From the NCBI RefSeq assembly GCF_017873175.1, contig NZ_JAGGJW010000005.1, forward strand, positions 1-64,000: a stretch of 64,000 nt of DNA, given 5' to 3'. Under the pieces are notes generated by a model. The model had not been told where the DNA came from. It saw only the letters and a list, made by a program, of their open reading frames with translations, and made no database searches. Positions 1 through 64,000 of this stretch are shown here, piece after piece. Source of the DNA: Neorhizobium petrolearium (GTDB lineage Bacteria > Pseudomonadota > Alphaproteobacteria > Rhizobiales > Rhizobiaceae). Numbering within the stretch: the first letter of the stretch is position 1; each line of letters opens with the position of its first letter. The translations under genes and the position numbers were made by a program.

Positions 1-39
1 CGCGAGAAGCTGATCCAAAAGTTCCTTCTCAATGGCCAT
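1..39 (-). CDS. IS256-family transposase, N-terminal 13 residues only
   Basis: The 13 codons visible before the window edge read MAIEKELLDQLLA. This is the characteristic beginning of mutator-type (IS256 family) DDE transposases, which usually continue with GRDP and run about 400 residues. An AGGAG ribosome binding site lies about 9 bases upstream of the ATG at 39. The enzyme would catalyse cut-and-paste or circle-mediated movement of its own element. Only the first 13 residues are seen, so the call rests on this signature plus the terminal-repeat-like sequence next to it. The catalytic DDE domain, and whether the gene is intact, cannot be judged. Confidence 0.65.
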   Translation of the reverse strand, partial: MAIEKELLDQLLA

Positions 40-95
40 GTGATGATTCTCCTTTCCATCATCATGGCCTCAGACACAAAATTCCTGACAGTCCC
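1..95 (-). mobile_element. End of an IS256-family insertion sequence (partial)
   Basis: Position 95 inward to the window edge reads as the left end of an IS256/mutator-type element. On the minus strand a terminal-repeat-like stretch beginning GGGACTGTCAGGAATTTTG (about 95 to 77) is followed after about 40 bases by a ribosome binding site and the start of a transposase. The rest of the element lies outside the window. The outer boundary is placed at about 95-100, because beyond it the reading frame of the interrupted cytochrome b gene resumes. The exact terminus and target duplication cannot be set without the other end. Confidence 0.7.
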
Positions 96-801
96 CGACT
101 AAGGCGGGGAGAGCAGCATCCACCCCGGGTGACATGGTCAGACCCGTCAGGACCATGAGAGGCAGCAGAATAACAATGACCGCCAGATAGGTCAGTTTCT
201 GAAGTGCATTGTAATGCCTGGCCTCCTCCCCTTCGGGGAAGCGGAGACGAGCATGGTCGAGAACCTCGCGGCCGAGGTGGCGAGGCGAGAGTTCGTTCAC
301 CTTCGGCGCCAGGTCTCGCTTGAAATGTCCGCTCAGCAGGCTGAATCCAAGATAGAGAATACCATTGATCACAAACAGCCAGGCGAAGAAGAAATGCCAG
401 CGACGTCCAGCCGCGAGATCCTGGAACGAGGGGATTGTGGCCCAGGATGGGAAAGCTCGCGCAGTCGGCTCCCCATCAACATTGGAAACACCGAGAACGC
501 CAGTTGTAGGAATCTGTAGCCCTGCGACACGCAAGAAGCCGCTTGGCGTGCCTGCATCGTCGTCGGAGCCGATCGTCAGAACGGCGGGGTCGCCGTTCGC
601 GCCATAATGACCCCAATAAAGCTCCGGGTGGGCATTGAAGATCTGCAGTCCGCTCAGAAAAAGGAAGCTCAGGCAAAGCACGTTCAGCCAGTGCGTAAGC
701 CGAGTTACAACGGAGTGGCGGCGGATGAAGATCTTCCGAGGATATTGAACATTGTCATTGGAAGCGTTTGCGCTCATCTCAGCGTCTTTCATCTGTGGCA
801 T
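70..801 (-). pseudogene. Cytochrome b561-type membrane subunit, cut short by an IS element
   Basis: This is the N-terminal part of a cytochrome b/b6-type protein, the membrane haem subunit that usually passes electrons to or from a periplasmic molybdoenzyme. Visible parts are a first membrane helix after RLTHWLN (His is a probable haem ligand), a periplasmic loop of about 90 residues, a second helix at RRWHFFFAWLF, and a third hydrophobic segment ending LMVLTGLTMSPGVDAA. After this the frame runs into the insertion sequence and ends in 14 foreign residues. The last helix with its haem ligand is missing, as is any partner gene beyond the IS. The gene lies 83 bp downstream of the DUF5666-like gene and may have belonged to its operon. 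It is probably non-functional. Confidence 0.75.
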
Positions 802-884
802 TTACGGCTGCAGTTCAAACAACCTCGATCTGTAGTCACCGGCCGAAGCAGTATGGCGGCTGCTCCGGCCAGTGACGGCGTGGC

Positions 885-1511
885 TTACATGGGTGGAACC
901 ACGCCATTCTTGCCGACCACCACCTGGTGAGCGATCGGGCCGGTTGCAGCCTTTTCGGCGGTGATGAAGACAACGGCGCCGGGAACGAGATCATCCTTGG
1001 TGGCTCCAGCGATGGTGACGACAGGTGTCCCATCCGGAATGGCGATCTTCTTTTCCTTGCCATGATAGGTCACGGTGACAGTCCGGCCATCAACGCCCTT
1101 AACGGCATCCGCGACCGTCGCATTGGTCATGCTGCTGTCGGGCTTCAGATCCCAACCGTAGCTACCCTCGCCTGTGCCTTTCATTGCCGGCGGGAAAATG
1201 AGGACCTCAAGCGCTCCATCGCCGCCGTCCGCCCTTGGCAAGGATGCGATACCCACGAAATCGCCCGGCTTGATATCTGTGACCTCGGCATCCGCGACCC
1301 CAGCCACCTTCCAGTCGTCGGCAAGCGCGACATCGATTGTCTCGCCTTCGCGCGTCTTCACTTTGAGCGTTGAACCCTGGTAGTCGACGATGCTGCCGCG
1401 GACATGGATCGGCGCGGCTTTCTTATCTTCGGCAGATGCGGGTGACGAAAGGACTGTTACAGAAAAGACGCTGGCCAGCCCGAAGGCCAAAGCGGGGAAA
1501 GCATTTTTCAT
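885..1511 (-). CDS. Exported DUF5666-like protein
   Basis: Protein of 208 residues with a clear Sec signal peptide (MKNAFPALAFGLASVFSVTV, cleavage near ASAEDK). It is followed by beta-rich modules of the DUF5666 type: an OB-like segment starting IHVRGSIVDYQGSTLKVKT and a second one around GRTVTVTYHGKEKKIAIPD. It should be periplasmic; the molecular role of such proteins is unknown. An upstream in-frame start exists, but the ATG at 1511 is preferred because it gives a proper signal peptide right after the operator. The promoter region carries the same 15-bp palindrome found in front of the adjacent tetR. The downstream neighbour is a cytochrome b gene, which suggests a periplasmic redox context. 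Confidence 0.7.
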   Translation of the reverse strand: MKNAFPALAFGLASVFSVTVLSSPASAEDKKAAPIHVRGSIVDYQGSTLKVKTREGETIDVALADDWKVAGVADAEVTDIKPGDFVGIASLPRADGGDGALEVLIFPPAMKGTGEGSYGWDLKPDSSMTNATVADAVKGVDGRTVTVTYHGKEKKIAIPDGTPVVTIAGATKDDLVPGAVVFITAEKAATGPIAHQVVVGKNGVVPPM

Positions 1512-1520
1512 TTTTATCTT

Positions 1521-1535
1521 CCTACTAGTTGGTAG
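1521..1535. promoter_or_regulatory. Probable TetR operator in front of the DUF5666-like gene
   Basis: CCTACTAGTTGGTAG, an imperfect palindrome 10 bp upstream of the ATG at 1511. The reverse complement of the site at 2179-2193 (CCTACTAGAAGGTAG) differs from it at two central positions only. A matched pair of sites, one at each promoter of a tetR-target pair, is the usual arrangement for a local TetR repressor. Confidence 0.65.
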
Positions 1536-1578
1536 TTTCGATGGACGCGAGTTACCTGAGCAGGCTAGCCACGCAGGA

Positions 1579-2169
1579 TTAGTGAGAGACAGTCGGCGTA
1601 AGGCGGTTGAGAGCAGGTGAAAGTATCGTCGAAAAGACCTCCGGTTTCCCGTAGGCTCTCGCCGAGAGCATCGCCCCATATACCGTCGCCAGAAACGCTT
1701 CGGCTTCGACATGCGGTTCGCTCGTGAGATTGAGCGTCCCGCTTTTGTAGCCACGTTCCATGACCGTCGTCAGCCACGATGAAATGAAGCGAAAGAAATT
1801 CGTCACCTCGGTTGCGACTTCCGGCGGAAGGGATGGCAGTTCACTGGCAAGCAAGGCGCACACACAATAGGGCCTGCTCGCATCCTCGATGCATTTGGCC
1901 CAGTGGTTCGCATAGACTTTGAGGATGTCCAATTCGTCTGGAACGTTCTGTTCGAGAGTGACAACGCTCGCCTGCCCGTCTTCCCGATAACGCTTGACCA
2001 GCTCACGCACCAGATCGACCTTGCTGGGGAAGTGGTGGTGGATGCTGGCCTTGCGGATGCCGACCACTTCCGAGATATCTGCATAGCTGAACCCGTTGTA
2101 ACCCCCACTCATGATGAGGTTGCGCGCAGAGGCCAGGATTTCGTCGGAAGTATTCGAAAGGTTGCTCAT
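1579..2169 (-). CDS. TetR/AcrR-family transcriptional repressor
   Basis: A TetR-family regulator of 196 residues, normal length. The N-terminal helix-turn-helix spans about residues 10-56 (ILASARNLIMSGGYNGFSYA, then DISEVVGIRKASIHHHFPSK), with the typical HHFPSK end of the recognition helix. The C-terminal ligand domain has a TetR_C-like pattern around EAEAFLATVYGAMLSARAYG. It probably represses its own promoter and that of the DUF5666-like gene, since both carry the same palindrome (2179-2193 and 1521-1535). It sits between an SDR gene upstream and its presumed target downstream, all on the minus strand. The inducer is unknown. Confidence 0.85.
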   Translation of the reverse strand: MSNLSNTSDEILASARNLIMSGGYNGFSYADISEVVGIRKASIHHHFPSKVDLVRELVKRYREDGQASVVTLEQNVPDELDILKVYANHWAKCIEDASRPYCVCALLASELPSLPPEVATEVTNFFRFISSWLTTVMERGYKSGTLNLTSEPHVEAEAFLATVYGAMLSARAYGKPEVFSTILSPALNRLTPTVSH

Positions 2170-2178
2170 GGAATCTGT

Positions 2179-2193
2179 CTACCTTCTAGTAGG
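2179..2193. promoter_or_regulatory. Probable TetR operator in front of tetR
   Basis: CTACCTTCTAGTAGG, an imperfect palindrome 10 bp upstream of the tetR start at 2169. It matches the site at 1521-1535 in opposite orientation with the same 10-bp distance to its ATG, which suggests repression by blocking the promoter or start region. Confidence 0.65.
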
Positions 2194-2226
2194 CAGATCG
2201 TCAATAGCAAAAAGCTCGTCTTGCTT

Positions 2227-3054
2227 CTAACCGTCTGTGGAGACCGTAAGAGCTTTCCACGATGCGAGTTCCTGCTGCAAACGCTCGATCCGCGCCGTCA
2301 CGTGGCTGAGGGCATCGCTGCCAAGAAGGAGCTGCGGCGGAGGATTGTCCGATCCAATGAGAGTAAGCACAGCGGCGGCCAGTTTTTGAGGATCACCGAG
2401 CTGCTTGCCGCTTACGGCCTGACGCGCCTCGCGAATCGGATCGAACAGGCTGTCGTAATCCGCAATCGACCTGTCTGTGCGGACCATCGAACGCCCAGCC
2501 CAGTCTGTCCGGAATGAGCCAGGGCAAAGCGTTGTCACGTGAACTCCAAACGGCGCCATTTCCGAGCGCATGACCTCGGAAATGCCCTGAAGAGCGAACT
2601 TGCTGCCGCAGTAATATGCGATGCCGGGCATGGTGATCATACCGCCCATCGACGTGACGTTCACGATAAAGCCACGGCGGCGCTCACGGAACCTCGGAAG
2701 AAATGCCTTGGCCACAGCGACGGCGCCGAACACGTTCACATCAAACTGACGTCGCATCTCTTCAAGTGGCGATTCCTCGAGCACGCCTTCGTGACCGTAT
2801 CCGGCATTGTTGATCAGCACGTCGACTGGCCCGTGTTCGTCCTCCGCTTGCTGGACGACGTCAGGGATGCTGTCGAAATCTGTGACGTCGCAGAGGACCG
2901 GGCGCAGTTGCGGGAGGGTCTTTGCCAGCGCTTCGCGCGAGGCTTCGGAGCGGACGGTCCCGATGACGGTGTGACCGGCTTCCATTGCGGCGGTGGCGAT
3001 CGCCAATCCAAAGCCCGAGTTCGCCCCTGTTATGAAAAACGTTTTGCTCGACAT
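2227..3054 (-). CDS. Short-chain dehydrogenase/reductase (SDR)
   Basis: Classical SDR of 275 residues. The Rossmann nucleotide-binding motif TGANSGFG lies at about residues 9-16, the NNAGYGHEG strand near residue 87, and the catalytic Ser in NVTSMGGM is followed by the YxxxK pair in YYCGSK. The extended C-terminus around DPQKLAAAVLTLIGSDNPP is typical of SDRs annotated as oxidoreductases acting on small carbonyl or alcohol substrates. The substrate cannot be told from sequence. The gene is divergent from the araC-type regulator at 3134 with an 80-bp gap, a common layout in which the AraC protein controls the SDR. It is followed by tetR on the same strand. Confidence 0.85.
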   Translation of the reverse strand: MSSKTFFITGANSGFGLAIATAAMEAGHTVIGTVRSEASREALAKTLPQLRPVLCDVTDFDSIPDVVQQAEDEHGPVDVLINNAGYGHEGVLEESPLEEMRRQFDVNVFGAVAVAKAFLPRFRERRRGFIVNVTSMGGMITMPGIAYYCGSKFALQGISEVMRSEMAPFGVHVTTLCPGSFRTDWAGRSMVRTDRSIADYDSLFDPIREARQAVSGKQLGDPQKLAAAVLTLIGSDNPPPQLLLGSDALSHVTARIERLQQELASWKALTVSTDG

Positions 3055-3133
3055 TTCTGAAACTCCTTGATTAACCGTGGATGACAGATAATCTGAAGGC
3101 CAGCTGAACTCGATTGCGGATTCTCTAATTGGC

Positions 3134-4057
3134 TTGACTAATCCTATGATTTTTGAAGAACAGTCCGTCGCACATGACCGGCTTGTCGCCGTGGCCGAAC
3201 AACTGGCTCCTCGCCTCGGTTACAATCAGACCGGGATCAGTTGTCTCCGTATCCTGCGCACTGAAGCGGTACTAGATGACGTTCCGGTTCTCTATAAGCC
3301 GGGGGCAGTGTTCGTTTTGCAGGGGAGCAAGCAAGGCATCCTGGAAGGCGAAGTCTACCTCTATGACGAGGACCATTATCTCGCTGTTTCGGTACCCGTT
3401 CCATTCCGGATGACTTCAAAGGCAAGTCCACAACGGCCATTACTTGCCGTCTATCTGGAGTTCGATATGCGGATGGCGGCCGAGATTGCTCTGCAGGTGG
3501 AAGAACTCGCAGGTCTCTCAGGCGCCAAACCGCGAGGGCTGCTCTCGAGCAAAATGGATCGCAATATCGGAGACGTCCTGTATCGCCTGCTGACTGTACT
3601 CGGCAACCCGGTCGATGTCGCCGTGCTCGGGAATTCCATCCTTCGTGAACTGCATTACCGGGTCATGTCAGGGCCGCAGGGTGACGCGGTGATCGCGGCC
3701 CTTCAGCGCAAAGGAACCTCGGGAAAACTGGTCGAGAGCGTGACGTGGCTACGGGAGAATTACGCTACCGAAATCGCCGTGGCGGATCTGGCCAAAGAGG
3801 TGGGCATGAGCGTTCCTTCCTATCACGTCCATTTCAAGAACCTGACCGGCTCAAGTCCGATGCAATATGTAAAGGCGATGCGGCTCCATGAGGCGCGACT
3901 TATGATCGCCCGCCAGAGCGGGACCATTGCAGACGTAGCTGCGTCGGTCGGCTATGTCAGCCCTGCCCAATTCAGCCGCGATTTCAGAAGGCATTTTGGA
4001 CGCACGGCGTCGGAAGAGGCGAAGTGGGTCCACCAGCATCTTGGTGAGGAGGGCTAA
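3134..4057 (+). CDS. AraC-family transcriptional regulator
   Basis: Regulator of 307 residues. The N-terminal half is an AraC_N-type cupin ligand domain (VLYKPGAVFVLQGSKQG, then SVPVPFRMTSKASPQRPLLA). The C-terminal 100 residues carry two helix-turn-helix motifs (IAVADLAKEVGMSVPSYHVH and IADVAASVGYVSPAQFSRDF). Regulators of this subtype usually sit next to, and control, oxidoreductase genes. Here it is transcribed away from the SDR gene at 2227-3054. It is also convergent with the racemase gene, with 49 bp between the stop codons. The effector is unknown. Confidence 0.85.
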   Translation: MTNPMIFEEQSVAHDRLVAVAEQLAPRLGYNQTGISCLRILRTEAVLDDVPVLYKPGAVFVLQGSKQGILEGEVYLYDEDHYLAVSVPVPFRMTSKASPQRPLLAVYLEFDMRMAAEIALQVEELAGLSGAKPRGLLSSKMDRNIGDVLYRLLTVLGNPVDVAVLGNSILRELHYRVMSGPQGDAVIAALQRKGTSGKLVESVTWLRENYATEIAVADLAKEVGMSVPSYHVHFKNLTGSSPMQYVKAMRLHEARLMIARQSGTIADVAASVGYVSPAQFSRDFRRHFGRTASEEAKWVHQHLGEEG

Positions 4058-4106
4058 CCGATGCTCTGGCACACTCCCGCAAACCAGTCGCCAGATAGGC
4101 AGCATG

Positions 4107-4796
4107 TCACTGCAAAGCAGCTCGAAGGGCGGCTTCACAGTGAACTAGGGTCGTATCGAAGACGGGGACGCCGACATTACGCTGGTTCAACAGCATGCCT
4201 ACCTCGGTGCATCCAAGGATAAGACAGTCGCAGCCTTGATCGATCAGTCCCTGCGCGATCCGTTCATACGTCACGCGACTATCCTCACGAACCACATCGC
4301 GACACAACTCGTCATAGATGATGCGGTGGGTTTCCGCTCGATCATCGGCATCAGGAACGGTTGGTGACAGTCCTCGCGCGGTTAGCCGGTCGGTGTAGAA
4401 ATTCTGTTCCATCGTGAAAGCGGTTGCCATTAGCCCCGGCCTACGGAAACCGCTATCAAGGATAGCTGTCGCAGTTGCATCCGCGATGTGTACCAATGGG
4501 ATCGACACCCCGCTCAGGATCTTGTCCGCCACCTTATGCATGGTATTCGTCGCCATGATAAGCAGGTCGGCACCTCCGCGCTCCAGAGCAATGGCTTTTT
4601 CATTGAGGATATCTGCCGCCGCGTCCCACTCGGAGGATGCCTGTAACTTTTCGATTTCGTCGAAGTCGACCGATCGTATGAGCAGCTCGGGAGAATGAAG
4701 TCCTCCAAGGCTCTCGCGTGTCAGCCTGCAGAGTTCCCGATAATAAATCTGGGTCGAGGCTGCGGACATTCCGCCAAGTATACCGATTGTCTTCAA
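4107..4796 (-). CDS. Aspartate/glutamate racemase family protein, one-cysteine type
   Basis: Protein of 229 residues with the family's start MKTIGILGGMSAASTQIYYR. Asp/Glu racemases act without cofactor and normally use two cysteines, one per half. Here the first is replaced by Thr (MATNTMH instead of a CNT motif near residue 82), while the second is kept (LILGCTEVGMLL near residue 196). This Thr/Cys pattern is that of E. coli YgeA (EcL-DER), described as an L-to-D directional racemase. The gene is convergent with araC and lies 65 bp upstream of no clear operon partner. D-amino acid metabolism is the likely role; the exact substrate is not clear. Confidence 0.8.
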   Translation of the reverse strand: MKTIGILGGMSAASTQIYYRELCRLTRESLGGLHSPELLIRSVDFDEIEKLQASSEWDAAADILNEKAIALERGGADLLIMATNTMHKVADKILSGVSIPLVHIADATATAILDSGFRRPGLMATAFTMEQNFYTDRLTARGLSPTVPDADDRAETHRIIYDELCRDVVREDSRVTYERIAQGLIDQGCDCLILGCTEVGMLLNQRNVGVPVFDTTLVHCEAALRAALQ

Positions 4797-4862
4797 ATGC
4801 TTTCTCCATATTCACGTGTTTCAGCCTGTTGCCGCCAGACCAGTCGAACCAACACTCTGTCG

Positions 4863-5846
4863 TCAGGAAAACCCGACGACAGAGTGGGGAATGTAGTTGA
4901 TCTCAAGAGCTTGTATTTCAGCGTCGGTGAGCTTGATGGAAAGCGCGGCGACAGCGTCGTCCAAGTGCTGCAACTTGGTTGCGCCGATTATGGGAGCCGA
5001 CACTTCGGATTTAGATAGAACCCATGCCAGCGCAATCTGTGCTCTGGGCACTTCCCTCTCCTGCGCAATCTTGGCAACCGCCTCCGCCACGCGTCTGTCT
5101 GCGTCCTCGGTGGTTCGGGTGTAAAGGCCCTTCCCGATCTCGTCGGTTTCGGAGCGATCGCTCTGCGCGCTCCAATCGCGGGTCAGACGGCCACGTGCGA
5201 GCGGGCTCCACGGGATAACGCCAATACCTTCGGCTTTGCAAAGCGGGAGCATCTCTCGCTCCTCTTCACGATACAGCAGGTTCAGGTGGTTCTGCATGGA
5301 GACGAACCGTGACCATCCGTTCGCCTGCGAGACAGCGAGCATTTTCGAGAACTGCCACCCGTACATCGACGACGCACCGATGTAGCGGGCTTTGCCCGCC
5401 TTGACGACGTCATGCAACGCTTCCAGCGTTTCCTCGATCGGCGTATGATGGTCGAACCGATGGATCTGATAGAGATCGACATAGTCAGTTCCCAAACGTT
5501 TTAGGCTGGCATCGATCTCGGAAAGAATGGCTTTTCGCGACAGGCCGGCCCCATTTGGTCCGGGCTTCATCCGACCGTTGACCTTTGTGGCGATGACCAC
5601 GTCGTCTCTCGTCGAGTAGTCCCTTATAGCGCGGCCGAGGATTTCTTCGCTCGTTCCATCCGAGTAGACATTGGCGGTATCGAAGAAGTTGATCCCCAAT
5701 TCGATCGCTTTGCGGATAAAGGGGCGGCTTTGTTCTTCCGTTAGCGTCCAGGGGTGGCTTCCACGATCGGGCTCGCCATAGCTCATGCACCCAAGGCAGA
5801 GCCGGGAAAGCTCAAGGCCCGTATTTCCAAGGCGTGTATATTCCAT
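4863..5846 (-). CDS. Aldo/keto reductase
   Basis: Enzyme of 327 residues of the aldo/keto reductase superfamily (NADPH-dependent TIM barrel), AKR11/YajO-like subgroup. It begins MEYTRLGNTGLELSRLCLGC. The catalytic tetrad is visible: Asp and Tyr in FFDTANVYSDG, Lys in IATKVNG, His in LYQIHRFD. The C-terminal NADPH-binding region reads APIIGATKLQHLDDAVAAL. A longer in-frame start exists at 5915, but the ATG at 5846 is preferred because it has a GGAG ribosome binding site and matches the family N-terminus. It follows the SDR gene at 5912 by 65 bp on the same strand, so the two may be co-transcribed carbonyl-detoxifying reductases. Confidence 0.88.
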   Translation of the reverse strand: MEYTRLGNTGLELSRLCLGCMSYGEPDRGSHPWTLTEEQSRPFIRKAIELGINFFDTANVYSDGTSEEILGRAIRDYSTRDDVVIATKVNGRMKPGPNGAGLSRKAILSEIDASLKRLGTDYVDLYQIHRFDHHTPIEETLEALHDVVKAGKARYIGASSMYGWQFSKMLAVSQANGWSRFVSMQNHLNLLYREEEREMLPLCKAEGIGVIPWSPLARGRLTRDWSAQSDRSETDEIGKGLYTRTTEDADRRVAEAVAKIAQEREVPRAQIALAWVLSKSEVSAPIIGATKLQHLDDAVAALSIKLTDAEIQALEINYIPHSVVGFS

Positions 5847-5911
5847 CTCTATCTCCAATTTCGCAGCGAGAACTTGGCTGGCCGATCGGCAGCTCCCGCC
5901 TTGCTTAATGT

Positions 5912-6667
5912 TCAAGCGCTTATGCCGCCATCGACGAGTATGCCCGAGCCGGTGATGTAGCCAGCGCCCGGGCCTGCAAGGAATGCAACGGCCTCTGCGA
6001 CCTCTCGGGTCCGACCGTATCGGGCAATTGACAGGCTCGGCAAGATCGCAGGTGCCAGAGCGCCATCGGCAGGGTTCATATCGGTGTCGATCGGGCCAGG
6101 CCGGACCAGATTGACGGTAATTTCCCGCGGTCCCAGTTCGCGCGCTAGACCACGTGTAAAACTTTCCAGAGCGGACTTGGTCGCCGCATAGACCGCAATT
6201 CCTGCGAAAGGGACAGCCAGGCCTGCATTGCTGCCGGTACTGATGATGCGGCCTCCGTCCGGGATGTGCTTTAGCGCCGCCTGCGTGATTAGAAACACGC
6301 CGCGCACATTGACGTTCAGCTGCAGGTCGATTTCCTCCAGTGGCTGTGTGGAGAATTCACCTGCAAACAGGACGCCGGCATTGTTGACCAGGATGTCGAG
6401 GCCGCCGAGGTCAGCGACCGTCAGCTCAACCGCAGCTTTAGCAGCGTCTGGGCTCGCGGCATCAGCTTGAATGGCAATGGCTTTCCGGCCCATCGCTCGG
6501 ATCTCGGCGACGAGGGCTTCGGCCTTGTCCGCCGACCTCTCATAGGTGATCGCGACGTCGGCGCCATCTTCGGCCAGTTTTAACGCGATGGCTGCACCGA
6601 TACCGCGTGCCGCACCGGTCACGAGCGCTCGCCTTCCCGCAAGCGGAGGAGTGGGAATGTTGTTCAT
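5912..6667 (-). CDS. SDR-family oxidoreductase (FabG-like)
   Basis: SDR of 251 residues, classical length. TGAARGIGAAIALKL forms the NAD(P)-binding turn near residues 18-25, LVNNAGVLF lies near residue 90, the catalytic Ser is in STGSNAG and the Tyr/Lys pair in YAATKSA near residue 157. The C-terminus GYITGSGILVDGGISA is the standard ending of FabG-like reductases. NADP preference is suggested by the AARG turn and the later arginine-rich YERS segment. The substrate is unknown. It is probably in an operon with the aldo/keto reductase immediately downstream. Confidence 0.87.
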   Translation of the reverse strand: MNNIPTPPLAGRRALVTGAARGIGAAIALKLAEDGADVAITYERSADKAEALVAEIRAMGRKAIAIQADAASPDAAKAAVELTVADLGGLDILVNNAGVLFAGEFSTQPLEEIDLQLNVNVRGVFLITQAALKHIPDGGRIISTGSNAGLAVPFAGIAVYAATKSALESFTRGLARELGPREITVNLVRPGPIDTDMNPADGALAPAILPSLSIARYGRTREVAEAVAFLAGPGAGYITGSGILVDGGISA

Positions 6668-6788
6668 GGAATTTTACCTCAAAATGTTGCATGTTGATCG
6701 GCCGAGAAATGGACTGTCCGACGGTGGCCGACTGGGAGTGGGAATGGTCAAACCTTCAAAGGAAGAGCCGATGGCTCAACGTTCGCAC

Positions 6789-8219
6789 TCATCGGTGGAC
6801 TTCTTTGTCCGATGGCAGGCCAGCGGAAAGCCAACCTGCAATGAGGAGACAAATACCAATCGCGACGGCTGCGACGCTGTAGGCATGGCCGATGGATCTC
6901 CCGTCGGATGCTGAACCCAGGATTGAGAAAAACAATCCGCCGATAAGCGCTGTTGCCAAAGCGCCGCCTATCTGGAGCATCGAATTGACTAGGCCCGACG
7001 CCAAACCCGACCGCGTCGGGTCAACCCGCTGAACGACAGTCTTCACCAGATTTGGGAGCGCAATTCCCTGACCGGCGCCAATAAGGAACAAGGCAACGAA
7101 TAAGAACTCTGGTGCCCCGAACGAGATCAGGGCAGCGGTCCCGAACAATCCAGCCGCTTCCAGGGTCATGCCTGCGGCGGCGGCGAACCTGCCGAAGACG
7201 CGCAGGATGCTCCCGCTCGCGAATGGTCCCAAAACGAACCCGAGGGCCGCGGGAAGGATTGCAACTCCAGCCTCGAAAGGCGTACGGCCAAGGCCGCCCT
7301 GTTGGTAGACCGAAAATGTCAGCCAGAAAGCCGCGAAGGCATAGAAGAACAGGGCTGAGAGCAGCCCGCGCTTCAATCCCGTAACCTGGAGCAGTCGAGG
7401 TTCGACAATCGGATCTCCCCCCGCGGCCCCCACCCTTTGCTCGTAGCGCCAAAACAGCAGAAGAAGTGGCGGGCAAGCCGATAGCATCAAGATCGACCAG
7501 ATCGGCCACCCTTGTTCACGGCCCTCAATCAGCGGCGAGATCAGCGCAAACAACGCAACCGCGATCAGCGTCGCTCCACCCATATCCAGCTTCCTCGCAT
7601 GCTCCGATCGGGTCTCGCGCAACATTACCAGCGCGGCCGGCGCGGCTATTGCGATCACGGGAAGGTTGATAAGGAAAATGGCTCTCCATCCGAGGCCAAA
7701 GACATCCAGTGCAATCAGCGCCCCACCGAGAAACAGGCCAGCCATTGATGCCACCCCAAATGTCAGGGCATAAAAGCTGAGTGCCTTCGACTTTTCGTGG
7801 TCGGGAAAAATTGCATTGATTGACGCCAAAGCTTGCGGCGCCATGATTGCTGCCGCAAACCCCTGGAGGATCCTGCCGGCGATCAGGACCGAGGGGGACC
7901 AGGCAAAGCCGCACAAGGCAGAGGCGGCGGCGAATGCGACCATTCCAGCCAGAAAGACGTTTCGTCGACCATAAAGGTCGCCAAGCCTGCCACCGGTGAT
8001 CAGCATGACTGCGTAGGTGGTGGCATAGCCTGAAATAGTCAGCTGCATCGTCGAGGCGGAGGCCTGAAAGTCCTCCCGGATCGAGGGCAGCGCCACGTTG
8101 ACGATAAAGAAATCCAGCGGGGGCAGAAAAGCCCCGGTCAATAAGATGGCCAATGCCGTCCACCTGCGCGGATCGAGACTATCCTTGGCGTCATGGGATT
8201 GTGACAACTTTCTCTCCAT
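6789..8219 (-). CDS. MFS drug/H+ antiporter, DHA2 (14-helix) family
   Basis: Inner-membrane transporter of 476 residues of the EmrB/QacA-type DHA2 family. Fourteen hydrophobic segments are expected. Recognisable are the start helix ALAILLTGAFLPPLDFFIVN, the loop 2-3 motif GGRLGDLYGRRN, and the antiporter motif region GRILQGFAAAIMAPQALASI. These proteins export drugs or toxic organics in exchange for protons. The ATG at 8219 is the first ATG; a TTG 11 codons upstream is possible and neither has a strong ribosome binding site. A palindrome at 8266-8281, similar to one in front of the upstream tetR gene, suggests repression by that regulator. Confidence 0.87.
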   Translation of the reverse strand: MERKLSQSHDAKDSLDPRRWTALAILLTGAFLPPLDFFIVNVALPSIREDFQASASTMQLTISGYATTYAVMLITGGRLGDLYGRRNVFLAGMVAFAAASALCGFAWSPSVLIAGRILQGFAAAIMAPQALASINAIFPDHEKSKALSFYALTFGVASMAGLFLGGALIALDVFGLGWRAIFLINLPVIAIAAPAALVMLRETRSEHARKLDMGGATLIAVALFALISPLIEGREQGWPIWSILMLSACPPLLLLFWRYEQRVGAAGGDPIVEPRLLQVTGLKRGLLSALFFYAFAAFWLTFSVYQQGGLGRTPFEAGVAILPAALGFVLGPFASGSILRVFGRFAAAAGMTLEAAGLFGTAALISFGAPEFLFVALFLIGAGQGIALPNLVKTVVQRVDPTRSGLASGLVNSMLQIGGALATALIGGLFFSILGSASDGRSIGHAYSVAAVAIGICLLIAGWLSAGLPSDKEVHR

Positions 8220-8265
8220 ATCGAGAAGCGAAGCCGCTGAAGCGGGTTGCAAAATGCGTGCATTC

Positions 8266-8281
8266 GGAACTTAATGGTTCC
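8266..8281. promoter_or_regulatory. Candidate TetR operator upstream of the MFS gene
   Basis: GGAAC-TTAATG-GTTCC, a palindrome in the 71-bp gap between tetR and the MFS gene. Its minus-strand half GGAACC is shared with the palindrome upstream of tetR (8914-8929). Shared half-sites suggest one regulator for both; the match is partial. Confidence 0.5.
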
Positions 8282-8290
8282 TAATTGAAG

Positions 8291-8902
8291 TCAGTCGAGC
8301 GGCTTCAGCGCGAAGTCGACCATCGCCCTGGTGTCGTCGCGATCCGCTCCAGTTTTTCCTAAAACTCTCATTCCTTGGATCTGACACACGAGGAACCTCG
8401 CCAGAGTTCGCTCGTCCAGCCCGGGATCAATCTCACCGAGGGCTTGGGCCCTTATGATGGCGGCCGCATAAAGATCCTGCAGTCGCCGGAACAGTCGTGC
8501 AATTCGAGCGGAAACCTCTTCGTCCGCGGGAAGCATTTCGACGGCCGACAATACGACAAAGCAACCGCGCAGGCCTTCTTTGCCTGACGAATCCTCAACC
8601 TGCCGAGAAAAGGCTTCTCGAATTGCGGCCTTCGGCGACGGATTGGCGTGAAGGATTTCGCCAAGCTTACGAATGGCGTCTTCGATATAGACATCAAGCG
8701 CGCGGAGATAGACGCCCCGCTTGTCCACGAACGCCTTGTAAAAGCTACCTCTCGATAGCTCCATGCCTTCGAGCAGGTCGGGCAAAGACGCATCGTGATA
8801 TCCACGGTCCCAGAACACGCCCATCGCCTTGCGAACTGCGTCGTCGAGTTCGAATTCGCGAGGGCGTCCAACGGTCGGGGATGTCTGACTGCGTCTAACC
8901 AT
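8291..8902 (-). CDS. TetR/AcrR-family transcriptional regulator
   Basis: Regulator of 203 residues. It starts with GRPREFELDDAVRKAMGVFW and has the helix-turn-helix SLPDLLEGMELSRGSFYKAF at about residues 40-60. This is the subtype with GSFYKAF recognition helices, common next to drug exporters or reductases. The C-terminal ligand domain (EEVSARIARLFRRLQDLYAA, then RFLVCQIQGMRVLGKTG) matches the TetR_C family seen in such regulators. It lies directly upstream of the MFS exporter on the same strand and divergent from the RidA-like gene at 9035. Candidate operators lie upstream of it (8914-8929) and of the exporter (8266-8281). Confidence 0.85.
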   Translation of the reverse strand: MVRRSQTSPTVGRPREFELDDAVRKAMGVFWDRGYHDASLPDLLEGMELSRGSFYKAFVDKRGVYLRALDVYIEDAIRKLGEILHANPSPKAAIREAFSRQVEDSSGKEGLRGCFVVLSAVEMLPADEEVSARIARLFRRLQDLYAAAIIRAQALGEIDPGLDERTLARFLVCQIQGMRVLGKTGADRDDTRAMVDFALKPLD

Positions 8903-8913
8903 AGAGACAATAT

Positions 8914-8929
8914 GGAACCGTTCGGTTTC
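8914..8929. promoter_or_regulatory. Candidate TetR operator upstream of tetR
   Basis: GGAACCGTTCGGTTTC, near-palindromic with AACCG and CGGTT arms around TT, 11 bp upstream of the tetR start at 8902. It is in the intergenic region shared with the divergent RidA-like gene, so it could regulate both directions. Confidence 0.55.
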
Positions 8930-9034
8930 TATTGCAAGTCTTATTCTCTCGCATTAGGTAATCGCTCGTGGTTCCAAGGCGGCGCCGCTCTTCACTACCT
9001 GGGCCGCCTATATTTAACAGGAAAGTTCAGGCCA

Positions 9035-9424
9035 ATGGATCGAGAAGTCATAATTCCAGAGGAAATGCGCGAAATCGTCGCCCGCGCAGGATATGCCCCG
9101 GCGGTTAAGGTTGGCGATACGATCTACGTCGTCGGGCAAGTCGGACGCACGAGGGACTTGCAGGTGATTGAGGACCCGCGAGAACAGTTCAGGGCCATAT
9201 GGGAGAACCTCCGCATCGTCCTTGAGGCCGCAGACTGCACCTTCGACGACGTGGTGGAGATGACGAGCTATCATGTGGAGATGTCGAAGCACATGGATAT
9301 TTTCCGGACGGCAAAGAACGAAGTCTTTCCAAAAGGAACCTACGCGTGGACTCGTATCGGCGTATCCGAACTGGCACATCCTGGCTTGCTTGCGGAGGTG
9401 AAATGCGTCGCGGTGAAGCGATAG
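9035..9424 (+). CDS. RidA/YjgF-family protein
   Basis: Protein of 129 residues with the RidA (YjgF/YER057c/UK114) fold. Family signatures are YAPAVKVGDTIYVVGQVGR near the N-terminus, QFRAIWENLRIVLEAADCTF in the middle, and the C-terminal RIGVSELAHPGLLAEVKCVA. RidA proteins deaminate reactive enamines and imines, but the canonical RidA arginine-centred motif near the C-terminus is not conserved here (GLLAEVKC replaces the usual PxxxxVEI pattern), so it may be an Rid subfamily with another role. The ATG at 9035 is chosen because an AGGAAAG ribosome binding site lies just upstream; longer in-frame starts add non-homologous sequence. Divergent from tetR. Confidence 0.8.
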   Translation: MDREVIIPEEMREIVARAGYAPAVKVGDTIYVVGQVGRTRDLQVIEDPREQFRAIWENLRIVLEAADCTFDDVVEMTSYHVEMSKHMDIFRTAKNEVFPKGTYAWTRIGVSELAHPGLLAEVKCVAVKR

Positions 9425-9635
9425 CGGTTAGGTTCACACCGATCGGCGAGCGGGCAATGCGCCCTCGATCGGAGAGCGATGCCGGCATGGAACAGGGTAC
9501 CAGCTCTTGAAAGGATACGGACCTAAGACCCGTAGTCTCGGCATCATTGAAATGATGTATCCATTTGATTTTGCTGGAGACAACCGGTCTTGCGCCTCTC
9601 ACGCCGGAGTTGATGAAGCCTGACCATCAACTACA

Positions 9636-9950
9636 CTATTTTCGCGTAGGGCGAGCCACTCCATCAACGAGTTGCTTACCCTCAGCAACTCGTTCGCCCG
9701 CGTCTGTGATCGCGACGATCACATAATCATCGACCTTGTCTGTGCGTACCAAGCCGGATCGCTCAAGAAAACTTATGACCGCCCGAATTTCTTCTGGGGT
9801 TCCGTACATACCACATTTGTCCAAGCATACGCCCAAAATGCTGTCATTGGAGCGACCACATGCGACAGGGAGCACTAGCACCTGCAAAATCTGCAGAGCT
9901 TGAAATTCCGCCTTAGCTTTGCGAAAGACGCCTTCTTCATTCCCGGCCAT
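9636..9950 (-). CDS. Orphan Mu-like phage protein (VpaChn25_0724 family-like)
   Basis: Small protein of 104 residues that looks like a winged-helix domain. The segment from LQILQVLVLPVACGRSNDSI to the end VAEGKQLVDGVARP resembles the VpaChn25_0724 phage-protein family found in Mu-like prophages. Those share a helical N-terminus, a wing-like strand (here DDYVIVAITDAGERVAEG), and a closing GV(K/A)RP. No other Mu genes are visible, so this is an isolated remnant or a captured regulator at the left edge of the defence island. It lies 95 bp downstream of the helicase gene on the same strand. The family call is from memory of the pattern and is moderate. Confidence 0.5.
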   Translation of the reverse strand: MAGNEEGVFRKAKAEFQALQILQVLVLPVACGRSNDSILGVCLDKCGMYGTPEEIRAVISFLERSGLVRTDKVDDYVIVAITDAGERVAEGKQLVDGVARPTRK

Positions 9951-10045
9951 TCAAATTTCCTATCTAAGCGGGAGCTGGACCGCCCATATCCAGTACTATC
10001 GAAGACTGACGCTTTCTCATTACCCGCAGGTTCAAAGTCTTCAAT

Positions 10046-13000
10046 TCAAGGACTGCATTGGAACGTGAATGGTATGGCCCACGTGTCCATTAGCAGGGAT
10101 TGTGTTGCGGCGAGAATTTCCAGCTGCCCTTTATCCTGCTGTCGGATTGCCTCCGATTTCGAGTACCCGGGCTGGACCGCGGTCATCTCAAAACGATAGT
10201 CGAATTCGCTCCAGCGGTTGTGCCATTGGATCAGGTCGATAACGCTACCCTTCTCCAACCTTGAAAGCCCAAACTTCTTCTGTATCGCCGTCTCGCGTTT
10301 TCTCAACCGGGCGAACAGGAGATCCGGCCGTTCCCTCCAACGGATCGCCTTTTGCGTCTGGCCACATACCTCGTAGAGGTCATCGACCCTGGCGGACGGG
10401 GTAAGATCGCTCGAGTACTTGCAATGGAACATCGCCACCGTGATGACGTCACCCTCTTTCTTGATGGCCACGACGTCCGCAGATTCGCCAGAGCCGTCAT
10501 CATCGAATACGACATCGAACCCACCGCTCTGCAGCAGTTCGTCGATGACGCGGCGCTGGATGCTGGTCGCGTCCTTGTTTCTGCCCTGCGATTCCTTCTT
10601 GATGTTGACGCCGCTCCAGTCCCGGGCAACCAAGCGATCGGGATCGAACGGCGGAGCGTGGTCGTCGGGCAGCTTGAGCAACTCGGACGCCAAAAGCATA
10701 TTTCCATCCGCGAAGTAGATATGCGGCGGATCGTCCTTGAACCATGTGACCAAATCCGTTGTTTTTTTACCGATACGGACGCCGCTCACGGCCGTGGGCC
10801 TATAGTGCGCACCGGAACCGTCTATGGTCATCGCGACATCGACGAACCTGTCATCTCCTCCGACCCTCATTACGATCTCGGTACCAGGGATCTGGGATAG
10901 GATGCGGATATCGCAATCGTAGAACGGAACCGAGACGTCGCCGAAAACCAAATCCACCCTGTCATCATCGACATGGAGGACCGCCTCGGGCCAGTTGATG
11001 GCTACAGCGTGCTTGTCTGGCATCGAAGTGAGCTTGGTGGGCTGAACTAGCCGTCGCAGAATACCGTCGGGCTGGATTGATGAGTCCTGCAACTTCGCAC
11101 CGATGACCTTGCACCACTCCATCCAGCCTGCAAAGCCATGCACCGACTCGTAAGACCAGATCTTTCCCTTCGTGGAGCAACCGATCGTCGACTTGCCACT
11201 CGCGGTGTAACCCTGGCCAAAGATGTTCGTCTTCATCCGACCGCGATTGGCGGGGTCGTCGGTAAGCTGGGGAGCGATGTCGCTGCCCATGAACTGGGAA
11301 TACCTGATTGGCTTCCGGACCGCTTCCGAAAGGCCAAGATGGCTTAGGATTAAACGCTTGTAGCCGTCCAGCACCCTGAAGACGTCGTCTCCGCGAATTC
11401 GCTTCGCATCGGCGCCGGCAACCTTTTCGGCCAGCCTGGCGTGAAGATCGCTCAGGTTCGAACTGCTGACGTAGAGAAGCTGCCGCTCATCATCCCAATG
11501 GCATGCGTACAGGTGATACGCCGAATTTACGGGCTGGCGCATCGACGTCCACTTGAGCTTCTCTTCGGTTTTCAGAACCCAGACCGCAAGCCGCTCGGCG
11601 TAGTTGATCGACGGACCTTCGATAATGGAGCCAGGTCCATAGGCATCCACGATCCTGTTTGGATCCCATCGTTCGCAAGTGGTCTCGTACACGACCGCGC
11701 CGAGGCGAGGTGTCACCTGATCTAGTGGAAAATCCGTCGGCGGCTGATCGAAACCCTCGAACACTTCCTGCCGCCGCTCTTCGCGGGCGGTGTTACGGGT
11801 TCCGAGACCTTCGAGCAGATGGTTCCAATCGGCGTCTTCATTATAGAGTGCCTGAAGACTGTCCCGCATGCCGGCGGCCACGACGTTGGCGATCACCGTC
11901 GCATCGCCGAGGTCTTTCCGCATTCTGGTGAACCGCCCGACGAACTGAACGGTAATTGCTTCGCTCTGATGCTTGTCGTGAAGCGCCGCGATCTTGAGTT
12001 CGGGAAGGTCGAAGCCCTCACCCAACATGTCTACGCACACCACGATCCTGCTCTCTCCAGACCTCAGCTTCCGGAGCGCCTCCAGCTTCGCCTTAGAGGA
12101 GAGGCTGCTGTAAACGATGACGGGATTGTACTCCGGCAGAAGCTGGCAATAGAGGCGATGCAGCTTGATGGCGGCATCGATTATCCGACAACGCGCCATC
12201 GCAAGATGAACGTGGCCCTCTGCTTCGTCTTGAACCAATGCAGCCTTGACGGCCTGGATGATCCGCAGGTCGGCGTCGTCCCGGTCGAGACCGTAAATCG
12301 GTTTGAAGTGGATTTTCTTGAAGTACCCCTCGGCATAAGCCTTGGCGAGCGGGTAGTTGTAGATGAACTTGCCATCGACGCGTCGCCCGTCGGTTCGGTA
12401 CGGCGTCGCGGTGAACTGCAGGACGGTGCGGCTCGCAAACTGCCCCCTGAATTCCCGCCACATCTTGGCGGCGATATGGTGTGCTTCGTCGACGAAAAGG
12501 TGGCTGATAAGCTCCGCCATCCTCAACTGGACTTCCCCGTTTGCCTTGGCAACCGCGTCCATAGTCGTGACGACGACGTTGGCCCGCCTGAAGATGCCGT
12601 CGACCTCTTCGACCGACTTGGGGATTTCATCGAGGGTCGCAACGACGGGCAATTTCGCGTCCGGAGCGAGACAGCCGCTGTCCTTGAGCACCCCGAGGCT
12701 CAGGAACTTCTCCGACATCTGCGTCCGCAAGGCGTCGCTCGGCACCACGACAAGAAGCCGCTCGACTTCGGCAACGACCATCAGCGCTAGCATCGTCTCG
12801 GTCTTGCCAGTGCCGGTTGGCATGACGATGGTTGCCGGGGCAGAAGAAGCGGTCCAATGGCCGAGGGCGGCATGTATCGCCCCTATTTGCGGCTTCCTGA
12901 GACCGGGCTGGACAACTATGTCTCCAACTAGGCGCTCTTCGGCAAAGGTGAACGCCCCTCGCCAGGATTCGCGTATCTCCGCGCACCCGGCTTCGAGTTT

Positions 13001-13345
13001 CTCGATCGGGATGCTTGTGGCATCGGCGGCGGCGGGTTTGATCCAGACGCCCGGGGTCGGGTCTCTTCGGAATTCCGCAAGGCTCGAGGCCGCCGGATGG
13101 CGAAGTATCTCGTCGGCGGGCAGATCCACATCGGTTTTGCGAGAGATGACCGCAACCTCGCGTCGCCCATCGGGGCTGCGAAGAAACAATCCCCGAACCC
13201 GTTTTTCGGTAAACTCGTTCGCTGAAGCGATCAGCTTGCTGCAGGGATGGCCGAGTTTCCTGACGGAGGCACCATGGATTTTACCAGCGATCGCGAATTG
13301 GGGCGGAAGCGAGATTTCGAGATCTTCTTTGAAAAGCGTATCCAC
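10046..13345 (-). CDS. SF2 helicase fused to a C-terminal nuclease-like domain (probable defence protein)
   Basis: Large protein of 1099 residues. Superfamily 2 helicase motifs lie in the first half: Walker A IVMPTGTGKTETMLAL near residue 175, motif Ia VVVPSDALRTQM, DEAH box LFVDEAHHIAAKMW near residue 280, motif III QFTATPYRTD, and the second RecA domain with VCVDMLGEGFDLPELKIAAL and QFVGRFTRMR (motifs V and VI). A long middle region is unassigned. The C-terminal 250 residues contain an Asp-rich start (DVVFDDDGSGESADVVAI) and VAMFHCKYSSDL, which resembles a PD-(D/E)xK nuclease core with an altered second half. I chose GTG at 13345 because GGAGG precedes it; an upstream TTG at 13360 has none. 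Its place beside other defence genes suggests anti-phage activity. Confidence 0.8.
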   Translation of the reverse strand: MDTLFKEDLEISLPPQFAIAGKIHGASVRKLGHPCSKLIASANEFTEKRVRGLFLRSPDGRREVAVISRKTDVDLPADEILRHPAASSLAEFRRDPTPGVWIKPAAADATSIPIEKLEAGCAEIRESWRGAFTFAEERLVGDIVVQPGLRKPQIGAIHAALGHWTASSAPATIVMPTGTGKTETMLALMVVAEVERLLVVVPSDALRTQMSEKFLSLGVLKDSGCLAPDAKLPVVATLDEIPKSVEEVDGIFRRANVVVTTMDAVAKANGEVQLRMAELISHLFVDEAHHIAAKMWREFRGQFASRTVLQFTATPYRTDGRRVDGKFIYNYPLAKAYAEGYFKKIHFKPIYGLDRDDADLRIIQAVKAALVQDEAEGHVHLAMARCRIIDAAIKLHRLYCQLLPEYNPVIVYSSLSSKAKLEALRKLRSGESRIVVCVDMLGEGFDLPELKIAALHDKHQSEAITVQFVGRFTRMRKDLGDATVIANVVAAGMRDSLQALYNEDADWNHLLEGLGTRNTAREERRQEVFEGFDQPPTDFPLDQVTPRLGAVVYETTCERWDPNRIVDAYGPGSIIEGPSINYAERLAVWVLKTEEKLKWTSMRQPVNSAYHLYACHWDDERQLLYVSSSNLSDLHARLAEKVAGADAKRIRGDDVFRVLDGYKRLILSHLGLSEAVRKPIRYSQFMGSDIAPQLTDDPANRGRMKTNIFGQGYTASGKSTIGCSTKGKIWSYESVHGFAGWMEWCKVIGAKLQDSSIQPDGILRRLVQPTKLTSMPDKHAVAINWPEAVLHVDDDRVDLVFGDVSVPFYDCDIRILSQIPGTEIVMRVGGDDRFVDVAMTIDGSGAHYRPTAVSGVRIGKKTTDLVTWFKDDPPHIYFADGNMLLASELLKLPDDHAPPFDPDRLVARDWSGVNIKKESQGRNKDATSIQRRVIDELLQSGGFDVVFDDDGSGESADVVAIKKEGDVITVAMFHCKYSSDLTPSARVDDLYEVCGQTQKAIRWRERPDLLFARLRKRETAIQKKFGLSRLEKGSVIDLIQWHNRWSEFDYRFEMTAVQPGYSKSEAIRQQDKGQLEILAATQSLLMDTWAIPFTFQCSP

Positions 13346-13619
13346 GTCGCCTCCAGGCAAAAGAAATGCGGACCCTTTACTGTACCCTCAATGGTAGTGC
13401 AGCTCCTCAGCCGCTGCAACGCCGGGAAAGTGAGGCGAACTATTGCAAGCCGCCTGTTCCACAAGAGAGTTCGAACGGAACGATTGCATTACTCACCCCG
13501 AGCCCTGTGCACAAGGCTGCTACCATCGGGCGAGGCTAGTTTGCTTGCACGACCAAAATACGTATCATGCGTGCCACGCGAGCAATCAGTGGATTCCGCG
13601 ACAATGACATGGAAATCAT

Positions 13620-15251
13620 ATGACGGTCTCGCCTTCGGACACTCCGACAGAACAGTTCAAGCTCTTTTTCTCTTCGCAGACGCCCTCCGACGCCCGATCG
13701 ATCGAAAATAATACTATTCTGATCACCCCGTCTGGAGACAGTTTCGACGATTTCCGCTTTAAGACGCGGATCAATGTTTTCGTTCGCCGGGACTCTGCTC
13801 GCCTGACAGCCGAATTTTCTGGCATGATCGGCTTTCTCCAAAACTCGAATGACGAGGTGAATGGCGCTGATCTCATCAAGAGTGCGGCTCCAGACAAGTC
13901 GGTTGTCCCCGGGGACGACTTTCCGAAATTCTTCACGCTACTGCCCGACCTCGATGCCTATCGCGGGCTCGTTGCCGATGCTGACGTCACTGGTGCTCGC
14001 GAAATTCTGCTAAAAACCTGCGATCTCGTCGCGTTGGGTGAGTTTTCCGCAAACTCTCCGATTGTGCGCGACGCGCCGAACACTGCGGTTTTCCAGTATT
14101 CCTTAACGCGTACCGCGGAAGCTTTTTTTGCCTACAAGAACGCAGGACCGATCCTGCGAGGTCTCGGCCATGAGGAAATCGGTCGGATGTCGCCGACGAT
14201 CGCCGTGTCGTTCAAACTCACGGCTTTTGAAAACGAGCACGAGCTCAGATTCAACTTCGACCATACCGGCTTCTTGCCAAAGCGGATGGCGATCATCATC
14301 GGGAAAAATGGTGTTGGGAAAAGTCAAGCGCTCAGCACTATCGCGAAGCGGGCCATAAAAGGCGGCGGCCTGATTGATCCACAAACGGGGGAGCGGGCTC
14401 AGTTCAACCGGATGCTGGCGTTTGCCCCAACGAAAGAGGCGCTCTCTATCTTTCCGGGCACGGCGCGACGCCGGCAATATGTTCGCTATTCACGTTATGC
14501 CCTGACGCGATCCACCCCGACTCGAAAAGCCGGCGGTCTGATCAGCGCGATCGTCAGCGTCGCCCGGTCGAACCAGGCGATCAAGGATCGCAGCCGATGG
14601 CAGATTTTCCTCAATGCACTCGAAGCGCTGGGTGACCCGAAGTCCATCTGGGTCTGGACAAACGACGGCATTATTCCATTAAGCTCTTTGAACCAGGGCG
14701 GTGAACAGGAAAAACTCAGACGTTTTGCGTCGCTTAACACCCGGCGCGATCCGGTTCGTTTCTCCGATGGCAACGCGCTTCGCCTGAGTAGCGGCGAAAT
14801 CTCCTTTCTCAAGTTTGCGGCCTATGTGAGCTTGGAAATCGACAATAGCTCTCTTCTACTCTTCGACGAGCCCGAGACCCATCTGCACCCGAACTTTATA
14901 GCGCGCTTCGTTTCAATCCTGGACAGCCTGCTGGCGCAGACCGGGTCCGCAGCCATCATCGCGACGCACTCTGCCTATTTTCTCCGAGAGGTTTTCAGGG
15001 AGCAGATCTCGATCCTCAGGGCTGATGCCGACAGACGCATTGAAGTCCAGAGACCTCGCCTTGCAACGTTCGGTGCAGACGTCGGAGAAATTTCCTACTT
15101 CGTTTTTGGAGAAGACGAACCTTCATATCTCGCGCGGGAGCTGGAGAGAAACATCCAGTCATCGGGGATGACCTGGGATGAGGTCCTCGAAAACTACGGC
15201 AATGAGTTGTCGCTGGAATTCCTGAACGAACTTCGGGCAAAGATCGGCTGA
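13620..15251 (+). CDS. Septu-like ATPase (PtuA-like)
   Basis: ABC/SMC-type AAA ATPase of 543 residues, not membrane-bound. The first 210 residues are unassigned. Walker A is MAIIIGKNGVGKSQALSTI near residue 230, the signature-like segment is LRLSSGEISFLKFAAYVSLE near residue 385, Walker B is SLLLFDEPETHLHPNF near residue 420, and the switch His is in AIIATHSAYFLREV. The layout matches PtuA of Septu and related retron-linked ATPases. Its stop codon overlaps the start of the HNH nuclease gene (TGATG), so the two are translationally coupled. PtuA-type ATPases hold and control their HNH partner until a phage trigger. No strong ribosome binding site precedes the ATG at 13620. Confidence 0.8.
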   Translation: MTVSPSDTPTEQFKLFFSSQTPSDARSIENNTILITPSGDSFDDFRFKTRINVFVRRDSARLTAEFSGMIGFLQNSNDEVNGADLIKSAAPDKSVVPGDDFPKFFTLLPDLDAYRGLVADADVTGAREILLKTCDLVALGEFSANSPIVRDAPNTAVFQYSLTRTAEAFFAYKNAGPILRGLGHEEIGRMSPTIAVSFKLTAFENEHELRFNFDHTGFLPKRMAIIIGKNGVGKSQALSTIAKRAIKGGGLIDPQTGERAQFNRMLAFAPTKEALSIFPGTARRRQYVRYSRYALTRSTPTRKAGGLISAIVSVARSNQAIKDRSRWQIFLNALEALGDPKSIWVWTNDGIIPLSSLNQGGEQEKLRRFASLNTRRDPVRFSDGNALRLSSGEISFLKFAAYVSLEIDNSSLLLFDEPETHLHPNFIARFVSILDSLLAQTGSAAIIATHSAYFLREVFREQISILRADADRRIEVQRPRLATFGADVGEISYFVFGEDEPSYLARELERNIQSSGMTWDEVLENYGNELSLEFLNELRAKIG

Positions 15252-16129
15252 TGCGCAAAATCTCTTTTCCGATTTTCGATGACATCGCAGGCGTCGATGC
15301 TCTCGTCGACAACCACAGGCTTGGAAGTTATCCGGGCTTACAGGCATTCCGACAAGCCCTGAAGACCGGCTACGTGCAGTATGACAGCGTCTCGGGGAAC
15401 GCGCAGGCGGTCGTGCAGGTCCCGATCCCGGATCCATTGGATAAATGGCTGCGCAAGCACTACAAAGATTTGCCCACCAGCCACCACCCCATCGATGACA
15501 TCCGCGAGGACAATCTCGCATTACCATGTTCGATGTGTGGCTCCTTGCACGCACACACGCTGGATCACGTTCTGCCAAAGGAAGATCACCCGGCATTTGC
15601 GATCTTCTCCAAGAATCTGGTCCCGGCATGTGATTGCAACCTGAAGCGTGGCCAGAACTACAGGGGCCATGCCGTGGGAGCGCGCATCCTCCATCCATAC
15701 TATGATACATGCATGGACGAACGTCTGTACGCAGCGAAGTTTTCCGGCATGGATGCAACCGTGATCGTAGACCTCGAAATCCTGGTTGCCCTCACGCACC
15801 CGGACAGGCCCGCGATCGAATACCACCTGGAAAATGTGATCAAGCGGACTGGCGTGCTGAACTGGCTGGGAAAACAGTGGGTCAAGTTCGTGCGCGCGCC
15901 GCGAAAGATCGTCGGGTCCCTGAATTTTATCCCCACCAACCAAGCTGAATTGATCGCAGCCATCTGCGAGCATCGAGATGCGCGGGACTATGCTCAGGAT
16001 TCTCTCAACAATTGGGAATCGATGTTCGCACAGGGCTTGCTCGATCCTGCGGTCATAGCCTGGCTGTTCCCGAGACTGTCAGCAGCCGGTCGCAGCGTCG
16101 ATGACCCGGTGATTGCCGTGGCGACATAG
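15251..16129 (+). CDS. HNH endonuclease (PtuB-like)
   Basis: Protein of 292 residues with a central HNH nuclease motif: CSMCGSLHAHTLDHVLPKED around residues 95-115 (zinc Cys pair and catalytic His), followed by FSKNLVPACDCNLKRGQN (Asn and second Cys pair). This is the TIGR02646-like HNH layout typical of PtuB, the DNA-cutting partner of PtuA. It starts within the stop codon of the ATPase gene. The flanking N-terminal 85 and C-terminal 150 residues are longer than in many PtuB proteins and are unassigned. It probably degrades DNA (phage or host) once the ATPase is triggered. The next gene, 67 bp downstream, encodes a papain-like protein and may be a third component. Confidence 0.82.
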   Translation: MRKISFPIFDDIAGVDALVDNHRLGSYPGLQAFRQALKTGYVQYDSVSGNAQAVVQVPIPDPLDKWLRKHYKDLPTSHHPIDDIREDNLALPCSMCGSLHAHTLDHVLPKEDHPAFAIFSKNLVPACDCNLKRGQNYRGHAVGARILHPYYDTCMDERLYAAKFSGMDATVIVDLEILVALTHPDRPAIEYHLENVIKRTGVLNWLGKQWVKFVRAPRKIVGSLNFIPTNQAELIAAICEHRDARDYAQDSLNNWESMFAQGLLDPAVIAWLFPRLSAAGRSVDDPVIAVAT

Positions 16130-16196
16130 ACGAGCTGGAAACTCGCCCCTGAAGACCTAACGCCTAGCCCAAACGAGCGTTGAAAGCACCCTTACC

Positions 16197-16805
16197 ATGC
16201 TGATCAAACAAACGGACTATCATAGGATCTACCGGGTCATTAACAGCCTCGTTGTCAACGAAGGCGGCAATCCCGCATATGCCTGTATGTACTTCAGCAC
16301 CTTCGGTGCGTTTATCCTTGAGCATCATTACAAGATACAAGCGACGCCCAAAGGCGGTCTCGCCGCCTACAATCTTGATGGATCGATGCTCCTTTTTGCC
16401 GATCACCGCGACGACGGTTATGTCACCGGCGCCGGCGAAAACTTCCATTGCTGGACCGAGGCCGACGGCTGGGCTATCGATTTCATGGCCCCTGCTTTTT
16501 CAGAGACGGCCAGTCCGCTTGGCGTGCCGTCAAAAATGTTCCAACGACCCATTTCGGCAATGGCGTCGTCGATCAATGATCTCAACCATTCGGGCTCGTT
16601 CTTTTACCAATCGGAGCCTGAAGCGACGGCCGGCCGGTTCGCGGATTGGCAGAATCTGCCGATGATCGGCGACCTCGCCAGCATCGCGGTGAAGTGGTTT
16701 CGTCGATCTCACAAGCAGATGCTTCCTTCGATTTCGGTGGGAGATCAAAAAGGGAACCTCAAACCAGTACCCTTGATTGGCAACCCTCTCGCTGGTTCGT
16801 GGTAA
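16197..16805 (+). CDS. DUF2026-family protein with a Cys-His-Asp triad
   Basis: Protein of 202 residues resembling DUF2026. It has the layout of a papain/transglutaminase-like fold: Cys30 at the start of a helix (YACMYFSTFGAFIL), then His84 in NFHCWTEADGW, and Asp95 in WAIDFMAP. The function of the family is unknown; a protease, transglutaminase or acyltransferase is possible. It is 67 bp downstream of the Septu-like pair on the same strand, so co-transcription is likely. The protein at 27885-28511 shares this layout, including Cys30-Met31-Tyr32 and an 11-residue His-to-Asp spacing, and is adjacent to a Gabija-like pair. No signal peptide or membrane segment is seen. Confidence 0.65.
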   Translation: MLIKQTDYHRIYRVINSLVVNEGGNPAYACMYFSTFGAFILEHHYKIQATPKGGLAAYNLDGSMLLFADHRDDGYVTGAGENFHCWTEADGWAIDFMAPAFSETASPLGVPSKMFQRPISAMASSINDLNHSGSFFYQSEPEATAGRFADWQNLPMIGDLASIAVKWFRRSHKQMLPSISVGDQKGNLKPVPLIGNPLAGSW

Positions 16806-17058
16806 GCCTGTTGATGGGATTCGATCCGTAAACCATGGCCGATAAGCCAGAAGTTTCCTTGAATACCAATAAGTTAGTAAACTGCAGCGATAAACATCGA
16901 ACGCTAACCGCCAAGTGCTGCCGTGCCCGATAGGGTGACGCGCGCCTATCTTCAAACCGCCTCTTGCGTTAAGTGCCATTATACAAACGCCGGCGGCCAG
17001 TGCAGCAAAATTTAGCGCGGCGTAATTGACCATCTGGTCTCGAAAAAGGTTGAGAACC

Positions 17059-17817
17059 ATGGAAATTATAGACGGACGCCCCTCGTTCTGGCGAGAACGC
17101 GTTGGTGCCTACGTCGACACGATCCAGCAGTTGCCTGCGAAGGTGGGAGTGGCGACGGATAAGGTAGCCGACCTTGAGCTAGCCGCCGACATCTCAGAAA
17201 AATTCAACAAGTGGAACCCGGAGACTCCTAGCGACGAGTATGCGCTCAAAACATCCGTCGCGAGCTATGTCTACTATAGCGAAAGAACAATTGACGGGCT
17301 TTGCCGCGCGGCCTTAAATCAATGGCAGGAGGGCGAATTCGTGAGTTTTTGCCTCGTCGGACGGCTGATCTTCGAGTACGGCGCATCCATCCATTATCTG
17401 CTGAAGCAAATGAGGTGCGCCGCACCTGACTGGGCAGCCGCACGCACGAAACTGACCCCTTTTTTCCTGGGTAGCCGCAGAGGGCATTGGCTCGAAGCTT
17501 TGAACATCGAGCAACCCTCCAGCGTCAACATCCTGACGCAAATCAAGCATTGGGTGGATGAGAATCCGGAAGCCGAGGACGACTATGCGTTCCTGAGTGA
17601 AAGCTGCCATCCAAACTTCATCCAACATTACTATCTACATCGTGCAGGTTCTGGAGGGGACGTTGTGTTCTCAATGCTGGCGCAACTCCCACTTGACCAG
17701 GCTCTCCACCGTTTTGTCTCGATCATTGACAAAGCGGCCCATTCCATCGGTCAGAATCTGCTAGAAATTTCGACGCTTAGCAAATTGCCACCCTATAGTG
17801 CGTCAACTGCGTCGTGA
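17059..17817 (+). CDS. Hypothetical protein, mostly helical, in defence island
   Basis: Protein of 252 residues that I do not recognise with confidence. It appears alpha-helical and soluble, with aromatic and His-rich patches such as SESCHPNFIQHYYLHR and EYGASIHYLLKQM. The general look resembles DUF5677-type proteins, which also have a conserved S-x-x-x-H-P-like stretch, but this is a weak comparison. An earlier in-frame start (17026) exists; the ATG at 17059 gives MEIIDGRPSFWRER, a plausible beginning, and has GAG upstream. It follows the DUF2026 gene by 253 bp, so it may be a separate unit. The role is unknown. Confidence 0.6.
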   Translation: MEIIDGRPSFWRERVGAYVDTIQQLPAKVGVATDKVADLELAADISEKFNKWNPETPSDEYALKTSVASYVYYSERTIDGLCRAALNQWQEGEFVSFCLVGRLIFEYGASIHYLLKQMRCAAPDWAAARTKLTPFFLGSRRGHWLEALNIEQPSSVNILTQIKHWVDENPEAEDDYAFLSESCHPNFIQHYYLHRAGSGGDVVFSMLAQLPLDQALHRFVSIIDKAAHSIGQNLLEISTLSKLPPYSASTAS

Positions 17818-18058
17818 ATATCAGCTGATCTGTTGCAGCGGCGCATATCGTCCTGTCCAATTCGCTGTAAGTGAAAACGATGGAGATAAGCTTGGACGTC
17901 TCTCGCAAGGGAGAAATGAATTGGAATGCCCTGAGTGGTGATAGGCTATCAAAGAGCATAGCTGGAGCGGTGGTATTCGTGAAGAGGAAGTCCGGTTGTC
18001 TAAGCCGCAATGGAGCTGATCCCGGTCGCTAAGACCGCTTCTTTGCAAACTTTTCGGA

Positions 18059-18766
18059 TCAGGATCCTGGCAGCATAGTGGCGTCGTAGTCTTCCAGCTC
18101 CGAAAGAAACTTCCTAGTTGCGTTGAGCTTTTCCTCATTTGTCTCTGCTGCCTCTAGGCAATCCAACACGCGGCCGGGGCTGAAGGGGCCGAGGTCAGGA
18201 TCAACCAAATGATATGGATGGAGGAAGAAGTGACCTTCATAGAAGCAGACGAGCCTCAGCGCTTTTTTTGAATATCCAATGGTTGCCATGAAGTGTGGAG
18301 AAATAGCGATGGCGCAGATATCCTTTACACTTGAGGGTCTTTTTTCCGCATGGTCGTAGGCGTCGAGAAACCCTCCGCCGACTAAAAGACCATCGCCGCG
18401 GACGATATCGCCGAATCCTAACCCTCCCCGGGGAATATATTTGAGTGCCAACATTTGCTGGTACAAAATAGACGCAGTGACGAGGTATCGCAGAGCTGGA
18501 TCTGGCATCTCCCGCCGCGAATGGACAATAAACATATCATTCAGGCGCAGCGTCTCAAACTCGCGCGTTCCGATTATGCGCGAGCCGAATTGAAGTGCCA
18601 CAAGATTTGGCAGTTTCAACTTAAACGCGGCGTATTGGCGATCCACTTCGCCCCAGAGATCAAGAAGGGATCGGCGATCGGCGCGGCGAATCTTGTCAGA
18701 GAACCCAAGTGCATCAACTACGAACACATGAGATTCGAAAACCTTGCGGCGCCTTTGAAAGATCAT
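18059..18766 (-). CDS. Diverged class III nucleotide-cyclase-like protein
   Basis: Protein of 235 residues with the pattern of a single class III cyclase catalytic domain. HVFVVDALGFSDKIR near residue 15 resembles the first metal-binding strand (Asp, then GF). LRLNDMFIVHS near residue 75 fits the second metal-site strand. The stretch RGGLGFGDIVRGDGLLVGGG, then FLDAYDHAEKR, mimics the region after the dimer interface in class III cyclases, where RxGI, G and an A..E ending are usual. Such orphan domains include the cyclases of Pycsar defence. No membrane or effector domain is attached. The ATG at 18766 has AGGAG upstream and is preferred to a GTG at 18817. A LexA-type box lies 71-85 bp upstream. 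Activity is unproven. Confidence 0.55.
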   Translation of the reverse strand: MIFQRRRKVFESHVFVVDALGFSDKIRRADRRSLLDLWGEVDRQYAAFKLKLPNLVALQFGSRIIGTREFETLRLNDMFIVHSRREMPDPALRYLVTASILYQQMLALKYIPRGGLGFGDIVRGDGLLVGGGFLDAYDHAEKRPSSVKDICAIAISPHFMATIGYSKKALRLVCFYEGHFFLHPYHLVDPDLGPFSPGRVLDCLEAAETNEEKLNATRKFLSELEDYDATMLPGS

Positions 18767-18836
18767 CGTCCCTGAGCTCCTGAGTTCGAGCATTTCGCGA
18801 TTACCACTGATTGCCACCGGCCGGAAATCAATGTAT

Positions 18837-18851
18837 GTTCACTTTTTGTTC
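18837..18851. promoter_or_regulatory. LexA (SOS) box of the alphaproteobacterial type
   Basis: GTTC-ACTTTTT-GTTC is an exact match to the alphaproteobacterial LexA consensus GTTC-N7-GTTC. It lies upstream of the cyclase-like gene (minus strand) and 179 bp upstream of the gene at 19030 (plus strand). One exact match of eight fixed bases can arise by chance, but the intergenic position supports a real site. Confidence 0.5.
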
Positions 18852-19029
18852 ACGCCAATAACTCGCTCACGGAACCACTCGCATGGCTCACCGAATGCGG
18901 AATATAGCAACCTCCTAGCGGCGTTTTTCACATGTATTTTTGTTTTTCCACTAACGTGAACACGTCTGGCTCGAATGGTGGTTGTGCCTGCGCCAGTCCC
19001 GTGCAAGTTCCGACTGAGAAACGGAATGT

Positions 19030-19803
19030 ATGATGATGCTATCCCAGATCCCTTCGTCCCAGAATGCTGAACAGAAGGTGCAGTCCCTATGTGCGGCTGA
19101 CTTTGTCTGCTGGTCGCGAATGCAGGCTGAGGCGGGACAGGAACTCAATTCCATTCTTGCTCGCAAAGAGAATGAAAGACGTGCAGGCGACGGCCTCTTT
19201 TTTTGGGGGGTTGGCAATGCACCATCGACGTCGATTGGCGCCCTTGCCCGGATGAAGAAGGACGTTCCAGTCGTGTTCTCAATCATGAAGAGCAGGCCGA
19301 AGGTGGCGGACTCATCCCCCAGTAGCCTTCTGGTGTGGCGGCGCTTTGTTGATCTGTATGGGGTGGAACGACCATTGCCGCCTCATGCCCTTATCACAAG
19401 TCGCGGCGATAGCGACAGCGGCACCCGCAAGACCAAGCACTACGCACTTATGTGTTGGTCGCAGGACGAGTTGCAAATCAAGCGTGGCATACCGTTCGAT
19501 CATAACGCCTACCGAAATGCGGGACCGAATGGTGCTCCGGTCGGCGCTTCTCAGGTAACGGCTTTACTGACGCAGGCTACGAAGCCTTCTGGCGAAGCCC
19601 AATACGAAGCCAATTTGGAAGCAACCCTTGCAGGCAGCTATTGGATTCGCCTTGTCGATCCTGTGAGATTGACAAAAAAAAGGGCTGCCATCTATGCCGA
19701 CACCTCCTGCAACACAAGTTCGGAATGGCTCGATATGGTTAGGGAACTTCGGGCTGGCGTCGGTGTCGAAGGTCAGCCCGACTTCCAACCTTCGCTGTTT
19801 TAG
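19030..19803 (+). CDS. Hypothetical protein, first gene of an ImmA/PIN module
   Basis: Protein of 257 residues without a family I can name. Conserved-looking features are VCWSRMQAEAGQELNSILAR and GDGLFFWGVGNAPSTSIGAL in the first third, a KTKHYALMCWSQDEL segment in the middle, and a C-terminus ending PDFQPSLF. No signal peptide or transmembrane segment is seen. The gene is followed after 69 bp by an ImmA/IrrE-type peptidase and then an overlapping PIN-domain gene on the same strand, so the three probably form one operon. It starts at the first of three consecutive ATG/ATG codons; a GGAA stretch precedes it. It could be the sensor or substrate of the module, which is a guess. Confidence 0.6.
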   Translation: MMMLSQIPSSQNAEQKVQSLCAADFVCWSRMQAEAGQELNSILARKENERRAGDGLFFWGVGNAPSTSIGALARMKKDVPVVFSIMKSRPKVADSSPSSLLVWRRFVDLYGVERPLPPHALITSRGDSDSGTRKTKHYALMCWSQDELQIKRGIPFDHNAYRNAGPNGAPVGASQVTALLTQATKPSGEAQYEANLEATLAGSYWIRLVDPVRLTKKRAAIYADTSCNTSSEWLDMVRELRAGVGVEGQPDFQPSLF

Positions 19804-19872
19804 GTTCCTGGTCCACAGGCGTTACGCGCCATGTTAAGGTAATATGGGAAACGACTGCAGCTTGAGATAACG

Positions 19873-20868
19873 GTGGATCCAGATACCAAAAATTTATTGA
19901 ATGAGTTGCGCAAGGCCGGCCTTGGTGATCGCGCAATTCGAGCAGCGTGGCCAGCTTGGTGGTCCGATGACATGGCGGCTAGCCCGTCAAGTCGCGCAGA
20001 ACTTAGATTTGCACTCGCAAGGAAGCTGGGACTAAGCCCAAAACCTCTGCTGGGAGAACGCGTCGAGTTCATCTGGAAAGATAAAGCTCGATTCAAGCAC
20101 CTTTCCGTTCACGACTTCAATCAGCAAGACGCGATGACCTCGTTTGGCGTCTCAGTAGGACGCCTGTTACTTCATGCAACGATGGCGACGCACCCGATAA
20201 ACTCGATATCGGCGACTTCGCTTCGCCAGGCGGTGCTTTCAAACGCCAATTATGTCGATCTGCAAACCTTGCTGGCCACGTGCTGGGCGATTGGCATCCC
20301 AGTGATCCACCTCCGCGTGTTTCCGCTCGACACAAAGTCGATGCATGCGATGGTGGTCGAGGATCGTGGCCGGCATGCAATTTTGCTCGGGAGAGATGCA
20401 AATTATCCAGCACCAGTCGCGTTCACTTTGGCTCACGAGCTTGGCCACATAATGCTCGGCCATCTGGAAGGCGCTTCAGCAATCGTTGACTTGGAAGAGT
20501 CCACAGAATTCGAAGATGGGGATCCGCAGGAACAGGAAGCCGACGAATACGCTTTGACGCTCCTGACATCAACACCGTCCCCAGACATTCGGACTAATAT
20601 CTCTCAATTTGGGGCTAGGGCTCTTGCGAAGGCGGTGCTGGAAGCGGCCCCACGATATGGAATTGAGCCAGGAACGCTGGCTTTATGTCTAGCTTATCGC
20701 GAAAAGATGTGGCCAACAGCAATTGCTTCACTGCGACACATTTACACTGAGTCGAAGCCGGTTTGGAACGAAGTGAATTCAATCGCAAATCAGCAACTGG
20801 ACTGGGGGCAGCTTAACGAGGAATCCGCCGAGTATCTTCACAATATAATGTTGGGAAGCGATGACTGA
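19873..20868 (+). CDS. ImmA/IrrE-family zinc metallopeptidase
   Basis: Protein of 331 residues. The metallopeptidase domain contains AFTLAHELGHIMLGHLEG near residue 190 (HExxH zinc site with catalytic Glu) and the third-ligand segment DPQEQEADEYALTLL about 35 residues later, as in ImmA of ICEBs1 and IrrE/PprI. Those enzymes cleave a partner repressor or antitoxin. The N-terminal half is unassigned and lacks a recognisable XRE DNA-binding domain. Translation starts at GTG 19873. Its 3' end overlaps the next gene (PIN domain) by 8 bases (ATGACTGA), which indicates translational coupling and suggests a peptidase-controlled toxin-antitoxin or defence module. Confidence 0.8.
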   Translation: MDPDTKNLLNELRKAGLGDRAIRAAWPAWWSDDMAASPSSRAELRFALARKLGLSPKPLLGERVEFIWKDKARFKHLSVHDFNQQDAMTSFGVSVGRLLLHATMATHPINSISATSLRQAVLSNANYVDLQTLLATCWAIGIPVIHLRVFPLDTKSMHAMVVEDRGRHAILLGRDANYPAPVAFTLAHELGHIMLGHLEGASAIVDLEESTEFEDGDPQEQEADEYALTLLTSTPSPDIRTNISQFGARALAKAVLEAAPRYGIEPGTLALCLAYREKMWPTAIASLRHIYTESKPVWNEVNSIANQQLDWGQLNEESAEYLHNIMLGSDD

Positions 20869-21523
20869 AGGTGTACTCGTTGACAACGATGTTGTCGTAA
20901 AGATCTGCGCCTACCGATGTGGGCAGGAGTTCCTAGAAATCGCGACCATCAGCGATCGTTCACCGGGCATACTGGCTGTCGCTCGCCACTCAATTTCCAG
21001 CCGCCTCGGACGCTCGAAGGTCCTTGCCGACCAACAGGGAGCGAAAACAGAATGGGATGGACTCGTATCACGGCTGACAATAATCGAGCCTTCTTCTGAG
21101 GAAGTCGATCTCGCTGCGGATTTTGAAACTCGCGCAATCGAACTGTCACTGCAATTGGACACCGGCGAGAGTCAACTCTTTGCTGTACTCATCCTGCGAT
21201 CGGCGCCGTTGTTGCTGACCGGCGACAAGCGAGCTATCCAAGCGTTGGAAGAAATCGCACCTTCAAGCTCTCATGGGACAGTTGGTTGCTTGGAGCAGCT
21301 CTTGCTGGCTTTCCTCAATGTCTTTGACAACGCCACCATACGAGGCCGGATTTGCGCTGAGCCATCAGCTGATCGTGCGGCTGCGATTTGCTTTTCATGC
21401 TCAAGCCCATCTGTTCCAGCTGCAACCATAGTGGCTGGCCTAAAAAGCTACATCGCGAACCTTCGGGCTGTGACCCCTAGGCTGCTTGTCGCGGCCGACG
21501 ATATCTCAGCGATAGTTCCGTAG
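20861..21523 (+). CDS. PIN-domain-like protein
   Basis: Protein of 220 residues with the pattern of a PIN nuclease domain: VLVDNDVVVKICAY at the N-terminus (first acidic residues), LSLQLDTGESQLFAVLIL in the middle (Asp and Glu), and LLTGDKRAIQALEE (third Asp) before residue 130. The C-terminal 90 residues are unassigned. PIN domains are Mg-dependent RNases. It overlaps the ImmA/IrrE gene by 8 bases, so the two are coupled. Its last 18 bases overlap the end of the convergent gene at 21506. The combination suggests a toxin (PIN) whose activity is gated by the peptidase, which is inference. Confidence 0.65.
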   Translation: MTEGVLVDNDVVVKICAYRCGQEFLEIATISDRSPGILAVARHSISSRLGRSKVLADQQGAKTEWDGLVSRLTIIEPSSEEVDLAADFETRAIELSLQLDTGESQLFAVLILRSAPLLLTGDKRAIQALEEIAPSSSHGTVGCLEQLLLAFLNVFDNATIRGRICAEPSADRAAAICFSCSSPSVPAATIVAGLKSYIANLRAVTPRLLVAADDISAIVP

Positions 21524-22093
21524 AAAAACAGCGTATGGGGCTTTCAACTCGGCTACGAGATTAATAGGGCGCTCTTTAGGCTGCTCCATCGCTTCATTGC
21601 TGCGCTCTGGCCCATCAAGAACCTCCAAGCAAGCCTTGTCGACGCGGCCATTTATGTATCGACTGCCCAGCCGACCAGCGCTTGGCCCCACGGGAACTCG
21701 TGTCATATCGAGCGGCAAGTCGAATACATCTTCCCTCAGGTCTGCGATAACCAGCGCATAACGCGAGCCACGGACTTCAATTGTATCTGGAATGGTCTGC
21801 CAGGTCACACCATCAGCTGAGTATTCCGCTGCGCAAAGCGGCTCTGCGAAGTGATTTGACGTCATCGCTTCCATGCACAAGTGAATTGGTTCGCCCGCCT
21901 CTGCGAATCGACGCGCAAAAGGCTGGACCATGGAAGTCGGGTGACAGGTGTTGCCACCGTAGCCCCACATCCCATAACCCGTCTGCTTAATCTCCTCCGA
22001 TTTCCTCTTGATGATGTCTTCGAGAGTCTCCTGGGCGTGTGTGCCGACCTTCATGAAAAGTATGCCCGCACCTGGATGAATTATGTTGCTCAC
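21506..22093 (-). CDS. Conserved protein of unknown function, third gene of kinase/BpsA-like operon
   Basis: Protein of 195 residues. It has strongly conserved-looking motifs, HPGAGILFMKVGTHAQE at the start and GYGMWGYGGNTCHPTSMVQP near residue 40, plus SADGVTWQTIP and VRGSRYALVIADL later. I recall similar proteins in many bacteria but not a function. Its GTG start overlaps the stop of the BpsA-like gene (GTGA), so the two are coupled. The Gly-rich GGNTCHP stretch could be a catalytic or ligand loop. Its 3' end overlaps the convergent PIN gene by 18 bases. No membrane segments are seen. Confidence 0.65.
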   Translation of the reverse strand: MSNIIHPGAGILFMKVGTHAQETLEDIIKRKSEEIKQTGYGMWGYGGNTCHPTSMVQPFARRFAEAGEPIHLCMEAMTSNHFAEPLCAAEYSADGVTWQTIPDTIEVRGSRYALVIADLREDVFDLPLDMTRVPVGPSAGRLGSRYINGRVDKACLEVLDGPERSNEAMEQPKERPINLVAELKAPYAVFLRNYR

Positions 22094-22968
22094 TTCCCGT
22101 CCTCCAACATCACCAGCTCATATTCGTCGTCTGGAGCCATACCGTAGTCAGGCCGTTTTCGTTCCTTGACATACTTTACCTTAGGATCCTTTGAATTGCC
22201 GTAGAAGTTCGTCAACCGTTCCTGACTTGCCGCAATGCTCGGGCTGCGCTTAGCGCTATTGCCTGGAAGGGCGCTGACAAAAAGGTTGCAGGAACGAAGG
22301 TCTGGCGCGTCATCGAGATGATACTCATGCAGTTTCCTCTGCATGCGGGAGACGTAAAAGCCACGCTGGGATCCGAACGCCTGGACGTTCGCCAACACCC
22401 TCTTTGGCCAAGCCAGTTCATCGTCGTCGGCAATAACCACCATGCCGTCACCCTCGTAGTGCACCGCGTCGAATCCTCGCTCCATGAAAACGTTCACACT
22501 TTCCCCATTGTTGGATGCACCCCAAGGCGGGTTCGTATAAAAGCAGTCGTATTTGTTGCGATCAGGGAACGCGTCTAGGCAGTTATATAGCTCGGCATCC
22601 AGATGTTCGAGCCGCTCCTTATCAGCGAAACGCTTGACAGCATTGACGGTACGCTCGTCAAAATCAAATACAGTGATCTTCGAAGGGCCGAAACTGAGAA
22701 CCTCGCGAGCCCTGAGATATGCGACGCAAACGCTGACCGCATCACCGTCGCCGATGAAAGCCAGACGTTTGCCGTCTGCCCAATCGGCGACAATCTCACT
22801 TTGAATCACCATATCGGCCGTCTTCATATGGATCTGGTCGAACACTCTTAACGGTCTGGGACGATTTTGCACGACGTCCGACACAGCATTGATGGCTTTA
22901 TGCAAGTCCACTTGTTCGCGCATCAAACATCGCACTCCAGCTTCGACTAATATGAATGTTCCCGGCAT
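22090..22968 (-). CDS. BpsA-like (branched polyamine synthase family) transferase
   Basis: Protein of 292 residues resembling the catalytic part of BpsA, the N4-bis(aminopropyl)spermidine synthase of thermophiles (a Rossmann transferase that uses decarboxylated SAM). Visible signs are VFDQIHMKTADMVIQSEIV, then LAFIGDGDAVSVCVAYL (cofactor loop), ITVFDFDERTVNAVKRF (acidic ribose ligand), and DCFYTNPPWGASNNGESV, an NPPW motif as in amino-methyltransferases. The N-terminal winged helix of archaeal BpsA is missing. ATG 22968 is preferred; a TTG start at 23001 would overlap the kinase gene. The substrate could be a polyamine or a nucleotide/base amine. It is sandwiched between a kinase gene and the unknown gene at 21506. 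Confidence 0.6.
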   Translation of the reverse strand: MPGTFILVEAGVRCLMREQVDLHKAINAVSDVVQNRPRPLRVFDQIHMKTADMVIQSEIVADWADGKRLAFIGDGDAVSVCVAYLRAREVLSFGPSKITVFDFDERTVNAVKRFADKERLEHLDAELYNCLDAFPDRNKYDCFYTNPPWGASNNGESVNVFMERGFDAVHYEGDGMVVIADDDELAWPKRVLANVQAFGSQRGFYVSRMQRKLHEYHLDDAPDLRSCNLFVSALPGNSAKRSPSIAASQERLTNFYGNSKDPKVKYVKERKRPDYGMAPDDEYELVMLEDGK

Positions 22969-22981
22969 TTTAGCGTGTAGG

Positions 22982-23563
22982 TCAGGCCAGGCGTCGGGCA
23001 AGCCGCGTCACCAACGCCGTTTGCTCGATGTTCGTATCAAACAAATAGACAGGCTTGCCCGTGATCGCGCCGTAAGTTGCTGCCAACGATGCCTGCAGAG
23101 TGGTGTGAAATCTTGCTTGCTCAATATCAACCATCGGTCTGCCGCTGGCATCATCTCCGATGCGCTGTATGGCTACTTCTGGCGATGTGTAGAAAACCCA
23201 GATCTCATCAGGGTTCAGCTTGCCGACCTGCTCAAGCGAAAATGCCGTGATGCGATAGCCGTAGTCCTCTTTTGTCACTGGATGGCTATCAATCAGAACG
23301 TGACTGCTGGCGCGATGTGTTTCGATGAACTGCAACAACAGTTCATCAACTGCCGTGACATCTTCGGGAAGAACAATATTAGCGGATTTTCGCCGAAGAT
23401 CACTTTGGTCACTAAGAACAGCGCCGCGGTCACGGACAAACGTTGTGAGCCGCGCACCGTATTCCCATAGCACAAGAGGTATGACAGCTTCCGCCAGCAG
23501 GCGCGCTGTGGAACTTTTTCCGGCCGCAGGCGCACCAGTGAGATAGATCGTCTTGAAGGACAT
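22982..23563 (-). CDS. P-loop nucleoside/nucleotide kinase-like protein
   Basis: Protein of 193 residues of the adenylate-kinase/AAA_33-like P-loop kinase group. The Walker A motif is IYLTGAPAAGKSSTARLLAE near residues 4-23. The middle VLIDSHPVTKEDYGY resembles the substrate/walker B strand, and IGDDASGRPMVDIEQARFHT is a lid-like Arg region. It may phosphorylate a small nucleotide-like molecule. The ATG at 23563 is preferred to a TTG at 23596. It is the first gene of a three-gene operon with the BpsA-like gene (13 bp later) and the unknown gene. Its function in the operon is not known. Confidence 0.68.
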   Translation of the reverse strand: MSFKTIYLTGAPAAGKSSTARLLAEAVIPLVLWEYGARLTTFVRDRGAVLSDQSDLRRKSANIVLPEDVTAVDELLLQFIETHRASSHVLIDSHPVTKEDYGYRITAFSLEQVGKLNPDEIWVFYTSPEVAIQRIGDDASGRPMVDIEQARFHTTLQASLAATYGAITGKPVYLFDTNIEQTALVTRLARRLA

Positions 23564-23845
23564 TCTGCGAACACCTGCCAACGAAAGATTTGTCAATGCT
23601 ACTTATAATAAGTGGATTGATTCTGAGATGCGCGCAATGCGAAAGTCAACCTAACGCCCTAAATGTCAAAGCAAAAAGATGAAAGTTGGTGTAATTCGCA
23701 GCGATTATCCTAGGTAGACAATATTCCAACTTAGATTTTATAGGGCTTGACTTTGCTTCCCAGTGATCCTGTCCCGCCCCATGGCAATGCTTAGAACGTG
23801 TTACGGTCGGCTTGCCGCAACATCCCCGTCAGACCATGATCTAAG

Positions 23846-25837
23846 TTATAACAAGGCAGCTATCCGCGCTCTTTCTACAAGATCGACGATCTTCCAACCT
23901 TCTTTTTCAGCCTTTTCGGCGACCGCCTCAAACTCTGACTTTCTCAAAGCGAGGCCCAGGAGTTCACGCGGCCGCGTCACGGCAACGAAGACATTGGTGG
24001 CCGCTGCCACCCCTATTTCAGACAGGGGCGTTGCCCCTTCGATCCCAAACGCTCTCGACAAGACAGTCGAAAGGTCCAGGCATGACTGGTCTTTTGCGTG
24101 CCCCTTCCAAACCTCGCTCTCCAAGACCAAAATCCCGTCGACCGTCTTCCCCTTGACTGAATGGATAGAACCGAGGCGGATGGTTGCTTCCCCGATCGTG
24201 ACCTGCTTCGTCGCTCGCGCTGCCGGCCCGACCGCTTCTGCCTCTTTACCCCGAACGAAGCCACAATACTCCGTCACCCCCGCCGAAACAGCCTGCCCGT
24301 CGGCTGGATCAAACAGCGCAAGCAACGCTGCACAAAATGTCTCCCAGGCGACCTTCTCCCAAGCAGCTTTGCCAGTTAATATGTGCCTGTGGAGGAGCGA
24401 CCTGATTTTTCGAGGCAGTTCAGCCTCGCGACGACCGAGAGTCACCCAAAGGTTTCTTGCCGTAATCGGTCCACCGTTTGAGCCGGTCCAATCGTAAAGC
24501 CGCAAAAGCTCGGCGATAGCGCTACAGAACAGATCCATGACTTCGGACGGTGGACGAGCAGCCGCGTGATGGAGCGCAGCTTTTTGAAGCTGCCTGCAAA
24601 GGAGATTTGCCTCTTTCGGCGTACCGGCTTCACCGCGATATGTGGAATGGTAATCGACAAGGCTCTTCGGGTACCAGGCTCCCTTGACCTTCCCCGTGAC
24701 GTTGTGCCGTGACGCTACGGCCCAGATCTCCTGCCGCGAAAAGGAATCGGGCCAATGCGCCTTGGCCTCCTCAGCGAAGGCGGTAAGCACGCCGGCAATC
24801 GTCTTCTCATCAAACACGATGACGACCATCGAGGTTCGCTTGCCGCCAACGCTTTGTATTTTTTGGGGAAGCTTGGTGGTCAGCCGGCTCGCGAAGTCGG
24901 CTATTGGCTGACCGAACCGGCGGCTCTCGTTGAACGGAATGCAATCCGCGCCGGGCGTCCAGTATGACGCTACGGTCGCATCATCCTCGTAGAGGGTCTG
25001 ATTGCTGTCGCCGAGACGTTGGAACGCTGCGCCGCCGCCGCCGAATAGGAGCTCCAAAAGCTTCATCTGCTCGCCGTTCGTGTCTTGTGCTTCATCCAGG
25101 ATCACAACAGGAAAGCGGGAGCGCAGGCGTTCTGCAATTTCCGGATTATCTTTGAGGGCACGCAACGCGAGTACAGTCATATCTGAATAACGATAGAGCC
25201 CCTTCTTTACCATGAGCGCCTTCAGCCGAGCGAGCGCCTTGCCGCAGGACGTATCAGCACCGTGCTGCCGTTTTCGGCGACGTACCGCGAGAGTTTCGGG
25301 CAGTTCCGAACCGGTCACGAAATCTACGTCAAGATCCAAGCCTCGGACCCATGATTCCACCATTGCAGGCGCTTTTTTGGCCTGTGCTTTCAATTCCCAA
25401 TAGTGGGGTAGCGCTCGTGCCGCTTCCGCGGCGAAGACATCATCATCGATGCGCCGGATCGGCCAGCCAAGGCCGTGCAAGTAAGGCAATGCCAGGAATT
25501 GGTTGACGAACGCCGTCACCGTTCCGGTGAAATGGGGATAGGCCATAAGTCGCGAAGCCGTCGGGTGGCGCGAAATCTGCTGCTCAACTTCCGTGCGCGC
25601 CGAATTTGTGTGCGAAATAACGCATACGCCTTGGCGGCGGCTGTCCCAGCTTCGCGAGAGAAGAGCGAGCTTGGCTGCCAGTAGAGTGGTTTTCCCGTTT
25701 CCGGGTGCAGCCTGCACGTCGCAGGAAATCATGCTTCCGAGAAAGTCTGAACGGCTCTTGTCCGAAAAGTCACAGCCGCCGAGCTCGGCGCCAAGCTCGG
25801 CCAGGAGTTGGGGCGTGATCGGCGCGATTTCGAGCAT
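23846..25837 (-). CDS. gajB: UvrD/Rep-type helicase (GajB-like)
   Basis: Superfamily 1A helicase of 663 residues. Walker A DVQAAPGNGKTTLLAAKLAL lies near residue 45, motif Ia CVISHTNSARTEV near 75, motif II VVILDEAQDTNGEQ near 245, motif V-like GSIHSVKGKTVDGILVLE near 570, and VAVTRPRELLGLAL near 630. The gene starts 2 bp after the GajA-like gene ends, the arrangement of Gabija (GajA nuclease plus GajB helicase). GajB is thought to sense DNA ends or nucleotide depletion and act with GajA. It is longer than the roughly 500-residue B. cereus GajB; the extra length is in the middle (residues 390-540). The symbol reflects family resemblance, not proven function. Confidence 0.8.
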   Translation of the reverse strand: MLEIAPITPQLLAELGAELGGCDFSDKSRSDFLGSMISCDVQAAPGNGKTTLLAAKLALLSRSWDSRRQGVCVISHTNSARTEVEQQISRHPTASRLMAYPHFTGTVTAFVNQFLALPYLHGLGWPIRRIDDDVFAAEAARALPHYWELKAQAKKAPAMVESWVRGLDLDVDFVTGSELPETLAVRRRKRQHGADTSCGKALARLKALMVKKGLYRYSDMTVLALRALKDNPEIAERLRSRFPVVILDEAQDTNGEQMKLLELLFGGGGAAFQRLGDSNQTLYEDDATVASYWTPGADCIPFNESRRFGQPIADFASRLTTKLPQKIQSVGGKRTSMVVIVFDEKTIAGVLTAFAEEAKAHWPDSFSRQEIWAVASRHNVTGKVKGAWYPKSLVDYHSTYRGEAGTPKEANLLCRQLQKAALHHAAARPPSEVMDLFCSAIAELLRLYDWTGSNGGPITARNLWVTLGRREAELPRKIRSLLHRHILTGKAAWEKVAWETFCAALLALFDPADGQAVSAGVTEYCGFVRGKEAEAVGPAARATKQVTIGEATIRLGSIHSVKGKTVDGILVLESEVWKGHAKDQSCLDLSTVLSRAFGIEGATPLSEIGVAAATNVFVAVTRPRELLGLALRKSEFEAVAEKAEKEGWKIVDLVERARIAALL

Positions 25838-25839
25838 GA

Positions 25840-27870
25840 CTACCGCGCCCCTTCCACTGGAGCCGGTTCGGCCACGTCATCCTCCTCGACGTCATTTCCG
25901 AAGGGAGGCTTTCCTGCCTCATAAGGTTGAGTCACAAAATCGATAGCGCGAACAAGATACGGAGGCAGACGATCGCGCATGTCAGCAGGTGTATCCGGCC
26001 GCGCCCGGAGGATGGCCGCCAATTCTTCAGCTACTTCAGCTTTTGACGCATTGCTGTTGAAGACTGGATCGTAGATCTTCACTGCAATTTCCAGGTTGGT
26101 GAGACCGTCGTGTTTCCACTGCTGATATTCCTTGTTCGCGGCCTCAATGATCTTCTCTCGCCGTTCGGGCTTCCGCGTGGAAGATTTCGCGAGCTGGACC
26201 GCCTGATGGACGCTTTCAGCCAGAAGTGGCTGCAAAGCCAAATCAAACTCAAGGGTCCAGCAGTCAGCAATGAAGGCGTCGACCGGATCGCCGACGTCAC
26301 GGCGAAGCGTTTTCATGCGCGCTTCGATAACCTCTGCGTCCAGCTCATCTTCCGTCATTCGTTTGCCAACCAATGCTTTGGCTTCCTTGGGCGGGATATC
26401 CCGATCCGGGATCAAAGCGACCGGAATACCCACTGCCGGCCCGACCTTGCGCTGGAGAATGCGACTGTACCGAAAGAGCCCCCTATGCCCGACATTGACG
26501 ATTGAAACGCCGTACCGGCTAAGTGGTCGCCCCAGCTTTTCCGCAAGCGCTGGCAGAAGAAGGTTCTCGCCATCGCCTTCGACAACTATCAGGGCCCGGG
26601 CGAAAAAGAGATTGGCTTTGGTTGCGTCGAGGAACCGCCGAAGAAACTCGTAGTCGCCGATATCGAGGCGGGTATATGTGGCGGCCAGAGGGAATGCTTG
26701 ATGCCCGACCATCATGGTCATGGTCTCGAGGTCTGCGCCAGCTGCCAGCTGCGGACTATGGGTCGTCAACAAGACCTGCACCTGCTTCTGGGCGTCGCCG
26801 GACCCAGCCGCCGCGCGCGCAGCAAGCACCTCCATGAAGAGTGTCTGATGCTGTGGGTGGAGATGCGCCTCGGGCTCCTCGATCAACAGGAACGGGACTT
26901 GATCCGGGTGGGATTGCAGCAACAGCAACTCAGCCGCCATAAAGAGGAGATTGTTGTAGCCAAGCCCTCGCTGAACTCGACCTTCGCCCGATTTGGCATT
27001 TAGATAGAGTTCAAAACGCTCAAGCACCTGATCGAATGAACCATGCGCGCCGAGATCAAGGGTGGCGACCAGCGGATCATCGGAAAAAGATAGCTTGTCG
27101 AGGAAGGCGGTGTTGACGTTGCTCGCGATGCCGCGGACGGCGGTATTGTCGCTGACATCCTTGTCGGCAGCTTTGAGCGTATCAAGCAATGTCGCGTTTC
27201 CCCCAATAACACCCGGTTTGCTTTCTGGCCCCATTTCCGGCATGGCGCCAAGGATGCGGGAAAGACGGGACCGGCGACCCGCCCTGAGTTCGCGCTCAGC
27301 ATCTCGAAGGGGCTTCAGGTATGTCGCTTTGAGGTATTCACGCAGCTCTCCGTCGACCGGTAGGCCTTCGCCATCCTTCCCAGCTCGATGCTGGGTCGCG
27401 ATAATGCTGCCTCCGCCCGGTGAAAGGCGACGCACGCTTCGGATACAGATGTGGAGACGGAGGGTCCCCTTCTCGTTTGTGCACCATTCAAGAAACCGGG
27501 ATTCCTCGTCCGCTGTCAGTGCGTCGAACGTGCAGGTGATTGTGAACTCTGAGGTACGCGCCCCTGTGGGATCGACGTGAAAATCCAACTCATCAGGTCG
27601 CAGATAGTCGTCTCCGCGCGTCCATAGAGTATACCGGACGGCATCGATGATCGCGCTTTTCCCAGCGTCGTTCGGACCGACAAGGATGTTGAGGCCAGGG
27701 GTCAGTTTGAGTTGCAACGGCGAGCCGGGTTCGAAGCATCGAAAACCCTGCGCAAAGATTTCTGAGATGAACACTGAATGCCCCCCACGACTCACATCCA
27801 GTATTACTTCCTCGTTTGCATCGCGCTGAAAAGGGACAGCTTCCGATTGAACATGAAAAATTGCGTTCAC
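25840..27870 (-). CDS. gajA: OLD-family ATPase/TOPRIM nuclease (GajA-like)
   Basis: OLD-family protein of 676 residues. N-terminal ATPase: NILVGPNDAGKSAIIDAVRY (Walker A, near residue 65), FLLIEEPEAHLHPQHQ (Walker B, near 350), LLTTHSPQLAAG (switch His). C-terminal TOPRIM nuclease: ALIVVEGDGENLLLPALAEK (catalytic Glu) and VALIPDRDIPPKEA (DxD). GajA of Gabija has this layout and cuts DNA when nucleotides fall. Followed after 2 bp by a UvrD-type helicase gene, so this is a Gabija-like (class 2 OLD) pair. It is longer than B. cereus GajA (578 residues), with about 30 extra N-terminal residues and a longer C-terminus. It follows the papain-like gene at 27885 with a 14-bp gap. Confidence 0.82.
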   Translation of the reverse strand: MNAIFHVQSEAVPFQRDANEEVILDVSRGGHSVFISEIFAQGFRCFEPGSPLQLKLTPGLNILVGPNDAGKSAIIDAVRYTLWTRGDDYLRPDELDFHVDPTGARTSEFTITCTFDALTADEESRFLEWCTNEKGTLRLHICIRSVRRLSPGGGSIIATQHRAGKDGEGLPVDGELREYLKATYLKPLRDAERELRAGRRSRLSRILGAMPEMGPESKPGVIGGNATLLDTLKAADKDVSDNTAVRGIASNVNTAFLDKLSFSDDPLVATLDLGAHGSFDQVLERFELYLNAKSGEGRVQRGLGYNNLLFMAAELLLLQSHPDQVPFLLIEEPEAHLHPQHQTLFMEVLAARAAAGSGDAQKQVQVLLTTHSPQLAAGADLETMTMMVGHQAFPLAATYTRLDIGDYEFLRRFLDATKANLFFARALIVVEGDGENLLLPALAEKLGRPLSRYGVSIVNVGHRGLFRYSRILQRKVGPAVGIPVALIPDRDIPPKEAKALVGKRMTEDELDAEVIEARMKTLRRDVGDPVDAFIADCWTLEFDLALQPLLAESVHQAVQLAKSSTRKPERREKIIEAANKEYQQWKHDGLTNLEIAVKIYDPVFNSNASKAEVAEELAAILRARPDTPADMRDRLPPYLVRAIDFVTQPYEAGKPPFGNDVEEDDVAEPAPVEGAR

Positions 27871-27884
27871 GTCGAAGAATGCAT

Positions 27885-28511
27885 CTAGAACGGTAAACTT
27901 TGCTCAACTCCGGGCATGGAGGCGAAGCGAAGCGCGCCTTTCGCCCAAACATCTCCCTGTTTAGCACTTCTTTCAACCGCCTCTCGGCTGGTCAGCAACC
28001 ACGTCGGCAATTTGGGCTGGCCAATCAGGTTCCCCGCCTTACTGCGGCATTGTCCGATGAACAATTCCATGCGCTCATGGATCTCGTTGGTCGCAGCCAA
28101 TCCAGTAAGAGGGCCGAAATCTTCGAGGACGCGATATCGCAGAAACGGAGGCAGGCCGCCCGCAATTTCCCAGCAAACCAGAGGCACCTCAGCTGCGGGA
28201 TAACCCGAGTCCCGCGGCAAATAGTGGGGCCCGATATCAATCAGCCATCCGGCCGCGACCACCCAGTAGTGCGCGTGGCCTTCTTGCGCATGTGCGAAAC
28301 CTTGCATGCCAGCCTGGTGTCCAGATCTAGACACCATGAAGGTGACTGCATCACCACCCTGGATCGATGCATCATGTCCAAAGTCTGACAGCAGCGTTTG
28401 CATGCCAAAGGCCGCGTACATGCATCGTTTATGGTAGTCAGCCGGGAAGGACCGGCGCAAAGCACGGTCCACGATAGAAAACGAGCGTGCTACCGCTTTC
28501 TCGAACAGCAT
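27885..28511 (-). CDS. Papain/transglutaminase-like protein with Cys-His-Asp triad, upstream of gajA
   Basis: Protein of 208 residues, probably a divergent relative of the DUF2026 protein at 16197. Cys30 begins a helix (RCMYAAFGMQTLLSDF), His81 is in EGHAHYWVVAAGW, and Asp92 follows in GWLIDIGPHYLP. The Cys-His gap is 51 residues (54 in the relative) and His-Asp is 11 in both. The chosen start, ATG 28511, has a GGGGGG/AAGGG ribosome binding site; longer starts add Arg-rich unlikely sequence. It is immediately ahead of gajA (14 bp) and 74 bp after the TIR gene, so it is probably part of a TIR-TIR-X-GajA-GajB operon. The activity is unknown: protease, transglutaminase or acyltransferase are options. 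Confidence 0.65.
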   Translation of the reverse strand: MLFEKAVARSFSIVDRALRRSFPADYHKRCMYAAFGMQTLLSDFGHDASIQGGDAVTFMVSRSGHQAGMQGFAHAQEGHAHYWVVAAGWLIDIGPHYLPRDSGYPAAEVPLVCWEIAGGLPPFLRYRVLEDFGPLTGLAATNEIHERMELFIGQCRSKAGNLIGQPKLPTWLLTSREAVERSAKQGDVWAKGALRFASMPGVEQSLPF

Positions 28512-28585
28512 ACCCTTACCCCCCCTGAAATCGAGCTGCCAAACTGCGCAAACGCCGGGTACGAAACGGAGATTATTGTAGCTGT

Positions 28586-29524
28586 TCAGGCGCGGACAAT
28601 ACCTTCCCGCTCGAGGACTTGGCGGATTTCCTCCGATTTGTCTCGCAGTCGGCCGGCTTCGAATCGAATTTGCCCTAAGCCGACGATGTTCGAAAACTCC
28701 TCGCACCCGTGTTCCAAAAGAATAATCGCCTTACGGAACCCGAGCCTTCCCTGAAACAGCCCAACTTCGTGGATGACATTCATCCGAGCCTGCTTCTGCC
28801 CCTCTGCGCTTTCGTCCTCTGCCGTCATCACCAAGAAAGCAAAGGCCGCGTTTTCGAGCATTTCCTCTAATCTGTTTGAGGTCGCAATACCCGCAGCCGA
28901 CTCGCGGTTGAATTCATCGTATGCGAGGCCCAGTCTATCGCCCAAGAAATCCTTGAGGTCTCGCCAGTCTGCAGAGCGCCCGTGGCCGATGAAAATCTTT
29001 TTTCCTTTGTTCATATCGGGTCTCCGTTCGCTGCGTGTTTTGTCCAATTCGTGCCAACCATGAGGAGTTAGCGCGTAATGGTCCTCTGGTTCATATGTGA
29101 TGAGGCCTTGCCTCGTCGCCTCGTTCAAAAGCACGTCAACTGCGTCACCGTCCACAACGCCGACTATGCCAGCCAAAAACTCCGGCTCAGTCACCTCGAC
29201 CGCCTCGAAATGATCGTCTCCAGCCAACTCCTCGAAGTACGAGATGAGATTGATGAGCTGTTTGGCGACTGGCGGCAGTTTCTCCGCAATCAGCGAATCA
29301 AGGTCCCGACTCTGAAGCTCGAACCATGAGTCCGAGCTAGTTCGTCGACGGATCGCATGGCTCAGCCGTGCGGGGGCTGTCTTTTGCGCCGCGAGCCGCG
29401 ACGTCAACATGGCCAGGGACGAACCGGTTGCAACGAACGGGCCGCAACGCGGACAATTGAACTGGCGGCCGTCATCTCCACGACCTTCATCACAGCTATT
29501 CTTGCAGACCGGACATCTTCCCAT
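28586..29524 (-). CDS. Zinc-ribbon protein with C-terminal CAP12-type TIR domain
   Basis: Protein of 312 residues. The N-terminus has a zinc-ribbon pattern (RCPVCKNSC, then NCPRCGPF). A middle region resembles a winged-helix (VDVLLNEATRQGLITYEPED, then YALTPHGWHEL). The C-terminal 135 residues, from KKIFIGHGRSADWRDLKDFL onward, form a TIR-like domain of the CAP12 type (predicted nucleotide-binding). Typical elements are the FxGHGRS start, EEMLENAAFAFLVMTAEDE, ARMNVIHEVGLFQGRLGF, and LGQIRF near the end. CAP12 TIR domains are NAD-cleaving effectors in CBASS and other abortive systems. The same domain occurs in the upstream gene (29556). The ATG at 29524 is preferred to a TTG at 29536. Cell suicide by NAD loss is the inferred output. 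Confidence 0.72.
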   Translation of the reverse strand: MGRCPVCKNSCDEGRGDDGRQFNCPRCGPFVATGSSLAMLTSRLAAQKTAPARLSHAIRRRTSSDSWFELQSRDLDSLIAEKLPPVAKQLINLISYFEELAGDDHFEAVEVTEPEFLAGIVGVVDGDAVDVLLNEATRQGLITYEPEDHYALTPHGWHELDKTRSERRPDMNKGKKIFIGHGRSADWRDLKDFLGDRLGLAYDEFNRESAAGIATSNRLEEMLENAAFAFLVMTAEDESAEGQKQARMNVIHEVGLFQGRLGFRKAIILLEHGCEEFSNIVGLGQIRFEAGRLRDKSEEIRQVLEREGIVRA

Positions 29525-29555
29525 GTTAAACCCCAAAAACGCTATGTTCGTGCCG

Positions 29556-30683
29556 CTACGATGACGCTAACCGTCCAACCAGACCCTCGCGTTCAAGGAC
29601 CATTCTGATCTCTTCGAAGGCCGCAACGATATTGTCCTTTGGGAAGCGGATCTGCCCCAGCCCCTGTATGTTCGAGAATTCCTCACAACCATCTTCGAGT
29701 AAGACTATCGCTCGCATGAAGCCAAGCCGTCCCTGAAACAGCCCCACCTCGTGGACCACGTTCATACGTGCGTTCAACCTGCCATCGCGCTGCTCATCCT
29801 CTGCGGTCAGGACTAAGAATGCAAACGCGGCAGCCTCAAGCATCTCGTTCAGGCGCGTGATGTTGCTCATACCTGCTACGGGGACGCGATTGAATTCGTC
29901 CGAAGGCAAATGCAGGCGGTCTTCAATGAAATCCTTGAGCTCACGCCACGATGATGAGCGACCGTGCCCAATGAAGACGTTTGTCCCGACTAGAGATGAG
30001 ACCCGGGTCTTCCGTTCAGCCCGGACAAGGTGTGAGCCGATTTGCCGCACGATCTCGGCAAGTTGCTTGCCACACTCTGCAGGCTGATTAAGCGCGGTAG
30101 TTTCTGCAATTATAAGCTGGTGGGGAGCGGCTCGCGCGCCACCGTTCAAGGCACGCGTGTCCTGCGTCATAAACTGGCCCCCTCCTAGGAAGGCGCGAGA
30201 GAGCTGCTGGGCACTGGCTATCTGGACGCCGTGCACTTGCTTAAGCAAGGAGCTCAGGAATGCGTCCTTCCGGCCTTCCAATAAGATGTTCATCCCCGAC
30301 AACACCTCCCCCTTCGCTCGATTGAACTCCCTTAGCGACTCCCCAGATGCGCTTTCGCAATCCGCCATCTCTGGATTGCCGGCGAGCCGATAGACTGCCG
30401 TCTTCACCTGGGCAGCACTAAACTCTCCCCAGTCTCCCAAAGTATCCGACAGCCAGTCCTCGCCGATCCCATGCATGACGCTGAACTGGGCACCTGCCGG
30501 CGGCTTTCGAAAGCCGTCGTAATAAACATTCGCTTGATAGCCCAAGTTCGATCCGCTCCACGCCTCATGGATCGCTACAGCGGCATCCAAAACCCTCTTG
30601 AGTTTTGCCTTGAAACGTCGCTCGAAATTACTGGATGATTCCTCCAGTTTGTCGGCGATTTGCAGAAAATCTCGACCGTCCAT
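29556..30683 (-). CDS. Large protein with C-terminal CAP12-type TIR domain
   Basis: Protein of 375 residues, first gene of the five-gene minus-strand cluster. The N-terminal 230 residues are an unassigned, mixed domain with no zinc motif (for example ANVYYDGFRKPPAGAQFSVM). The C-terminal 140 residues are a CAP12-type TIR domain nearly parallel to the one in the next gene: NVFIGHGRSSSWRELKDFIE, NEMLEAAAFAFLVLTAEDE, ARMNVVHEVGLFQGRLGF, CEEFSNIQGLGQIRFP. Two paralogous TIR effectors behind different N-termini suggest two recognition modes for one output. The next gene begins 31 bp downstream. As an NADase the protein would be toxic when active. Which signal turns it on is unknown; no cyclase is in the operon. 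Confidence 0.7.
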   Translation of the reverse strand: MDGRDFLQIADKLEESSSNFERRFKAKLKRVLDAAVAIHEAWSGSNLGYQANVYYDGFRKPPAGAQFSVMHGIGEDWLSDTLGDWGEFSAAQVKTAVYRLAGNPEMADCESASGESLREFNRAKGEVLSGMNILLEGRKDAFLSSLLKQVHGVQIASAQQLSRAFLGGGQFMTQDTRALNGGARAAPHQLIIAETTALNQPAECGKQLAEIVRQIGSHLVRAERKTRVSSLVGTNVFIGHGRSSSWRELKDFIEDRLHLPSDEFNRVPVAGMSNITRLNEMLEAAAFAFLVLTAEDEQRDGRLNARMNVVHEVGLFQGRLGFMRAIVLLEDGCEEFSNIQGLGQIRFPKDNIVAAFEEIRMVLEREGLVGRLASS

Positions 30684-30901
30684 ATCGCCCTCGTCACATC
30701 CATGCCGGGAATATCCCCGTCCGGAGCCAGATAGTCCATCCGCCGAATACGATGACCAACATGAAATTGCTCACTAAACGTGATGGCATCGCCAACCCGA
30801 AGACACGAAAAACCTGTTGATAAAGACTGACATTTGAGGTTGCTTCTTGCCTGAAATGCAACCATTGCAGCGGTTGCGCGACTTAATCCGGAGACCCTGC
30901 C

Positions 30902-32032
30902 ATGTACTATTTTATCGATGAAAGCGGAAACACCGGTCTTAACCTGTTCGATGTAAACCAACCCAAGCTGTTCTATGGGGTGCTTGGCTGCCCGGCCAAT
31001 CTCGATGTGATTGCGGAGCCTTTGCTGGTAGATCTTAGGAAGGAACTAGGTGTGGAGCGCATCCACGCCGCAGAACTGGGTGTAGGCCGCCTTATCCCGG
31101 TAGCAAAACGGATTGCAGATTTCAGCAAGAAACACGACCTACGGTTCTCCCTGCTCAAGGTTGCCAAGGAGGATCATGCGGTGATCAGCTTCTACGATCA
31201 GGTGTTCGACTCCGGAATGAACAAGGCCGTGTCTTGGCATCATTACTTCACCCCCCTTCGTTACCCGATGCTAATAAAAGTCGCGTTCCTCTTCGATGAT
31301 CAGCTGAGGAAAGACGCTTGGGCGGCACGGAAGGAAACCAATTCGGCCAAGAGCGCGTCCGCGCTGGTCACAATCTGCAATACTCTCCTTTCTCGCGTCG
31401 ATCGGCTTCCCGACGCACGCTCCCGCGAACTGGTGTCAGGCGCGTTGAAATGGGCAGCAGCCAACCCGTTCGAGATTGACTATGGTGTCGGTAACAAGGA
31501 CACGGCCCTGCAGATTTCGCCGAACCTAGTCGGATTTCAACAAGTCATGCAGGTCATGGCCGTGCAGTCGAACAAGAAGGGGCGCTCCATCCGCAAGATC
31601 ACGGTTGATCGCCAGACCGAGTTCAACAAGGCGCAAGGCGAACTTGCGAGCTGGTACGAGAGCCTTCGGGCCGTCAAGCACAACACCGATCTCGGTCCGG
31701 GGATGCCAAAATTCGATTATTCAATGATGCCAGAAGTCCCGCCGACTTTCACAGCCGGCGATGAAAGCGCTGGATTGGAATTGGTGGATGTAACCCTATG
31801 GATTACGAAACGTCTGGAGGAAAAGAGAGATGTTCCCCCCGAGCTACGACAGCTGTTTGTCAGCCAGACCAAGCGGGGACTGATCGATGAAGTTTCGCTT
31901 GATGCGATAGACAAGCGTTGGCGGCACCTTTTGTCGCTGCCAGCCCCTGATAAGGCCCTTCCTGCCGATCTCGATAAACACTTCAAGGATCTGGAGGACG
32001 AGAGGAAGGCGACTGTTGCTGCGCTGGGATGA
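30902..32032 (+). CDS. DUF3800 domain protein
   Basis: Protein of 376 residues. The start MYYFIDESGNTGLNLFD is the DUF3800 signature (an RNase H-like acidic fold predicted from DES-type motifs). Further acidic and basic segments such as ITVDRQTEFNKAQGEL and SAGLELVDVTLWITKR fit the conserved second half (D in VDVT). DUF3800 proteins are often found in defence islands but no activity has been shown for this version. The ATG at 30902 has GGAG 7 bp upstream. It is transcribed away from the TIR operon (218-bp gap) and convergent with the GIY-YIG gene (8 bp between). Confidence 0.78.
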   Translation: MYYFIDESGNTGLNLFDVNQPKLFYGVLGCPANLDVIAEPLLVDLRKELGVERIHAAELGVGRLIPVAKRIADFSKKHDLRFSLLKVAKEDHAVISFYDQVFDSGMNKAVSWHHYFTPLRYPMLIKVAFLFDDQLRKDAWAARKETNSAKSASALVTICNTLLSRVDRLPDARSRELVSGALKWAAANPFEIDYGVGNKDTALQISPNLVGFQQVMQVMAVQSNKKGRSIRKITVDRQTEFNKAQGELASWYESLRAVKHNTDLGPGMPKFDYSMMPEVPPTFTAGDESAGLELVDVTLWITKRLEEKRDVPPELRQLFVSQTKRGLIDEVSLDAIDKRWRHLLSLPAPDKALPADLDKHFKDLEDERKATVAALG

Positions 32033-32040
32033 AATGCAGC

Positions 32041-32511
32041 TCAATGCGTATCGAAATCGTTGTATGGTGATCCGCACACGACCGAGACGTAGACCTCAAG
32101 CAAGCACTGGCGGGTTGGGTCCGCTTCCTCAACAAAACGGAACTCCATGCGCCTGATGCGCTCGATCGCGTCGGCGAATGCCGATGCGAATTTGGGCTTC
32201 AGCAGCAGCCCGGAGCGCGAGGTCTCTCCTGGCCGGTAGTCCGACTTCAGAAATCCGGTTGTTTCGCGCGCAAGTTTGAAGGCAAATGGAGCGCTGTTGT
32301 GGCCGCTGGATCCGCGGGTATGCTGGCCGTAGCGCTTGCGCACATCGCGAGTGCGGCCGACATAGAGGCTATCTCCGCCTTCCGAAAACATATAGATCCC
32401 CGATCCCTTGAAGTCCGGACGCAAGATCGCGTCTGTGACCGGCGCTTGGGCCATAAGGGCTTCAAATTTCGGATGCAGGTTTTCGGTTAATGCGCGGAAT
32501 GTCTCGTGCAT
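32041..32511 (-). CDS. GIY-YIG nuclease-domain protein
   Basis: Protein of 156 residues. It has the GIY-YIG nuclease core: GIYMFSEGGDSLYVGRTRDV with GIY and YVG strands, then RKRYGQHTRG (catalytic Arg region). A downstream Glu is expected in the helix near RRMEFRFVEE. GIY-YIG nucleases cut DNA in repair, homing or defence. Here it is a stand-alone domain. A GGGGG tract precedes the ATG at 32511. It is convergent with the DUF3800 gene and may be a single-gene defence component or a homing relic. Confidence 0.78.
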   Translation of the reverse strand: MHETFRALTENLHPKFEALMAQAPVTDAILRPDFKGSGIYMFSEGGDSLYVGRTRDVRKRYGQHTRGSSGHNSAPFAFKLARETTGFLKSDYRPGETSRSGLLLKPKFASAFADAIERIRRMEFRFVEEADPTRQCLLEVYVSVVCGSPYNDFDTH

Positions 32512-32642
32512 GGCGCCCCCAATAGAGTCTTAATTCGAGTATATTGCGTTCGATTGCGCGCAAAGGCATGCCCGATAACGGCAGTAAGAACCTTCAGTCA
32601 ATAGAAGGGTCATTTAAGCCGAAGGGGGAGGGAAGATGATGT

Positions 32643-33782
32643 TTATATTATCCCCCATGCCCGAAACCTCCCCCTCCCCGTCATCTCTCTGAGGCCGAGT
32701 TCCAAAACGATCCGCCGCGCCGCCTGCGGCGTCACCTCGAGCGTCTTCGCCACCATCCCGGCCGACACCAACGGCTTTGCCATCACCAGCTCGACCAACT
32801 CCGGCAATTTCGAAGACGCCCGGCGCCCTTCCAGCTTTCGCTCGAACAGGGTGTGCGCCAGCACCAGCCTGTCATGTTCCTTCATGCCCATATCGGCGGC
32901 CGCGATCAGGCCGTGGGCGATGGCGAGAAGCCGGGTCTCCCGGTCGCGATGACGCCGCCGATCGACGGGTATGGTTTTCAGGCCAAGATTGATGGCGGCG
33001 AGATGGGCGCCGGTGGTGATGCCGGCCTGGCGCAGGATCGAGGCGCACAATAGCCGGCCGAGCCAGGGCGCGTGCTGAAGCACGGACAGCTCGTTCCAGG
33101 CGTCGAGGGCAACAATCGCCTGCAGCACAGCCGGCAGGTTTTCTGCCTGGCGCAGCACGCCGCGCCATTCGTCGAGCCTGGAATCCTCGTCCCAGTCAAG
33201 ATCATAGATCATCGGATCTTTTTCAGCCCCGCCGCCGCGGCCGTGCCGTGTGGCGTTTGCGATCGCCGCCTCCGATCGGGCGAGCACGGCATCGATGGCA
33301 GCATAGTCGACACCAGGAAGGTTCTCGATGTCGTCACCCTCCTCGCCCTCCCCTTTCAGATCGATCAGGACCGCGGGCCGGATGACGCGGGCCGTGCCCG
33401 TCTCGGTAGCCCCGGCCGACGTGTTTTCCGACGTCTGTCGCAAAGTTCGGATACCCTCTGTCGATAACGCCCAATCCGGCGACTGCACAGCAATGCGTCG
33501 GCGGGTGCGCAGCACGTCGCGGGCGATTGTCAGCTCATGGGTCGGTGTGCGAATATCGCGGGTAGCGTCGTGGAGGACGAGGTCCTCGAGATGGACGAGC
33601 TCGCCGTCAATCCACAGCGAGGCGCAGGCGTCGGTGAAGTGGGATCGTTCGATCCATCCCTGACCGACCGGTGAGCGGGCGACGCGCTCGTCAACACGCG
33701 CCAATTCTGTGCCGGCACGAAATGCTGGCTCCAAAAGGGCTGTCATGCTGATTTTCGTCAAATCGTAAGCCATTGAAATCAT
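32643..33782 (-). CDS. RHE_PE00001-family (DUF1612) protein, first copy
   Basis: Protein of 379 residues of a family almost confined to rhizobial plasmids (DUF1612 plus a C-terminal helix-turn-helix). Landmarks are [20 protein letters not shown] near residue 50, the region [20 protein letters not shown], and a C-terminal [23 protein letters not shown] followed by [13 protein letters not shown]. The function is not known; a regulator or plasmid-maintenance role is suggested by location. A second copy lies at 46442 in the opposite orientation, and both end in [11 protein letters not shown]. An ATG three codons downstream would match the paralogue's start better; the ATG at 33782 has AGGA upstream. 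Confidence 0.8.
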
Positions 33783-33862
33783 GGTAAATGATTTCCTAAA
33801 CGAACTCTATACGAATATTATGGTTCCTCACATGGTATTATTGAGGGTTGGGCTTCTAACCA

Positions 33863-33883
33863 CCGATAAGTATCCCTTATCGG
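33863..33883. repeat. Inverted repeat GATAAG/CTTATC upstream of vapBC-integrase cassette
   Basis: CCGATAAG-TATCC-CTTATCGG, a perfect 8-bp inverted repeat with a 5-bp spacer, 80 bp upstream of vapB. A related imperfect copy lies just behind the integrase gene at 35771-35791, sharing CCTTATCGGA. It could be an operator of the TA genes or a recombinase crossover site. Confidence 0.55.
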
Positions 33884-33951
33884 AAGTGATATAGTCCACC
33901 CCTTGACCAACCTCGCTGTCAAACCTATTCTCGGCACAAGCTATTATCTAA

Positions 33952-34202
<251 letters not shown>

Positions 34203-34203
<1 letters not shown>

Positions 34204-34622
34204 TGGCGTTTGTCGTCGATGCCTCGATCGCCGGCGCCTGGCTGTTACCGGACGAAGAAAACACGACTGCCGAACAGGCGATGGGGCGCTTGGCCGAAGA
34301 AGACGCGGTGGCTCCCGATCTGCTGCGCCACGAGATTCGCAGCATTCTGTTGAGCGCGGAAAAGCGCGGCCGGATTTCAGCCGATTTTGTCCATTCGGCA
34401 TTGGCACGGTTTCGCGGATTGCCATTGCAACTCACCGGTCCGGCCGATGACACGGAGGTGATCCGTTTGTCCCGGAAATATCGTCTCAGCGCTTACGACG
34501 CTGCCTACCTTGCTCTCGCGCTTCTGGAACAGCTCCCTCTTGCCACGCTCGACCGTCGACTGGCAGAAGCCGGCCGCGCAGAAGGTGTGGCGGTGTTTGG
34601 ACCCTCCGAGCATGAACATTGA
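34203..34622 (+). CDS. VapC-type PIN-domain toxin
   Basis: Protein of 139 residues with the PIN RNase pattern: VVDASIAGAWLLPDE (first Asp), LLRHEIRSILL (Glu), LSAYDAAYLALALLE (Asp in YDAAYL) and LATLDRRL. VapC toxins cut RNA, mostly tRNA, when free of antitoxin. It overlaps the antitoxin stop and the start of the integrase gene (11 bp at 34612), so the three genes are translationally linked. Length is normal and all four acidic positions are in place, so it looks intact. Confidence 0.87.
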
Positions 34623-35754
34623 TCACCATACGGAGCTCTCGGGCCGCATAGCAGCACTCGACACGATTGCCTCCGTTCTGCCCATGGACCGACGGGATGA
34701 GCTGGCGGAACTGCTGACCGATCAGGACATCGAGACCCTTCGCCATCTCGTCAATGAGGGCATGGGTGCCAACACGCTGCGCGCGCTGACCTCCGATCTT
34801 GCTTACCTGCAGGCCTGGTCGCTCGCCGCGACCGGACGTTCCCTTTCTTGGCCTGCGCCTGAAGCGCTGCTGCTGAAGTTCGTCGCTCACCACCTTTGGG
34901 ATCCGGAAAAGCGCCTGACGGATCCGGAACACGGGATGCCAGCAGATGTCGAGGATAAGCTCCGGATCCAAGGATTTCTGCGGACGGTCGGCCCCCATGC
35001 ACCCGATACCGTCCGCCGGCGGCTCGCCACCTGGTCGACCCTGACCAAATGGCGTGGGCTGCAGGGTTCATTCACCTCCCCTGCCCTCAAGTCAGCCGTC
35101 CGGCTGGCGGTGCGCGCAACGCCACGCCCGAAACGGCGCAAGAGTGCCAAGGCCGTGACATCAGACGTCCTCTCTAAGCTGATTGGCACGTGCCGGACCG
35201 ACAGCCTGCGTGATGTGAGGGATAAGGCGATCTTGATGGTCGCTTTCGCCTCCGGTGGCCGACGCCGTAGCGAAGTGGCCGGCCTGCGCAAAGAGCAGCT
35301 TTCCGTCGAGGCGCCAGTCACGGGTGAGAACGGAAGCGCCCTGCCCTCGCTTTCCATCCATCTCGGTCGCACCAAAACCTCGGGCGCCGATCATGACGAA
35401 GTCGTTTATCTCACCGGCCGGCCAGTCGAGGCCCTGAACGCCTGGCTGGCGGCCGCGAAAATCGACAGCGGCAGTATGTTTCGGGCGATCGATCGCTGGG
35501 GCAATGTTTCGGGCCGGGCGCTTGATCCGAAGGCGGTCAATGATATCGTTAAGCAACGCGTTGTGATGGCCGGGCTGGAGGCTGGGGAGTTTTCGGCGCA
35601 TGGGCTTCGCTCTGGTTATCTCACCGAAGCGGCCAATCGCGGCATTCCGCTTCCCGAAGCGATGGAGCAGTCCCGGCATCGATCCGTGCAGCAGGCATCG
35701 AGCTACTACAACAACACGGCGCGTAGAAGCGGGCGGGCCGCGCGAATGCTGTAG
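34612..35754 (+). CDS. Tyrosine-family site-specific integrase/recombinase
   Basis: Tyrosine recombinase of 380 residues. The N-terminal SAM-like domain runs to about residue 165 (TDQDIETLRHLVNEGMGANT and related). The catalytic residues are present in order: Arg in FASGGRRRSEVAGL, the HxxR motif in SAHGLRSGYL, His in QSRHRSVQ, and the nucleophile Tyr in ASSYYNNTARR near the C-terminus. Rhizobial plasmids carry this type. The gene overlaps the VapC toxin by 11 bp, so expression is tied to the TA pair. The ATG at 34612 follows the TA overlap rather than the longer in-frame start at 34510. Flanking GATAA/TTATC repeats may be its sites. Confidence 0.85.
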   Translation: MNIDHHTELSGRIAALDTIASVLPMDRRDELAELLTDQDIETLRHLVNEGMGANTLRALTSDLAYLQAWSLAATGRSLSWPAPEALLLKFVAHHLWDPEKRLTDPEHGMPADVEDKLRIQGFLRTVGPHAPDTVRRRLATWSTLTKWRGLQGSFTSPALKSAVRLAVRATPRPKRRKSAKAVTSDVLSKLIGTCRTDSLRDVRDKAILMVAFASGGRRRSEVAGLRKEQLSVEAPVTGENGSALPSLSIHLGRTKTSGADHDEVVYLTGRPVEALNAWLAAAKIDSGSMFRAIDRWGNVSGRALDPKAVNDIVKQRVVMAGLEAGEFSAHGLRSGYLTEAANRGIPLPEAMEQSRHRSVQQASSYYNNTARRSGRAARML

Positions 35755-35770
35755 GGGGTCAGCTAAATGA

Positions 35771-35791
35771 CTGATAATGTTGCCTTATCGG
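35771..35791. repeat. Imperfect inverted repeat GATAA/TTATC behind the integrase gene
   Basis: CTGATAA-TGTTGC-CTTATCGG. It shares CCTTATCGGA with the repeat at 33863-33883. It lies 16 bp after the integrase stop and 134 bp before the second antitoxin gene. So each TA-integrase cassette begins with a copy. Confidence 0.5.
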
Positions 35792-35893
35792 ACGTTCTTT
35801 CCATTATGGAGAACCGTCCGGCGAATCGGGAAAAATCGCACTGGCTCGGCGGAATTTAGTGCTTTCGCCCGCCGGCAAAGTTGCGTATAAAGA

Positions 35894-35906
35894 CTAGACA
35901 GTCTAG
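35894..35906. promoter_or_regulatory. Palindrome, probable operator of the second TA pair
   Basis: CTAGAC-A-GTCTAG, a perfect 13-bp palindrome 18 bp upstream of the antitoxin ATG at 35925. Phd-type antitoxins bind such sites to repress their own operon, so this is the likely autoregulatory operator. Confidence 0.55.
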
Positions 35907-35924
35907 CTAGATTTGAGAAAATGC

Positions 35925-36179
35925 ATGGAGTGGCCGCTACAGGACGCCAAGAACCAGTTTTCGAAGGTGGTGCAGAAGGCGCGCCACGAAGGGCCGCAGG
36001 AAATTACGGTGCGCGGCGAACGCACCGCCATCGTGCTGTCCGCCCGCGATTATGACGCCCTGCGCGCCGGGCGGCCGACGCTGGTCGACGATCTGCTCGG
36101 CGGTCCGGCCTGGGACGACGAGTTCACCGATGCGGTCGACACGCGCTCTAAGTCGCCGAGCCGCGACGTGGCCTTCTGA
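35925..36179 (+). CDS. Type II antitoxin, Phd/YefM-like, second cassette
   Basis: Antitoxin of 84 residues: MEWPLQDAKNQFSKVVQKAR, then ITVRGERTAIVLSARDYDAL, a standard Phd/YefM pattern. The ATG at 35925 is preferred to the TTG at 35913. It overlaps the next PIN gene by 1 bp. That toxin has a premature stop, so the antitoxin may now be without a functional partner, although the cognate PIN protein could still be made in part. A palindrome at 35894 lies in its promoter. Confidence 0.82.
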   Translation: MEWPLQDAKNQFSKVVQKARHEGPQEITVRGERTAIVLSARDYDALRAGRPTLVDDLLGGPAWDDEFTDAVDTRSKSPSRDVAF

Positions 36180-36586
36180 TGTATCTCGTCGACACCAATA
36201 TCGTCTCGGAGGCGCGGCGCGGCACGCCGCAGGCGGTTGCCTGGCTGCGCTCGGTCGACCCGCTCAGCGTTCACCTGAGCGCATTGACGCTTGGCGAGAT
36301 TATGCGCGGCATCGCCCTGAAGCAGAAATCGGACCCGAAGGCTGCAGCGCACCTCGCTGAATGGCTGCGCAAGCTGCGTCACGACCACGCCGACCGTATC
36401 CTGCCGGTGACCGATTAGATCGCCGTCGAATGGGGCCGTCTCGCCGCGACCCGACCGCGCGGCGATATCGACGGGCTGATCGCCGCCACTGCGATCGTCC
36501 ACGACCTGATCCTCGTCACCCGCAACGTCAGGGATTTCGAAGACACGGACGCGGCGGTCATCAACCCGTGGGAGGCGCCGACATGA
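36179..36586 (+). pseudogene. PIN-domain toxin with in-frame TAG stop
   Basis: The reading frame begins MYLVDTNIVSEARRG (first Asp of PIN domain), continues with LSALTLGEIMRGI (Glu), and stops at TAG 36416-36418 after PVTD. Without that stop the frame is open for another 55 codons (IAVEWGRLAAT, GLIAATAIVHDLILVTRNVR, ending AVINPWEAPT at 36586), which supplies the missing C-terminal half of a FitB/VapC-type PIN toxin. One point mutation, for example GAG to TAG, explains it. The toxin is therefore probably inactive, unless read-through occurs. The stop overlaps the next start (ATGA). Confidence 0.85.
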
Positions 36587-36790
36587 ACGGCCAAGAAACG
36601 CCCCCCGAACCGCCAGCAGTCGATCTTCCCCACCCCGGTGAGTTCGCGGCCGACACCACCCCAGGTGGCCCTCCCCTCCCCCTGCCCATTGCGGAAGCAA
36701 GCACTGCCCTTGCCGGCGCATCTGCAGGACCTCACCGACCGCGCCCGCACGTATGTCGAGGCAGCCTCCTCCGCCAACACACGCCGCGCC
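36583..36790 (+). pseudogene. Truncated, frameshifted integrase remnant
   Basis: An ATG overlapping the toxin's TGA begins MNGQETPPEPPAVDLPHPGE, and then a frameshift near 36700 is needed to continue with LPAHLQDLTDRARTYVEAAS and SSANTRRAY, the SAM-like N-terminus of rhizobial phage integrases. After about 36790 the sequence joins an unrelated minus-strand gene and the catalytic domain is absent. It parallels the intact integrase at 34612, including its place behind a TA pair. Confidence 0.7.
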
Positions 36791-36992
36791 TACGTTTCGT
36801 CGGCGCGCCTCTCCAGCCTTGAGACGTTGGTCTGCTTGACCCCGGTCGCCGCAGAAACGTCTTCCTGCGTCCTTCCAGCAAGCGCCCGCAATTCGCGCAG
36901 ATTCTGCGCCGTGACGAGCTCGTCGGCACGCCTCGCAACGGCGCGCCGTTCATCCTCAGGTAGCGTCTGTATCAGCTGCCGAGATCATCCAT
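36790..36992 (-). pseudogene. HTH (XRE-type) antitoxin remnant, frameshifted and truncated
   Basis: Starting from ATG 36992 the sequence reads MDDLGS then stops; a one-base frame correction gives LIQTLPEDERRAVARRADEL and LVTAQNLRELRALAGRTQED, then VSAATGVKQTNVSRLERRAD, an XRE/HigA helix-turn-helix. The frame stops at 36790, where the sequence joins the integrase remnant, so the last third is lost. The start overlaps the stop of the upstream RelE/HigB-like gene by 8 bases (ATGGATGA), the normal toxin-antitoxin coupling. Confidence 0.75.
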
Positions 36993-37338
36993 GTTTCTTC
37001 TCCAACCCGCTCAAATGCTCGTCGTACCGTTTGTCCGCCAGATCGATCAGCCGTTTGTAGAAGAGCTTCTGGCTCACACCGCTCTTCGCGCCACCACAGA
37101 GAACAACCGCCTTTCGCTCCGGATCCAAGGCAAAGGCGCACCGCCATTGCGCCTCCAACACCTTGACGCGCAGCTCTTTCATGTTCGCATGCCTGGAGCC
37201 TTCGAGTGTGTCGACCTCAGGTCGTCCCAGTCGAAAGCCCTTCTCACGAAGCAGCAACATATAGATACTTTGGCATATATAATCCATGCATCCGTTCGAA
37301 GCGATAGCGACATTTCCTCCGGAGGCGCCAGCAACCAA
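36985..37338 (-). pseudogene. RelE/HigB-like toxin, N-terminal part replaced
   Basis: The last 85 residues (from LLLREKGFRLGRPEVDTLEG, then SRHANMKELRVKV, to ADKRYDEHLSGLEKKHG) match the Gp49/HigB-type RelE toxin C-terminus. The first 35 residues, rich in Cys and aromatic residues, do not fit the family, and other frames do not supply the missing part. The true 5' end is therefore lost or displaced, perhaps by the neighbouring IS6 fragment. The frame remains open, so a protein could still be made, but it is probably inactive. Stop codon overlaps the antitoxin start. Confidence 0.65.
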
Positions 37339-37444
37339 TCGCTTATCCTTATCTTCTGGACTTGGAAGAAAACGCTCCTAGATGACCGCTTCGCTTTCTT
37401 GCCGAAGTCATCCCCAAGCCGCGGATCCAAAGTCGCTCGTCCAG

Positions 37445-37705
37445 TCGGCTCGGCGACAAATGGCACGTCGACGAGATCTCGTTTCGATCCGCGGCAAGAA
37501 ACACTGGCGCTGGCGCGCTGTGGATCAGGACGGCTTAGTTTTGGAGAATTTGGCCCAAACCCGTCGCAACGCCAAAGCAGCCAAGTATCTGATGCGCAAG
37601 CTATTGAAGGGTAGCGGCCGCTCGCCGCGGGTGATGATCATCGACGAGCTTCATCCTATGGCCAAAAAACGGGAGATGGCCCCTGGTGTCGAGCATTGCG
37701 CGGCC
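37445..37705 (+). mobile_element. IS6-family transposase fragment
   Basis: Two short open frames give the catalytic core of an IS6-type DDE transposase: GDKWHVDEI, a frameshift near 37475, then SIRGKKHWRWRAVDQDGLVL, LENLAQTRRNAKAAKYLMRK and SPRVMIIDELHPMAKKR, ending PGVEH. Both ends are missing (the usual continuation HKGLNNRAENSH is replaced) and no terminal repeats were found. It marks past IS activity and probably explains the damage to the RelE-like gene. Confidence 0.75.
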
Positions 37706-37958
37706 GCGATGTGCTTGTGGGTTAATGTTGCTCGGGTATGAACCTGCAGAGGCGCAGGCGACCTGCTATATCTCGCGACCGTTAAGTTTACGAAGCCCCA
37801 CGATCGGTTGCCGCTTTGCAAGGGCAACTGTGGCGCTTCCGTCACTTCCTGACGAATGACGGCGAGGTGACGGCGATGTGATCGGGCCATGCCTTGCCGG
37901 TCCGTGCCGGACCTGGCTACTAGCTTTCAAGTTCCGATTTCAGAGAGTTTTTCGATCC

Positions 37959-38690
37959 ATGTTCAGCGAATATCGGCTGTCGCGGCGAGCCTTCGTTCTC
38001 GCCTCGGTTTCAATGACCGCGACGCTCGCAGGCTGCGCCGCCACGACATCATCTGCCCAGCGGGCTCCTCTTCCCGAAAAGGTCAGCCGTCCGATCGGTC
38101 CTCCGACGGAAGCCGAGTTGCAGACGAGATATGCGGCCCTTGAGGACGGCGATCATCTCATCCCCGCCATTCCCTATCAGAAGATGGATCCGAAATATTT
38201 CCGCCAGCGGGTGGCCGATCCGACCGGCGAGACGCCCGGCACCGTCGTCGTCGATACGCCCGGCCGTTTCCTCTATGTTGTCGAGCCCGGAGGGACCGCG
38301 ATGCGCTATGGCGTCGGCATCGGTCGTGACGGCTTTGCCTGGCAGGGCGAAGGCATCATTCATTGGCGGCAGCACTGGCCGCGCTGGAAGCCGCCGGCCG
38401 AGATGATCGCGCGCCAGCCGCATCTCGAAAAATATTCGGTCGAGAACGGCGGCATGGAGCCCGGGATCAAGAACCCGCTTGGCGCGCGGGCACTCTACAT
38501 CTTCCAGAATGGACAGGATACGCTCTACAGGCTGCACGGCACCCCGGAATGGGACTCGATCGGCAAGGCTACCTCCTCCGGCTGCGTCCGATTGGTCAAC
38601 CAGGATGTCCTCGATCTCTATACGCGGGTGCCGTACCACGCGCCGATCGTCGTTCACCAGGAGCCCCTGGTGCCGGTTTCCACCGTTTGA
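37959..38690 (+). CDS. L,D-transpeptidase lipoprotein (YkuD domain)
   Basis: Enzyme of 243 residues. The N-terminus is a lipoprotein/TAT-like signal (RRAFVLASVSMTATLAGCAA with a LAGC lipobox). The YkuD catalytic motif appears near the C-terminus: LHGTPEWDSIGKATSSGCVR (His, Ser and catalytic Cys). Such enzymes form 3-3 crosslinks in peptidoglycan or attach proteins to it. Several rhizobia carry many paralogues. The ATG at 37959 is chosen because it gives a proper signal; an earlier start at 37878 adds non-signal sequence. It is followed by recX without clear coupling. Confidence 0.87.
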   Translation: MFSEYRLSRRAFVLASVSMTATLAGCAATTSSAQRAPLPEKVSRPIGPPTEAELQTRYAALEDGDHLIPAIPYQKMDPKYFRQRVADPTGETPGTVVVDTPGRFLYVVEPGGTAMRYGVGIGRDGFAWQGEGIIHWRQHWPRWKPPAEMIARQPHLEKYSVENGGMEPGIKNPLGARALYIFQNGQDTLYRLHGTPEWDSIGKATSSGCVRLVNQDVLDLYTRVPYHAPIVVHQEPLVPVSTV

Positions 38691-38691
38691 T

Positions 38692-39336
38692 ATGGCCGCT
38701 GCTGTTTTACCACAGCCGGGTCATGTAGATTTCGCTCAAAGGCGCAAAAAACAGGCGAAGGGGCTGGAGGGCAAGCTGGAGCTGGACGAGGAAACGCCGC
38801 AACCCGACACTCCGACGCCGCGGATGTTGTCATGGGCCCGCAATTCGACGATCTATCGCCTTGAGCGGCGGATGCATACGGAAAAGCAGCTCTTTGACGC
38901 CATATGGCGAAAGGCTCGGCAGAAATTCGAAAACATCAGCGAAGCACAGGCCAGGGCATTGGCGGACTCCGCTGTGAAGTTTGCCTATGACAACAAGGCG
39001 CTGGATGATGCGGCCTATGCCGAGATCAGCAGCCGTTCGGGCATGCGCGGCGGCAGGTCCAAACGAGCAATCGCCCAGAAATTGTCACAGAAGGGCGTCG
39101 CCCGAAGCACCGTCGCGGCTGCCATCGCCGAGGTGGACGACTTTCATGCAGCTCTCGTCCTTGCGCGCAAACGCGCCTTCGGGCCGTTCCGCAAAGGCGA
39201 GCTCGATGAAAAGCGCAAGGCAAAGGAGCTTTCCGTCTTTGCCCGGGCGGGCTTCAGCTTCGATATCGGCAAAAGGGTATTCGAGATGTCGCTGGACGAG
39301 GCTCAAGAAGCGCTGGATGTCGGCCGCAGTCTTTAA
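38692..39336 (+). CDS. recX: RecX-like regulatory protein
   Basis: Protein of up to 214 residues resembling RecX, the inhibitor of RecA filament growth. It has the rhizobial start TPTPRMLSWARNSTIYRLER, then RRMHTEKQLFDAIWRKAR, and three-helix repeats (FAYDNKALDDAAYAEISSRS, KRAIAQKLSQKGVARSTV, LSVFARAGFSFDIGKRVFEM). The start is uncertain: ATG 38692 has no ribosome binding site, and the next ATG at 38824 would give MLSWARNS. It starts next to the stop of the L,D-transpeptidase gene. recA is not nearby, as is common for alphaproteobacterial recX. Confidence 0.78.
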   Translation: MAAAVLPQPGHVDFAQRRKKQAKGLEGKLELDEETPQPDTPTPRMLSWARNSTIYRLERRMHTEKQLFDAIWRKARQKFENISEAQARALADSAVKFAYDNKALDDAAYAEISSRSGMRGGRSKRAIAQKLSQKGVARSTVAAAIAEVDDFHAALVLARKRAFGPFRKGELDEKRKAKELSVFARAGFSFDIGKRVFEMSLDEAQEALDVGRSL

Positions 39337-39355
39337 AAACGACAGGCATCGGCAA

Positions 39356-39823
39356 TCAGGCACGCTTGAGTGCGGGGTCGTCGAGTGCCGGATTGTAGAA
39401 GAGCGAAAGCGTCAGGCTCTTGGCGATGCGCTCCGCCGTGGCCATGAACCAGGCCTTTGCTTCTTCGTTTGGGGCGATGTCGTCAAGCGTCGCGGCAAAG
39501 AGCTCCAGCCACTTCGGGAAAAGCTCCGGAGTCAGATTGGCGACGCCGAGATGCGCCTGGACCGGTTTTCCGCCATAAGCGCCCGTGCGCAAGGCGACGG
39601 AAGACCAGAAGCTCTTCATTTTCTGCATATGCTCCGGCCAGCGCCCCGAAAGCCTCGCGTCGAAGACAGGCCCCAATTCCGGATGAGCCAGCACCCGGCC
39701 GTAAAACGTGTCGACCAGATTGCCGATGAAGATCTCATCAATACCGATCGCTTGCATTTCCGCTGCGGCGCGTTCGCGGATCTCTGCGGCATGCGCAGCA
39801 CGGCCCTGTAGTTCGTTATTCAT
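39356..39823 (-). CDS. Group III truncated haemoglobin
   Basis: Protein of 155 residues. It shows the truncated haemoglobin pattern: FIGNLVDTFYGRVLAHPELG (B/C helices, with LVDTFYG), RWPEHMQKMKSFWSSVAL (E helix), and KPVQAHLGVANLTPELFPKW (proximal His in QAHLGV). This is the group III (P-type) arrangement found in rhizobia and Campylobacter. Suggested roles are oxygen or nitric oxide chemistry. It is convergent with recX (19-bp gap) and lies upstream of no coupled gene. All key parts are present. Confidence 0.85.
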   Translation of the reverse strand: MNNELQGRAAHAAEIRERAAAEMQAIGIDEIFIGNLVDTFYGRVLAHPELGPVFDARLSGRWPEHMQKMKSFWSSVALRTGAYGGKPVQAHLGVANLTPELFPKWLELFAATLDDIAPNEEAKAWFMATAERIAKSLTLSLFYNPALDDPALKRA

Positions 39824-40047
39824 GTAAAACCCCGCGGCTCCGACACCATCTACGGCTCACCTGATATGGGATCTGTCGATGCCGGACCAAAGGCCGAACT
39901 CTCGGTTGCGACGATCTGTCAGACAGCGGCAATCGTCTGGCCAGCCATTCATTCAGGCTTTGGTCGTTGATCGCTGCGGCTTTCACCGCGGCGAATGGAT
40001 GAGCTCAAGCGCAATACGATGGCGCTTCTTCATGCCGAATAGTACCA

Positions 40048-40079
40048 CAAAACAATGGCCCGACATTGCTGCCGGGCCA
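40048..40079 (-). terminator. Rho-independent terminator after pcaF
   Basis: On the minus strand the hairpin TGGCCCGG-CAGCAATG-TCGGGCCA is followed by TTGTTTTG. It lies 28 bp after the pcaF stop codon and probably ends the pcaIJF transcript. Confidence 0.65.
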
Positions 40080-40106
40080 CCAGGAAATCAGAAGAGCGCG
40101 ATCGGA

Positions 40107-41312
<1,206 letters not shown>

Positions 41313-41322
41313 GGGTCTCTCC

Positions 41323-42012
41323 TCAAAGTTCCGGCACGACGAGGTCGGCAACCGACCCCTCGATATGCAGTTTCGCACCGGTCATGGCCTGCAGTTCTTC
41401 GATCGTCATGTCGGCGAGCTTTTCGCGCAACACGAAATGGCCGTCCTTGATATCGACGACCGCATGGCTCGTATAGACACGGGTGATGCAGGCGACGCCG
41501 GTCAGCGGAAAGGTGCACTTTTCGACCAGTTTCGGATCGCCGTTCTTGGTGACGTGTTCGGTGATGACGGACACCTGCTTGGCGCCGTGCACAAGGTCCA
41601 TGGCCCCACCAACGGCAGGCACGCCCTTGGAACCGACGCGCCAATTGGCAAGGTCTCCATTCTGCGCCACTTGCAGTGCACCGAGGATCGCGACGTCCAG
41701 ATGGCCGCCGCGCACCATGGCGAAGCTGTCTGCATGGTGGAAGAAGGCAGCGCCAGGCTTCAGTGTTACGGCTTTCTTGCCGGCGTTGATGAGGTCCCAG
41801 TCCTCCTCACCGGCCGGCGGCGCTTCGCCGAAGTTCAGGATGCCGTTTTCGGTGTGGAAGATTGCTTGCCGGCCCGGCGGCTGGTAGCGGGCGACCATCT
41901 CCGGAAAACCGATGCCGAGGTTCACATAGGCTCCGTCGAGGATATCCTGGGCGGCGCGCCAGGCGATCTGCGCGTTGGAGAGCTTGATGTCTTCACGGGT
42001 GTTGACGGTCAT
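41323..42012 (-). CDS. pcaJ: 3-oxoadipate CoA-transferase subunit B
   Basis: CoA-transferase beta subunit of 229 residues. It begins MTVNTREDIKLSNAQIAWRA. The catalytic Glu motif appears as FHTENGILNFGEAPPAGEED near residue 50 (ENGILN/G type of family I transferases), with GALQVAQNGDLANWRVG and GAMDLVHGAKQVSVITEH further on. With PcaI it transfers CoA from succinyl-CoA to 3-oxoadipate. Start overlaps the pcaI stop by 4 bp (ATGA). The longer frame extending upstream into pcaI is not used. Confidence 0.92.
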   Translation of the reverse strand: MTVNTREDIKLSNAQIAWRAAQDILDGAYVNLGIGFPEMVARYQPPGRQAIFHTENGILNFGEAPPAGEEDWDLINAGKKAVTLKPGAAFFHHADSFAMVRGGHLDVAILGALQVAQNGDLANWRVGSKGVPAVGGAMDLVHGAKQVSVITEHVTKNGDPKLVEKCTFPLTGVACITRVYTSHAVVDIKDGHFVLREKLADMTIEELQAMTGAKLHIEGSVADLVVPEL

Positions 42013-42743
42013 GCTTGGGCTCCCTGGGATTCTGGGGCGGCGTAGGCCACTCCAGCGCGGATGAGCTCTTCCTCCTGGCTCGGGTTCGCGACTTCGACAA
42101 CGCGATCGACGAAGATACCGGGCGTGACCACGTGCTCGGGATCGATCTCTCCGGCCTTCACGATCTTCGAGACCTGCACGATCGTCCTGGCGGCGGCCAT
42201 GCACATCAGAGGATTGAAGTTGCGGCCGGCCTTATTGTAGGTCAGATTGCCATAGGTGTCGCCGAGATGCGCCTTGACGATCGCAAAATCTGCCTTCAGC
42301 CAGCGTTCCTGCACATAATGCCGGCCGTCGAATTCAGCAATCGCCTTGCCTTCCGCAAGCTCCGTGCCATAGGCCGTCGGGGTGTAGAAGGCCGGAATGC
42401 CGGCGCCGCCGGCGCGGATGCGCTCGGCGAGCGTGCCCTGGGGTACGAGTTCGAGCTCGATCTCGCCCGCAAGATACTTATCCGTGAACGCCCGCGGATC
42501 AGAGGATTTCGGAAACGAGCAGATCATCTTCCTGACCATGCCCGCGTCGATCATCGCTGCAATGCCGATGCGGCCATTGCCGGCATTGTTATTGATGACC
42601 GTGAGGTTCTTCGAACCCTTGTCGATCAGAGCATGAATAAGCTCGATCGGCGCACCGGAACCGCCGAAACCGCCGATCATGACGGTCGCGCCATCGCCGA
42701 TTTCGGAGACGGCTTCCGCCAGACTCCCGATTGTCTTGTCCAT
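42009..42743 (-). CDS. pcaI: 3-oxoadipate CoA-transferase subunit A
   Basis: CoA-transferase alpha subunit of 244 residues: MDKTIGSLAEAVSEIGDGAT, then VMIGGFGGSGAPIELIHALI (CoA-binding glycine loop) and LTVINNNAGNGRIGIAAMID. Promoter-proximal gene of the pcaIJF operon, with a GGAG ribosome binding site 8 bp before the ATG at 42743. It is divergent from pcaR. The 97 bp in front contain an inverted repeat (42841-42873) likely bound by PcaR with 3-oxoadipate as inducer. Confidence 0.92.
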   Translation of the reverse strand: MDKTIGSLAEAVSEIGDGATVMIGGFGGSGAPIELIHALIDKGSKNLTVINNNAGNGRIGIAAMIDAGMVRKMICSFPKSSDPRAFTDKYLAGEIELELVPQGTLAERIRAGGAGIPAFYTPTAYGTELAEGKAIAEFDGRHYVQERWLKADFAIVKAHLGDTYGNLTYNKAGRNFNPLMCMAAARTIVQVSKIVKAGEIDPEHVVTPGIFVDRVVEVANPSQEEELIRAGVAYAAPESQGAQA

Positions 42744-42840
42744 GGGGATTTCTCCTTGCCTCGCTTCAGGCCCGGAAAATCGGTCCTCCGCGCCTCCTCG
42801 ATCAGACATAGATCGCGGCGGGATCAGCAGCAAGGAATTT

Positions 42841-42873
42841 GTGCGATATTTGACATTTGTTCATATATCGCAC
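42841..42873. promoter_or_regulatory. Inverted repeat, likely PcaR operator
   Basis: GTGCGATAT at 42841-42849 and ATATCGCAC at 42865-42873, a perfect 9-bp inverted repeat with a 15-bp spacer. It lies in the pcaI-pcaR intergenic region. IclR-type PcaR proteins bind such palindromes and control both directions. Confidence 0.7.
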
Positions 42874-42950
42874 AAGATGGCCAGGGCCATTGAGGCAGAC
42901 GAGGGACGGAGGCAAACGTCTATCAAACGGAGAGAGATCGAGGAATCATC

Positions 42951-43706
42951 ATGCGGGAAACTGATTTTGTCAGCGGTTTTGCGCGGGGACTGAAGGTGAT
43001 CGAGGCTTTCGGCGAGACGACGCCGAAACTGTCGATCAGCGATGTCGCCAAGGCAACCGGCCTCGACCGGGCCACAGCACGACGCTGCCTGCTTACGCTC
43101 GCCGAGCTCAGCTATGCCGATTACGACGGGAAATTCTTCGCGCTGACACCGAGGATTCTGCGACTCGGACATGCCTATCTTTCCGCGACACCCCTACCCC
43201 ATATCGTCCAGCCCTTTCTGGACAAGCTTTCCGAGGAAGTGCAGCAGAGCGCATCGGCGAGCGTGCTGGATGGCACGGAGGTTGTCTATATCGCCCGTGC
43301 TTCACAGAAGCGGGTGATGTCGATCAATCTGATGCCTGGCAGCCGCCTACCCGCCTATTGCGCCTCCATGGGGCGCGTGCTGCTTGCGGCCCTGCCGGAA
43401 GAGGAGGCACGGGCGCTTCTGAGGCAGACCGTGCTGAAGGCCTTCACCCCGCGCACGAAGACGGACCCAGCCCGGTTGATGGAGGAGCTTATCCGCGTTC
43501 GCGCTCAGGGTTTCGCCGTTATCGACCAGGAGCTCGAGCTCGGCCTATGCTCCATCGCCGTACCGCTGGAAAACGACCGTGGCCGGGTGGTCGCAGCGCT
43601 CAACATCGGTGCCCCGGCAGCCAGCGTTCCGGCTGAACAGATGGCCGAGCGTTATCTGGAGCCACTCAGGGCCGTGGCCAGAGCGCTCAAACCCATGCTT
43701 CGCTAA
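42951..43706 (+). CDS. pcaR: IclR-family regulator of protocatechuate catabolism
   Basis: Regulator of 251 residues. The N-terminal winged helix-turn-helix reads ETTPKLSISDVAKATGLDRA, then TARRCLLTLAELSYADYDGK. The C-terminal IclR effector domain includes VLDGTEVVYIARASQKRVMS and LELGLCSIAVPLENDRGRVV. The sequence and divergent position next to pcaIJF identify it as PcaR, which responds to 3-oxoadipate. Other pca genes (pcaDCHGB) are not in the window. The start at 42951 follows a short leader after the operator. Confidence 0.88.
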   Translation: MRETDFVSGFARGLKVIEAFGETTPKLSISDVAKATGLDRATARRCLLTLAELSYADYDGKFFALTPRILRLGHAYLSATPLPHIVQPFLDKLSEEVQQSASASVLDGTEVVYIARASQKRVMSINLMPGSRLPAYCASMGRVLLAALPEEEARALLRQTVLKAFTPRTKTDPARLMEELIRVRAQGFAVIDQELELGLCSIAVPLENDRGRVVAALNIGAPAASVPAEQMAERYLEPLRAVARALKPMLR

Positions 43707-43773
43707 GCCCCCTCCCCTTCTCTCGATTTCGCGCCTCCCCGAGTAGACAACCCTCCCTCCATTCGCTATAAAC

Positions 43774-43790
43774 GTAATGTTATTACATAC
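43774..43790. promoter_or_regulatory. Zur box upstream of aztD
   Basis: GTAATGTTATTACATAC, close to the alphaproteobacterial Zur consensus (GTNATGTTATAACATNAC type), 15 bp before the ATG at 43806 and followed by AAGGAG. It implies expression under zinc starvation. Confidence 0.75.
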
Positions 43791-43805
43791 CATAAGGAGT
43801 TTTCG

Positions 43806-45041
43806 ATGAGACGTACGAGAGAGGGATGGAAGAAAATCGCCCTGGCCTCGACAGCAGTGTTCTGGCTCGCCGCCTCCCCTGCGGGCGCGGATAACGCAGA
43901 ACGCGAGGTCTGGCGGCTGTTCGTTGCCGATCACACGGCACCGGTTGTCCGTGCCATCGATCTGGAGACCGGCACCGGGCTCGGGAATTTCGACCTCAAA
44001 GGTTTCGCAGCCCTGACCGCAAGTGCATCGGGCAGAACGGTTTTCGCGGTTCAGACAGAAGCCGACATGGTGCAGGCGATCAGCACCGGCATCGCAGTTT
44101 CCGACCATGGCGAGCACCGAGACGTGGATATCAAGGCGCCGGAGATGCTGCCGGTGAGCTTCGAAGGTCGGCGGCCCGTGCATGCAGTGCCCCATGATGA
44201 CAGAATGATCCTGTTTTTCGATCGCGAGGGACGGGCGGATGTCGTCGGCGAAGATGCGTTGCTGGAGGGAAAGACGGATATCCGCGCCGTCGATGCGACT
44301 GCGCCGCATCATGGCGTCGCGGTGACCATGGGCAGGCACACGCTGGTTTCCGTCCCGGCTACCAAGGCAGAGGTGAAGCCGGACGAACTGCCTCCGCGGC
44401 TGGGCCTGCGTGTTCTCGATGAGAGTAGCAAGCAGGTTGGCGACGTTACCCCCTGCACCGCCCTGCATGGCGAAGCTCTGTCGGCGAGGCTGGTGGCTTT
44501 CGGTTGCGAGGAAGGTGTCCTGTTGGCTCGCCCTGGCGGCAGCGCCGGCCCGAAGCTTGAGATGCTCCCCTATGGAGGCGCTCTTCCGAAGAGCAAAGTG
44601 ACGACCCTGCTCGGCGGCAAATCGATGCAGTTCTTTCTGGGCAATTTCGGCGAAGACAAGCTGGTCGTCATCGATCCGGACGCGGAGGAACCCTATCGGT
44701 TGGTCGAGCTGCCGACCCGACGGGTAGATTTCGCGCTCGACCCCGCCCGCGCAAAGAACGCCTATATCCTGACGGAGGACGGCGATCTGCATCTGCTCAA
44801 CGTGCTGAATGGTTCGATCGTCGGGACGGTCAGGGTGACCGAGCCTTATAGCAAGGATGGTCACTGGCGCGACCCGCGGCCGCGGCTTGCAGTCGCCGGC
44901 GACGTAATCGCCATCACCGATCCGCGTCATAGCCTGGTGCGGATCATCGATATCGAAACATTTTCCGAGAGTCGTACCATTCCCGTGGAAGGAATGCCGT
45001 TCGCGATCGTCGCCGTGGGCGGGTCTGGCATCGATCACTGA
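43806..45041 (+). CDS. aztD: Periplasmic zinc metallochaperone AztD
   Basis: Protein of 411 residues with a signal peptide (LASTAVFWLAASPAGADNAE) and a beta-propeller-like repeat pattern (FVADHTAPVVRAIDLETG, KLVVIDPDAEEPYRLVELPT, GDLHLLNVLNGSIVGTV). His and Asp residues for zinc lie in VSDHGEHRDVDIKAPEM and VPHDDRMI. AztD binds zinc and passes it to the solute-binding protein AztC of a zinc ABC transporter. The Zur box upstream supports zinc-starvation control. The aztABC genes usually nearby are absent here, so aztD stands alone. A hairpin lies 24 bp after the stop. Confidence 0.85.
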   Translation: MRRTREGWKKIALASTAVFWLAASPAGADNAEREVWRLFVADHTAPVVRAIDLETGTGLGNFDLKGFAALTASASGRTVFAVQTEADMVQAISTGIAVSDHGEHRDVDIKAPEMLPVSFEGRRPVHAVPHDDRMILFFDREGRADVVGEDALLEGKTDIRAVDATAPHHGVAVTMGRHTLVSVPATKAEVKPDELPPRLGLRVLDESSKQVGDVTPCTALHGEALSARLVAFGCEEGVLLARPGGSAGPKLEMLPYGGALPKSKVTTLLGGKSMQFFLGNFGEDKLVVIDPDAEEPYRLVELPTRRVDFALDPARAKNAYILTEDGDLHLLNVLNGSIVGTVRVTEPYSKDGHWRDPRPRLAVAGDVIAITDPRHSLVRIIDIETFSESRTIPVEGMPFAIVAVGGSGIDH

Positions 45042-45065
45042 ACGGTGGCTTCGGTGAACACTCCA

Positions 45066-45097
45066 GCGCCGCGCTCCCGGGAGCGTGGCGCCTTTCG
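45066..45097 (+). terminator. Rho-independent terminator after aztD
   Basis: GCGCCGCGCTCCC then GGGAGCGTGGCGC form a 13-bp stem with one G-T pair and almost no loop, followed by CTTTCGG. It lies 24 bp after the aztD stop codon. Confidence 0.65.
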
Positions 45098-45195
45098 GTT
45101 GTCTGGGGCGATCCATCATCAGGATGAATCGGTCGGGCCGGATCGATTCAATCATCTCGTTGGACGATGGAATCTGGCTTTGCGATTCTGCTGCC

Positions 45196-45444
45196 ATGGA
45201 TACCGAACCTCTTCTTCTTACCCGCCGCGACCCAGTTCGCAACATGGCTCGCTTCTATGTGCTCACCGTCGAGCCTGATTTGTTCGAAGGCACGGCACTG
45301 ACCCGCAACTGGGGCCGCATCGGCACCAAAGGCCGAACTTGCATCGAACTCTTCTGTTCAATGCAAGAGGCCGAGCGCAGGCTAACGGCAATCGCGCGCA
45401 GCAAGATGAGGCGAGGGTATAGAGCGACCGAAAAGGCGAGTTGA
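45196..45444 (+). CDS. WGR-domain protein
   Basis: Protein of 82 residues consisting of one WGR domain. The signature NWGRIGTKGRTCIELF gives the name-giving W-G-R near residue 40; the N-terminus reads MDTEPLLLTRRDPVRNMARF. WGR domains bind DNA or poly(ADP-ribose)-related ends and stand-alone versions are common in rhizobia, where their role is unknown. The ATG at 45196 is the natural start; earlier in-frame codons add unrelated residues. Its last 8 bases overlap the first of the two parS-like palindromes. Confidence 0.8.
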   Translation: MDTEPLLLTRRDPVRNMARFYVLTVEPDLFEGTALTRNWGRIGTKGRTCIELFCSMQEAERRLTAIARSKMRRGYRATEKAS

Positions 45445-45458
45445 CAGCTGTCAACTCG
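45437..45458. other. parS-like palindrome 1 (repABC centromere type)
   Basis: A perfect 22-bp palindrome with core GTTGACAGCTGTCAAC (45440-45455). The core fits the repABC parS consensus as I recall it, GTTNNCNGCNGNNAAC, at all fixed bases. An identical 22-bp copy lies at 45636. RepB would bind it for partition. It straddles the end of the WGR gene. Confidence 0.7.
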
Positions 45459-45635
45459 TGAAATGATGGCCTTGATCGAGGACGACAGGCAGCTATCCGG
45501 CCGGCATCTTCCCGCCGCATCAATGAAGGATCGGCAGCGATCTCGATAGAAAAAGATACGAGAGCAGCCCTCCGACAACTCTGTCCGACAAGGACTCACG
45601 CAGCAGCGTATCTCCTCAAGGAGCGAGAAGAAAAA

Positions 45636-45657
45636 CGAGTTGACAGCTGTCAACTCG
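45636..45657. other. parS-like palindrome 2 (repABC centromere type)
   Basis: Identical to the site at 45437-45458, core GTTGACAGCTGTCAAC at 45639-45654, 177 bp of sequence between the two. Neither lies next to repABC within the window. Confidence 0.7.
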
Positions 45658-46441
45658 ATATGGGGACGAAGGTACTGACGCTGCCGTAACCTCTCCACCA
45701 GATGACGAACTCCGCACTCTCGCCCCCTTTCTGCTTCTGCTTACCCCGGCTGCCAGCAGCCGACCGATCGTCTCCCGTTGCGATTGCTGCATCGCTTCGG
45801 AGCGAGCGCACGGAGATCCAGTTGCCTTAGTAAGATACCAGATCACAGTCCCCGCGCCTAAATCCACGCATCCGATCTGGCCCATCCGAAGCGGAGGGAG
45901 GTTGATCGACTGCGGGACAGAACAGCACCAATGGATATTACCCGTCGATGGAATCCGCCAAGACGAAGCATTGCTCAATTTCGCCGGCTGCCGCGGTTGC
46001 GGGAACACGGCTACCGACTATCCAACCAACAGAGGTCCGGTGTCGTCTTCAGTCTCAGTGTCCTGATGCGGCCGCACCGGTGGCAACAGCAGACAGCAAA
46101 TGCCCCTGAGGGCACAGCCGCCAAATGCGTCAGCTCGACCGCCTCGTCGGCTTTTGCCGGGCGCCTCCGAGCGAGGTGGGGGAGGGGGCGTCTCGGCGTC
46201 GCGATCCGCCCAATCGATGCGCCGCTTGCCTCACGCAATCGGCAGGGTAAAATCGCGATGAAAATACTCTGCCGATCGATTCGTTATTTGCCGCATCAAG
46301 CTCCGCTCCGGCATCACGTTTCGAGGAAGAAGCCCTTAATCCGCACCTACCGACAATCAGCATGAATTATGGTTAATGCAGCGGTAACGAAACCAAACTG
46401 CCATATCGCTTTCGTAACGAAGATCATCTATAACAACAACA
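45658..46441. other. 784-bp stretch without a convincing gene
   Basis: Small open frames exist on both strands but all have poor codon use, Arg/Ser-rich translations and no recognisable family. Near the right end GTAACGAA occurs twice (46384-46391 and 46414-46421, 30 bp apart), just before the RHE_PE00001 gene; this may be a regulator-binding direct repeat. Together with the two parS-like sites the stretch looks like plasmid control DNA. Confidence 0.5.
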
Positions 46442-47542
46442 ATGCGTTACGATCTTTCGACATTGCCGCTGCAGACCCTTGTCACGCCCGTAGCGACGGC
46501 GACCGCCGCCCTGGTACGCCTCGACGAGCGCCTTAACCGGTCCGACTTGCGCGAGGGCTGCATCAGCCGCACCGACTTTGCGGACGCCTGCGCCTCGCTA
46601 TGGATTGACGGCGAACTCGTTCACCTTGAGGATCTGGTCCTGCACGATGCCGGCATGGGCATTCGCGCACCCACGCACGAGCTCACCATCGCGCAGGACG
46701 TGCTGCGCACCCGTCGGCGCATTTCCAGCCATCCGCCCGGCTGGGCGCTGAGCCCCGATGGCCTCAGAAGTCTCCGGGGCAGGGGAGGGGGCAACGACGC
46801 TGCGACCCCGCCTGCTCCATTGGCGGAAGGGGAGGCATTCGGGGAATCGATCACCGAGGATGACGATCCGCTGGCGAAGGAACTGGCGGAGATGGATGCC
46901 GTTCTTGCTCGCTCCGAGGCCGTTCTTTCCGGTGCCCTTCGGCCATCACAGTTGCCGCGGCAGGAGCGTGCCCCGCTCGTCTATGAGCCAGGCTGGGATG
47001 AGGACGAGCGCCTCGAGGAGTGGCGCGCTATCCTGATCGAAACGGACGGGTTGCCAGCGGCGCTGCGAGCTGTACTGTTGCTCGATGCCTGGAACCAGTT
47101 GCAGGTCCTCCAGCATGCGCCCTGGCTGGGCCGACTGCTGGCGGCCTCCTTGCTCCGCAAGGCGGATATCACTATCGCGCATCTTGTTGCGGTTAACCTG
47201 GGCCTTAAAAACGTTTCACGCGAGCGGCGCGCCAGCCGCGACCGGAACACGCGACTGCTCGCGATCCTCGACGGAATCGGCATGGCGGCTGAACTGGGCC
47301 TGAAGGAGCATGACCGGTTGCTGCTTGCAAAGCAGCAGATGCGGAGAAAACTCGATGGCCGTCGCCAATCGTCCAAGCTGCCAAAGCTGATCGAGCTCGT
47401 CCTCTCCCGTCCGATGGTCTCGGCCGGCATGATTGCAGAGGCGCTTGATGTCACTCCGCAGGGCGCACTCAAGATCGCTGGTGAACTGAACCTGCGCGAG
47501 CTGACGGGCAGGGGGAGGTTCCGGGCGTGGGGGATCATCTAG
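46442..47542 (+). CDS. RHE_PE00001-family (DUF1612) protein, second copy
   Basis: Protein of 366 residues, paralogous to the one at 32643-33782 in inverted orientation. Shared stretches are [57 protein letters not shown] and the C-terminal [11 protein letters not shown]. The C-terminal helix-turn-helix is AGMIAEALDVTPQGALKIAG. It lies about 0.8 kb after the two parS-like palindromes. The first 40 residues differ from the other copy. Start MRYDLSTLPLQ at 46442 has no clear ribosome binding site. The family is typical of rhizobial plasmids; the role is unknown. Confidence 0.82.
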   Translation: MRYDLSTLPLQTLVTPVATATAALVRLDERLNRSDLREGCISRTDFADACASLWIDGELVHLEDLVLHDAGMGIRAPTHELTIAQDVLRTRRRISSHPPGWALSPDGLRSLRGRGGGNDAATPPAPLAEGEAFGESITEDDDPLAKELAEMDAVLARSEAVLSGALRPSQLPRQERAPLVYEPGWDEDERLEEWRAILIETDGLPAALRAVLLLDAWNQLQVLQHAPWLGRLLAASLLRKADITIAHLVAVNLGLKNVSRERRASRDRNTRLLAILDGIGMAAELGLKEHDRLLLAKQQMRRKLDGRRQSSKLPKLIELVLSRPMVSAGMIAEALDVTPQGALKIAGELNLRELTGRGRFRAWGII

Positions 47543-47629
47543 AATTCCCACGCCCTATGGGAAAGTTCGCACTTCGCATCCCCTCAAGGCAGCCTGTCGA
47601 GGCAATTCGATTACGGGCCACATGGCGCA

Positions 47630-49744
47630 TCATGCCCCCACAAGCGGCAGGATGACCACATCGCGCGGGGGAACTTCGACCTGGCCGCCGTCATGTTCGT
47701 GGCCAATCGGCCAAACGGCCTTGCCGGAGCAGATGCTGCCATGGCGATCCGCCAGCGCCACGTCGGTGGCCTGTGTCGTACGGGTCGGATTGACCAGCCA
47801 TAGAAAGCTGCCTTTCTCACCTTTGTGAATGCGGGCGAAGAGCGTCTTGTTGGAGAGCATCACATGACGCTCGCGGCCGCTCCACCTCAGGAGCTCGGCG
47901 AAGAAGATCGTATTCGCCTTGCCGTTGCTGAGGTAATAGGCGACGGACGGGTTGGTGCCGATCAGCAGCGTGCGCCCCTTGCCGAAATTGTTCTCGACGA
48001 TCGCGAGGCGGCCGTCGGTGAAATTGCCCCGGGCCGTACCGCCGTTGAGACGATAGGACTGCAGGAGACCGCCGCCATCGACGGCAAGCTCGCCGAACTT
48101 GAAATGGATGCGATCGCCGATATCGGGCATGAATTCGACGGTTTCCTCCTGGGCACCGAAGACAGCATCGAGGCCCATGTTTGGCTGCACCTGACCGACA
48201 TGGCCGCGATCGCCGAAATAACCGGGGCAGGCTTCGGTGATCAATGTGCCGCCATTCTCGACCCAGGTCTTCAGCCGGTCGGCCTGTCCGGCGGTAAACA
48301 TGATCGGGTAGGGGAAATAGAGAAAGTCGTAGGCATCGATATCGTCGATATGCACCCAGTCCGGCTGCACCCCGTTGTCGAGGAAGGCCCGATAGGCGCC
48401 CCACATGGCTTCCGGATAGGGCTTTTCCTTCCTGTCGTAATTGAGCAGATAGTCCCATTCCTGCGTCTCGCGCACAACCAGGATGCCGATTTCGCCGCGT
48501 ACCGGCTTCGCTTCCCAGAGTGACGCCTGTGCCGGATCGTTCGCCCATTTCGCCATGGCGCTCTGCATGTCGGAACGCGGTGTGCGTGAGCCGTCCATGC
48601 CATAGGCGCCGAAGGCGCCGAAGAGCGGACCATCGAGCAGTGGACGCCAGCGCAGGTTGAGCACGCCACGCGCACCCCCGGCGAGCGAGGTCATGCTCCA
48701 GATGCGGATATCCTCCGGCTCGGCGACGCGTCCGTCTTCCTTGTCGCGACCGATCACCTGCGGCTGTAGCCACAGCGGCCCGCCCTGACGCTCCGCATGC
48801 CAGAAGGTTTTTCCGCGGGCAGCGGCGCGGTTGATATCGACGCCGTACCAAGACTTCCACGGCTCGGTGCCCTTGCGCGCCTGAATCCAGGTGAAGCCGT
48901 AGATTTCGACCTTGGAGGCGGCGAGCCAGTCGTCGCAGCCGTTCGCCGCCATATTGGGGATCGCGCCGGAAATACCGTGGGCAGCGATAACGTTCTTGCT
49001 GTCGACGGCGCGGATCGTGTCGATGCGCCATTGCATCTGATCGTAGAAATTGTCGCGCTTAAATTGCAACCAGTCGATGCATTCAGAATAGGGCGCCATA
49101 TGCACCGGCGGCTCGATGTCGTCCCATTCGGCATAGCTGTAACGGTGCCAGGCCTTCGCGAGCGCTTTCAGCGAGCCGTATTTCTTCTCCAGCCATGTGC
49201 GGAAGGTGGCCTTGGCATAGCTGGAGTAATCAACGTCCGCGGAATAGTTGCATTCGTTCCAAACGTCGTAGCCGTAGATGGCGGGATGATCCTTGTAGCG
49301 GGTGGCGAGCGCCGTCAGGAAGTTGCCGGCAGCTTCCTTCACCTCGGGGCAGTTGAGCGTCAACGCCCCAGCACCGCCACCATTGTTGGAAAAGCCGCCG
49401 GTCGCGGCCGAGACACCCATCCAGGAGCCGAGCTTCGTCCCGTCGGCGTTGACCTGCAGGGCATGAGAGAATTTGCGAACCGCCCAGTCCGGCACCGCGT
49501 GGATGAGTTCGGCGATGACCGTCTTAAGGCCGTTCTTCGCCGCGAGATCGAGCTGCCGGTCGTATTCCTCCCAATCGTATACGCCGGGCGCCACCTCGAT
49601 CGCGCCCCACATGAACCAGTGGCGGAAGATATTGAGCCCATCCTCGGCGGCGATGCTGTAGTCGCGTTCCCAATCTTCCCGCGGCGGGTTCGACTTGCGG
49701 AAATAAACGGCGCCATAAGGGAATTGAATATCGTTTCTGAGCAT
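47630..49744 (-). CDS. GH42 beta-galactosidase
   Basis: Glycoside hydrolase of 704 residues. The catalytic TIM barrel carries YGYDVWNECNYSADVDYS (acid/base Glu near residue 160) and TFWHAERQGGPLWLQPQ (nucleophile Glu near residue 320), as in GH42. A middle trimerisation-like domain (YPIMFTAGQADRLKTWVENG) and a C-terminal beta domain follow. No signal peptide is seen, so it acts in the cytoplasm on imported galactosides. The ATG at 49744 has AAGGA and matches the family start MLRNDIQFPYGAVYF. It is the last gene of the sugar operon, 106 bp after the dehydrogenase gene, and may have its own ribosome loading. Confidence 0.88.
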   Translation of the reverse strand: MLRNDIQFPYGAVYFRKSNPPREDWERDYSIAAEDGLNIFRHWFMWGAIEVAPGVYDWEEYDRQLDLAAKNGLKTVIAELIHAVPDWAVRKFSHALQVNADGTKLGSWMGVSAATGGFSNNGGGAGALTLNCPEVKEAAGNFLTALATRYKDHPAIYGYDVWNECNYSADVDYSSYAKATFRTWLEKKYGSLKALAKAWHRYSYAEWDDIEPPVHMAPYSECIDWLQFKRDNFYDQMQWRIDTIRAVDSKNVIAAHGISGAIPNMAANGCDDWLAASKVEIYGFTWIQARKGTEPWKSWYGVDINRAAARGKTFWHAERQGGPLWLQPQVIGRDKEDGRVAEPEDIRIWSMTSLAGGARGVLNLRWRPLLDGPLFGAFGAYGMDGSRTPRSDMQSAMAKWANDPAQASLWEAKPVRGEIGILVVRETQEWDYLLNYDRKEKPYPEAMWGAYRAFLDNGVQPDWVHIDDIDAYDFLYFPYPIMFTAGQADRLKTWVENGGTLITEACPGYFGDRGHVGQVQPNMGLDAVFGAQEETVEFMPDIGDRIHFKFGELAVDGGGLLQSYRLNGGTARGNFTDGRLAIVENNFGKGRTLLIGTNPSVAYYLSNGKANTIFFAELLRWSGRERHVMLSNKTLFARIHKGEKGSFLWLVNPTRTTQATDVALADRHGSICSGKAVWPIGHEHDGGQVEVPPRDVVILPLVGA

Positions 49745-49850
49745 TGTCCTATCCTTCTTCAGTTCGGGCATAGCTTCGCCGGCCGGAGAAAGAGGCCTCC
49801 GGCTGAAAGCAAGCGAAGATATCGTCCGGCAGTCCTAAAAAGCGTTGGTC

Positions 49851-50726
49851 TTAGCGCGGTCCTCCGGCGAGGAGTTCGAGCGTGCGGATGAGGGCGGAAT
49901 GGTCGCGTTCGCCATCGCCGTTGGCGATCGCGGCATTCATGAGCTGCTGGGTCGCGGCGGTATTGGGCAGGGCAAGGTCGAGCGCCCGGGCGGCATCGAC
50001 GGCGAGTGTCATGTCCTTGCGGTGCAGGCGGATGCGGAAGCCGGGCTCGAAGGTCTCCTTGAGCATCCGCTCGCCATGCACTTCGAGGATGCGGGAGGCC
50101 GCAAAGCCGCCCATCAGTGCGGCGCGGACCCTGGCCGGATCGGCGCCGGCGCGTTTTGCAAAAAGCAGGGCTTCCGAAACGGCTTCGATCGTCAGGCCGA
50201 CGATGATCTGGTTGGCGACCTTGGCCGTCTGGCCGTCGCCGACGCCGCCGACCAGCGTGATGTTCTTGCCCATTTTCTCGAACAGCGGCCGGGCCCGTTC
50301 GAAGGCCGTATCCTTGCCGCCGACCATGATGGTCAGCGACGCGGCCGTGGCTCCCACCTCGCCACCGGAAACCGGCGCGTCGAGATAATCGCAGTCGAGC
50401 GCTTCAATGCGTCTCGCAAAGTGCTTTGTCTCCACCGGCGAAATCGAACTCATGTCGATGACCAGCTTGCCTTTGGACAGGCCAGAGGCGACGCCGTTTT
50501 CGCCGAAGAGGACCGCCTCGACATCCGGCGTGTCGGGCAGCATCAGGATGATGATATCCGAGGCCTCGGCCACGGCCTTTGCACTGGCTGCCGCCCTGCC
50601 GCCCTTGGTGACGAGATGCTGGGAAGCTTCCTTCACGCGGCTGAGATGCAGCGTGTGACCCGCATCGATCAGGTGTTCCGCCATTGGGCGGCCCATGACG
50701 CCCAATCCGATGAATCCGATATTCAT
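49851..50726 (-). CDS. 3-hydroxyacid (tartronate semialdehyde-type) dehydrogenase
   Basis: Dehydrogenase of 291 residues of the 3-hydroxyisobutyrate/GarR family. It begins MNIGFIGLGVMGRPMAEHLI (NAD-binding GxGxMG). DAPVSGGEVGATAASLTIMV and the lysine motif GVGDGQTAKVANQIIVG (catalytic Lys near residue 170) are typical. Such enzymes reduce tartronate semialdehyde to glycerate or act on L-threonate-type substrates. The hydroxypyruvate-isomerase-like gene lies immediately upstream, an OtnI/GarR-like pairing. It is followed by the GH42 gene. The natural substrate is uncertain. Confidence 0.85.
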   Translation of the reverse strand: MNIGFIGLGVMGRPMAEHLIDAGHTLHLSRVKEASQHLVTKGGRAAASAKAVAEASDIIILMLPDTPDVEAVLFGENGVASGLSKGKLVIDMSSISPVETKHFARRIEALDCDYLDAPVSGGEVGATAASLTIMVGGKDTAFERARPLFEKMGKNITLVGGVGDGQTAKVANQIIVGLTIEAVSEALLFAKRAGADPARVRAALMGGFAASRILEVHGERMLKETFEPGFRIRLHRKDMTLAVDAARALDLALPNTAATQQLMNAAIANGDGERDHSALIRTLELLAGGPR

Positions 50727-50733
50727 GACAACC

Positions 50734-51513
50734 TCATTTTAGATAGGGCCTCATCCAGCCGAGGCCCCCGCTGGTACCAGCCTTCGGTTTATATTCGCAG
50801 CCGACCCAGCCGTCGTAACCGAGGCGGTCGAGTTCGGAGAGGATGAAGCCGTAGTTGATCTCGCCCGTGCCGGGTTCGTTGCGGCCGGGACTGTCGGCAA
50901 TCTGCACATGAGCGATCTTCTCCCTCAGCCGTGTAAAGGTGGGGATCAGGTCGCCCTGCATGATCTGCATGTGGTAGAAGTCGTATTGGATAAAGAGATT
51001 GTCGGAGCCGACCTTATCGAGGATGCGCTCGGCATGCTTCGTCGTCGACAGGAAGAAGCCGGGAATGTCACGTAGGTTGATCTGCTCGATCAAGAGCTTG
51101 ACGCCGGCATCGGCGCAGCGCGGCGCGGCATATTTCAGGTTCTCGACCAGCGTGTTTTCCAGCACGTCGGGGTCGGCGTCCTTCGACACCAGACCTGAAA
51201 TGACGTTAAGCTGCCGGCAACTGAGTGCCTTGGCATAATCGAGCGCCAGCGCCACTCCATCGCGAAATTCCTGCACGCGGTCAGGCAGGCAGGCGATGCC
51301 GCGCTCGCCGCCGGCCCAATCGCCGGAGGGCACGTTGAAAAGCGCCTGTTCGAGACCGCTTGCCTTCAAGGCATTCGCGACTTTTTCCTTCGGCTCGGCA
51401 TAGGGGCCGAGATATTCCAGTGCTCCGAAACCGTCTTTCGCTGCGGCTGCAAAACGGTCGAGAAAGGGCAGGTCCTGATAGAGGAAGGAGAGATTGGCTG
51501 AGAATTTCGGCAC
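50734..51513 (-). CDS. Hydroxypyruvate isomerase-like (Hyi/OtnI) protein
   Basis: TIM-barrel isomerase of 259 residues. Start MPKFSANLSFLYQDLPFLDR is the Hyi/OtnI signature. Metal-binding residues appear in KLLIEQINLRDIPGFFLST (Glu), LFIQYDFYHMQIMQGDL (Asp, His), IAHVQIADSPGRNEPGTGEI (His and Asp), and VGCEYKPKAGTSGGL (Glu). It interconverts hydroxypyruvate and tartronate semialdehyde or 2-oxo-tetronates. It lies 7 bp upstream of the dehydrogenase gene and 10 bp downstream of the ABC ATPase, inside the sugar operon. The connection to a galactoside substrate is not obvious, which is noted as odd. Confidence 0.83.
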   Translation of the reverse strand: MPKFSANLSFLYQDLPFLDRFAAAAKDGFGALEYLGPYAEPKEKVANALKASGLEQALFNVPSGDWAGGERGIACLPDRVQEFRDGVALALDYAKALSCRQLNVISGLVSKDADPDVLENTLVENLKYAAPRCADAGVKLLIEQINLRDIPGFFLSTTKHAERILDKVGSDNLFIQYDFYHMQIMQGDLIPTFTRLREKIAHVQIADSPGRNEPGTGEINYGFILSELDRLGYDGWVGCEYKPKAGTSGGLGWMRPYLK

Positions 51514-51523
51514 TGGAACATCC

Positions 51524-53230
51524 TTATGAATTGATGGGCGCGACGAAACGCTGCCGGTGCATCATGCGCTTGTCGCGAGGATCGGGGTTAGGAACCGCAG
51601 AGATGAGGCTTTTTGTGTAAGCCTCCCGCGGCGCGGTGCAGATCTGCTTGGCCTCGCCAAGCTCGACGATCCTGCCGCGGTGCATGACGGCCACGCGGTC
51701 GCAGAAATAGCGCACCACGGAAATGTCGTGCGAGATGAAGATGAAGCTGAGGTTCAGCCGCCTGCGGATATCGAGCAGAAGGTCAAGGATCTGGCTGCGG
51801 ATGGAGACGTCGAGCGCCGAGGTCGCCTCATCGGCGATGATGATGCGCGGTTCGAGCGCGAGCGCCCGAGCGATGCCGATGCGCTGCCGCTGGCCGCCGG
51901 AAAAGGCGTGCGGATAACGCTCCATGCCCATCGGGTCGAGTCCAACGAGGCGCATCAGCTCGGCAACGCGGTCCTCCAGTTCCTTGCCCTTGGCAAGACC
52001 GTTGACGATCAGCGGGTCGCCGATCACCTCCTTGACCGTCATGCGCGGATTGAGGGAAGCGAACGGGTCCTGGAAGACAAGGCGGACTTCGCGATGAAAG
52101 TCCCGAAGTCCCTTCTTGCCAAGCCTGGTGACCTCGATTTCGCTGCCGTTCTTGTTGCGGTAGAAAACGGTCCCGGCCGTTGGCTCGACAATGCGCAGGA
52201 TCAGCCTGCCGAGTGTGGTCTTGCCGGAACCGCTCTCCCCGACGATGCCGAGGTTCTCACCCGGATAGAGGTCGAAATTGGCGTCGTCGACCGCCCTGAG
52301 CGTATTGTTGCCCGCATAGCCGAAAGTCTTGCCGAGATTGCGGACAGACAGAACAGGCGACGGCGCTTCGGCCGACAGCATCACCGCCGGTTTGCCGACA
52401 TTCGCCTGACGAGTGAGCTTCACGGTCGAAGCAAGCAGTTGGCGGGTATAGGGATGGCCGGCCGCATGATAGATCGCATCGACGGTTCCATGTTCGACGA
52501 TGCGGCCGAAACGCATGACGGCGACTTCATCCGCCACTTCGGCCACCAGGCCCATATCGTGAGTGATGAGCAGCATGGCCATACCGCGCCCCACCTGCAG
52601 GCGCTTGATGAGATCGAGAATTTCGGCCTGCGTGGTGACGTCGAGCGCAGTCGTCGGCTCATCGGCAATCAGGATGTCCGGATCGCCGGCAAGCGCCATG
52701 GCGATCATCGCGCGCTGGCGCATGCCGCCGGAAAACTCGAACGTATAGCGATCGGCCATCTTGTCCGGATTGGGGATTTCGACCTGGCGCAACAGATCGA
52801 TCATCCGCTCGCGCGCCGCCTTCTTGTCGAGGTTGGTATGCAGGCGGATCGCTTCGACGATCTGCGAGCCGATCGTGTGGACCGGCGAAAGCGAACTCAT
52901 GGGCTCTTGAAAGATAAGACCGATGCGCCGACCGCGGATCGCGCGCATGGCGTTGCTGTCGGGAGAAAGCGTGGCAATGTCGGTGATTGCGTCGCCGTTT
53001 TTGAGCAGGATACGTCCACCGACGATCCGGCCAGGGCGGTCGATGATCTGCAGCAGCGAACGGGCCGTAACGCTCTTGCCGGAACCGCTTTCTCCGACGA
53101 GGCAGAGCGTCTGGCCGCGTTTCAGCTGAAAGCTCACCTTTTCCACCGCATGCAGAATATGGGTGCGCAAGCGGAAATCGACCGAGAGGTTCTCTACCGA
53201 GAGGACGACGTCATCGGGAAGATCGTTCAT
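51524..53230 (-). CDS. Dual ABC ATPase of a peptide/oligosaccharide importer
   Basis: Two fused ATP-binding cassettes in 568 residues, as in DppD-DppF fusions. First cassette: [20 protein letters not shown] (Walker A), [15 protein letters not shown] (signature), [16 protein letters not shown] (Walker B). Second cassette: [49 protein letters not shown]. Walker, signature and Q-loop elements are complete. It powers the two permeases upstream. Start ATG 53230 has a strong GAGGAGG site; earlier in-frame codons overlap the upstream gene. The permease gene ends 10 bp before. Confidence 0.9.
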
Positions 53231-53240
53231 CGCTTCCTCC

Positions 53241-54431
53241 TCAATTGTCATAGGGATCGGCCGCATCGCGCAGGCCGTCGCCAAAGAAGTTGAAGGAAAG
53301 GACGGCCACGATAACCGCGAGCGATGGCCAGATCAGCAGCCAGGGCGCGGTCGCGACCGTGCGGATATTCTGGGCGTCCTGCAGCAGCACGCCCCAGCTG
53401 ACGACCGGCGGCTTCAACCCGATGCCGAGGAAGGAGAGGGAGGTCTCCGCGACGATCATGGTGGGCACGGCGAGCGTCACCACGGCGAGGATATGGCTCG
53501 TCAGCGACGGCAGAATATGCCGGAAGATCAGCCGCGCCTCGCTCGAACCGTCGAGCCTTGCGGCGGTGACGAAATCCTCACTTCTAAGCGCCAGGAAACG
53601 CCCGCGCACCTCGCGCGCCAGACTGGTCCATCCGAGCAGCGAGACGATGATGGTGATGACGAAATAGACGCTGACCGGCGACCAGGTAAGCGGGATGGCC
53701 GCCGCCAGCCCCAGCCAGAGCGGGATGGTCGGCATGGCGCTGATCACTTCGATGATCCGCTGGATGACCGTATCGACCCAGCCGCCATAGAAACCGGAGA
53801 TGGAGCCGAAGACCACGCCCAGAACCAGGGATACGGCGACGCCCACGAGGCCGATCGACATTGAGACACGCGTTCCGTAGATCAGTCGCGAGAAGACGTC
53901 GCGCCCGAGACGATCCGTACCGAGCAGGTACATAGGATCATTGGGGTTAAGCGGGCCGATCAGATGACGATCCATGGGGATCAGTCCCCACAGTTCATAG
54001 GCCGGGCCTTTGACGAAAAAGCCGATCGGCACGACCTTGCTGTCATCAACGACGAATGTGCGTCTCAGCGCTACCTTTTCGATTTCGATCTTATAACCCT
54101 TCACATGCGGATTGAACTCTGTGCTGCCGTCCGGCTGCGTCACGAAGAGACTGATCCCTTGCGGCGGCGCATAGGTATATTGCGGCTTTGACGTCGAGGG
54201 CAGGGCAGGGGCCAAGAACTCGGCGAACAGACCGACCAGATAGAGGAAAAGGATGACAGCGCCCGCCGCCATTGCCACCTTCTGGCGGATCAGTTTGCCG
54301 GCGATCAGCCGCCAAGGTCCGATTGTCGCTATCGAGACTGATTTGCCCTGCTTGAGCGGGCTGATCGATGGTCCATCGACGACCATCAGTGCCGGATCGA
54401 TGTGTTTTCCGAGAGTATCGCGTGCACCCAT
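53241..54431 (-). CDS. ABC transporter permease (DppC-like)
   Basis: Inner-membrane permease of 396 residues of the DppC/OppC type. It starts MGARDTLGKHIDPAL after a GAGGAGG site at 54431. The first membrane helix is KVAMAAGAVILFLYLVGLFA, followed by a periplasmic loop of about 80 residues, then the core with GVAVSLVLGVVFGSISGFYG and the EAA loop RSEDFVTAARLDGSSEARLI. Ends DGLRDAADPYDN, a usual DppC ending. Pairs with the other permease upstream by 10 bp. Imports oligosaccharides or peptides across the inner membrane. Confidence 0.9.
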   Translation of the reverse strand: MGARDTLGKHIDPALMVVDGPSISPLKQGKSVSIATIGPWRLIAGKLIRQKVAMAAGAVILFLYLVGLFAEFLAPALPSTSKPQYTYAPPQGISLFVTQPDGSTEFNPHVKGYKIEIEKVALRRTFVVDDSKVVPIGFFVKGPAYELWGLIPMDRHLIGPLNPNDPMYLLGTDRLGRDVFSRLIYGTRVSMSIGLVGVAVSLVLGVVFGSISGFYGGWVDTVIQRIIEVISAMPTIPLWLGLAAAIPLTWSPVSVYFVITIIVSLLGWTSLAREVRGRFLALRSEDFVTAARLDGSSEARLIFRHILPSLTSHILAVVTLAVPTMIVAETSLSFLGIGLKPPVVSWGVLLQDAQNIRTVATAPWLLIWPSLAVIVAVLSFNFFGDGLRDAADPYDN

Positions 54432-54441
54432 GCCGGCCTCC

Positions 54442-55428
54442 TCAGTTGAACCGGATGCGCGGATCGAGCAGCGCAAGCAGCAGATCCGAAAGCAGCATTC
54501 CGACAAGGGTGAGGGCGCTCAAAAGCAGGATGAAGCTGCCGGCGAGATACATGTCCTGGGAAACCAGCGCGCGGAAAAGAAGCGGCCCGGCCGTTGGAAG
54601 ATTGAGCACGATCGCCGTGATCGTCACACCGGAAACGAGATGCGGCAGGACCCAGCCGATCGCCGAAACGAAAGGATTGAGCGCGATGCGCACTGGATAT
54701 TTGAGGATGACTTTGTATTCCGGCAGGCCCTTGGCGCGGGCGGTGATGACATAGGGCTTGTGCAGTTCATCGGTCAGGTTGGCACGCAGGATGCGGATCA
54801 GTGCGGCAGTTCCGGAGGCGCCGATGATGATGATCGGGATCCATAAGTGCGCCAGGAAATCGCCGACCTTGGCAAGGCTCCATGGCGCCTCGGCAAATTC
54901 TGGGGAGTTGAGGCCGCCGACGCTCTGGCCGAGATATTTGTAGGCGACATACATCAGGATCAGCGCCAGGATGAAATTCGGAACCGCAAGGCCGATGAAG
55001 CCGAAGAAGGTAAAGATGTGATCGCCAACGGTATGGCGCCGCACGGCTGAATAGATGCCGATCGGAAGTGCGACGACCCACACGAAAAGAAGACTCAGCA
55101 GCGAGATCACCAGAGTCGATCCCATGCGAGCCCAGATGAGGTCAGCAACCGGTTGATTCCATTCGAAGGATCGGCCGAAATCGCCGCGGCTTAGAATGCC
55201 CCATATCCATTTCAGATACTGGATGTAGAACGGATCATCGAAACCGTAGATTTCCTTCAGCCGCTCGATCTCGGCCGGATCGACCGCCTGGCCGCTGTCA
55301 CTCATCGTGGCAATCATCGAGGTCAGATAGTCGCCCGGCGGCAACTGGATGATCAGGAACGAAATCAGCGACATGCCGAACAGGGTCGGGATCATGTAAA
55401 GCACGCGCTTGAAGATATAGCCAAGCAT
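54442..55428 (-). CDS. ABC transporter permease (DppB-like)
   Basis: Permease of 328 residues of the DppB/OppB type. First helix MLGYIFKRVLYMIPTLFGMS, periplasmic stretch with PPGDYLTSMIATMSDSG, further helices STLVISLLSLLFVWVVALPI and FGFIGLAVPNFILALILM, and the EAA loop KPYVITARAKGLPEYKVILK. The ATG at 55428 has GAGGAG. The gene ends 10 bp before the DppC-like gene. The gap of 108 bp to the upstream glycoside hydrolase gene holds no clear terminator, so the operon is probably continuous. Confidence 0.9.
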   Translation of the reverse strand: MLGYIFKRVLYMIPTLFGMSLISFLIIQLPPGDYLTSMIATMSDSGQAVDPAEIERLKEIYGFDDPFYIQYLKWIWGILSRGDFGRSFEWNQPVADLIWARMGSTLVISLLSLLFVWVVALPIGIYSAVRRHTVGDHIFTFFGFIGLAVPNFILALILMYVAYKYLGQSVGGLNSPEFAEAPWSLAKVGDFLAHLWIPIIIIGASGTAALIRILRANLTDELHKPYVITARAKGLPEYKVILKYPVRIALNPFVSAIGWVLPHLVSGVTITAIVLNLPTAGPLLFRALVSQDMYLAGSFILLLSALTLVGMLLSDLLLALLDPRIRFN

Positions 55429-55536
55429 CGGAATGTTTCTCCTCCCGTTGAGAGCGCGGGACCGGCGCTTCCTTCGGATCTCCACCCACCACCGACCCCT
55501 CCAGGCCGGCAGCGCCTTCCGTTTCAGTCGAGCATC

Positions 55537-57732
55537 TCAAGTCCAGGTGAGATGCAGCACCTCCAGCCGCTCGATGCCAGGCACTTCCACAATCGCGCGG
55601 CCATCCGTGACGCCGAAATCCGCTGCGCGGTCGGCGATAACGAGCCAAGCCTTCGCTACCGATTTGCCCATGGGAATTTCCACGGAAACTGTCTGGCCTG
55701 CCAGAGGGTAATTTTCGCGGATCGGCCCTTTCATCATCATCGGGTTGGTGAGATTGAAAAGGCTGAGTGCGATGCCTTTGTCGTTTTCGCGCAGCGCCAT
55801 ATCGATGACTCCAGGCCCTTCGACCATGACGCGCGGCATCTTGCCGAGCGCCCAGCGCACGGCATTGGCGATAAGTCGCGCGTGGTCGACCGCGAACACC
55901 TCCCAGAAGATCTCGCCGATATTCCAGGGAATATAGACCGCCCGACCGCCCCTGCCGGTTTCGCGGGCGATGACGGCGGTTCCTTCCGGTGCCTTGCGTG
56001 GATAGACTTCCTCCATAGGCAGGTCCGGGAAGTCGGGGATGTAGAGAAAGGGCGTCGCGGTGCTGGTGACCGGCTGGACATGGATGAGCCGCGTGCCGCC
56101 CATGATGCGGCTCGCTCCTTCATACCCTTCGCCGATCGGATGGTCTCCCGAAAGCGCAAGATAGGTGTTCTTGACAATGCCGCGGGGGCCGGAGACGAAT
56201 TTGACGCCGAAGACATCCGCAAGGCCGAATTCCGGCCGCATCTTGCCGTTCTCGTCGCGCAGCGAGGTTTCATAGGCGGCGATTATGCTGCCGCCACGCT
56301 CCACATAGGCACGGATCGCCGCGTTCTGCGCGTCCGACAGGCAGGAGGCATTGGCGAGGATGATTACTCTGAAACGATCGAGGTTGTCCTTGGTCAGAAC
56401 CTGATCGGAGAGAAGCTCGAAGGGCAGGCGGGCTTCGACCAGCGCATGGTAGAAGCCGAGATCATGTTTTTCTGCGCCGTGCCGCTCTTCCGGCGCCCAG
56501 TGCCGCAGCGTCGTCGAGGGATCGATCACGGCAATTTCCGCGGTCGGCTTCATGCTTTCCAGCACCGGTTCGACCGCAGCCTGCAGGTTGAAGGCATCGG
56601 CGACCGGTTCCACCCAGCGCCTGTCAGGCACTACGCCGTTGAATTTCGTGAACCAGGCATAAAGCCCGTGGGTCGTGCCGTTGTTGATCCAGAGCTGGAT
56701 TTCTTCCGGCGACGTCACGGCATCCTTCCAGCGATATTCCTCTTCTGGACCGATCGAGGTGATGAGCATGACCGGGCGATCCGGAAAGGTCGCCCGGATG
56801 CGCTTGCCATTACGGCCTGCCGACCAGCCTACTTCCAGCCCCTTGCGACCCTGGTGATCGACGACGAGGAAGGGGCAATGTTTCGTGATGACGGAAAGGT
56901 CGAACTCCATCAGCGACGCCCCGCTCATGTTGGGAATGAAGCTCGCATGTGGCCGGATCGCCTTGATCGCGTCATCCCATTGCGCGATGACGCCCGTCAG
57001 GACCTGGCGACGCCATTGCAGCCAGGCCTGCCAGGCCGGATCGTCCGCATCCGCCTTCCGCGGCAGATCGTAGCCGGATATGTTCTTGAAGCAGCGTGCG
57101 CTGTCTTCGCTGTAATCGACGCCGTGGCCCTGCCAGCGGTTGGCGAAGATCGCGTCGATATCGTACTCGCGGACGATCTCCTTCACTACCTCGGGCATGA
57201 AGACCGTGTTGTAGTCGCCGTAGGCGTTGGTGACCCAGACATCCGGATAGGCCCAGTGTCGGCGGGGCGTGCCGTCGGCATTGACCATGACCCATTCCGG
57301 ATGGGCTTTGGCGGCATCGTCGTGGATGGCGTGCGGATCGACACGGGCCATCACATGCATGTCGAGCTTGCGTGCCGCATCGACGAGAGCGCCGAAGATA
57401 TCCTTGTCTCCCAGATATTTGCTGACGTAGTGATAAGGAACCCTGCTCGGGTAGTAGGCGACGTAACCACCGGCGCTGAGGCAGACGGCATTGGATTTCG
57501 TTCGCTTGAAGACATCGATCCAGAAGGCGGGGTCGTATTTTTCCGGATCATCCTCGACGAAAGTGAGCTGGGTCCAGCGTGTCGCAGTCTTGTACCAATC
57601 CGGTGTCCTCAGCGTGTCTGTGTTCTGTTTCCTGGCGTCGAGCATCGTCTTCATCCAATCATCGGCAAAGAGGTATCGCGGCGCCGACCAGCTCGGCCGG
57701 CGCCCGAAACGCGTCATTCCGTCGAAGGCCAT
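55537..57732 (-). CDS. Glycoside hydrolase with GH42-type trimerisation-like domain
   Basis: Protein of 731 residues. The N-terminal TIM-barrel-like region has FWIDVFKRTKSNAVCLSAGG, HVMARVDPHAIHDDAAKAHP and PEWVMVNADGTPRRHW, which are typical of putative glycoside hydrolases of the alpha-amylase/GHL clan. The region LVEARLPFELLSDQVLTKDN, then FRVIILANASCLSDAQNAAI, resembles the beta-galactosidase trimerisation domain. No signal peptide is visible. The ATG at 57732 overlaps the stop of the solute-binding protein (TGATG). Its position between binding protein and permeases suggests it cuts the imported oligosaccharide. Family number is not certain and substrate is unknown. Confidence 0.75.
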   Translation of the reverse strand: MAFDGMTRFGRRPSWSAPRYLFADDWMKTMLDARKQNTDTLRTPDWYKTATRWTQLTFVEDDPEKYDPAFWIDVFKRTKSNAVCLSAGGYVAYYPSRVPYHYVSKYLGDKDIFGALVDAARKLDMHVMARVDPHAIHDDAAKAHPEWVMVNADGTPRRHWAYPDVWVTNAYGDYNTVFMPEVVKEIVREYDIDAIFANRWQGHGVDYSEDSARCFKNISGYDLPRKADADDPAWQAWLQWRRQVLTGVIAQWDDAIKAIRPHASFIPNMSGASLMEFDLSVITKHCPFLVVDHQGRKGLEVGWSAGRNGKRIRATFPDRPVMLITSIGPEEEYRWKDAVTSPEEIQLWINNGTTHGLYAWFTKFNGVVPDRRWVEPVADAFNLQAAVEPVLESMKPTAEIAVIDPSTTLRHWAPEERHGAEKHDLGFYHALVEARLPFELLSDQVLTKDNLDRFRVIILANASCLSDAQNAAIRAYVERGGSIIAAYETSLRDENGKMRPEFGLADVFGVKFVSGPRGIVKNTYLALSGDHPIGEGYEGASRIMGGTRLIHVQPVTSTATPFLYIPDFPDLPMEEVYPRKAPEGTAVIARETGRGGRAVYIPWNIGEIFWEVFAVDHARLIANAVRWALGKMPRVMVEGPGVIDMALRENDKGIALSLFNLTNPMMMKGPIRENYPLAGQTVSVEIPMGKSVAKAWLVIADRAADFGVTDGRAIVEVPGIERLEVLHLTWT

Positions 57733-59657
57733 CAGACCTTGTAGAATTGCTCCGGCATGGTGGGAGCGGGCGTCGGCCAACCGAAAGAACTCGGCATGGT
57801 TCGGGTAATGTTTTTCATGTTGTTCTTGACGATGCCGTAGCCGTCCGGCGGCTGCGAAATGCCGAAGACATAAAAGTTGTCCGCAGCACCCTGCAGAATC
57901 TGTTTCATGATCGCCTGCTGACCTGCAGGATCGGATGTCGCCTTCAGCTTGTCGTAAAGCTCCAGCTGCCTCTTCGTCTCCGGCGGCGGTTCCTCCGCAC
58001 TGGCATTGTTGCGGTCGAGATACCAGAGCTGCCAGGCGGGGGCATACATGGCGTTGGAGTCCGTTGGCACATAGTAGCGTGGGTCGAGCATGGCTGCGAT
58101 GCCACCATTGGCGCCGAACTGATGTGCGGTCGCGTCGAAATCGCGACCCTGACGGACGCGCGTCTCCCAAAGTGAACGATCCATGGTCCGCATCTGCGCA
58201 TCGATGCCGACCGCCTGGAACATCGGGATCACCAGTTGGAAGAGATCGAGGAAGATCGCGCGCGCCTGGTCAATCTCAAAGATGATCGTCAGGCGCCGGC
58301 CTTTCTCGTCGAGGCGGAAGTTCTGGTCGTCGCGCTTCGGAATGATCTCGTCCAGCATGGCGTTCGCCTTCTCGACATCATACTCCGTGAACTGCTTGGC
58401 AAGCTGCTCGCTATACAGCGGGTCGTTCTCCTTGATGGAGGGTTGAGCAGGAGCTCCCTGGCCAACCAGCACGGCGTCGATCAGCGCCTGACGATCGAGA
58501 GCCATCGAGAGAGCTGCCCGGAAATTCCTGTTCCGGAAAAGCGTCCGCTTTGTCTCGTCGTTATGATTGAGGTTGAAGATGAAGTTCATGACGTTGGCCT
58601 CCGTCGAGGTCAGCGTGCAGAAATCATAGTCGCCCTGCTGGCGCGCATCGTAGAGCACCGACTTGTTGTTCGGTGTTGCGATATACTGGTCCATGTAGTC
58701 AATTTCGCCCTGCATGGCCTTCAAGAGCAGCACCTGCGGATCGGCGACCATCTGGTAGACGATGCGATCCATATAGGGCAGCTGGTTACCCTCGGTATCC
58801 ACTTTCCAGTAATAGGGATTGCGCTCGGCAACCGCCCTTTCGGTGTTCTCGCCGGGTGCGATCGTGAACATCCAGGCGTTGAGGCACGGCTTCTTCGAGG
58901 AGTTCAGGAAAAAGGCATTGTCGTTCTGGAACCCGGAAACCGATTGAAAGGCGGCAATCCAGCTTTCGAAGCCGTGCTGTTTGGCGAGTTCGTCGGCCTT
59001 CGGATTGTAGTCGATATGGAACTGTTCGAGATAATGCTTGGGGCAGCGTGTCGTGTGATCGTTGTTGGCCCAGGCGACCTGCAGCGGGAACATACCGTTA
59101 GGTGCCTCGAAGATCACCTTGAAGGTCTGTTCATCGACCACTTCCAGCTTCGCCGGCTTGCCGGCAGTCTTCCAATGGCCCTGACTGGTGACCGCGACAC
59201 GCTTGTCGGTGAGCACGGTATCGTACCAGAACTTGACGTCCGCCGTCGTGTAAGGGTGTCCATCGGACCATCTCATGCCCTTGCGCAGCCGGATCGTGTA
59301 GACCGTGGCGTCCGCATTTGCCTCGAAGGCTTCCGCGACATTCAAGGTCACCCCCGACCAGTCGGGTGTATAGCGCAGCAGAGGTTCATAAGCCTGATAG
59401 CGGAACAGCATAGAGAGCGAACCGCCTCCCACCAGGGCCATTCTCCAGTCACCGCCATATTTCCCGATGCTCTCGAACGGTTTGACAACAAGGGGGGTCT
59501 CAGGAAGCCGATCCCCAACGGACGGCAGGGCGCCGCTTGAAACCTTGTCCTTCAGAATGTCCGCTTCCTTGTAGGTGGCGGCGGCGACCGGCAAAGCCGG
59601 CAAAATCAGAGCGGCCGAACTTCCGGCCAGAAACGTACGACGTTTCAGCTTGATCAT
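57732..59657 (-). CDS. ABC transporter solute-binding protein (family 5)
   Basis: Periplasmic binding protein of 641 residues, of the peptide-type (DppA-like) family 5 that also includes rhizobial oligosaccharide binders such as AgpA. The signal is a TAT-type (MIKLKRRTFLAGSSAALIL) cleaved near AAATYK. Binding-protein motifs are YEPLLRYTPDWSGVTLNVAE, RKGMRWSDGHPYTTADVKFW (family signature), and RAALSMALDRQALIDAVLVG. Start ATG 59657 has GGAGGAG. First gene of the operon, divergent from a LacI-type regulator, which argues for sugar rather than peptide transport. Confidence 0.88.
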   Translation of the reverse strand: MIKLKRRTFLAGSSAALILPALPVAAATYKEADILKDKVSSGALPSVGDRLPETPLVVKPFESIGKYGGDWRMALVGGGSLSMLFRYQAYEPLLRYTPDWSGVTLNVAEAFEANADATVYTIRLRKGMRWSDGHPYTTADVKFWYDTVLTDKRVAVTSQGHWKTAGKPAKLEVVDEQTFKVIFEAPNGMFPLQVAWANNDHTTRCPKHYLEQFHIDYNPKADELAKQHGFESWIAAFQSVSGFQNDNAFFLNSSKKPCLNAWMFTIAPGENTERAVAERNPYYWKVDTEGNQLPYMDRIVYQMVADPQVLLLKAMQGEIDYMDQYIATPNNKSVLYDARQQGDYDFCTLTSTEANVMNFIFNLNHNDETKRTLFRNRNFRAALSMALDRQALIDAVLVGQGAPAQPSIKENDPLYSEQLAKQFTEYDVEKANAMLDEIIPKRDDQNFRLDEKGRRLTIIFEIDQARAIFLDLFQLVIPMFQAVGIDAQMRTMDRSLWETRVRQGRDFDATAHQFGANGGIAAMLDPRYYVPTDSNAMYAPAWQLWYLDRNNASAEEPPPETKRQLELYDKLKATSDPAGQQAIMKQILQGAADNFYVFGISQPPDGYGIVKNNMKNITRTMPSSFGWPTPAPTMPEQFYKV

Positions 59658-59827
59658 CGGTATCTCCTCCACAAAATCCTTGCCCCTGCTTTTCCTTCTC
59701 CCGGGCTTGGATAACGTGAGGTTTGCATTACAATATCGTTAGGTAAAGTGTTATGTTCCGCGTTTGGAAAATTTGTGTTTTACTGCGCGGCCGTGTAGCG
59801 AGGCTGCGGCTGCAGAAGGATACGGGA

Positions 59828-60862
59828 ATGGGAAAGCGCGGACGCGTCACCTTACAGACGATTGCACGGGAAGTCGGCCTCTCTAAATACGCGGTATCGC
59901 GATCATTGTCCGGCAAGAGCGGTGTCAGCGATGAGACCCGCGAGCGCATCCGCGAAACGGCGCAGCGGCTGGGATATATCAAGCCGCTGAATAAGGTTGC
60001 GGCGAGCGAGGTCGCCATCGTTTTCCATGATCACGATCCCGTCAACAGCGAACTCTACATGCAGATCCAGAACGGGGTTCAATCCGAGGCCCATCGGTTG
60101 GGCATGGGTTTGCGGATGCGCTGGACGCACCACGCGAGCCAGCTTGAGGATCTGGCACACACCTGTGCCGGTCTGCTGCTCGTTGGACCGCATGCCCCTG
60201 AAGCGATTGCAGCCGCGACGGCGACCGGCATTCCGATCGTCCGTTTCGGCTGGATCGATCCCCTTGAAGACGCCGACCACGTTTCCGGCACCGACCATGA
60301 GGCGGGCCAGGCAGTGATGCAGTACCTGTTTGGCCTCGGGCACCGATCGATCGCCTATGTCTACGGTACACCCGGCTATCGCGGTCGCCGCGAGCGTTTC
60401 TATGGAGCGCGCGAGATTGCCGAACGTTACCCCGATGTCGTATTGCATGCCATGGAGTTCGACGAGCAGGGCGGCTTTGCCGGCGCCTATCGCGCGCTCA
60501 AGGAGAAGGGTATTCAACCAACGGCGTTCTTCTGCGCCCATGACGGTCTCGCTCTGACTGTCATGTCCGAACTTTTGGGGCAGGGCTATCGTATTCCCGA
60601 TGATGTTTCTGTCGTCGGCTTCGGCGATTTTTCGCCTGCAACACAGATATCACCACAACTGACGACAGTGCGGATGGAAGGCCAGGAATGCGGTGCCGTC
60701 GGCCTGCGACTTCTGGTCGAGCGCATCGAACACCCGCGCCAGCCGGGCACGCCCGCACGCCGCGTCAATATCGCATCGAGGATTATCGAGCGCCGGTCCA
60801 CCGGCCCGTGCAAGCAATTGACGAAGCATGACGACGACTTTGCGGCGGAGGAACACGCGTAA
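59828..60862 (+). CDS. LacI-family regulator of the sugar operon
   Basis: Regulator of 344 residues. The helix-turn-helix is VTLQTIAREVGLSKYAVSRS, then LSGKSGVSDETRERI with the hinge following. The rest is a periplasmic-binding-protein-like effector domain (IVFHDHDPVNSELYMQIQNG, DHVSGTDHEAGQAVMQYLFG, CAHDGLALTVMSELLGQGYR, VSVVGFGDFSPATQISPQLT). The ATG at 59828 has AAGGA upstream and is preferred to an in-frame start at 59753. It is divergent from the solute-binding protein gene with a 170-bp gap and probably represses that operon until a sugar binds. Confidence 0.86.
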   Translation: MGKRGRVTLQTIAREVGLSKYAVSRSLSGKSGVSDETRERIRETAQRLGYIKPLNKVAASEVAIVFHDHDPVNSELYMQIQNGVQSEAHRLGMGLRMRWTHHASQLEDLAHTCAGLLLVGPHAPEAIAAATATGIPIVRFGWIDPLEDADHVSGTDHEAGQAVMQYLFGLGHRSIAYVYGTPGYRGRRERFYGAREIAERYPDVVLHAMEFDEQGGFAGAYRALKEKGIQPTAFFCAHDGLALTVMSELLGQGYRIPDDVSVVGFGDFSPATQISPQLTTVRMEGQECGAVGLRLLVERIEHPRQPGTPARRVNIASRIIERRSTGPCKQLTKHDDDFAAEEHA

Positions 60863-60952
60863 TTGCACTCGGCTTATCGGCGCGCATGGTCTCACATATT
60901 GCCTGGGCCAGACTTCTGTCTCTGACGAGACGCGCACGCTTCGCTCCGCCCC

Positions 60953-60992
60953 AAAAGCACGTCGAGTGATCTTTCCGGAGACGCGTGCTTTT
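60953..60992. terminator. Hairpin terminator after the LacI-type gene
   Basis: AAAAGCACG at 60953-60961 and CGTGCTTTT at 60984-60992 form a perfect 9-bp stem with a 22-base loop and A/T tails on both sides, so it can act in either direction. It lies 90 bp after the lacI-type stop. Confidence 0.65.
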
Positions 60993-61106
60993 AGGCAGGA
61001 ATTCGCATGATCAGTCATATTCCGACGATACATGCTGCATAGCCGGGAGCTGTGATCGAAAGGTCCTTATCTTACCGTTTTGCATTTCCGCCATATATTC
61101 CAGATC

Positions 61107-62513
61107 ATGAACATTCGACGGAAAACCATGCGGTGTTTGAGGTTCTGGCGGTTAATGGCCCGAACCATCGTCCTGCTGCTTGCCCTGCCGGTTTTTGGTC
61201 TGTTCGCGGCACCGTCAACGGAACCCGCACATATGGCGATGGTGCTGAAGCTGAACGGTGCTATCGGTCCGGCGACGGCAGACTATGTCAGGCGCGGACT
61301 TCAGCGTGCCGATGAAGGTGGAGCGGGTTTGGTTGTCCTGCAGATGGACACGCCCGGCGGTCTTGACGCATCGATGCGCGACATCATTCGTGCGATCCTT
61401 GCCTCGCCCGTGCCAGTGGCAGGTTTCGTGGCCCCAAGCGGGGCGCGGGCTGCCAGCGCCGGCACGTATATTCTTTATGCAAGCCACATCGCGGCGATGG
61501 CGCCGGGCACCAACCTGGGGGCAGCAACACCGATTTCCCTCGGCGGAGGGTTCGGTCGGGGTCCGGAACCGGGCAACGATCGTCCGGCCGATCCCAACGG
61601 CAAACAGCGACAATCCCCGGACAACGCAAGTGAAGCAAAGGCCGTCAATGATGCGGTTGCCTATATTCGCGGTCTTGCGGAACTGCGCGGCCGCAATGCC
61701 GATTGGGCAGAACGTGCCGTACGTGAAGCTGCCAGCCTTTCATCGGTCGCCGCCCAGCGCGAACATGTCATCGATTTCACAGCAGCGACCGTGGAGGACC
61801 TCCTGGCGCAGGCTCAGGGCCGCGTTGTACGCGTTGGCCAGACAGACGTTCGGCTCGAAACCGCAGTCCTTGCCATCCATTATTTCGAGCCGGATTGGCG
61901 AACCCGGCTACTTTCAGTGATTACCGACCCGAACATTGCCCTCATCCTGATGATGGTGGGCATCTATGGTCTTATCTTCGAATTTCTCACTCCTGGAACA
62001 TTTGTTCCTGGCACGATCGGAGGTATCAGCCTGCTTCTCGGCCTTTATGCGCTTGCATTGCTGCCGGTGAGTTATGCCGGTGTCGCGCTGATTGTCCTCG
62101 GTGCCGGGTTGACGGTAGCCGAGGCACATTCGCCATCCTTCGGTGCCCTCGGCATCGGCGGCACTGTAGCGCTGGTGCTGGGCGCGACCATCCTGTTCGA
62201 TACGGATGTACCCGGCCTGGAGATTTCCTGGTCGGTGCTGGGGGGCATAGCCATTGCCAGCATCGTTTTCAGCGTTATCGTTGCTCGCCTCGCATTCACC
62301 TCGCGCCGGCGCGACGTCGTCACCGGCACGGAGCAAATGGTCGGTATCGCCGGCAAGGTTGAGAGCTGGAGCGAGACTTCGGGTTATGTGATCGCGCATG
62401 GCGAGCGCTGGAAGGCAATATCCACCGAGCCGCTCGTCGCCGGCGATGGCGTCAAGATAACAGGTAGAACCGGGCTGACGCTCGAAGTCACCAGAATTGC
62501 GCAGGAACGCTAG
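61107..62513 (+). CDS. NfeD-family membrane serine protease
   Basis: Protein of 468 residues. An N-terminal signal or membrane helix ([20 protein letters not shown]) precedes a ClpP-class protease domain: [20 protein letters not shown], and the Ser in [17 protein letters not shown]. Lys is expected further on near [12 protein letters not shown]. Then several membrane helices ([40 protein letters not shown]) and a C-terminal OB-like NfeD domain ([18 protein letters not shown]). These proteases work with SPFH proteins such as the slipin encoded 26 bp downstream. The start is uncertain: ATG 61107 has no ribosome binding site. Confidence 0.85.
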
Positions 62514-62539
62514 GGGCTTCTGGAAAACAGGAGGAAATC

Positions 62540-63313
62540 ATGAGCATGTTTACGGATATCGCCTTTTATCTCGTCATCGTCCTTCTTCTGCTGCTCCTCA
62601 TCGGTTCCGCGATCAAGATCCTTCGGGAATACCAGCGCGGCGTCGTCTTCACGCTCGGCCGTTTCACCGGCGTCAAGGGACCGGGATTGATCCTTCTCAT
62701 TCCCTACGTGCAGCAGATGGTGCGGGTCGACTTGCGCACGCTGGTGCTCGATGTTCCCAGCCAGGACGTCATCTCTCGCGACAACGTTTCCGTCCGGGTC
62801 AATGCCGTGATCTATTTCAGGGTCATCGATCCCGAGAAGGCGACCATCCAGGTCGAGGACTTCATGATGGCGACGAGCCAACTGGCCCAGACGACCTTAC
62901 GCTCGGTGCTTGGCAAGCACGATCTCGATGAAATGCTGGCCGAACGCGACAAGCTCAACAACGACATCCAGGAGATCCTCGACATTCAAACCGATGCGTG
63001 GGGCATCAAGGTCGCGAATGTCGAGATCAAACATGTCGACATCAATGAATCCATGATCCGTGCAATCGCCCGCCAGGCGGAAGCCGAACGTGAACGGCGA
63101 GCCAAGGTGATCAATGCCGAGGGTGAACAACAGGCCGCGGCGAAGCTGCTTGAAGCGGCCGAAATTCTCGCAAGACAGCCCGAGGCGATGCAACTTCGCT
63201 ATCTCAACACGTTGAACGTCATTGCAGGCGAACAGAATTCGACGATCATCTTTCCGTTCCCGATCGATCTCGGCAATCTACTCCCGCTCAAGACGCGGAA
63301 ATCGCCGGAGTAA
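62540..63313 (+). CDS. Slipin (stomatin/SPFH-domain protein)
   Basis: Membrane-anchored SPFH protein of 257 residues. N-terminal helix [20 protein letters not shown], then the SPFH domain: [60 protein letters not shown]. The C-terminal coiled coil contains [20 protein letters not shown] and [20 protein letters not shown]. It forms oligomers in membrane microdomains and is a known partner and possibly substrate of NfeD proteases. AGGAGG precedes the ATG at 62540. It forms a two-gene operon with the upstream nfeD. Confidence 0.92.
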
Positions 63314-63341
63314 TTCAAGGATAACGTGACAACCTCTCCGA

Positions 63342-64000
63342 TCAGGTCGTCGCGCGGACAATCAATTCAGGCTCGATCAACTGAGTTTCCGCGGGAAGCC
63401 GCGCCTCCTTGTTTTCCAGACGATGAAGGATGCGTGCAACGCCGATTCGACTGATTTCATCGGCTGCATAGTTCACGGTCGTCAGCGGCAAAACGCTGAA
63501 TTCCGAGACTTCCGTATTGTCGTATCCGGCGATCGCCATTTGGCCGGGAACCGAAATCCCGTTTTCGCCGCACCACCGCAACGCTCCGGTGGCCAATGCG
63601 TCGGTTGAGGCGACAAGGGCAGTCGGCTTGTTGGGATCGGCCATCACGGCAGGCATCACCCGGTAGCCTTGGGTAGCTGAAGTTCCCTTGGCATTGTGAA
63701 CAATGAGCGTATCGGTCGGAAGCCCCGCCTGACGGATTGCCTGGCGAATTCCGCGGCGTTTGTCGTCATTCCCGGACATGAAGCCGCCGTCCAGCATGGC
63801 GATCCGGCGGTGACCGAGCCCGAGAAGATGGCAAGCGACCTTGTAGGCACCCGCCATATCGTCGATTGCCACCGTATCGAGGCCCGATCCGCGCAGTTCG
63901 GCCAGCAGCAAAACAGGTGTCCCGGCCTCAGCGACGGCGACGATATGATCGAATTTTCGATGATGGGCGGGATATACCAGAATTCCGTCCACCTGATAGG
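63342..64000 (-). CDS. LacI-family regulator, partial (C-terminal domain)
   Basis: The frame is open to the window edge, so the N-terminal helix-turn-helix lies outside. Visible is the effector-binding domain: DGILVYPAHHRKFDHIVAVA, VAIDDMAGAYKVACHLLGLG, HRRIAMLDGGFMSGNDDKRR, ALVASTDALATGALRWCGEN, MAIAGYDNTEVSEFSVLPLT, and an ending LPAETQLIEPELIVRATT, all typical of LacI/PurR proteins. At least 219 residues are present. It is convergent with the slipin gene (28 bp between stops). The target genes are presumably upstream, outside the window. Confidence 0.85.
   Translation of the reverse strand, partial: YQVDGILVYPAHHRKFDHIVAVAEAGTPVLLLAELRGSGLDTVAIDDMAGAYKVACHLLGLGHRRIAMLDGGFMSGNDDKRRGIRQAIRQAGLPTDTLIVHNAKGTSATQGYRVMPAVMADPNKPTALVASTDALATGALRWCGENGISVPGQMAIAGYDNTEVSEFSVLPLTTVNYAADEISRIGVARILHRLENKEARLPAETQLIEPELIVRATT

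What the first reader, a model, noticed from the sequence alone, without database searches (positions are those of the whole stretch)
21506..23563. Kinase / BpsA-like transferase / unknown operon without a described counterpart
Seen: three minus-strand genes, a P-loop kinase-like protein, a BpsA-like protein with an FYTNPPW motif and no N-terminal winged helix, and a conserved protein with GGNTCHP; a GTGA overlap and a 13-bp gap couple them. Known: BpsA makes branched polyamines; NPPW/NPPY motifs also occur in enzymes acting on amino groups of bases. Inferred: the set may make or add a modified polyamine or nucleotide, in a defence island. I cannot match it to a named system.
Basis: partly seen in the sequence, partly recalled or inferred. 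Interest (0 to 1): 0.75.

Follow-up and report, generated by a model that had tools for sequence, protein, structure and literature searches.

The report
Methyltransferase-linked RNase toxin gene cassette
The three genes are one arm of an apparently undescribed, patchily distributed six-gene cassette that pairs a methyltransferase-like enzyme and two proteins faintly resembling readers of methylated adenine with a toxin-like RNA-cutting enzyme, so it may be a new kind of modification-controlled toxin or anti-phage system.

Summary
The three minus-strand genes are real but are only half of the unit. In 72 of 72 loci with enough downstream sequence (window included), the BpsA-like gene (bps) and the GGNTCHP gene (ggn) sit with a PIN-type RNase gene (pin), an ImmA/IrrE-type metalloprotease gene (imm) and a second unnamed gene (ffw). 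The kinase is accessory (38 of 72). ggn and pin usually converge, often with overlapping ends. ggn and ffw are remote homologues; no Pfam family was found for them, and both confident AlphaFold models have YTH (N6-methyladenine reader) domains as best but weak VIA-align matches. The BpsA-like enzyme lacks an aspartate that BpsA needs and carries NPPW-G-x-x-N like the rRNA m6A methyltransferase METTL5, so polyamine synthesis is unlikely. The kinase resembles archaeal adenylate kinase. The cassette is rare, patchy, spans several phyla, occurs on plasmids, and here abuts Gabija. Best reading: a modification-linked PIN toxin/defence cassette (writer, readers, RNase, protease switch), analogous to predicted PIN-GNAT-EVE/ASCH/AAA_17 systems and built on a COG2856-PIN core. 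No activity is shown; reader fold and chemistry are inferred. Adenine signalling is the bold reading.

The parts
22982..23563 (-). kin: P-loop kinase like archaeal adenylate kinase (accessory component)
   Evidence: Pfam AAA_17 1e-13; family profile matches archaeal adenylate kinases along most of its length, best E 1.5e-15; present in 38 of 72 loci
22090..22923 (-). bps: BpsA-fold enzyme with NPPW, proposed SAM-dependent base N-methyltransferase (writer); 22968 is a less likely start
   Evidence: PF01861 2.8e-17; GDGD, NPP and the following G in 52 of 52 aligned sequences; start by comparison with relatives
21506..22093 (-). ggn: GGNTCHP protein, no known family, proposed YTH/EVE-like reader
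   Evidence: no family match (60 members); AlphaFold model pLDDT 93.8; YTH domains are the best structural matches, Z up to 3.8; homologous to ffw
20861..21523 (+). pin: PIN-type RNase, proposed toxin/effector
   Evidence: D8, D10, E103, D122 in 47 of 47, D100 in 43 of 47; 1 of 47 members matches Pfam PIN, E 9e-4; in 72 of 72 loci
19873..20868 (+). imm: ImmA/IrrE-type (Peptidase_M78) metalloprotease, proposed switch
   Evidence: PF06114 7.1e-7; HE.GH in 68 of 83 profile hits, HE..H in 14 of the other 15; in 72 of 72 loci
19030..19803 (+). ffw: FFWGVGN protein, no known family, second proposed YTH/EVE-like reader
   Evidence: no family match; AlphaFold model pLDDT 91.9; the 50 listed VIA-align entries are YTH domains, Z up to 3.2; in 72 of 72 loci
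21506..21523 (.). tail-to-tail overlap (18 bp) of the ggn and pin coding regions
   Evidence: coordinates; convergent in 80 of 81 loci, ORFs overlapping in 52 of 80 and ends within 50 nt in 71 of 80; not convergent in L005 and L152

Best explanation
A mobile, modification-linked toxin/defence cassette of two arms, usually convergent.

Arm 1 ([kin]-bps-ggn): the BpsA-fold enzyme uses SAM to mark an exocyclic amino group of a base, most likely adenine in RNA (writer), and ggn recognises that mark or a related one (reader).

Arm 2 (ffw-imm-pin): PIN is the RNase toxin/effector, imm is the metalloprotease that switches the system by cleaving a repressor or antitoxin, and ffw is a second reader that targets or restrains the RNase or its regulator.

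When the mark is lost, or foreign or unmarked nucleic acid appears, PIN is released and cuts RNA. The adenylate-kinase-like protein is optional and probably handles the modified nucleotide.

Shown here: composition, linkage, conserved catalytic motifs, ggn/ffw homology, patchy distribution and plasmid carriage. Inferred: reader fold, adenine as substrate, RNA as target, order of events, anti-phage role.
For: bps, ggn, pin, imm and ffw occur together in 72 of 72 loci with at least 4.5 kb downstream (58 groups at 85% bps identity), by record titles in Pseudomonadota, Actinomycetota, Acidobacteriota and Cyanobacteria. Their pairwise distances correlate (r 0.62-0.90; 0 of 999 permutations reach r; 77 loci, 76 with ffw, 37 with kin). 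ggn and ffw are homologous (hhalign E 2.6e-12; negative controls at most 1.2% probability). Two confident models (pLDDT 93.8 and 91.9) each return only YTH domains among the 50 listed VIA-align entries. The tryptophan of strand 2, which in the YTH sequences sits in GVWS/NIWC (its cage role is recalled), is invariant: 57 of 57 in ggn, 56 of 56 in ffw. bps has N-P-P-W-G-x-x-N and a local match to METTL5 (E 3e-4, NPPFGTKN) and lacks BpsA's Asp159. PIN acidic residues and imm HEXXH are conserved. Precedents: COG2856-PIN three-component toxin-antitoxin systems (PMC2701414, passages) and predicted (PIN)-GNAT-EVE + ASCH + AAA_17 systems (PMC7641849, passages and two sections). Patchy distribution and plasmid carriage.
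Against: The YTH resemblance is weak: VIA-align Z at most 3.8 and 3.2, no Foldseek match at E <= 0.001, and for ffw the top Foldseek rows are unrelated folds. No Pfam YTH or EVE match; profile comparison with 27 EVE and two YTH sequences gave nothing (at most 0.4% probability), though the same test also failed on YTH versus EVE. Only one of the two cage tryptophans has a clear invariant counterpart. bps is overall closer to BpsA (E 7e-16) than to METTL5 (3e-4), keeps the Asp160 equivalent, and has an acidic C-terminus like the aminopropyl-carrying tail of BpsA. Pfam recognises PIN in only 1 of 47 members. A compact relative (L142) has bps, ffw and kin without pin, imm or ggn, so the RNase is not always part; ffw relatives also stand without bps, pin, imm or kin in five loci. 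The linkage count starts from bps hits and covers the closer relatives only (80 of 109 kept). The neighbour scan did not show defence enrichment over a control, and Gabija was not found beside the relatives.
Confidence: 0.42

Rival explanations
1. Small-molecule version: bps and the adenylate-kinase-like protein act on a free adenine nucleotide (for example methyl-AMP to di- or triphosphate), and ggn/ffw bind that nucleotide as a signal that controls PIN. The system is then nucleotide signalling, not RNA marking.
For: The kinase profile matches archaeal adenylate kinases along most of its length; the compact variant L142 keeps bps, ffw and kin and drops pin, imm and ggn; kin distances correlate best with ffw (r 0.82, 37 loci).
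Against: kin is missing from 34 of 72 loci, and no ORF of 121-329 aa with an N-terminal P-loop was found within 7 kb of bps in the 47 loci without kin, some of them short contigs; YTH domains are known as nucleic-acid readers, not nucleotide sensors (recalled).
Confidence: 0.2
2. Addiction module: a COG2856-PIN toxin-antitoxin system (imm cleaves an XRE-type repressor/antitoxin, PIN is the toxin) that stabilises plasmids and islands; bps, ggn and ffw form its antitoxin. Phage defence is not its role.
For: imm and pin both present in 72 of 72 loci, neighbours in the map; COG2856-Xre-PIN systems predicted in PMC2701414 (passages); a separate HTH-like gene beside imm in 13 loci; found on rhizobial, Agrobacterium and Pseudomonas plasmids; 7 integrase and 6 resolvase matches among 104 flanking genes, against 2 and none listed in the control.
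Against: Six genes is large for an addiction module; this copy abuts Gabija and the Rhizobium plasmid copy lies within 12 kb of AbiE genes.
Confidence: 0.22
3. One reading: the operon makes a modified polyamine or adds it to a nucleic acid.
For: Homology of bps to BpsA (5xnc, E 7e-16); conserved Asp160 equivalent; acidic C-terminus (consensus).
Against: The Asp159 equivalent is Gly in 52 of 52 and the DPP site is NPPW; linkage to an RNase and a protease; the N-terminal part of BpsA is absent.
Confidence: 0.08
4. Cargo artefact: independent genes carried together by mobile elements.
Against: 72 of 72 linkage across phyla with correlated divergence; gene order changes while content stays.
Confidence: 0.03

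Closest known systems
(PIN)-GNAT-EVE + ASCH + AAA_17 putative toxin-antitoxin systems (Bell, Wolf and Koonin 2020, PMC7641849; passages and sections 10 and 19 read)
   Same: PIN RNase, a base-modifying enzyme, two PUA-like base readers, AAA_17 kinase, HTH in some; patchy and defence-linked
   Different: No GNAT, EVE or ASCH found among the window proteins scanned; the enzyme is a BpsA-fold transferase, the two proposed readers are a homologous pair without a family, and an ImmA protease and a mostly convergent layout are added
COG2856 (ImmA/IrrE)-Xre-PIN three-component toxin-antitoxin systems (Makarova 2009, PMC2701414; passages read)
   Same: Zn-protease next to PIN toxin, with an HTH-like gene in some loci
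   Different: Combined here with a methyltransferase-like enzyme and two further proteins
BpsA, N4-bis(aminopropyl)spermidine synthase (PF01861)
   Same: Homologous catalytic domain; GDxD and DxDER elements
   Different: No N-terminal domain, Asp159 to Gly, DPP to NPPWG-x-x-N
METTL5 and related N6-adenine RNA methyltransferases
   Same: NPP[F/W]G-x-x-N motif; local profile match E 3e-4
   Different: Overall sequence nearer BpsA; no activity known
YTH domain (and the YTH domain of an archaeal McrB homologue, as told in PMC7641849)
   Same: strand-helix-strand-helix-strand order with an invariant tryptophan in strand 2; best VIA-align matches
   Different: Weak scores, no sequence-level match, second cage tryptophan not identified
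Gabija (GajA/GajB)
   Same: Immediate neighbour in this window
   Different: A separate system; sequence searches with this GajA/GajB pair hit only the window's own DNA among the loci

Membership tests
BpsA (EC 2.5.1.128) | PF01861 catalytic-domain homology | tested here: met
   E 2.8e-17; PDB BpsA 5xnc E 7e-16
BpsA (EC 2.5.1.128) | GDDD motif with Asp159 and Asp160 (PMC12979288, passages) | tested here: not met
   GDGD: Asp159 equivalent is Gly in 52 of 52 aligned sequences, Asp160 equivalent kept; GDGD in 88 of 89 hits, the other being a partial ORF
BpsA (EC 2.5.1.128) | C-terminal acidic cluster that carries the aminopropyl group | tested here: inconclusive
   An acidic C-terminal stretch exists (consensus xDxEYxLELLE) but aligns with no BpsA tail
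BpsA (EC 2.5.1.128) | N-terminal domain before the catalytic domain | tested here: not met
   The alignment starts at residue 126-144 of the solved chains and at position 10-20 of this family
N6-adenine methyltransferase type (METTL5-like) | [DNS]PP[YFW] catalytic motif (recalled signature) | tested here: met
   NPP[WYF] in 89 of 89 bps sequences; aligned with NPPFGTKN of METTL5, E 3e-4
N6-adenine methyltransferase type (METTL5-like) | SAM-dependent methyl transfer to adenine N6 | not testable with these tools
   needs biochemistry
YTH domain | YTH fold | tested here: inconclusive
   The 50 listed VIA entries are YTH domains for both models, but Z only up to 3.8 and 3.2
YTH domain | Pfam YTH sequence match | tested here: not met
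   None of 60 ggn members at E 0.1; the window ffw has no Pfam match at E 1; two further ffw members none at 0.1; other ffw members not scanned
YTH domain | two conserved cage tryptophans (recalled) | tested here: inconclusive
   The strand-2 tryptophan is invariant (57 of 57, 56 of 56); no clear counterpart of the second
EVE domain | profile similarity to EVE | tested here: inconclusive
   hhalign at most 0.4% against 27 EVE sequences, but YTH versus EVE also failed
PIN RNase | conserved acidic active-site residues | tested here: met
   D8, D10, E103, D122 in 47 of 47, D100 in 43 of 47; Pfam PIN in 1 of 47
ImmA/IrrE (COG2856, Peptidase_M78) | HEXXH zinc site | tested here: met
   HE.GH in 68 of 83 profile hits and HE..H in 14 of the other 15 (a few hits lie outside the cassettes); PF06114 7.1e-7 in the window protein
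COG2856-Xre-PIN toxin-antitoxin | Zn-protease and PIN genes together | tested here: met
   72 of 72 loci
COG2856-Xre-PIN toxin-antitoxin | XRE-family HTH partner or fusion | tested here: inconclusive
   A recurrent separate gene in 13 loci; the two examples scanned match HTH models only weakly; a fused HTH in the other loci was not tested
(PIN)-GNAT-EVE/ASCH/AAA_17 | GNAT-EVE fusion protein | tested here: not met
   No GNAT or EVE match among the 10 window proteins scanned, which include the whole cassette
(PIN)-GNAT-EVE/ASCH/AAA_17 | AAA_17 kinase | tested here: met
   PF13207 1e-13; accessory, 38 of 72 loci

The most novel reading that the evidence does not exclude
A bacterial adenine writer-reader-effector cassette: three independent hints point at adenine (METTL5-like NPPW-G-x-x-N in a BpsA-fold enzyme, YTH-like folds in two homologous proteins without a family, an archaeal-adenylate-kinase-like partner). 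A methylated adenine mark on RNA, or a methylated adenine nucleotide, would then be written, read and used to gate a PIN RNase. This would be a categorically new, modification-gated RNase immune system in bacteria with its own m6A-type readers.
Probability: 0.17. Interest if true: 0.9.

Novelty: new variant of a known kind. Interest (0 to 1): 0.7.

Why it matters
If true, bacteria carry a self-contained set of base writer, readers and RNase whose readers resemble the eukaryotic m6A-reading YTH fold, which is described as rare in prokaryotes, mostly archaeal and linked to restriction of modified DNA (PMC7641849, passages). It would add two protein families without a name and a repurposed BpsA-fold enzyme to the modification-linked toxin/defence systems. 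It would also test whether the predicted (PIN)-GNAT-EVE/ASCH/AAA_17 systems and this one follow one scheme in which the modifying enzyme can be exchanged. The 72 of 72 linkage gives experimenters a defined five-gene unit. A practical point: in 4 of the 5 plasmid records the gene is annotated 'bis-aminopropyl spermidine synthase family protein', which is probably misleading.

Tried and rejected
Three-gene unit: rejected, since the kinase is in 38 of 72 loci and pin, imm and ffw in 72 of 72. Polyamine synthase: disfavoured (Asp159 lost). Zeta-toxin kinase: only weak Pfam (E 0.19) and PDB (E 0.012) matches; archaeal adenylate kinase is far better. Phage origin: no tblastn match to bps, ggn, imm or pin, nor to an ffw relative, in 50,697 phage records; two IMG/VR contigs carry bps and ggn; imm and pin each match a PHROGs family of unknown function (2.3e-50 and 6.6e-10), so imm and pin may also exist without bps in proviruses, not followed further. 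Gabija as a constant partner: the window GajA and GajB hit only the window and L001, a copy of it; the annotated AAA ATPase and helicase upstream of the Agrobacterium copy gave no phmmer match to them.

Sequence proof of a YTH or EVE relationship: failed, but the test has no power because YTH versus EVE also failed. A first EVE comparison used wrong-strand sequence for 13 of its 27 EVE loci and was replaced. YTH profile in 58 genomes of the class: nothing over the cut-off. ASCH: found in 5 of 41 genomes, not compared further. BFVD fold search with ggn: nothing at E <= 0.001. Profile PDB searches with ggn, ffw and pin: nothing meaningful. Scan of viral contigs with the L142 bps: nothing.

Defence enrichment of neighbours: 106 flanking genes were chosen from 53 loci and 104 scanned; I left out two (one from L045, one from L054) without a recorded reason. 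They matched 34 PADLOC families at 1e-15 (25 shown), nearly all one gene each. The control, 104 genes from 18 of 20 evenly spaced stretches of two contigs of the window's own genome, matched 18 families, the commonest being mad3 with 7 genes. One genome, including the window's contig: inconclusive. Recombinases: 7 integrase and 6 resolvase matches versus 2 integrase and no listed resolvase (first 25 families shown in each), same caveat.

Counts and rows dropped: of 109 relatives in the genome scan only the best 80 were kept, so 72 of 72 concerns the closer ones. 86 loci with bps were considered, including the window, 4 plasmid loci and 1 viral contig; 14 with less than 4.5 kb downstream were left out, among them both Chloroflexota loci. 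The 72 are not all independent: 66, 58 and 20 groups at 95, 85 and 70% bps identity. Further from bps the linkage loosens: L142 lacks ggn, pin and imm; L151, L156, L157, L158 and L159 hold an ffw relative and no bps, pin, imm or kin by profile search.


Full report
Observation. The three minus-strand genes exist where stated: kinase 22982-23563, BpsA-like 22090-22968 or 22923, GGNTCHP protein 21506-22093. I call them kin, bps and ggn. The GTGA overlap of bps and ggn is real. The 13-bp gap between kin and bps depends on starting bps at 22968; the four plasmid relatives are annotated as starting at, or two residues after, the equivalent of 22923, giving 58 bp. Pfam gives AAA_17 for kin and PF01861 (BpsA_C) for bps; ggn has no match in Pfam, PADLOC, NCBIfam or PHROGs.

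What the unit is. Relatives were fetched from plasmids, from one genome for each of 84,980 prokaryote species (109 relatives, best 80 kept) and from viral contigs. In a profile survey of 86 loci with bps, 72 had at least 4.5 kb downstream, and all 72, the window included, carry bps, ggn, a PIN-like gene (pin), an ImmA/IrrE-type metalloprotease (imm) and a second unnamed gene (ffw); kin is in 38 of 72. The 72 form 66, 58 and 20 groups at 95, 85 and 70% bps identity. Distance matrices of all pairs of the proteins correlate (r 0.62-0.90, 0 of 999 permutations reach r), as expected for a co-inherited unit.

Distribution. In samples of whole genomes ggn was found in 2 of 299 (phylum), ffw in 4 of 398 (phylum, E <= 0.01), and bps in 3 of 297 (order), 3 of 385 (class, one marginal) and 4 of 398 (phylum, one marginal); these tallies include the window's own genome. 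Record titles span Alpha-, Beta- and Gammaproteobacteria, Actinomycetota, Acidobacteriota, Cyanobacteria and Chloroflexota; the two Chloroflexota loci were too short for the linkage count. Rare, patchy and sometimes plasmid-borne: an accessory, mobile system. In this window it abuts Gabija, and the Rhizobium plasmid copy lies within 12 kb of AbiE genes. Among 104 flanking genes there were 7 integrase and 6 resolvase matches against 2 and none listed in a 104-gene control; defence-gene enrichment over that control was not shown.

The enzyme. The bps profile matches solved BpsA (5xnc, E 7e-16) and, over positions 87-156, METTL5 (E 3e-4). BpsA needs Asp159 and Asp160 of GDDD (PMC12979288, passages). 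Here the motif is GDGD in 52 of 52 aligned sequences, so the Asp159 position is Gly; the DPP of BpsA is NPP(W/Y)G, with an invariant Asn three residues after the Gly. That is the METTL5-like arrangement (NPPFGTKN). The N-terminal part of BpsA is missing. An acidic C-terminal stretch resembles the aminopropyl-carrying tail of BpsA and speaks against a clean switch. My reading: a SAM-dependent transferase acting on a base amino group is more likely than a polyamine synthase (inference).

The two unnamed proteins. ggn and ffw are homologous (hhalign E 2.6e-12; 97.7% with controls at most 1.2%; an ffw profile also picks up the ggn gene of the window's genome weakly, E 0.009). AlphaFold models are confident (ggn pLDDT 93.8; ffw 91.9). 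In VIA-align the 50 listed entries for each model are YTH domains (two titles do not say so; one search lists those entries under YTHDC1), with best Z 3.8 (6fpx_C, 98 residues, 3.9 A) for ggn and 3.2 (5dnp_B, 101 residues, 3.7 A) for ffw. Foldseek ranks 1-17 for ggn are YTH domains, but none has E <= 0.001, and for ffw the top rows are unrelated. The order strand-helix-strand-helix-strand in both models fits the EVE topology given in PMC7641849. Tryptophan 43 (ggn, 57 of 57) and 59 (ffw, 56 of 56) lie in strand 2, where the YTH sequences have GVWS/NIWC; that this is a cage residue is recalled. Sequence-profile comparison with EVE and YTH gave nothing, but could not connect YTH with EVE either. 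I put the YTH/EVE-like assignment at about 60%.

The other parts. pin keeps D8, D10, E103 and D122 in 47 of 47 and D100 in 43 of 47; Pfam sees PIN in 1 of 47. imm has HE.GH in 68 of 83 hits and HE..H in 14 of the other 15. imm and pin each match a PHROGs family of unknown function, though no phage record matched them by tblastn. A separate recurrent gene lies beside imm in 13 loci; the two examples scanned match HTH models weakly. kin matches archaeal adenylate kinases along most of its length (best E 1.5e-15).

Variants. L142 is a compact set, bps (NPPY) and ffw facing kin, without ggn, pin and imm. Mesorhizobium (L013) and Sphingopyxis (L031) carry an extra bps-ggn pair without extra pin or imm, suggesting that bps-ggn is a functional pair. 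ffw relatives also occur without the rest, for example directly upstream of tcmP in the annotation of a Rhizobium phaseoli plasmid and beside an HTH-like gene in Methylomonas (judged from its sequence only).

Mechanism. Best reading (0.42): writer (bps), readers (ggn, ffw), RNase effector (pin), protease switch (imm), optional nucleotide kinase (kin). Parts and linkage are shown; substrate, target, reader role and switch are inferred. Rivals: nucleotide signalling (0.20), addiction module (0.22), polyamine metabolism (0.08), unrelated cargo (0.03).

Comparison with the known. COG2856-Xre-PIN three-component toxin-antitoxin systems were predicted in PMC2701414 (passages); the imm-pin half resembles that kind. 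PMC7641849 (passages; sections 10 and 19 read) predicts (PIN)-GNAT-EVE operons with ASCH and AAA_17 partners; the present set looks built on the same principle but has no GNAT or EVE match. I found no description of this combination in the open-access library with the searches (listings seen; only the three papers named in this report were opened); most subscription papers and bioRxiv are not held. Novelty: new variant of a known kind; the adenine-signalling reading would be categorically new.

Noticed in passing
window 23846-27870 (-): Gabija pair: GajA 25840-27870 (PADLOC E 1e-186) and GajB 23846-25837 (4e-125), immediately upstream of the kinase.
   Followed up: partly
window 28586-29536 and 29556-30683 (-): Two adjacent genes that both match the CBASS Cap12 TIR NADase models well below their cut-offs; the first also matches the Pfam CAP12 TIR domain. 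Possibly a duplicated TIR effector next to Gabija.
   Followed up: no
window 10046-13360 (-) and 13620-15251 (+): A large helicase-like protein matching a DNA-phosphorothioation restriction model and RadD, and beside it a restriction-associated AAA ATPase, all below the models' cut-offs.
   Followed up: no
window 19873-21523 (+): imm and pin match PHROGs families phrog_18577 (2.3e-50) and phrog_15597 (6.6e-10), both of unknown function, hinting at imm-pin pairs in proviruses.
   Followed up: partly
L142 7971-9958 (G577:C26): Compact variant of the cassette: bps (NPPY) and ffw overlapping by 11 bp, convergent with kin, without pin, imm and ggn.
   Followed up: partly
L156 7971-10912 (Rhizobium phaseoli pRphaN671a): An ffw relative in another setting: directly upstream of tcmP (TIGR04474) and near a gene related to radical SAM mobile pair protein A, beside a restriction-modification system.
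   Followed up: partly
L013 7787-9261, L031 6512-7932: Extra bps-ggn pairs beside a complete cassette, without extra pin or imm.
   Followed up: no
L057 8529-9344 (-): A distant solitary bps homologue with NPPYGSKNGG next to a cassette; it also matches Pfam UPF0020, an RlmKL-like methyltransferase domain.
   Followed up: no
L158 and L159 about 8001-8564 (Burkholderia replicons): ffw-like genes without any other cassette gene by profile search, in records with almost no annotation.
   Followed up: partly
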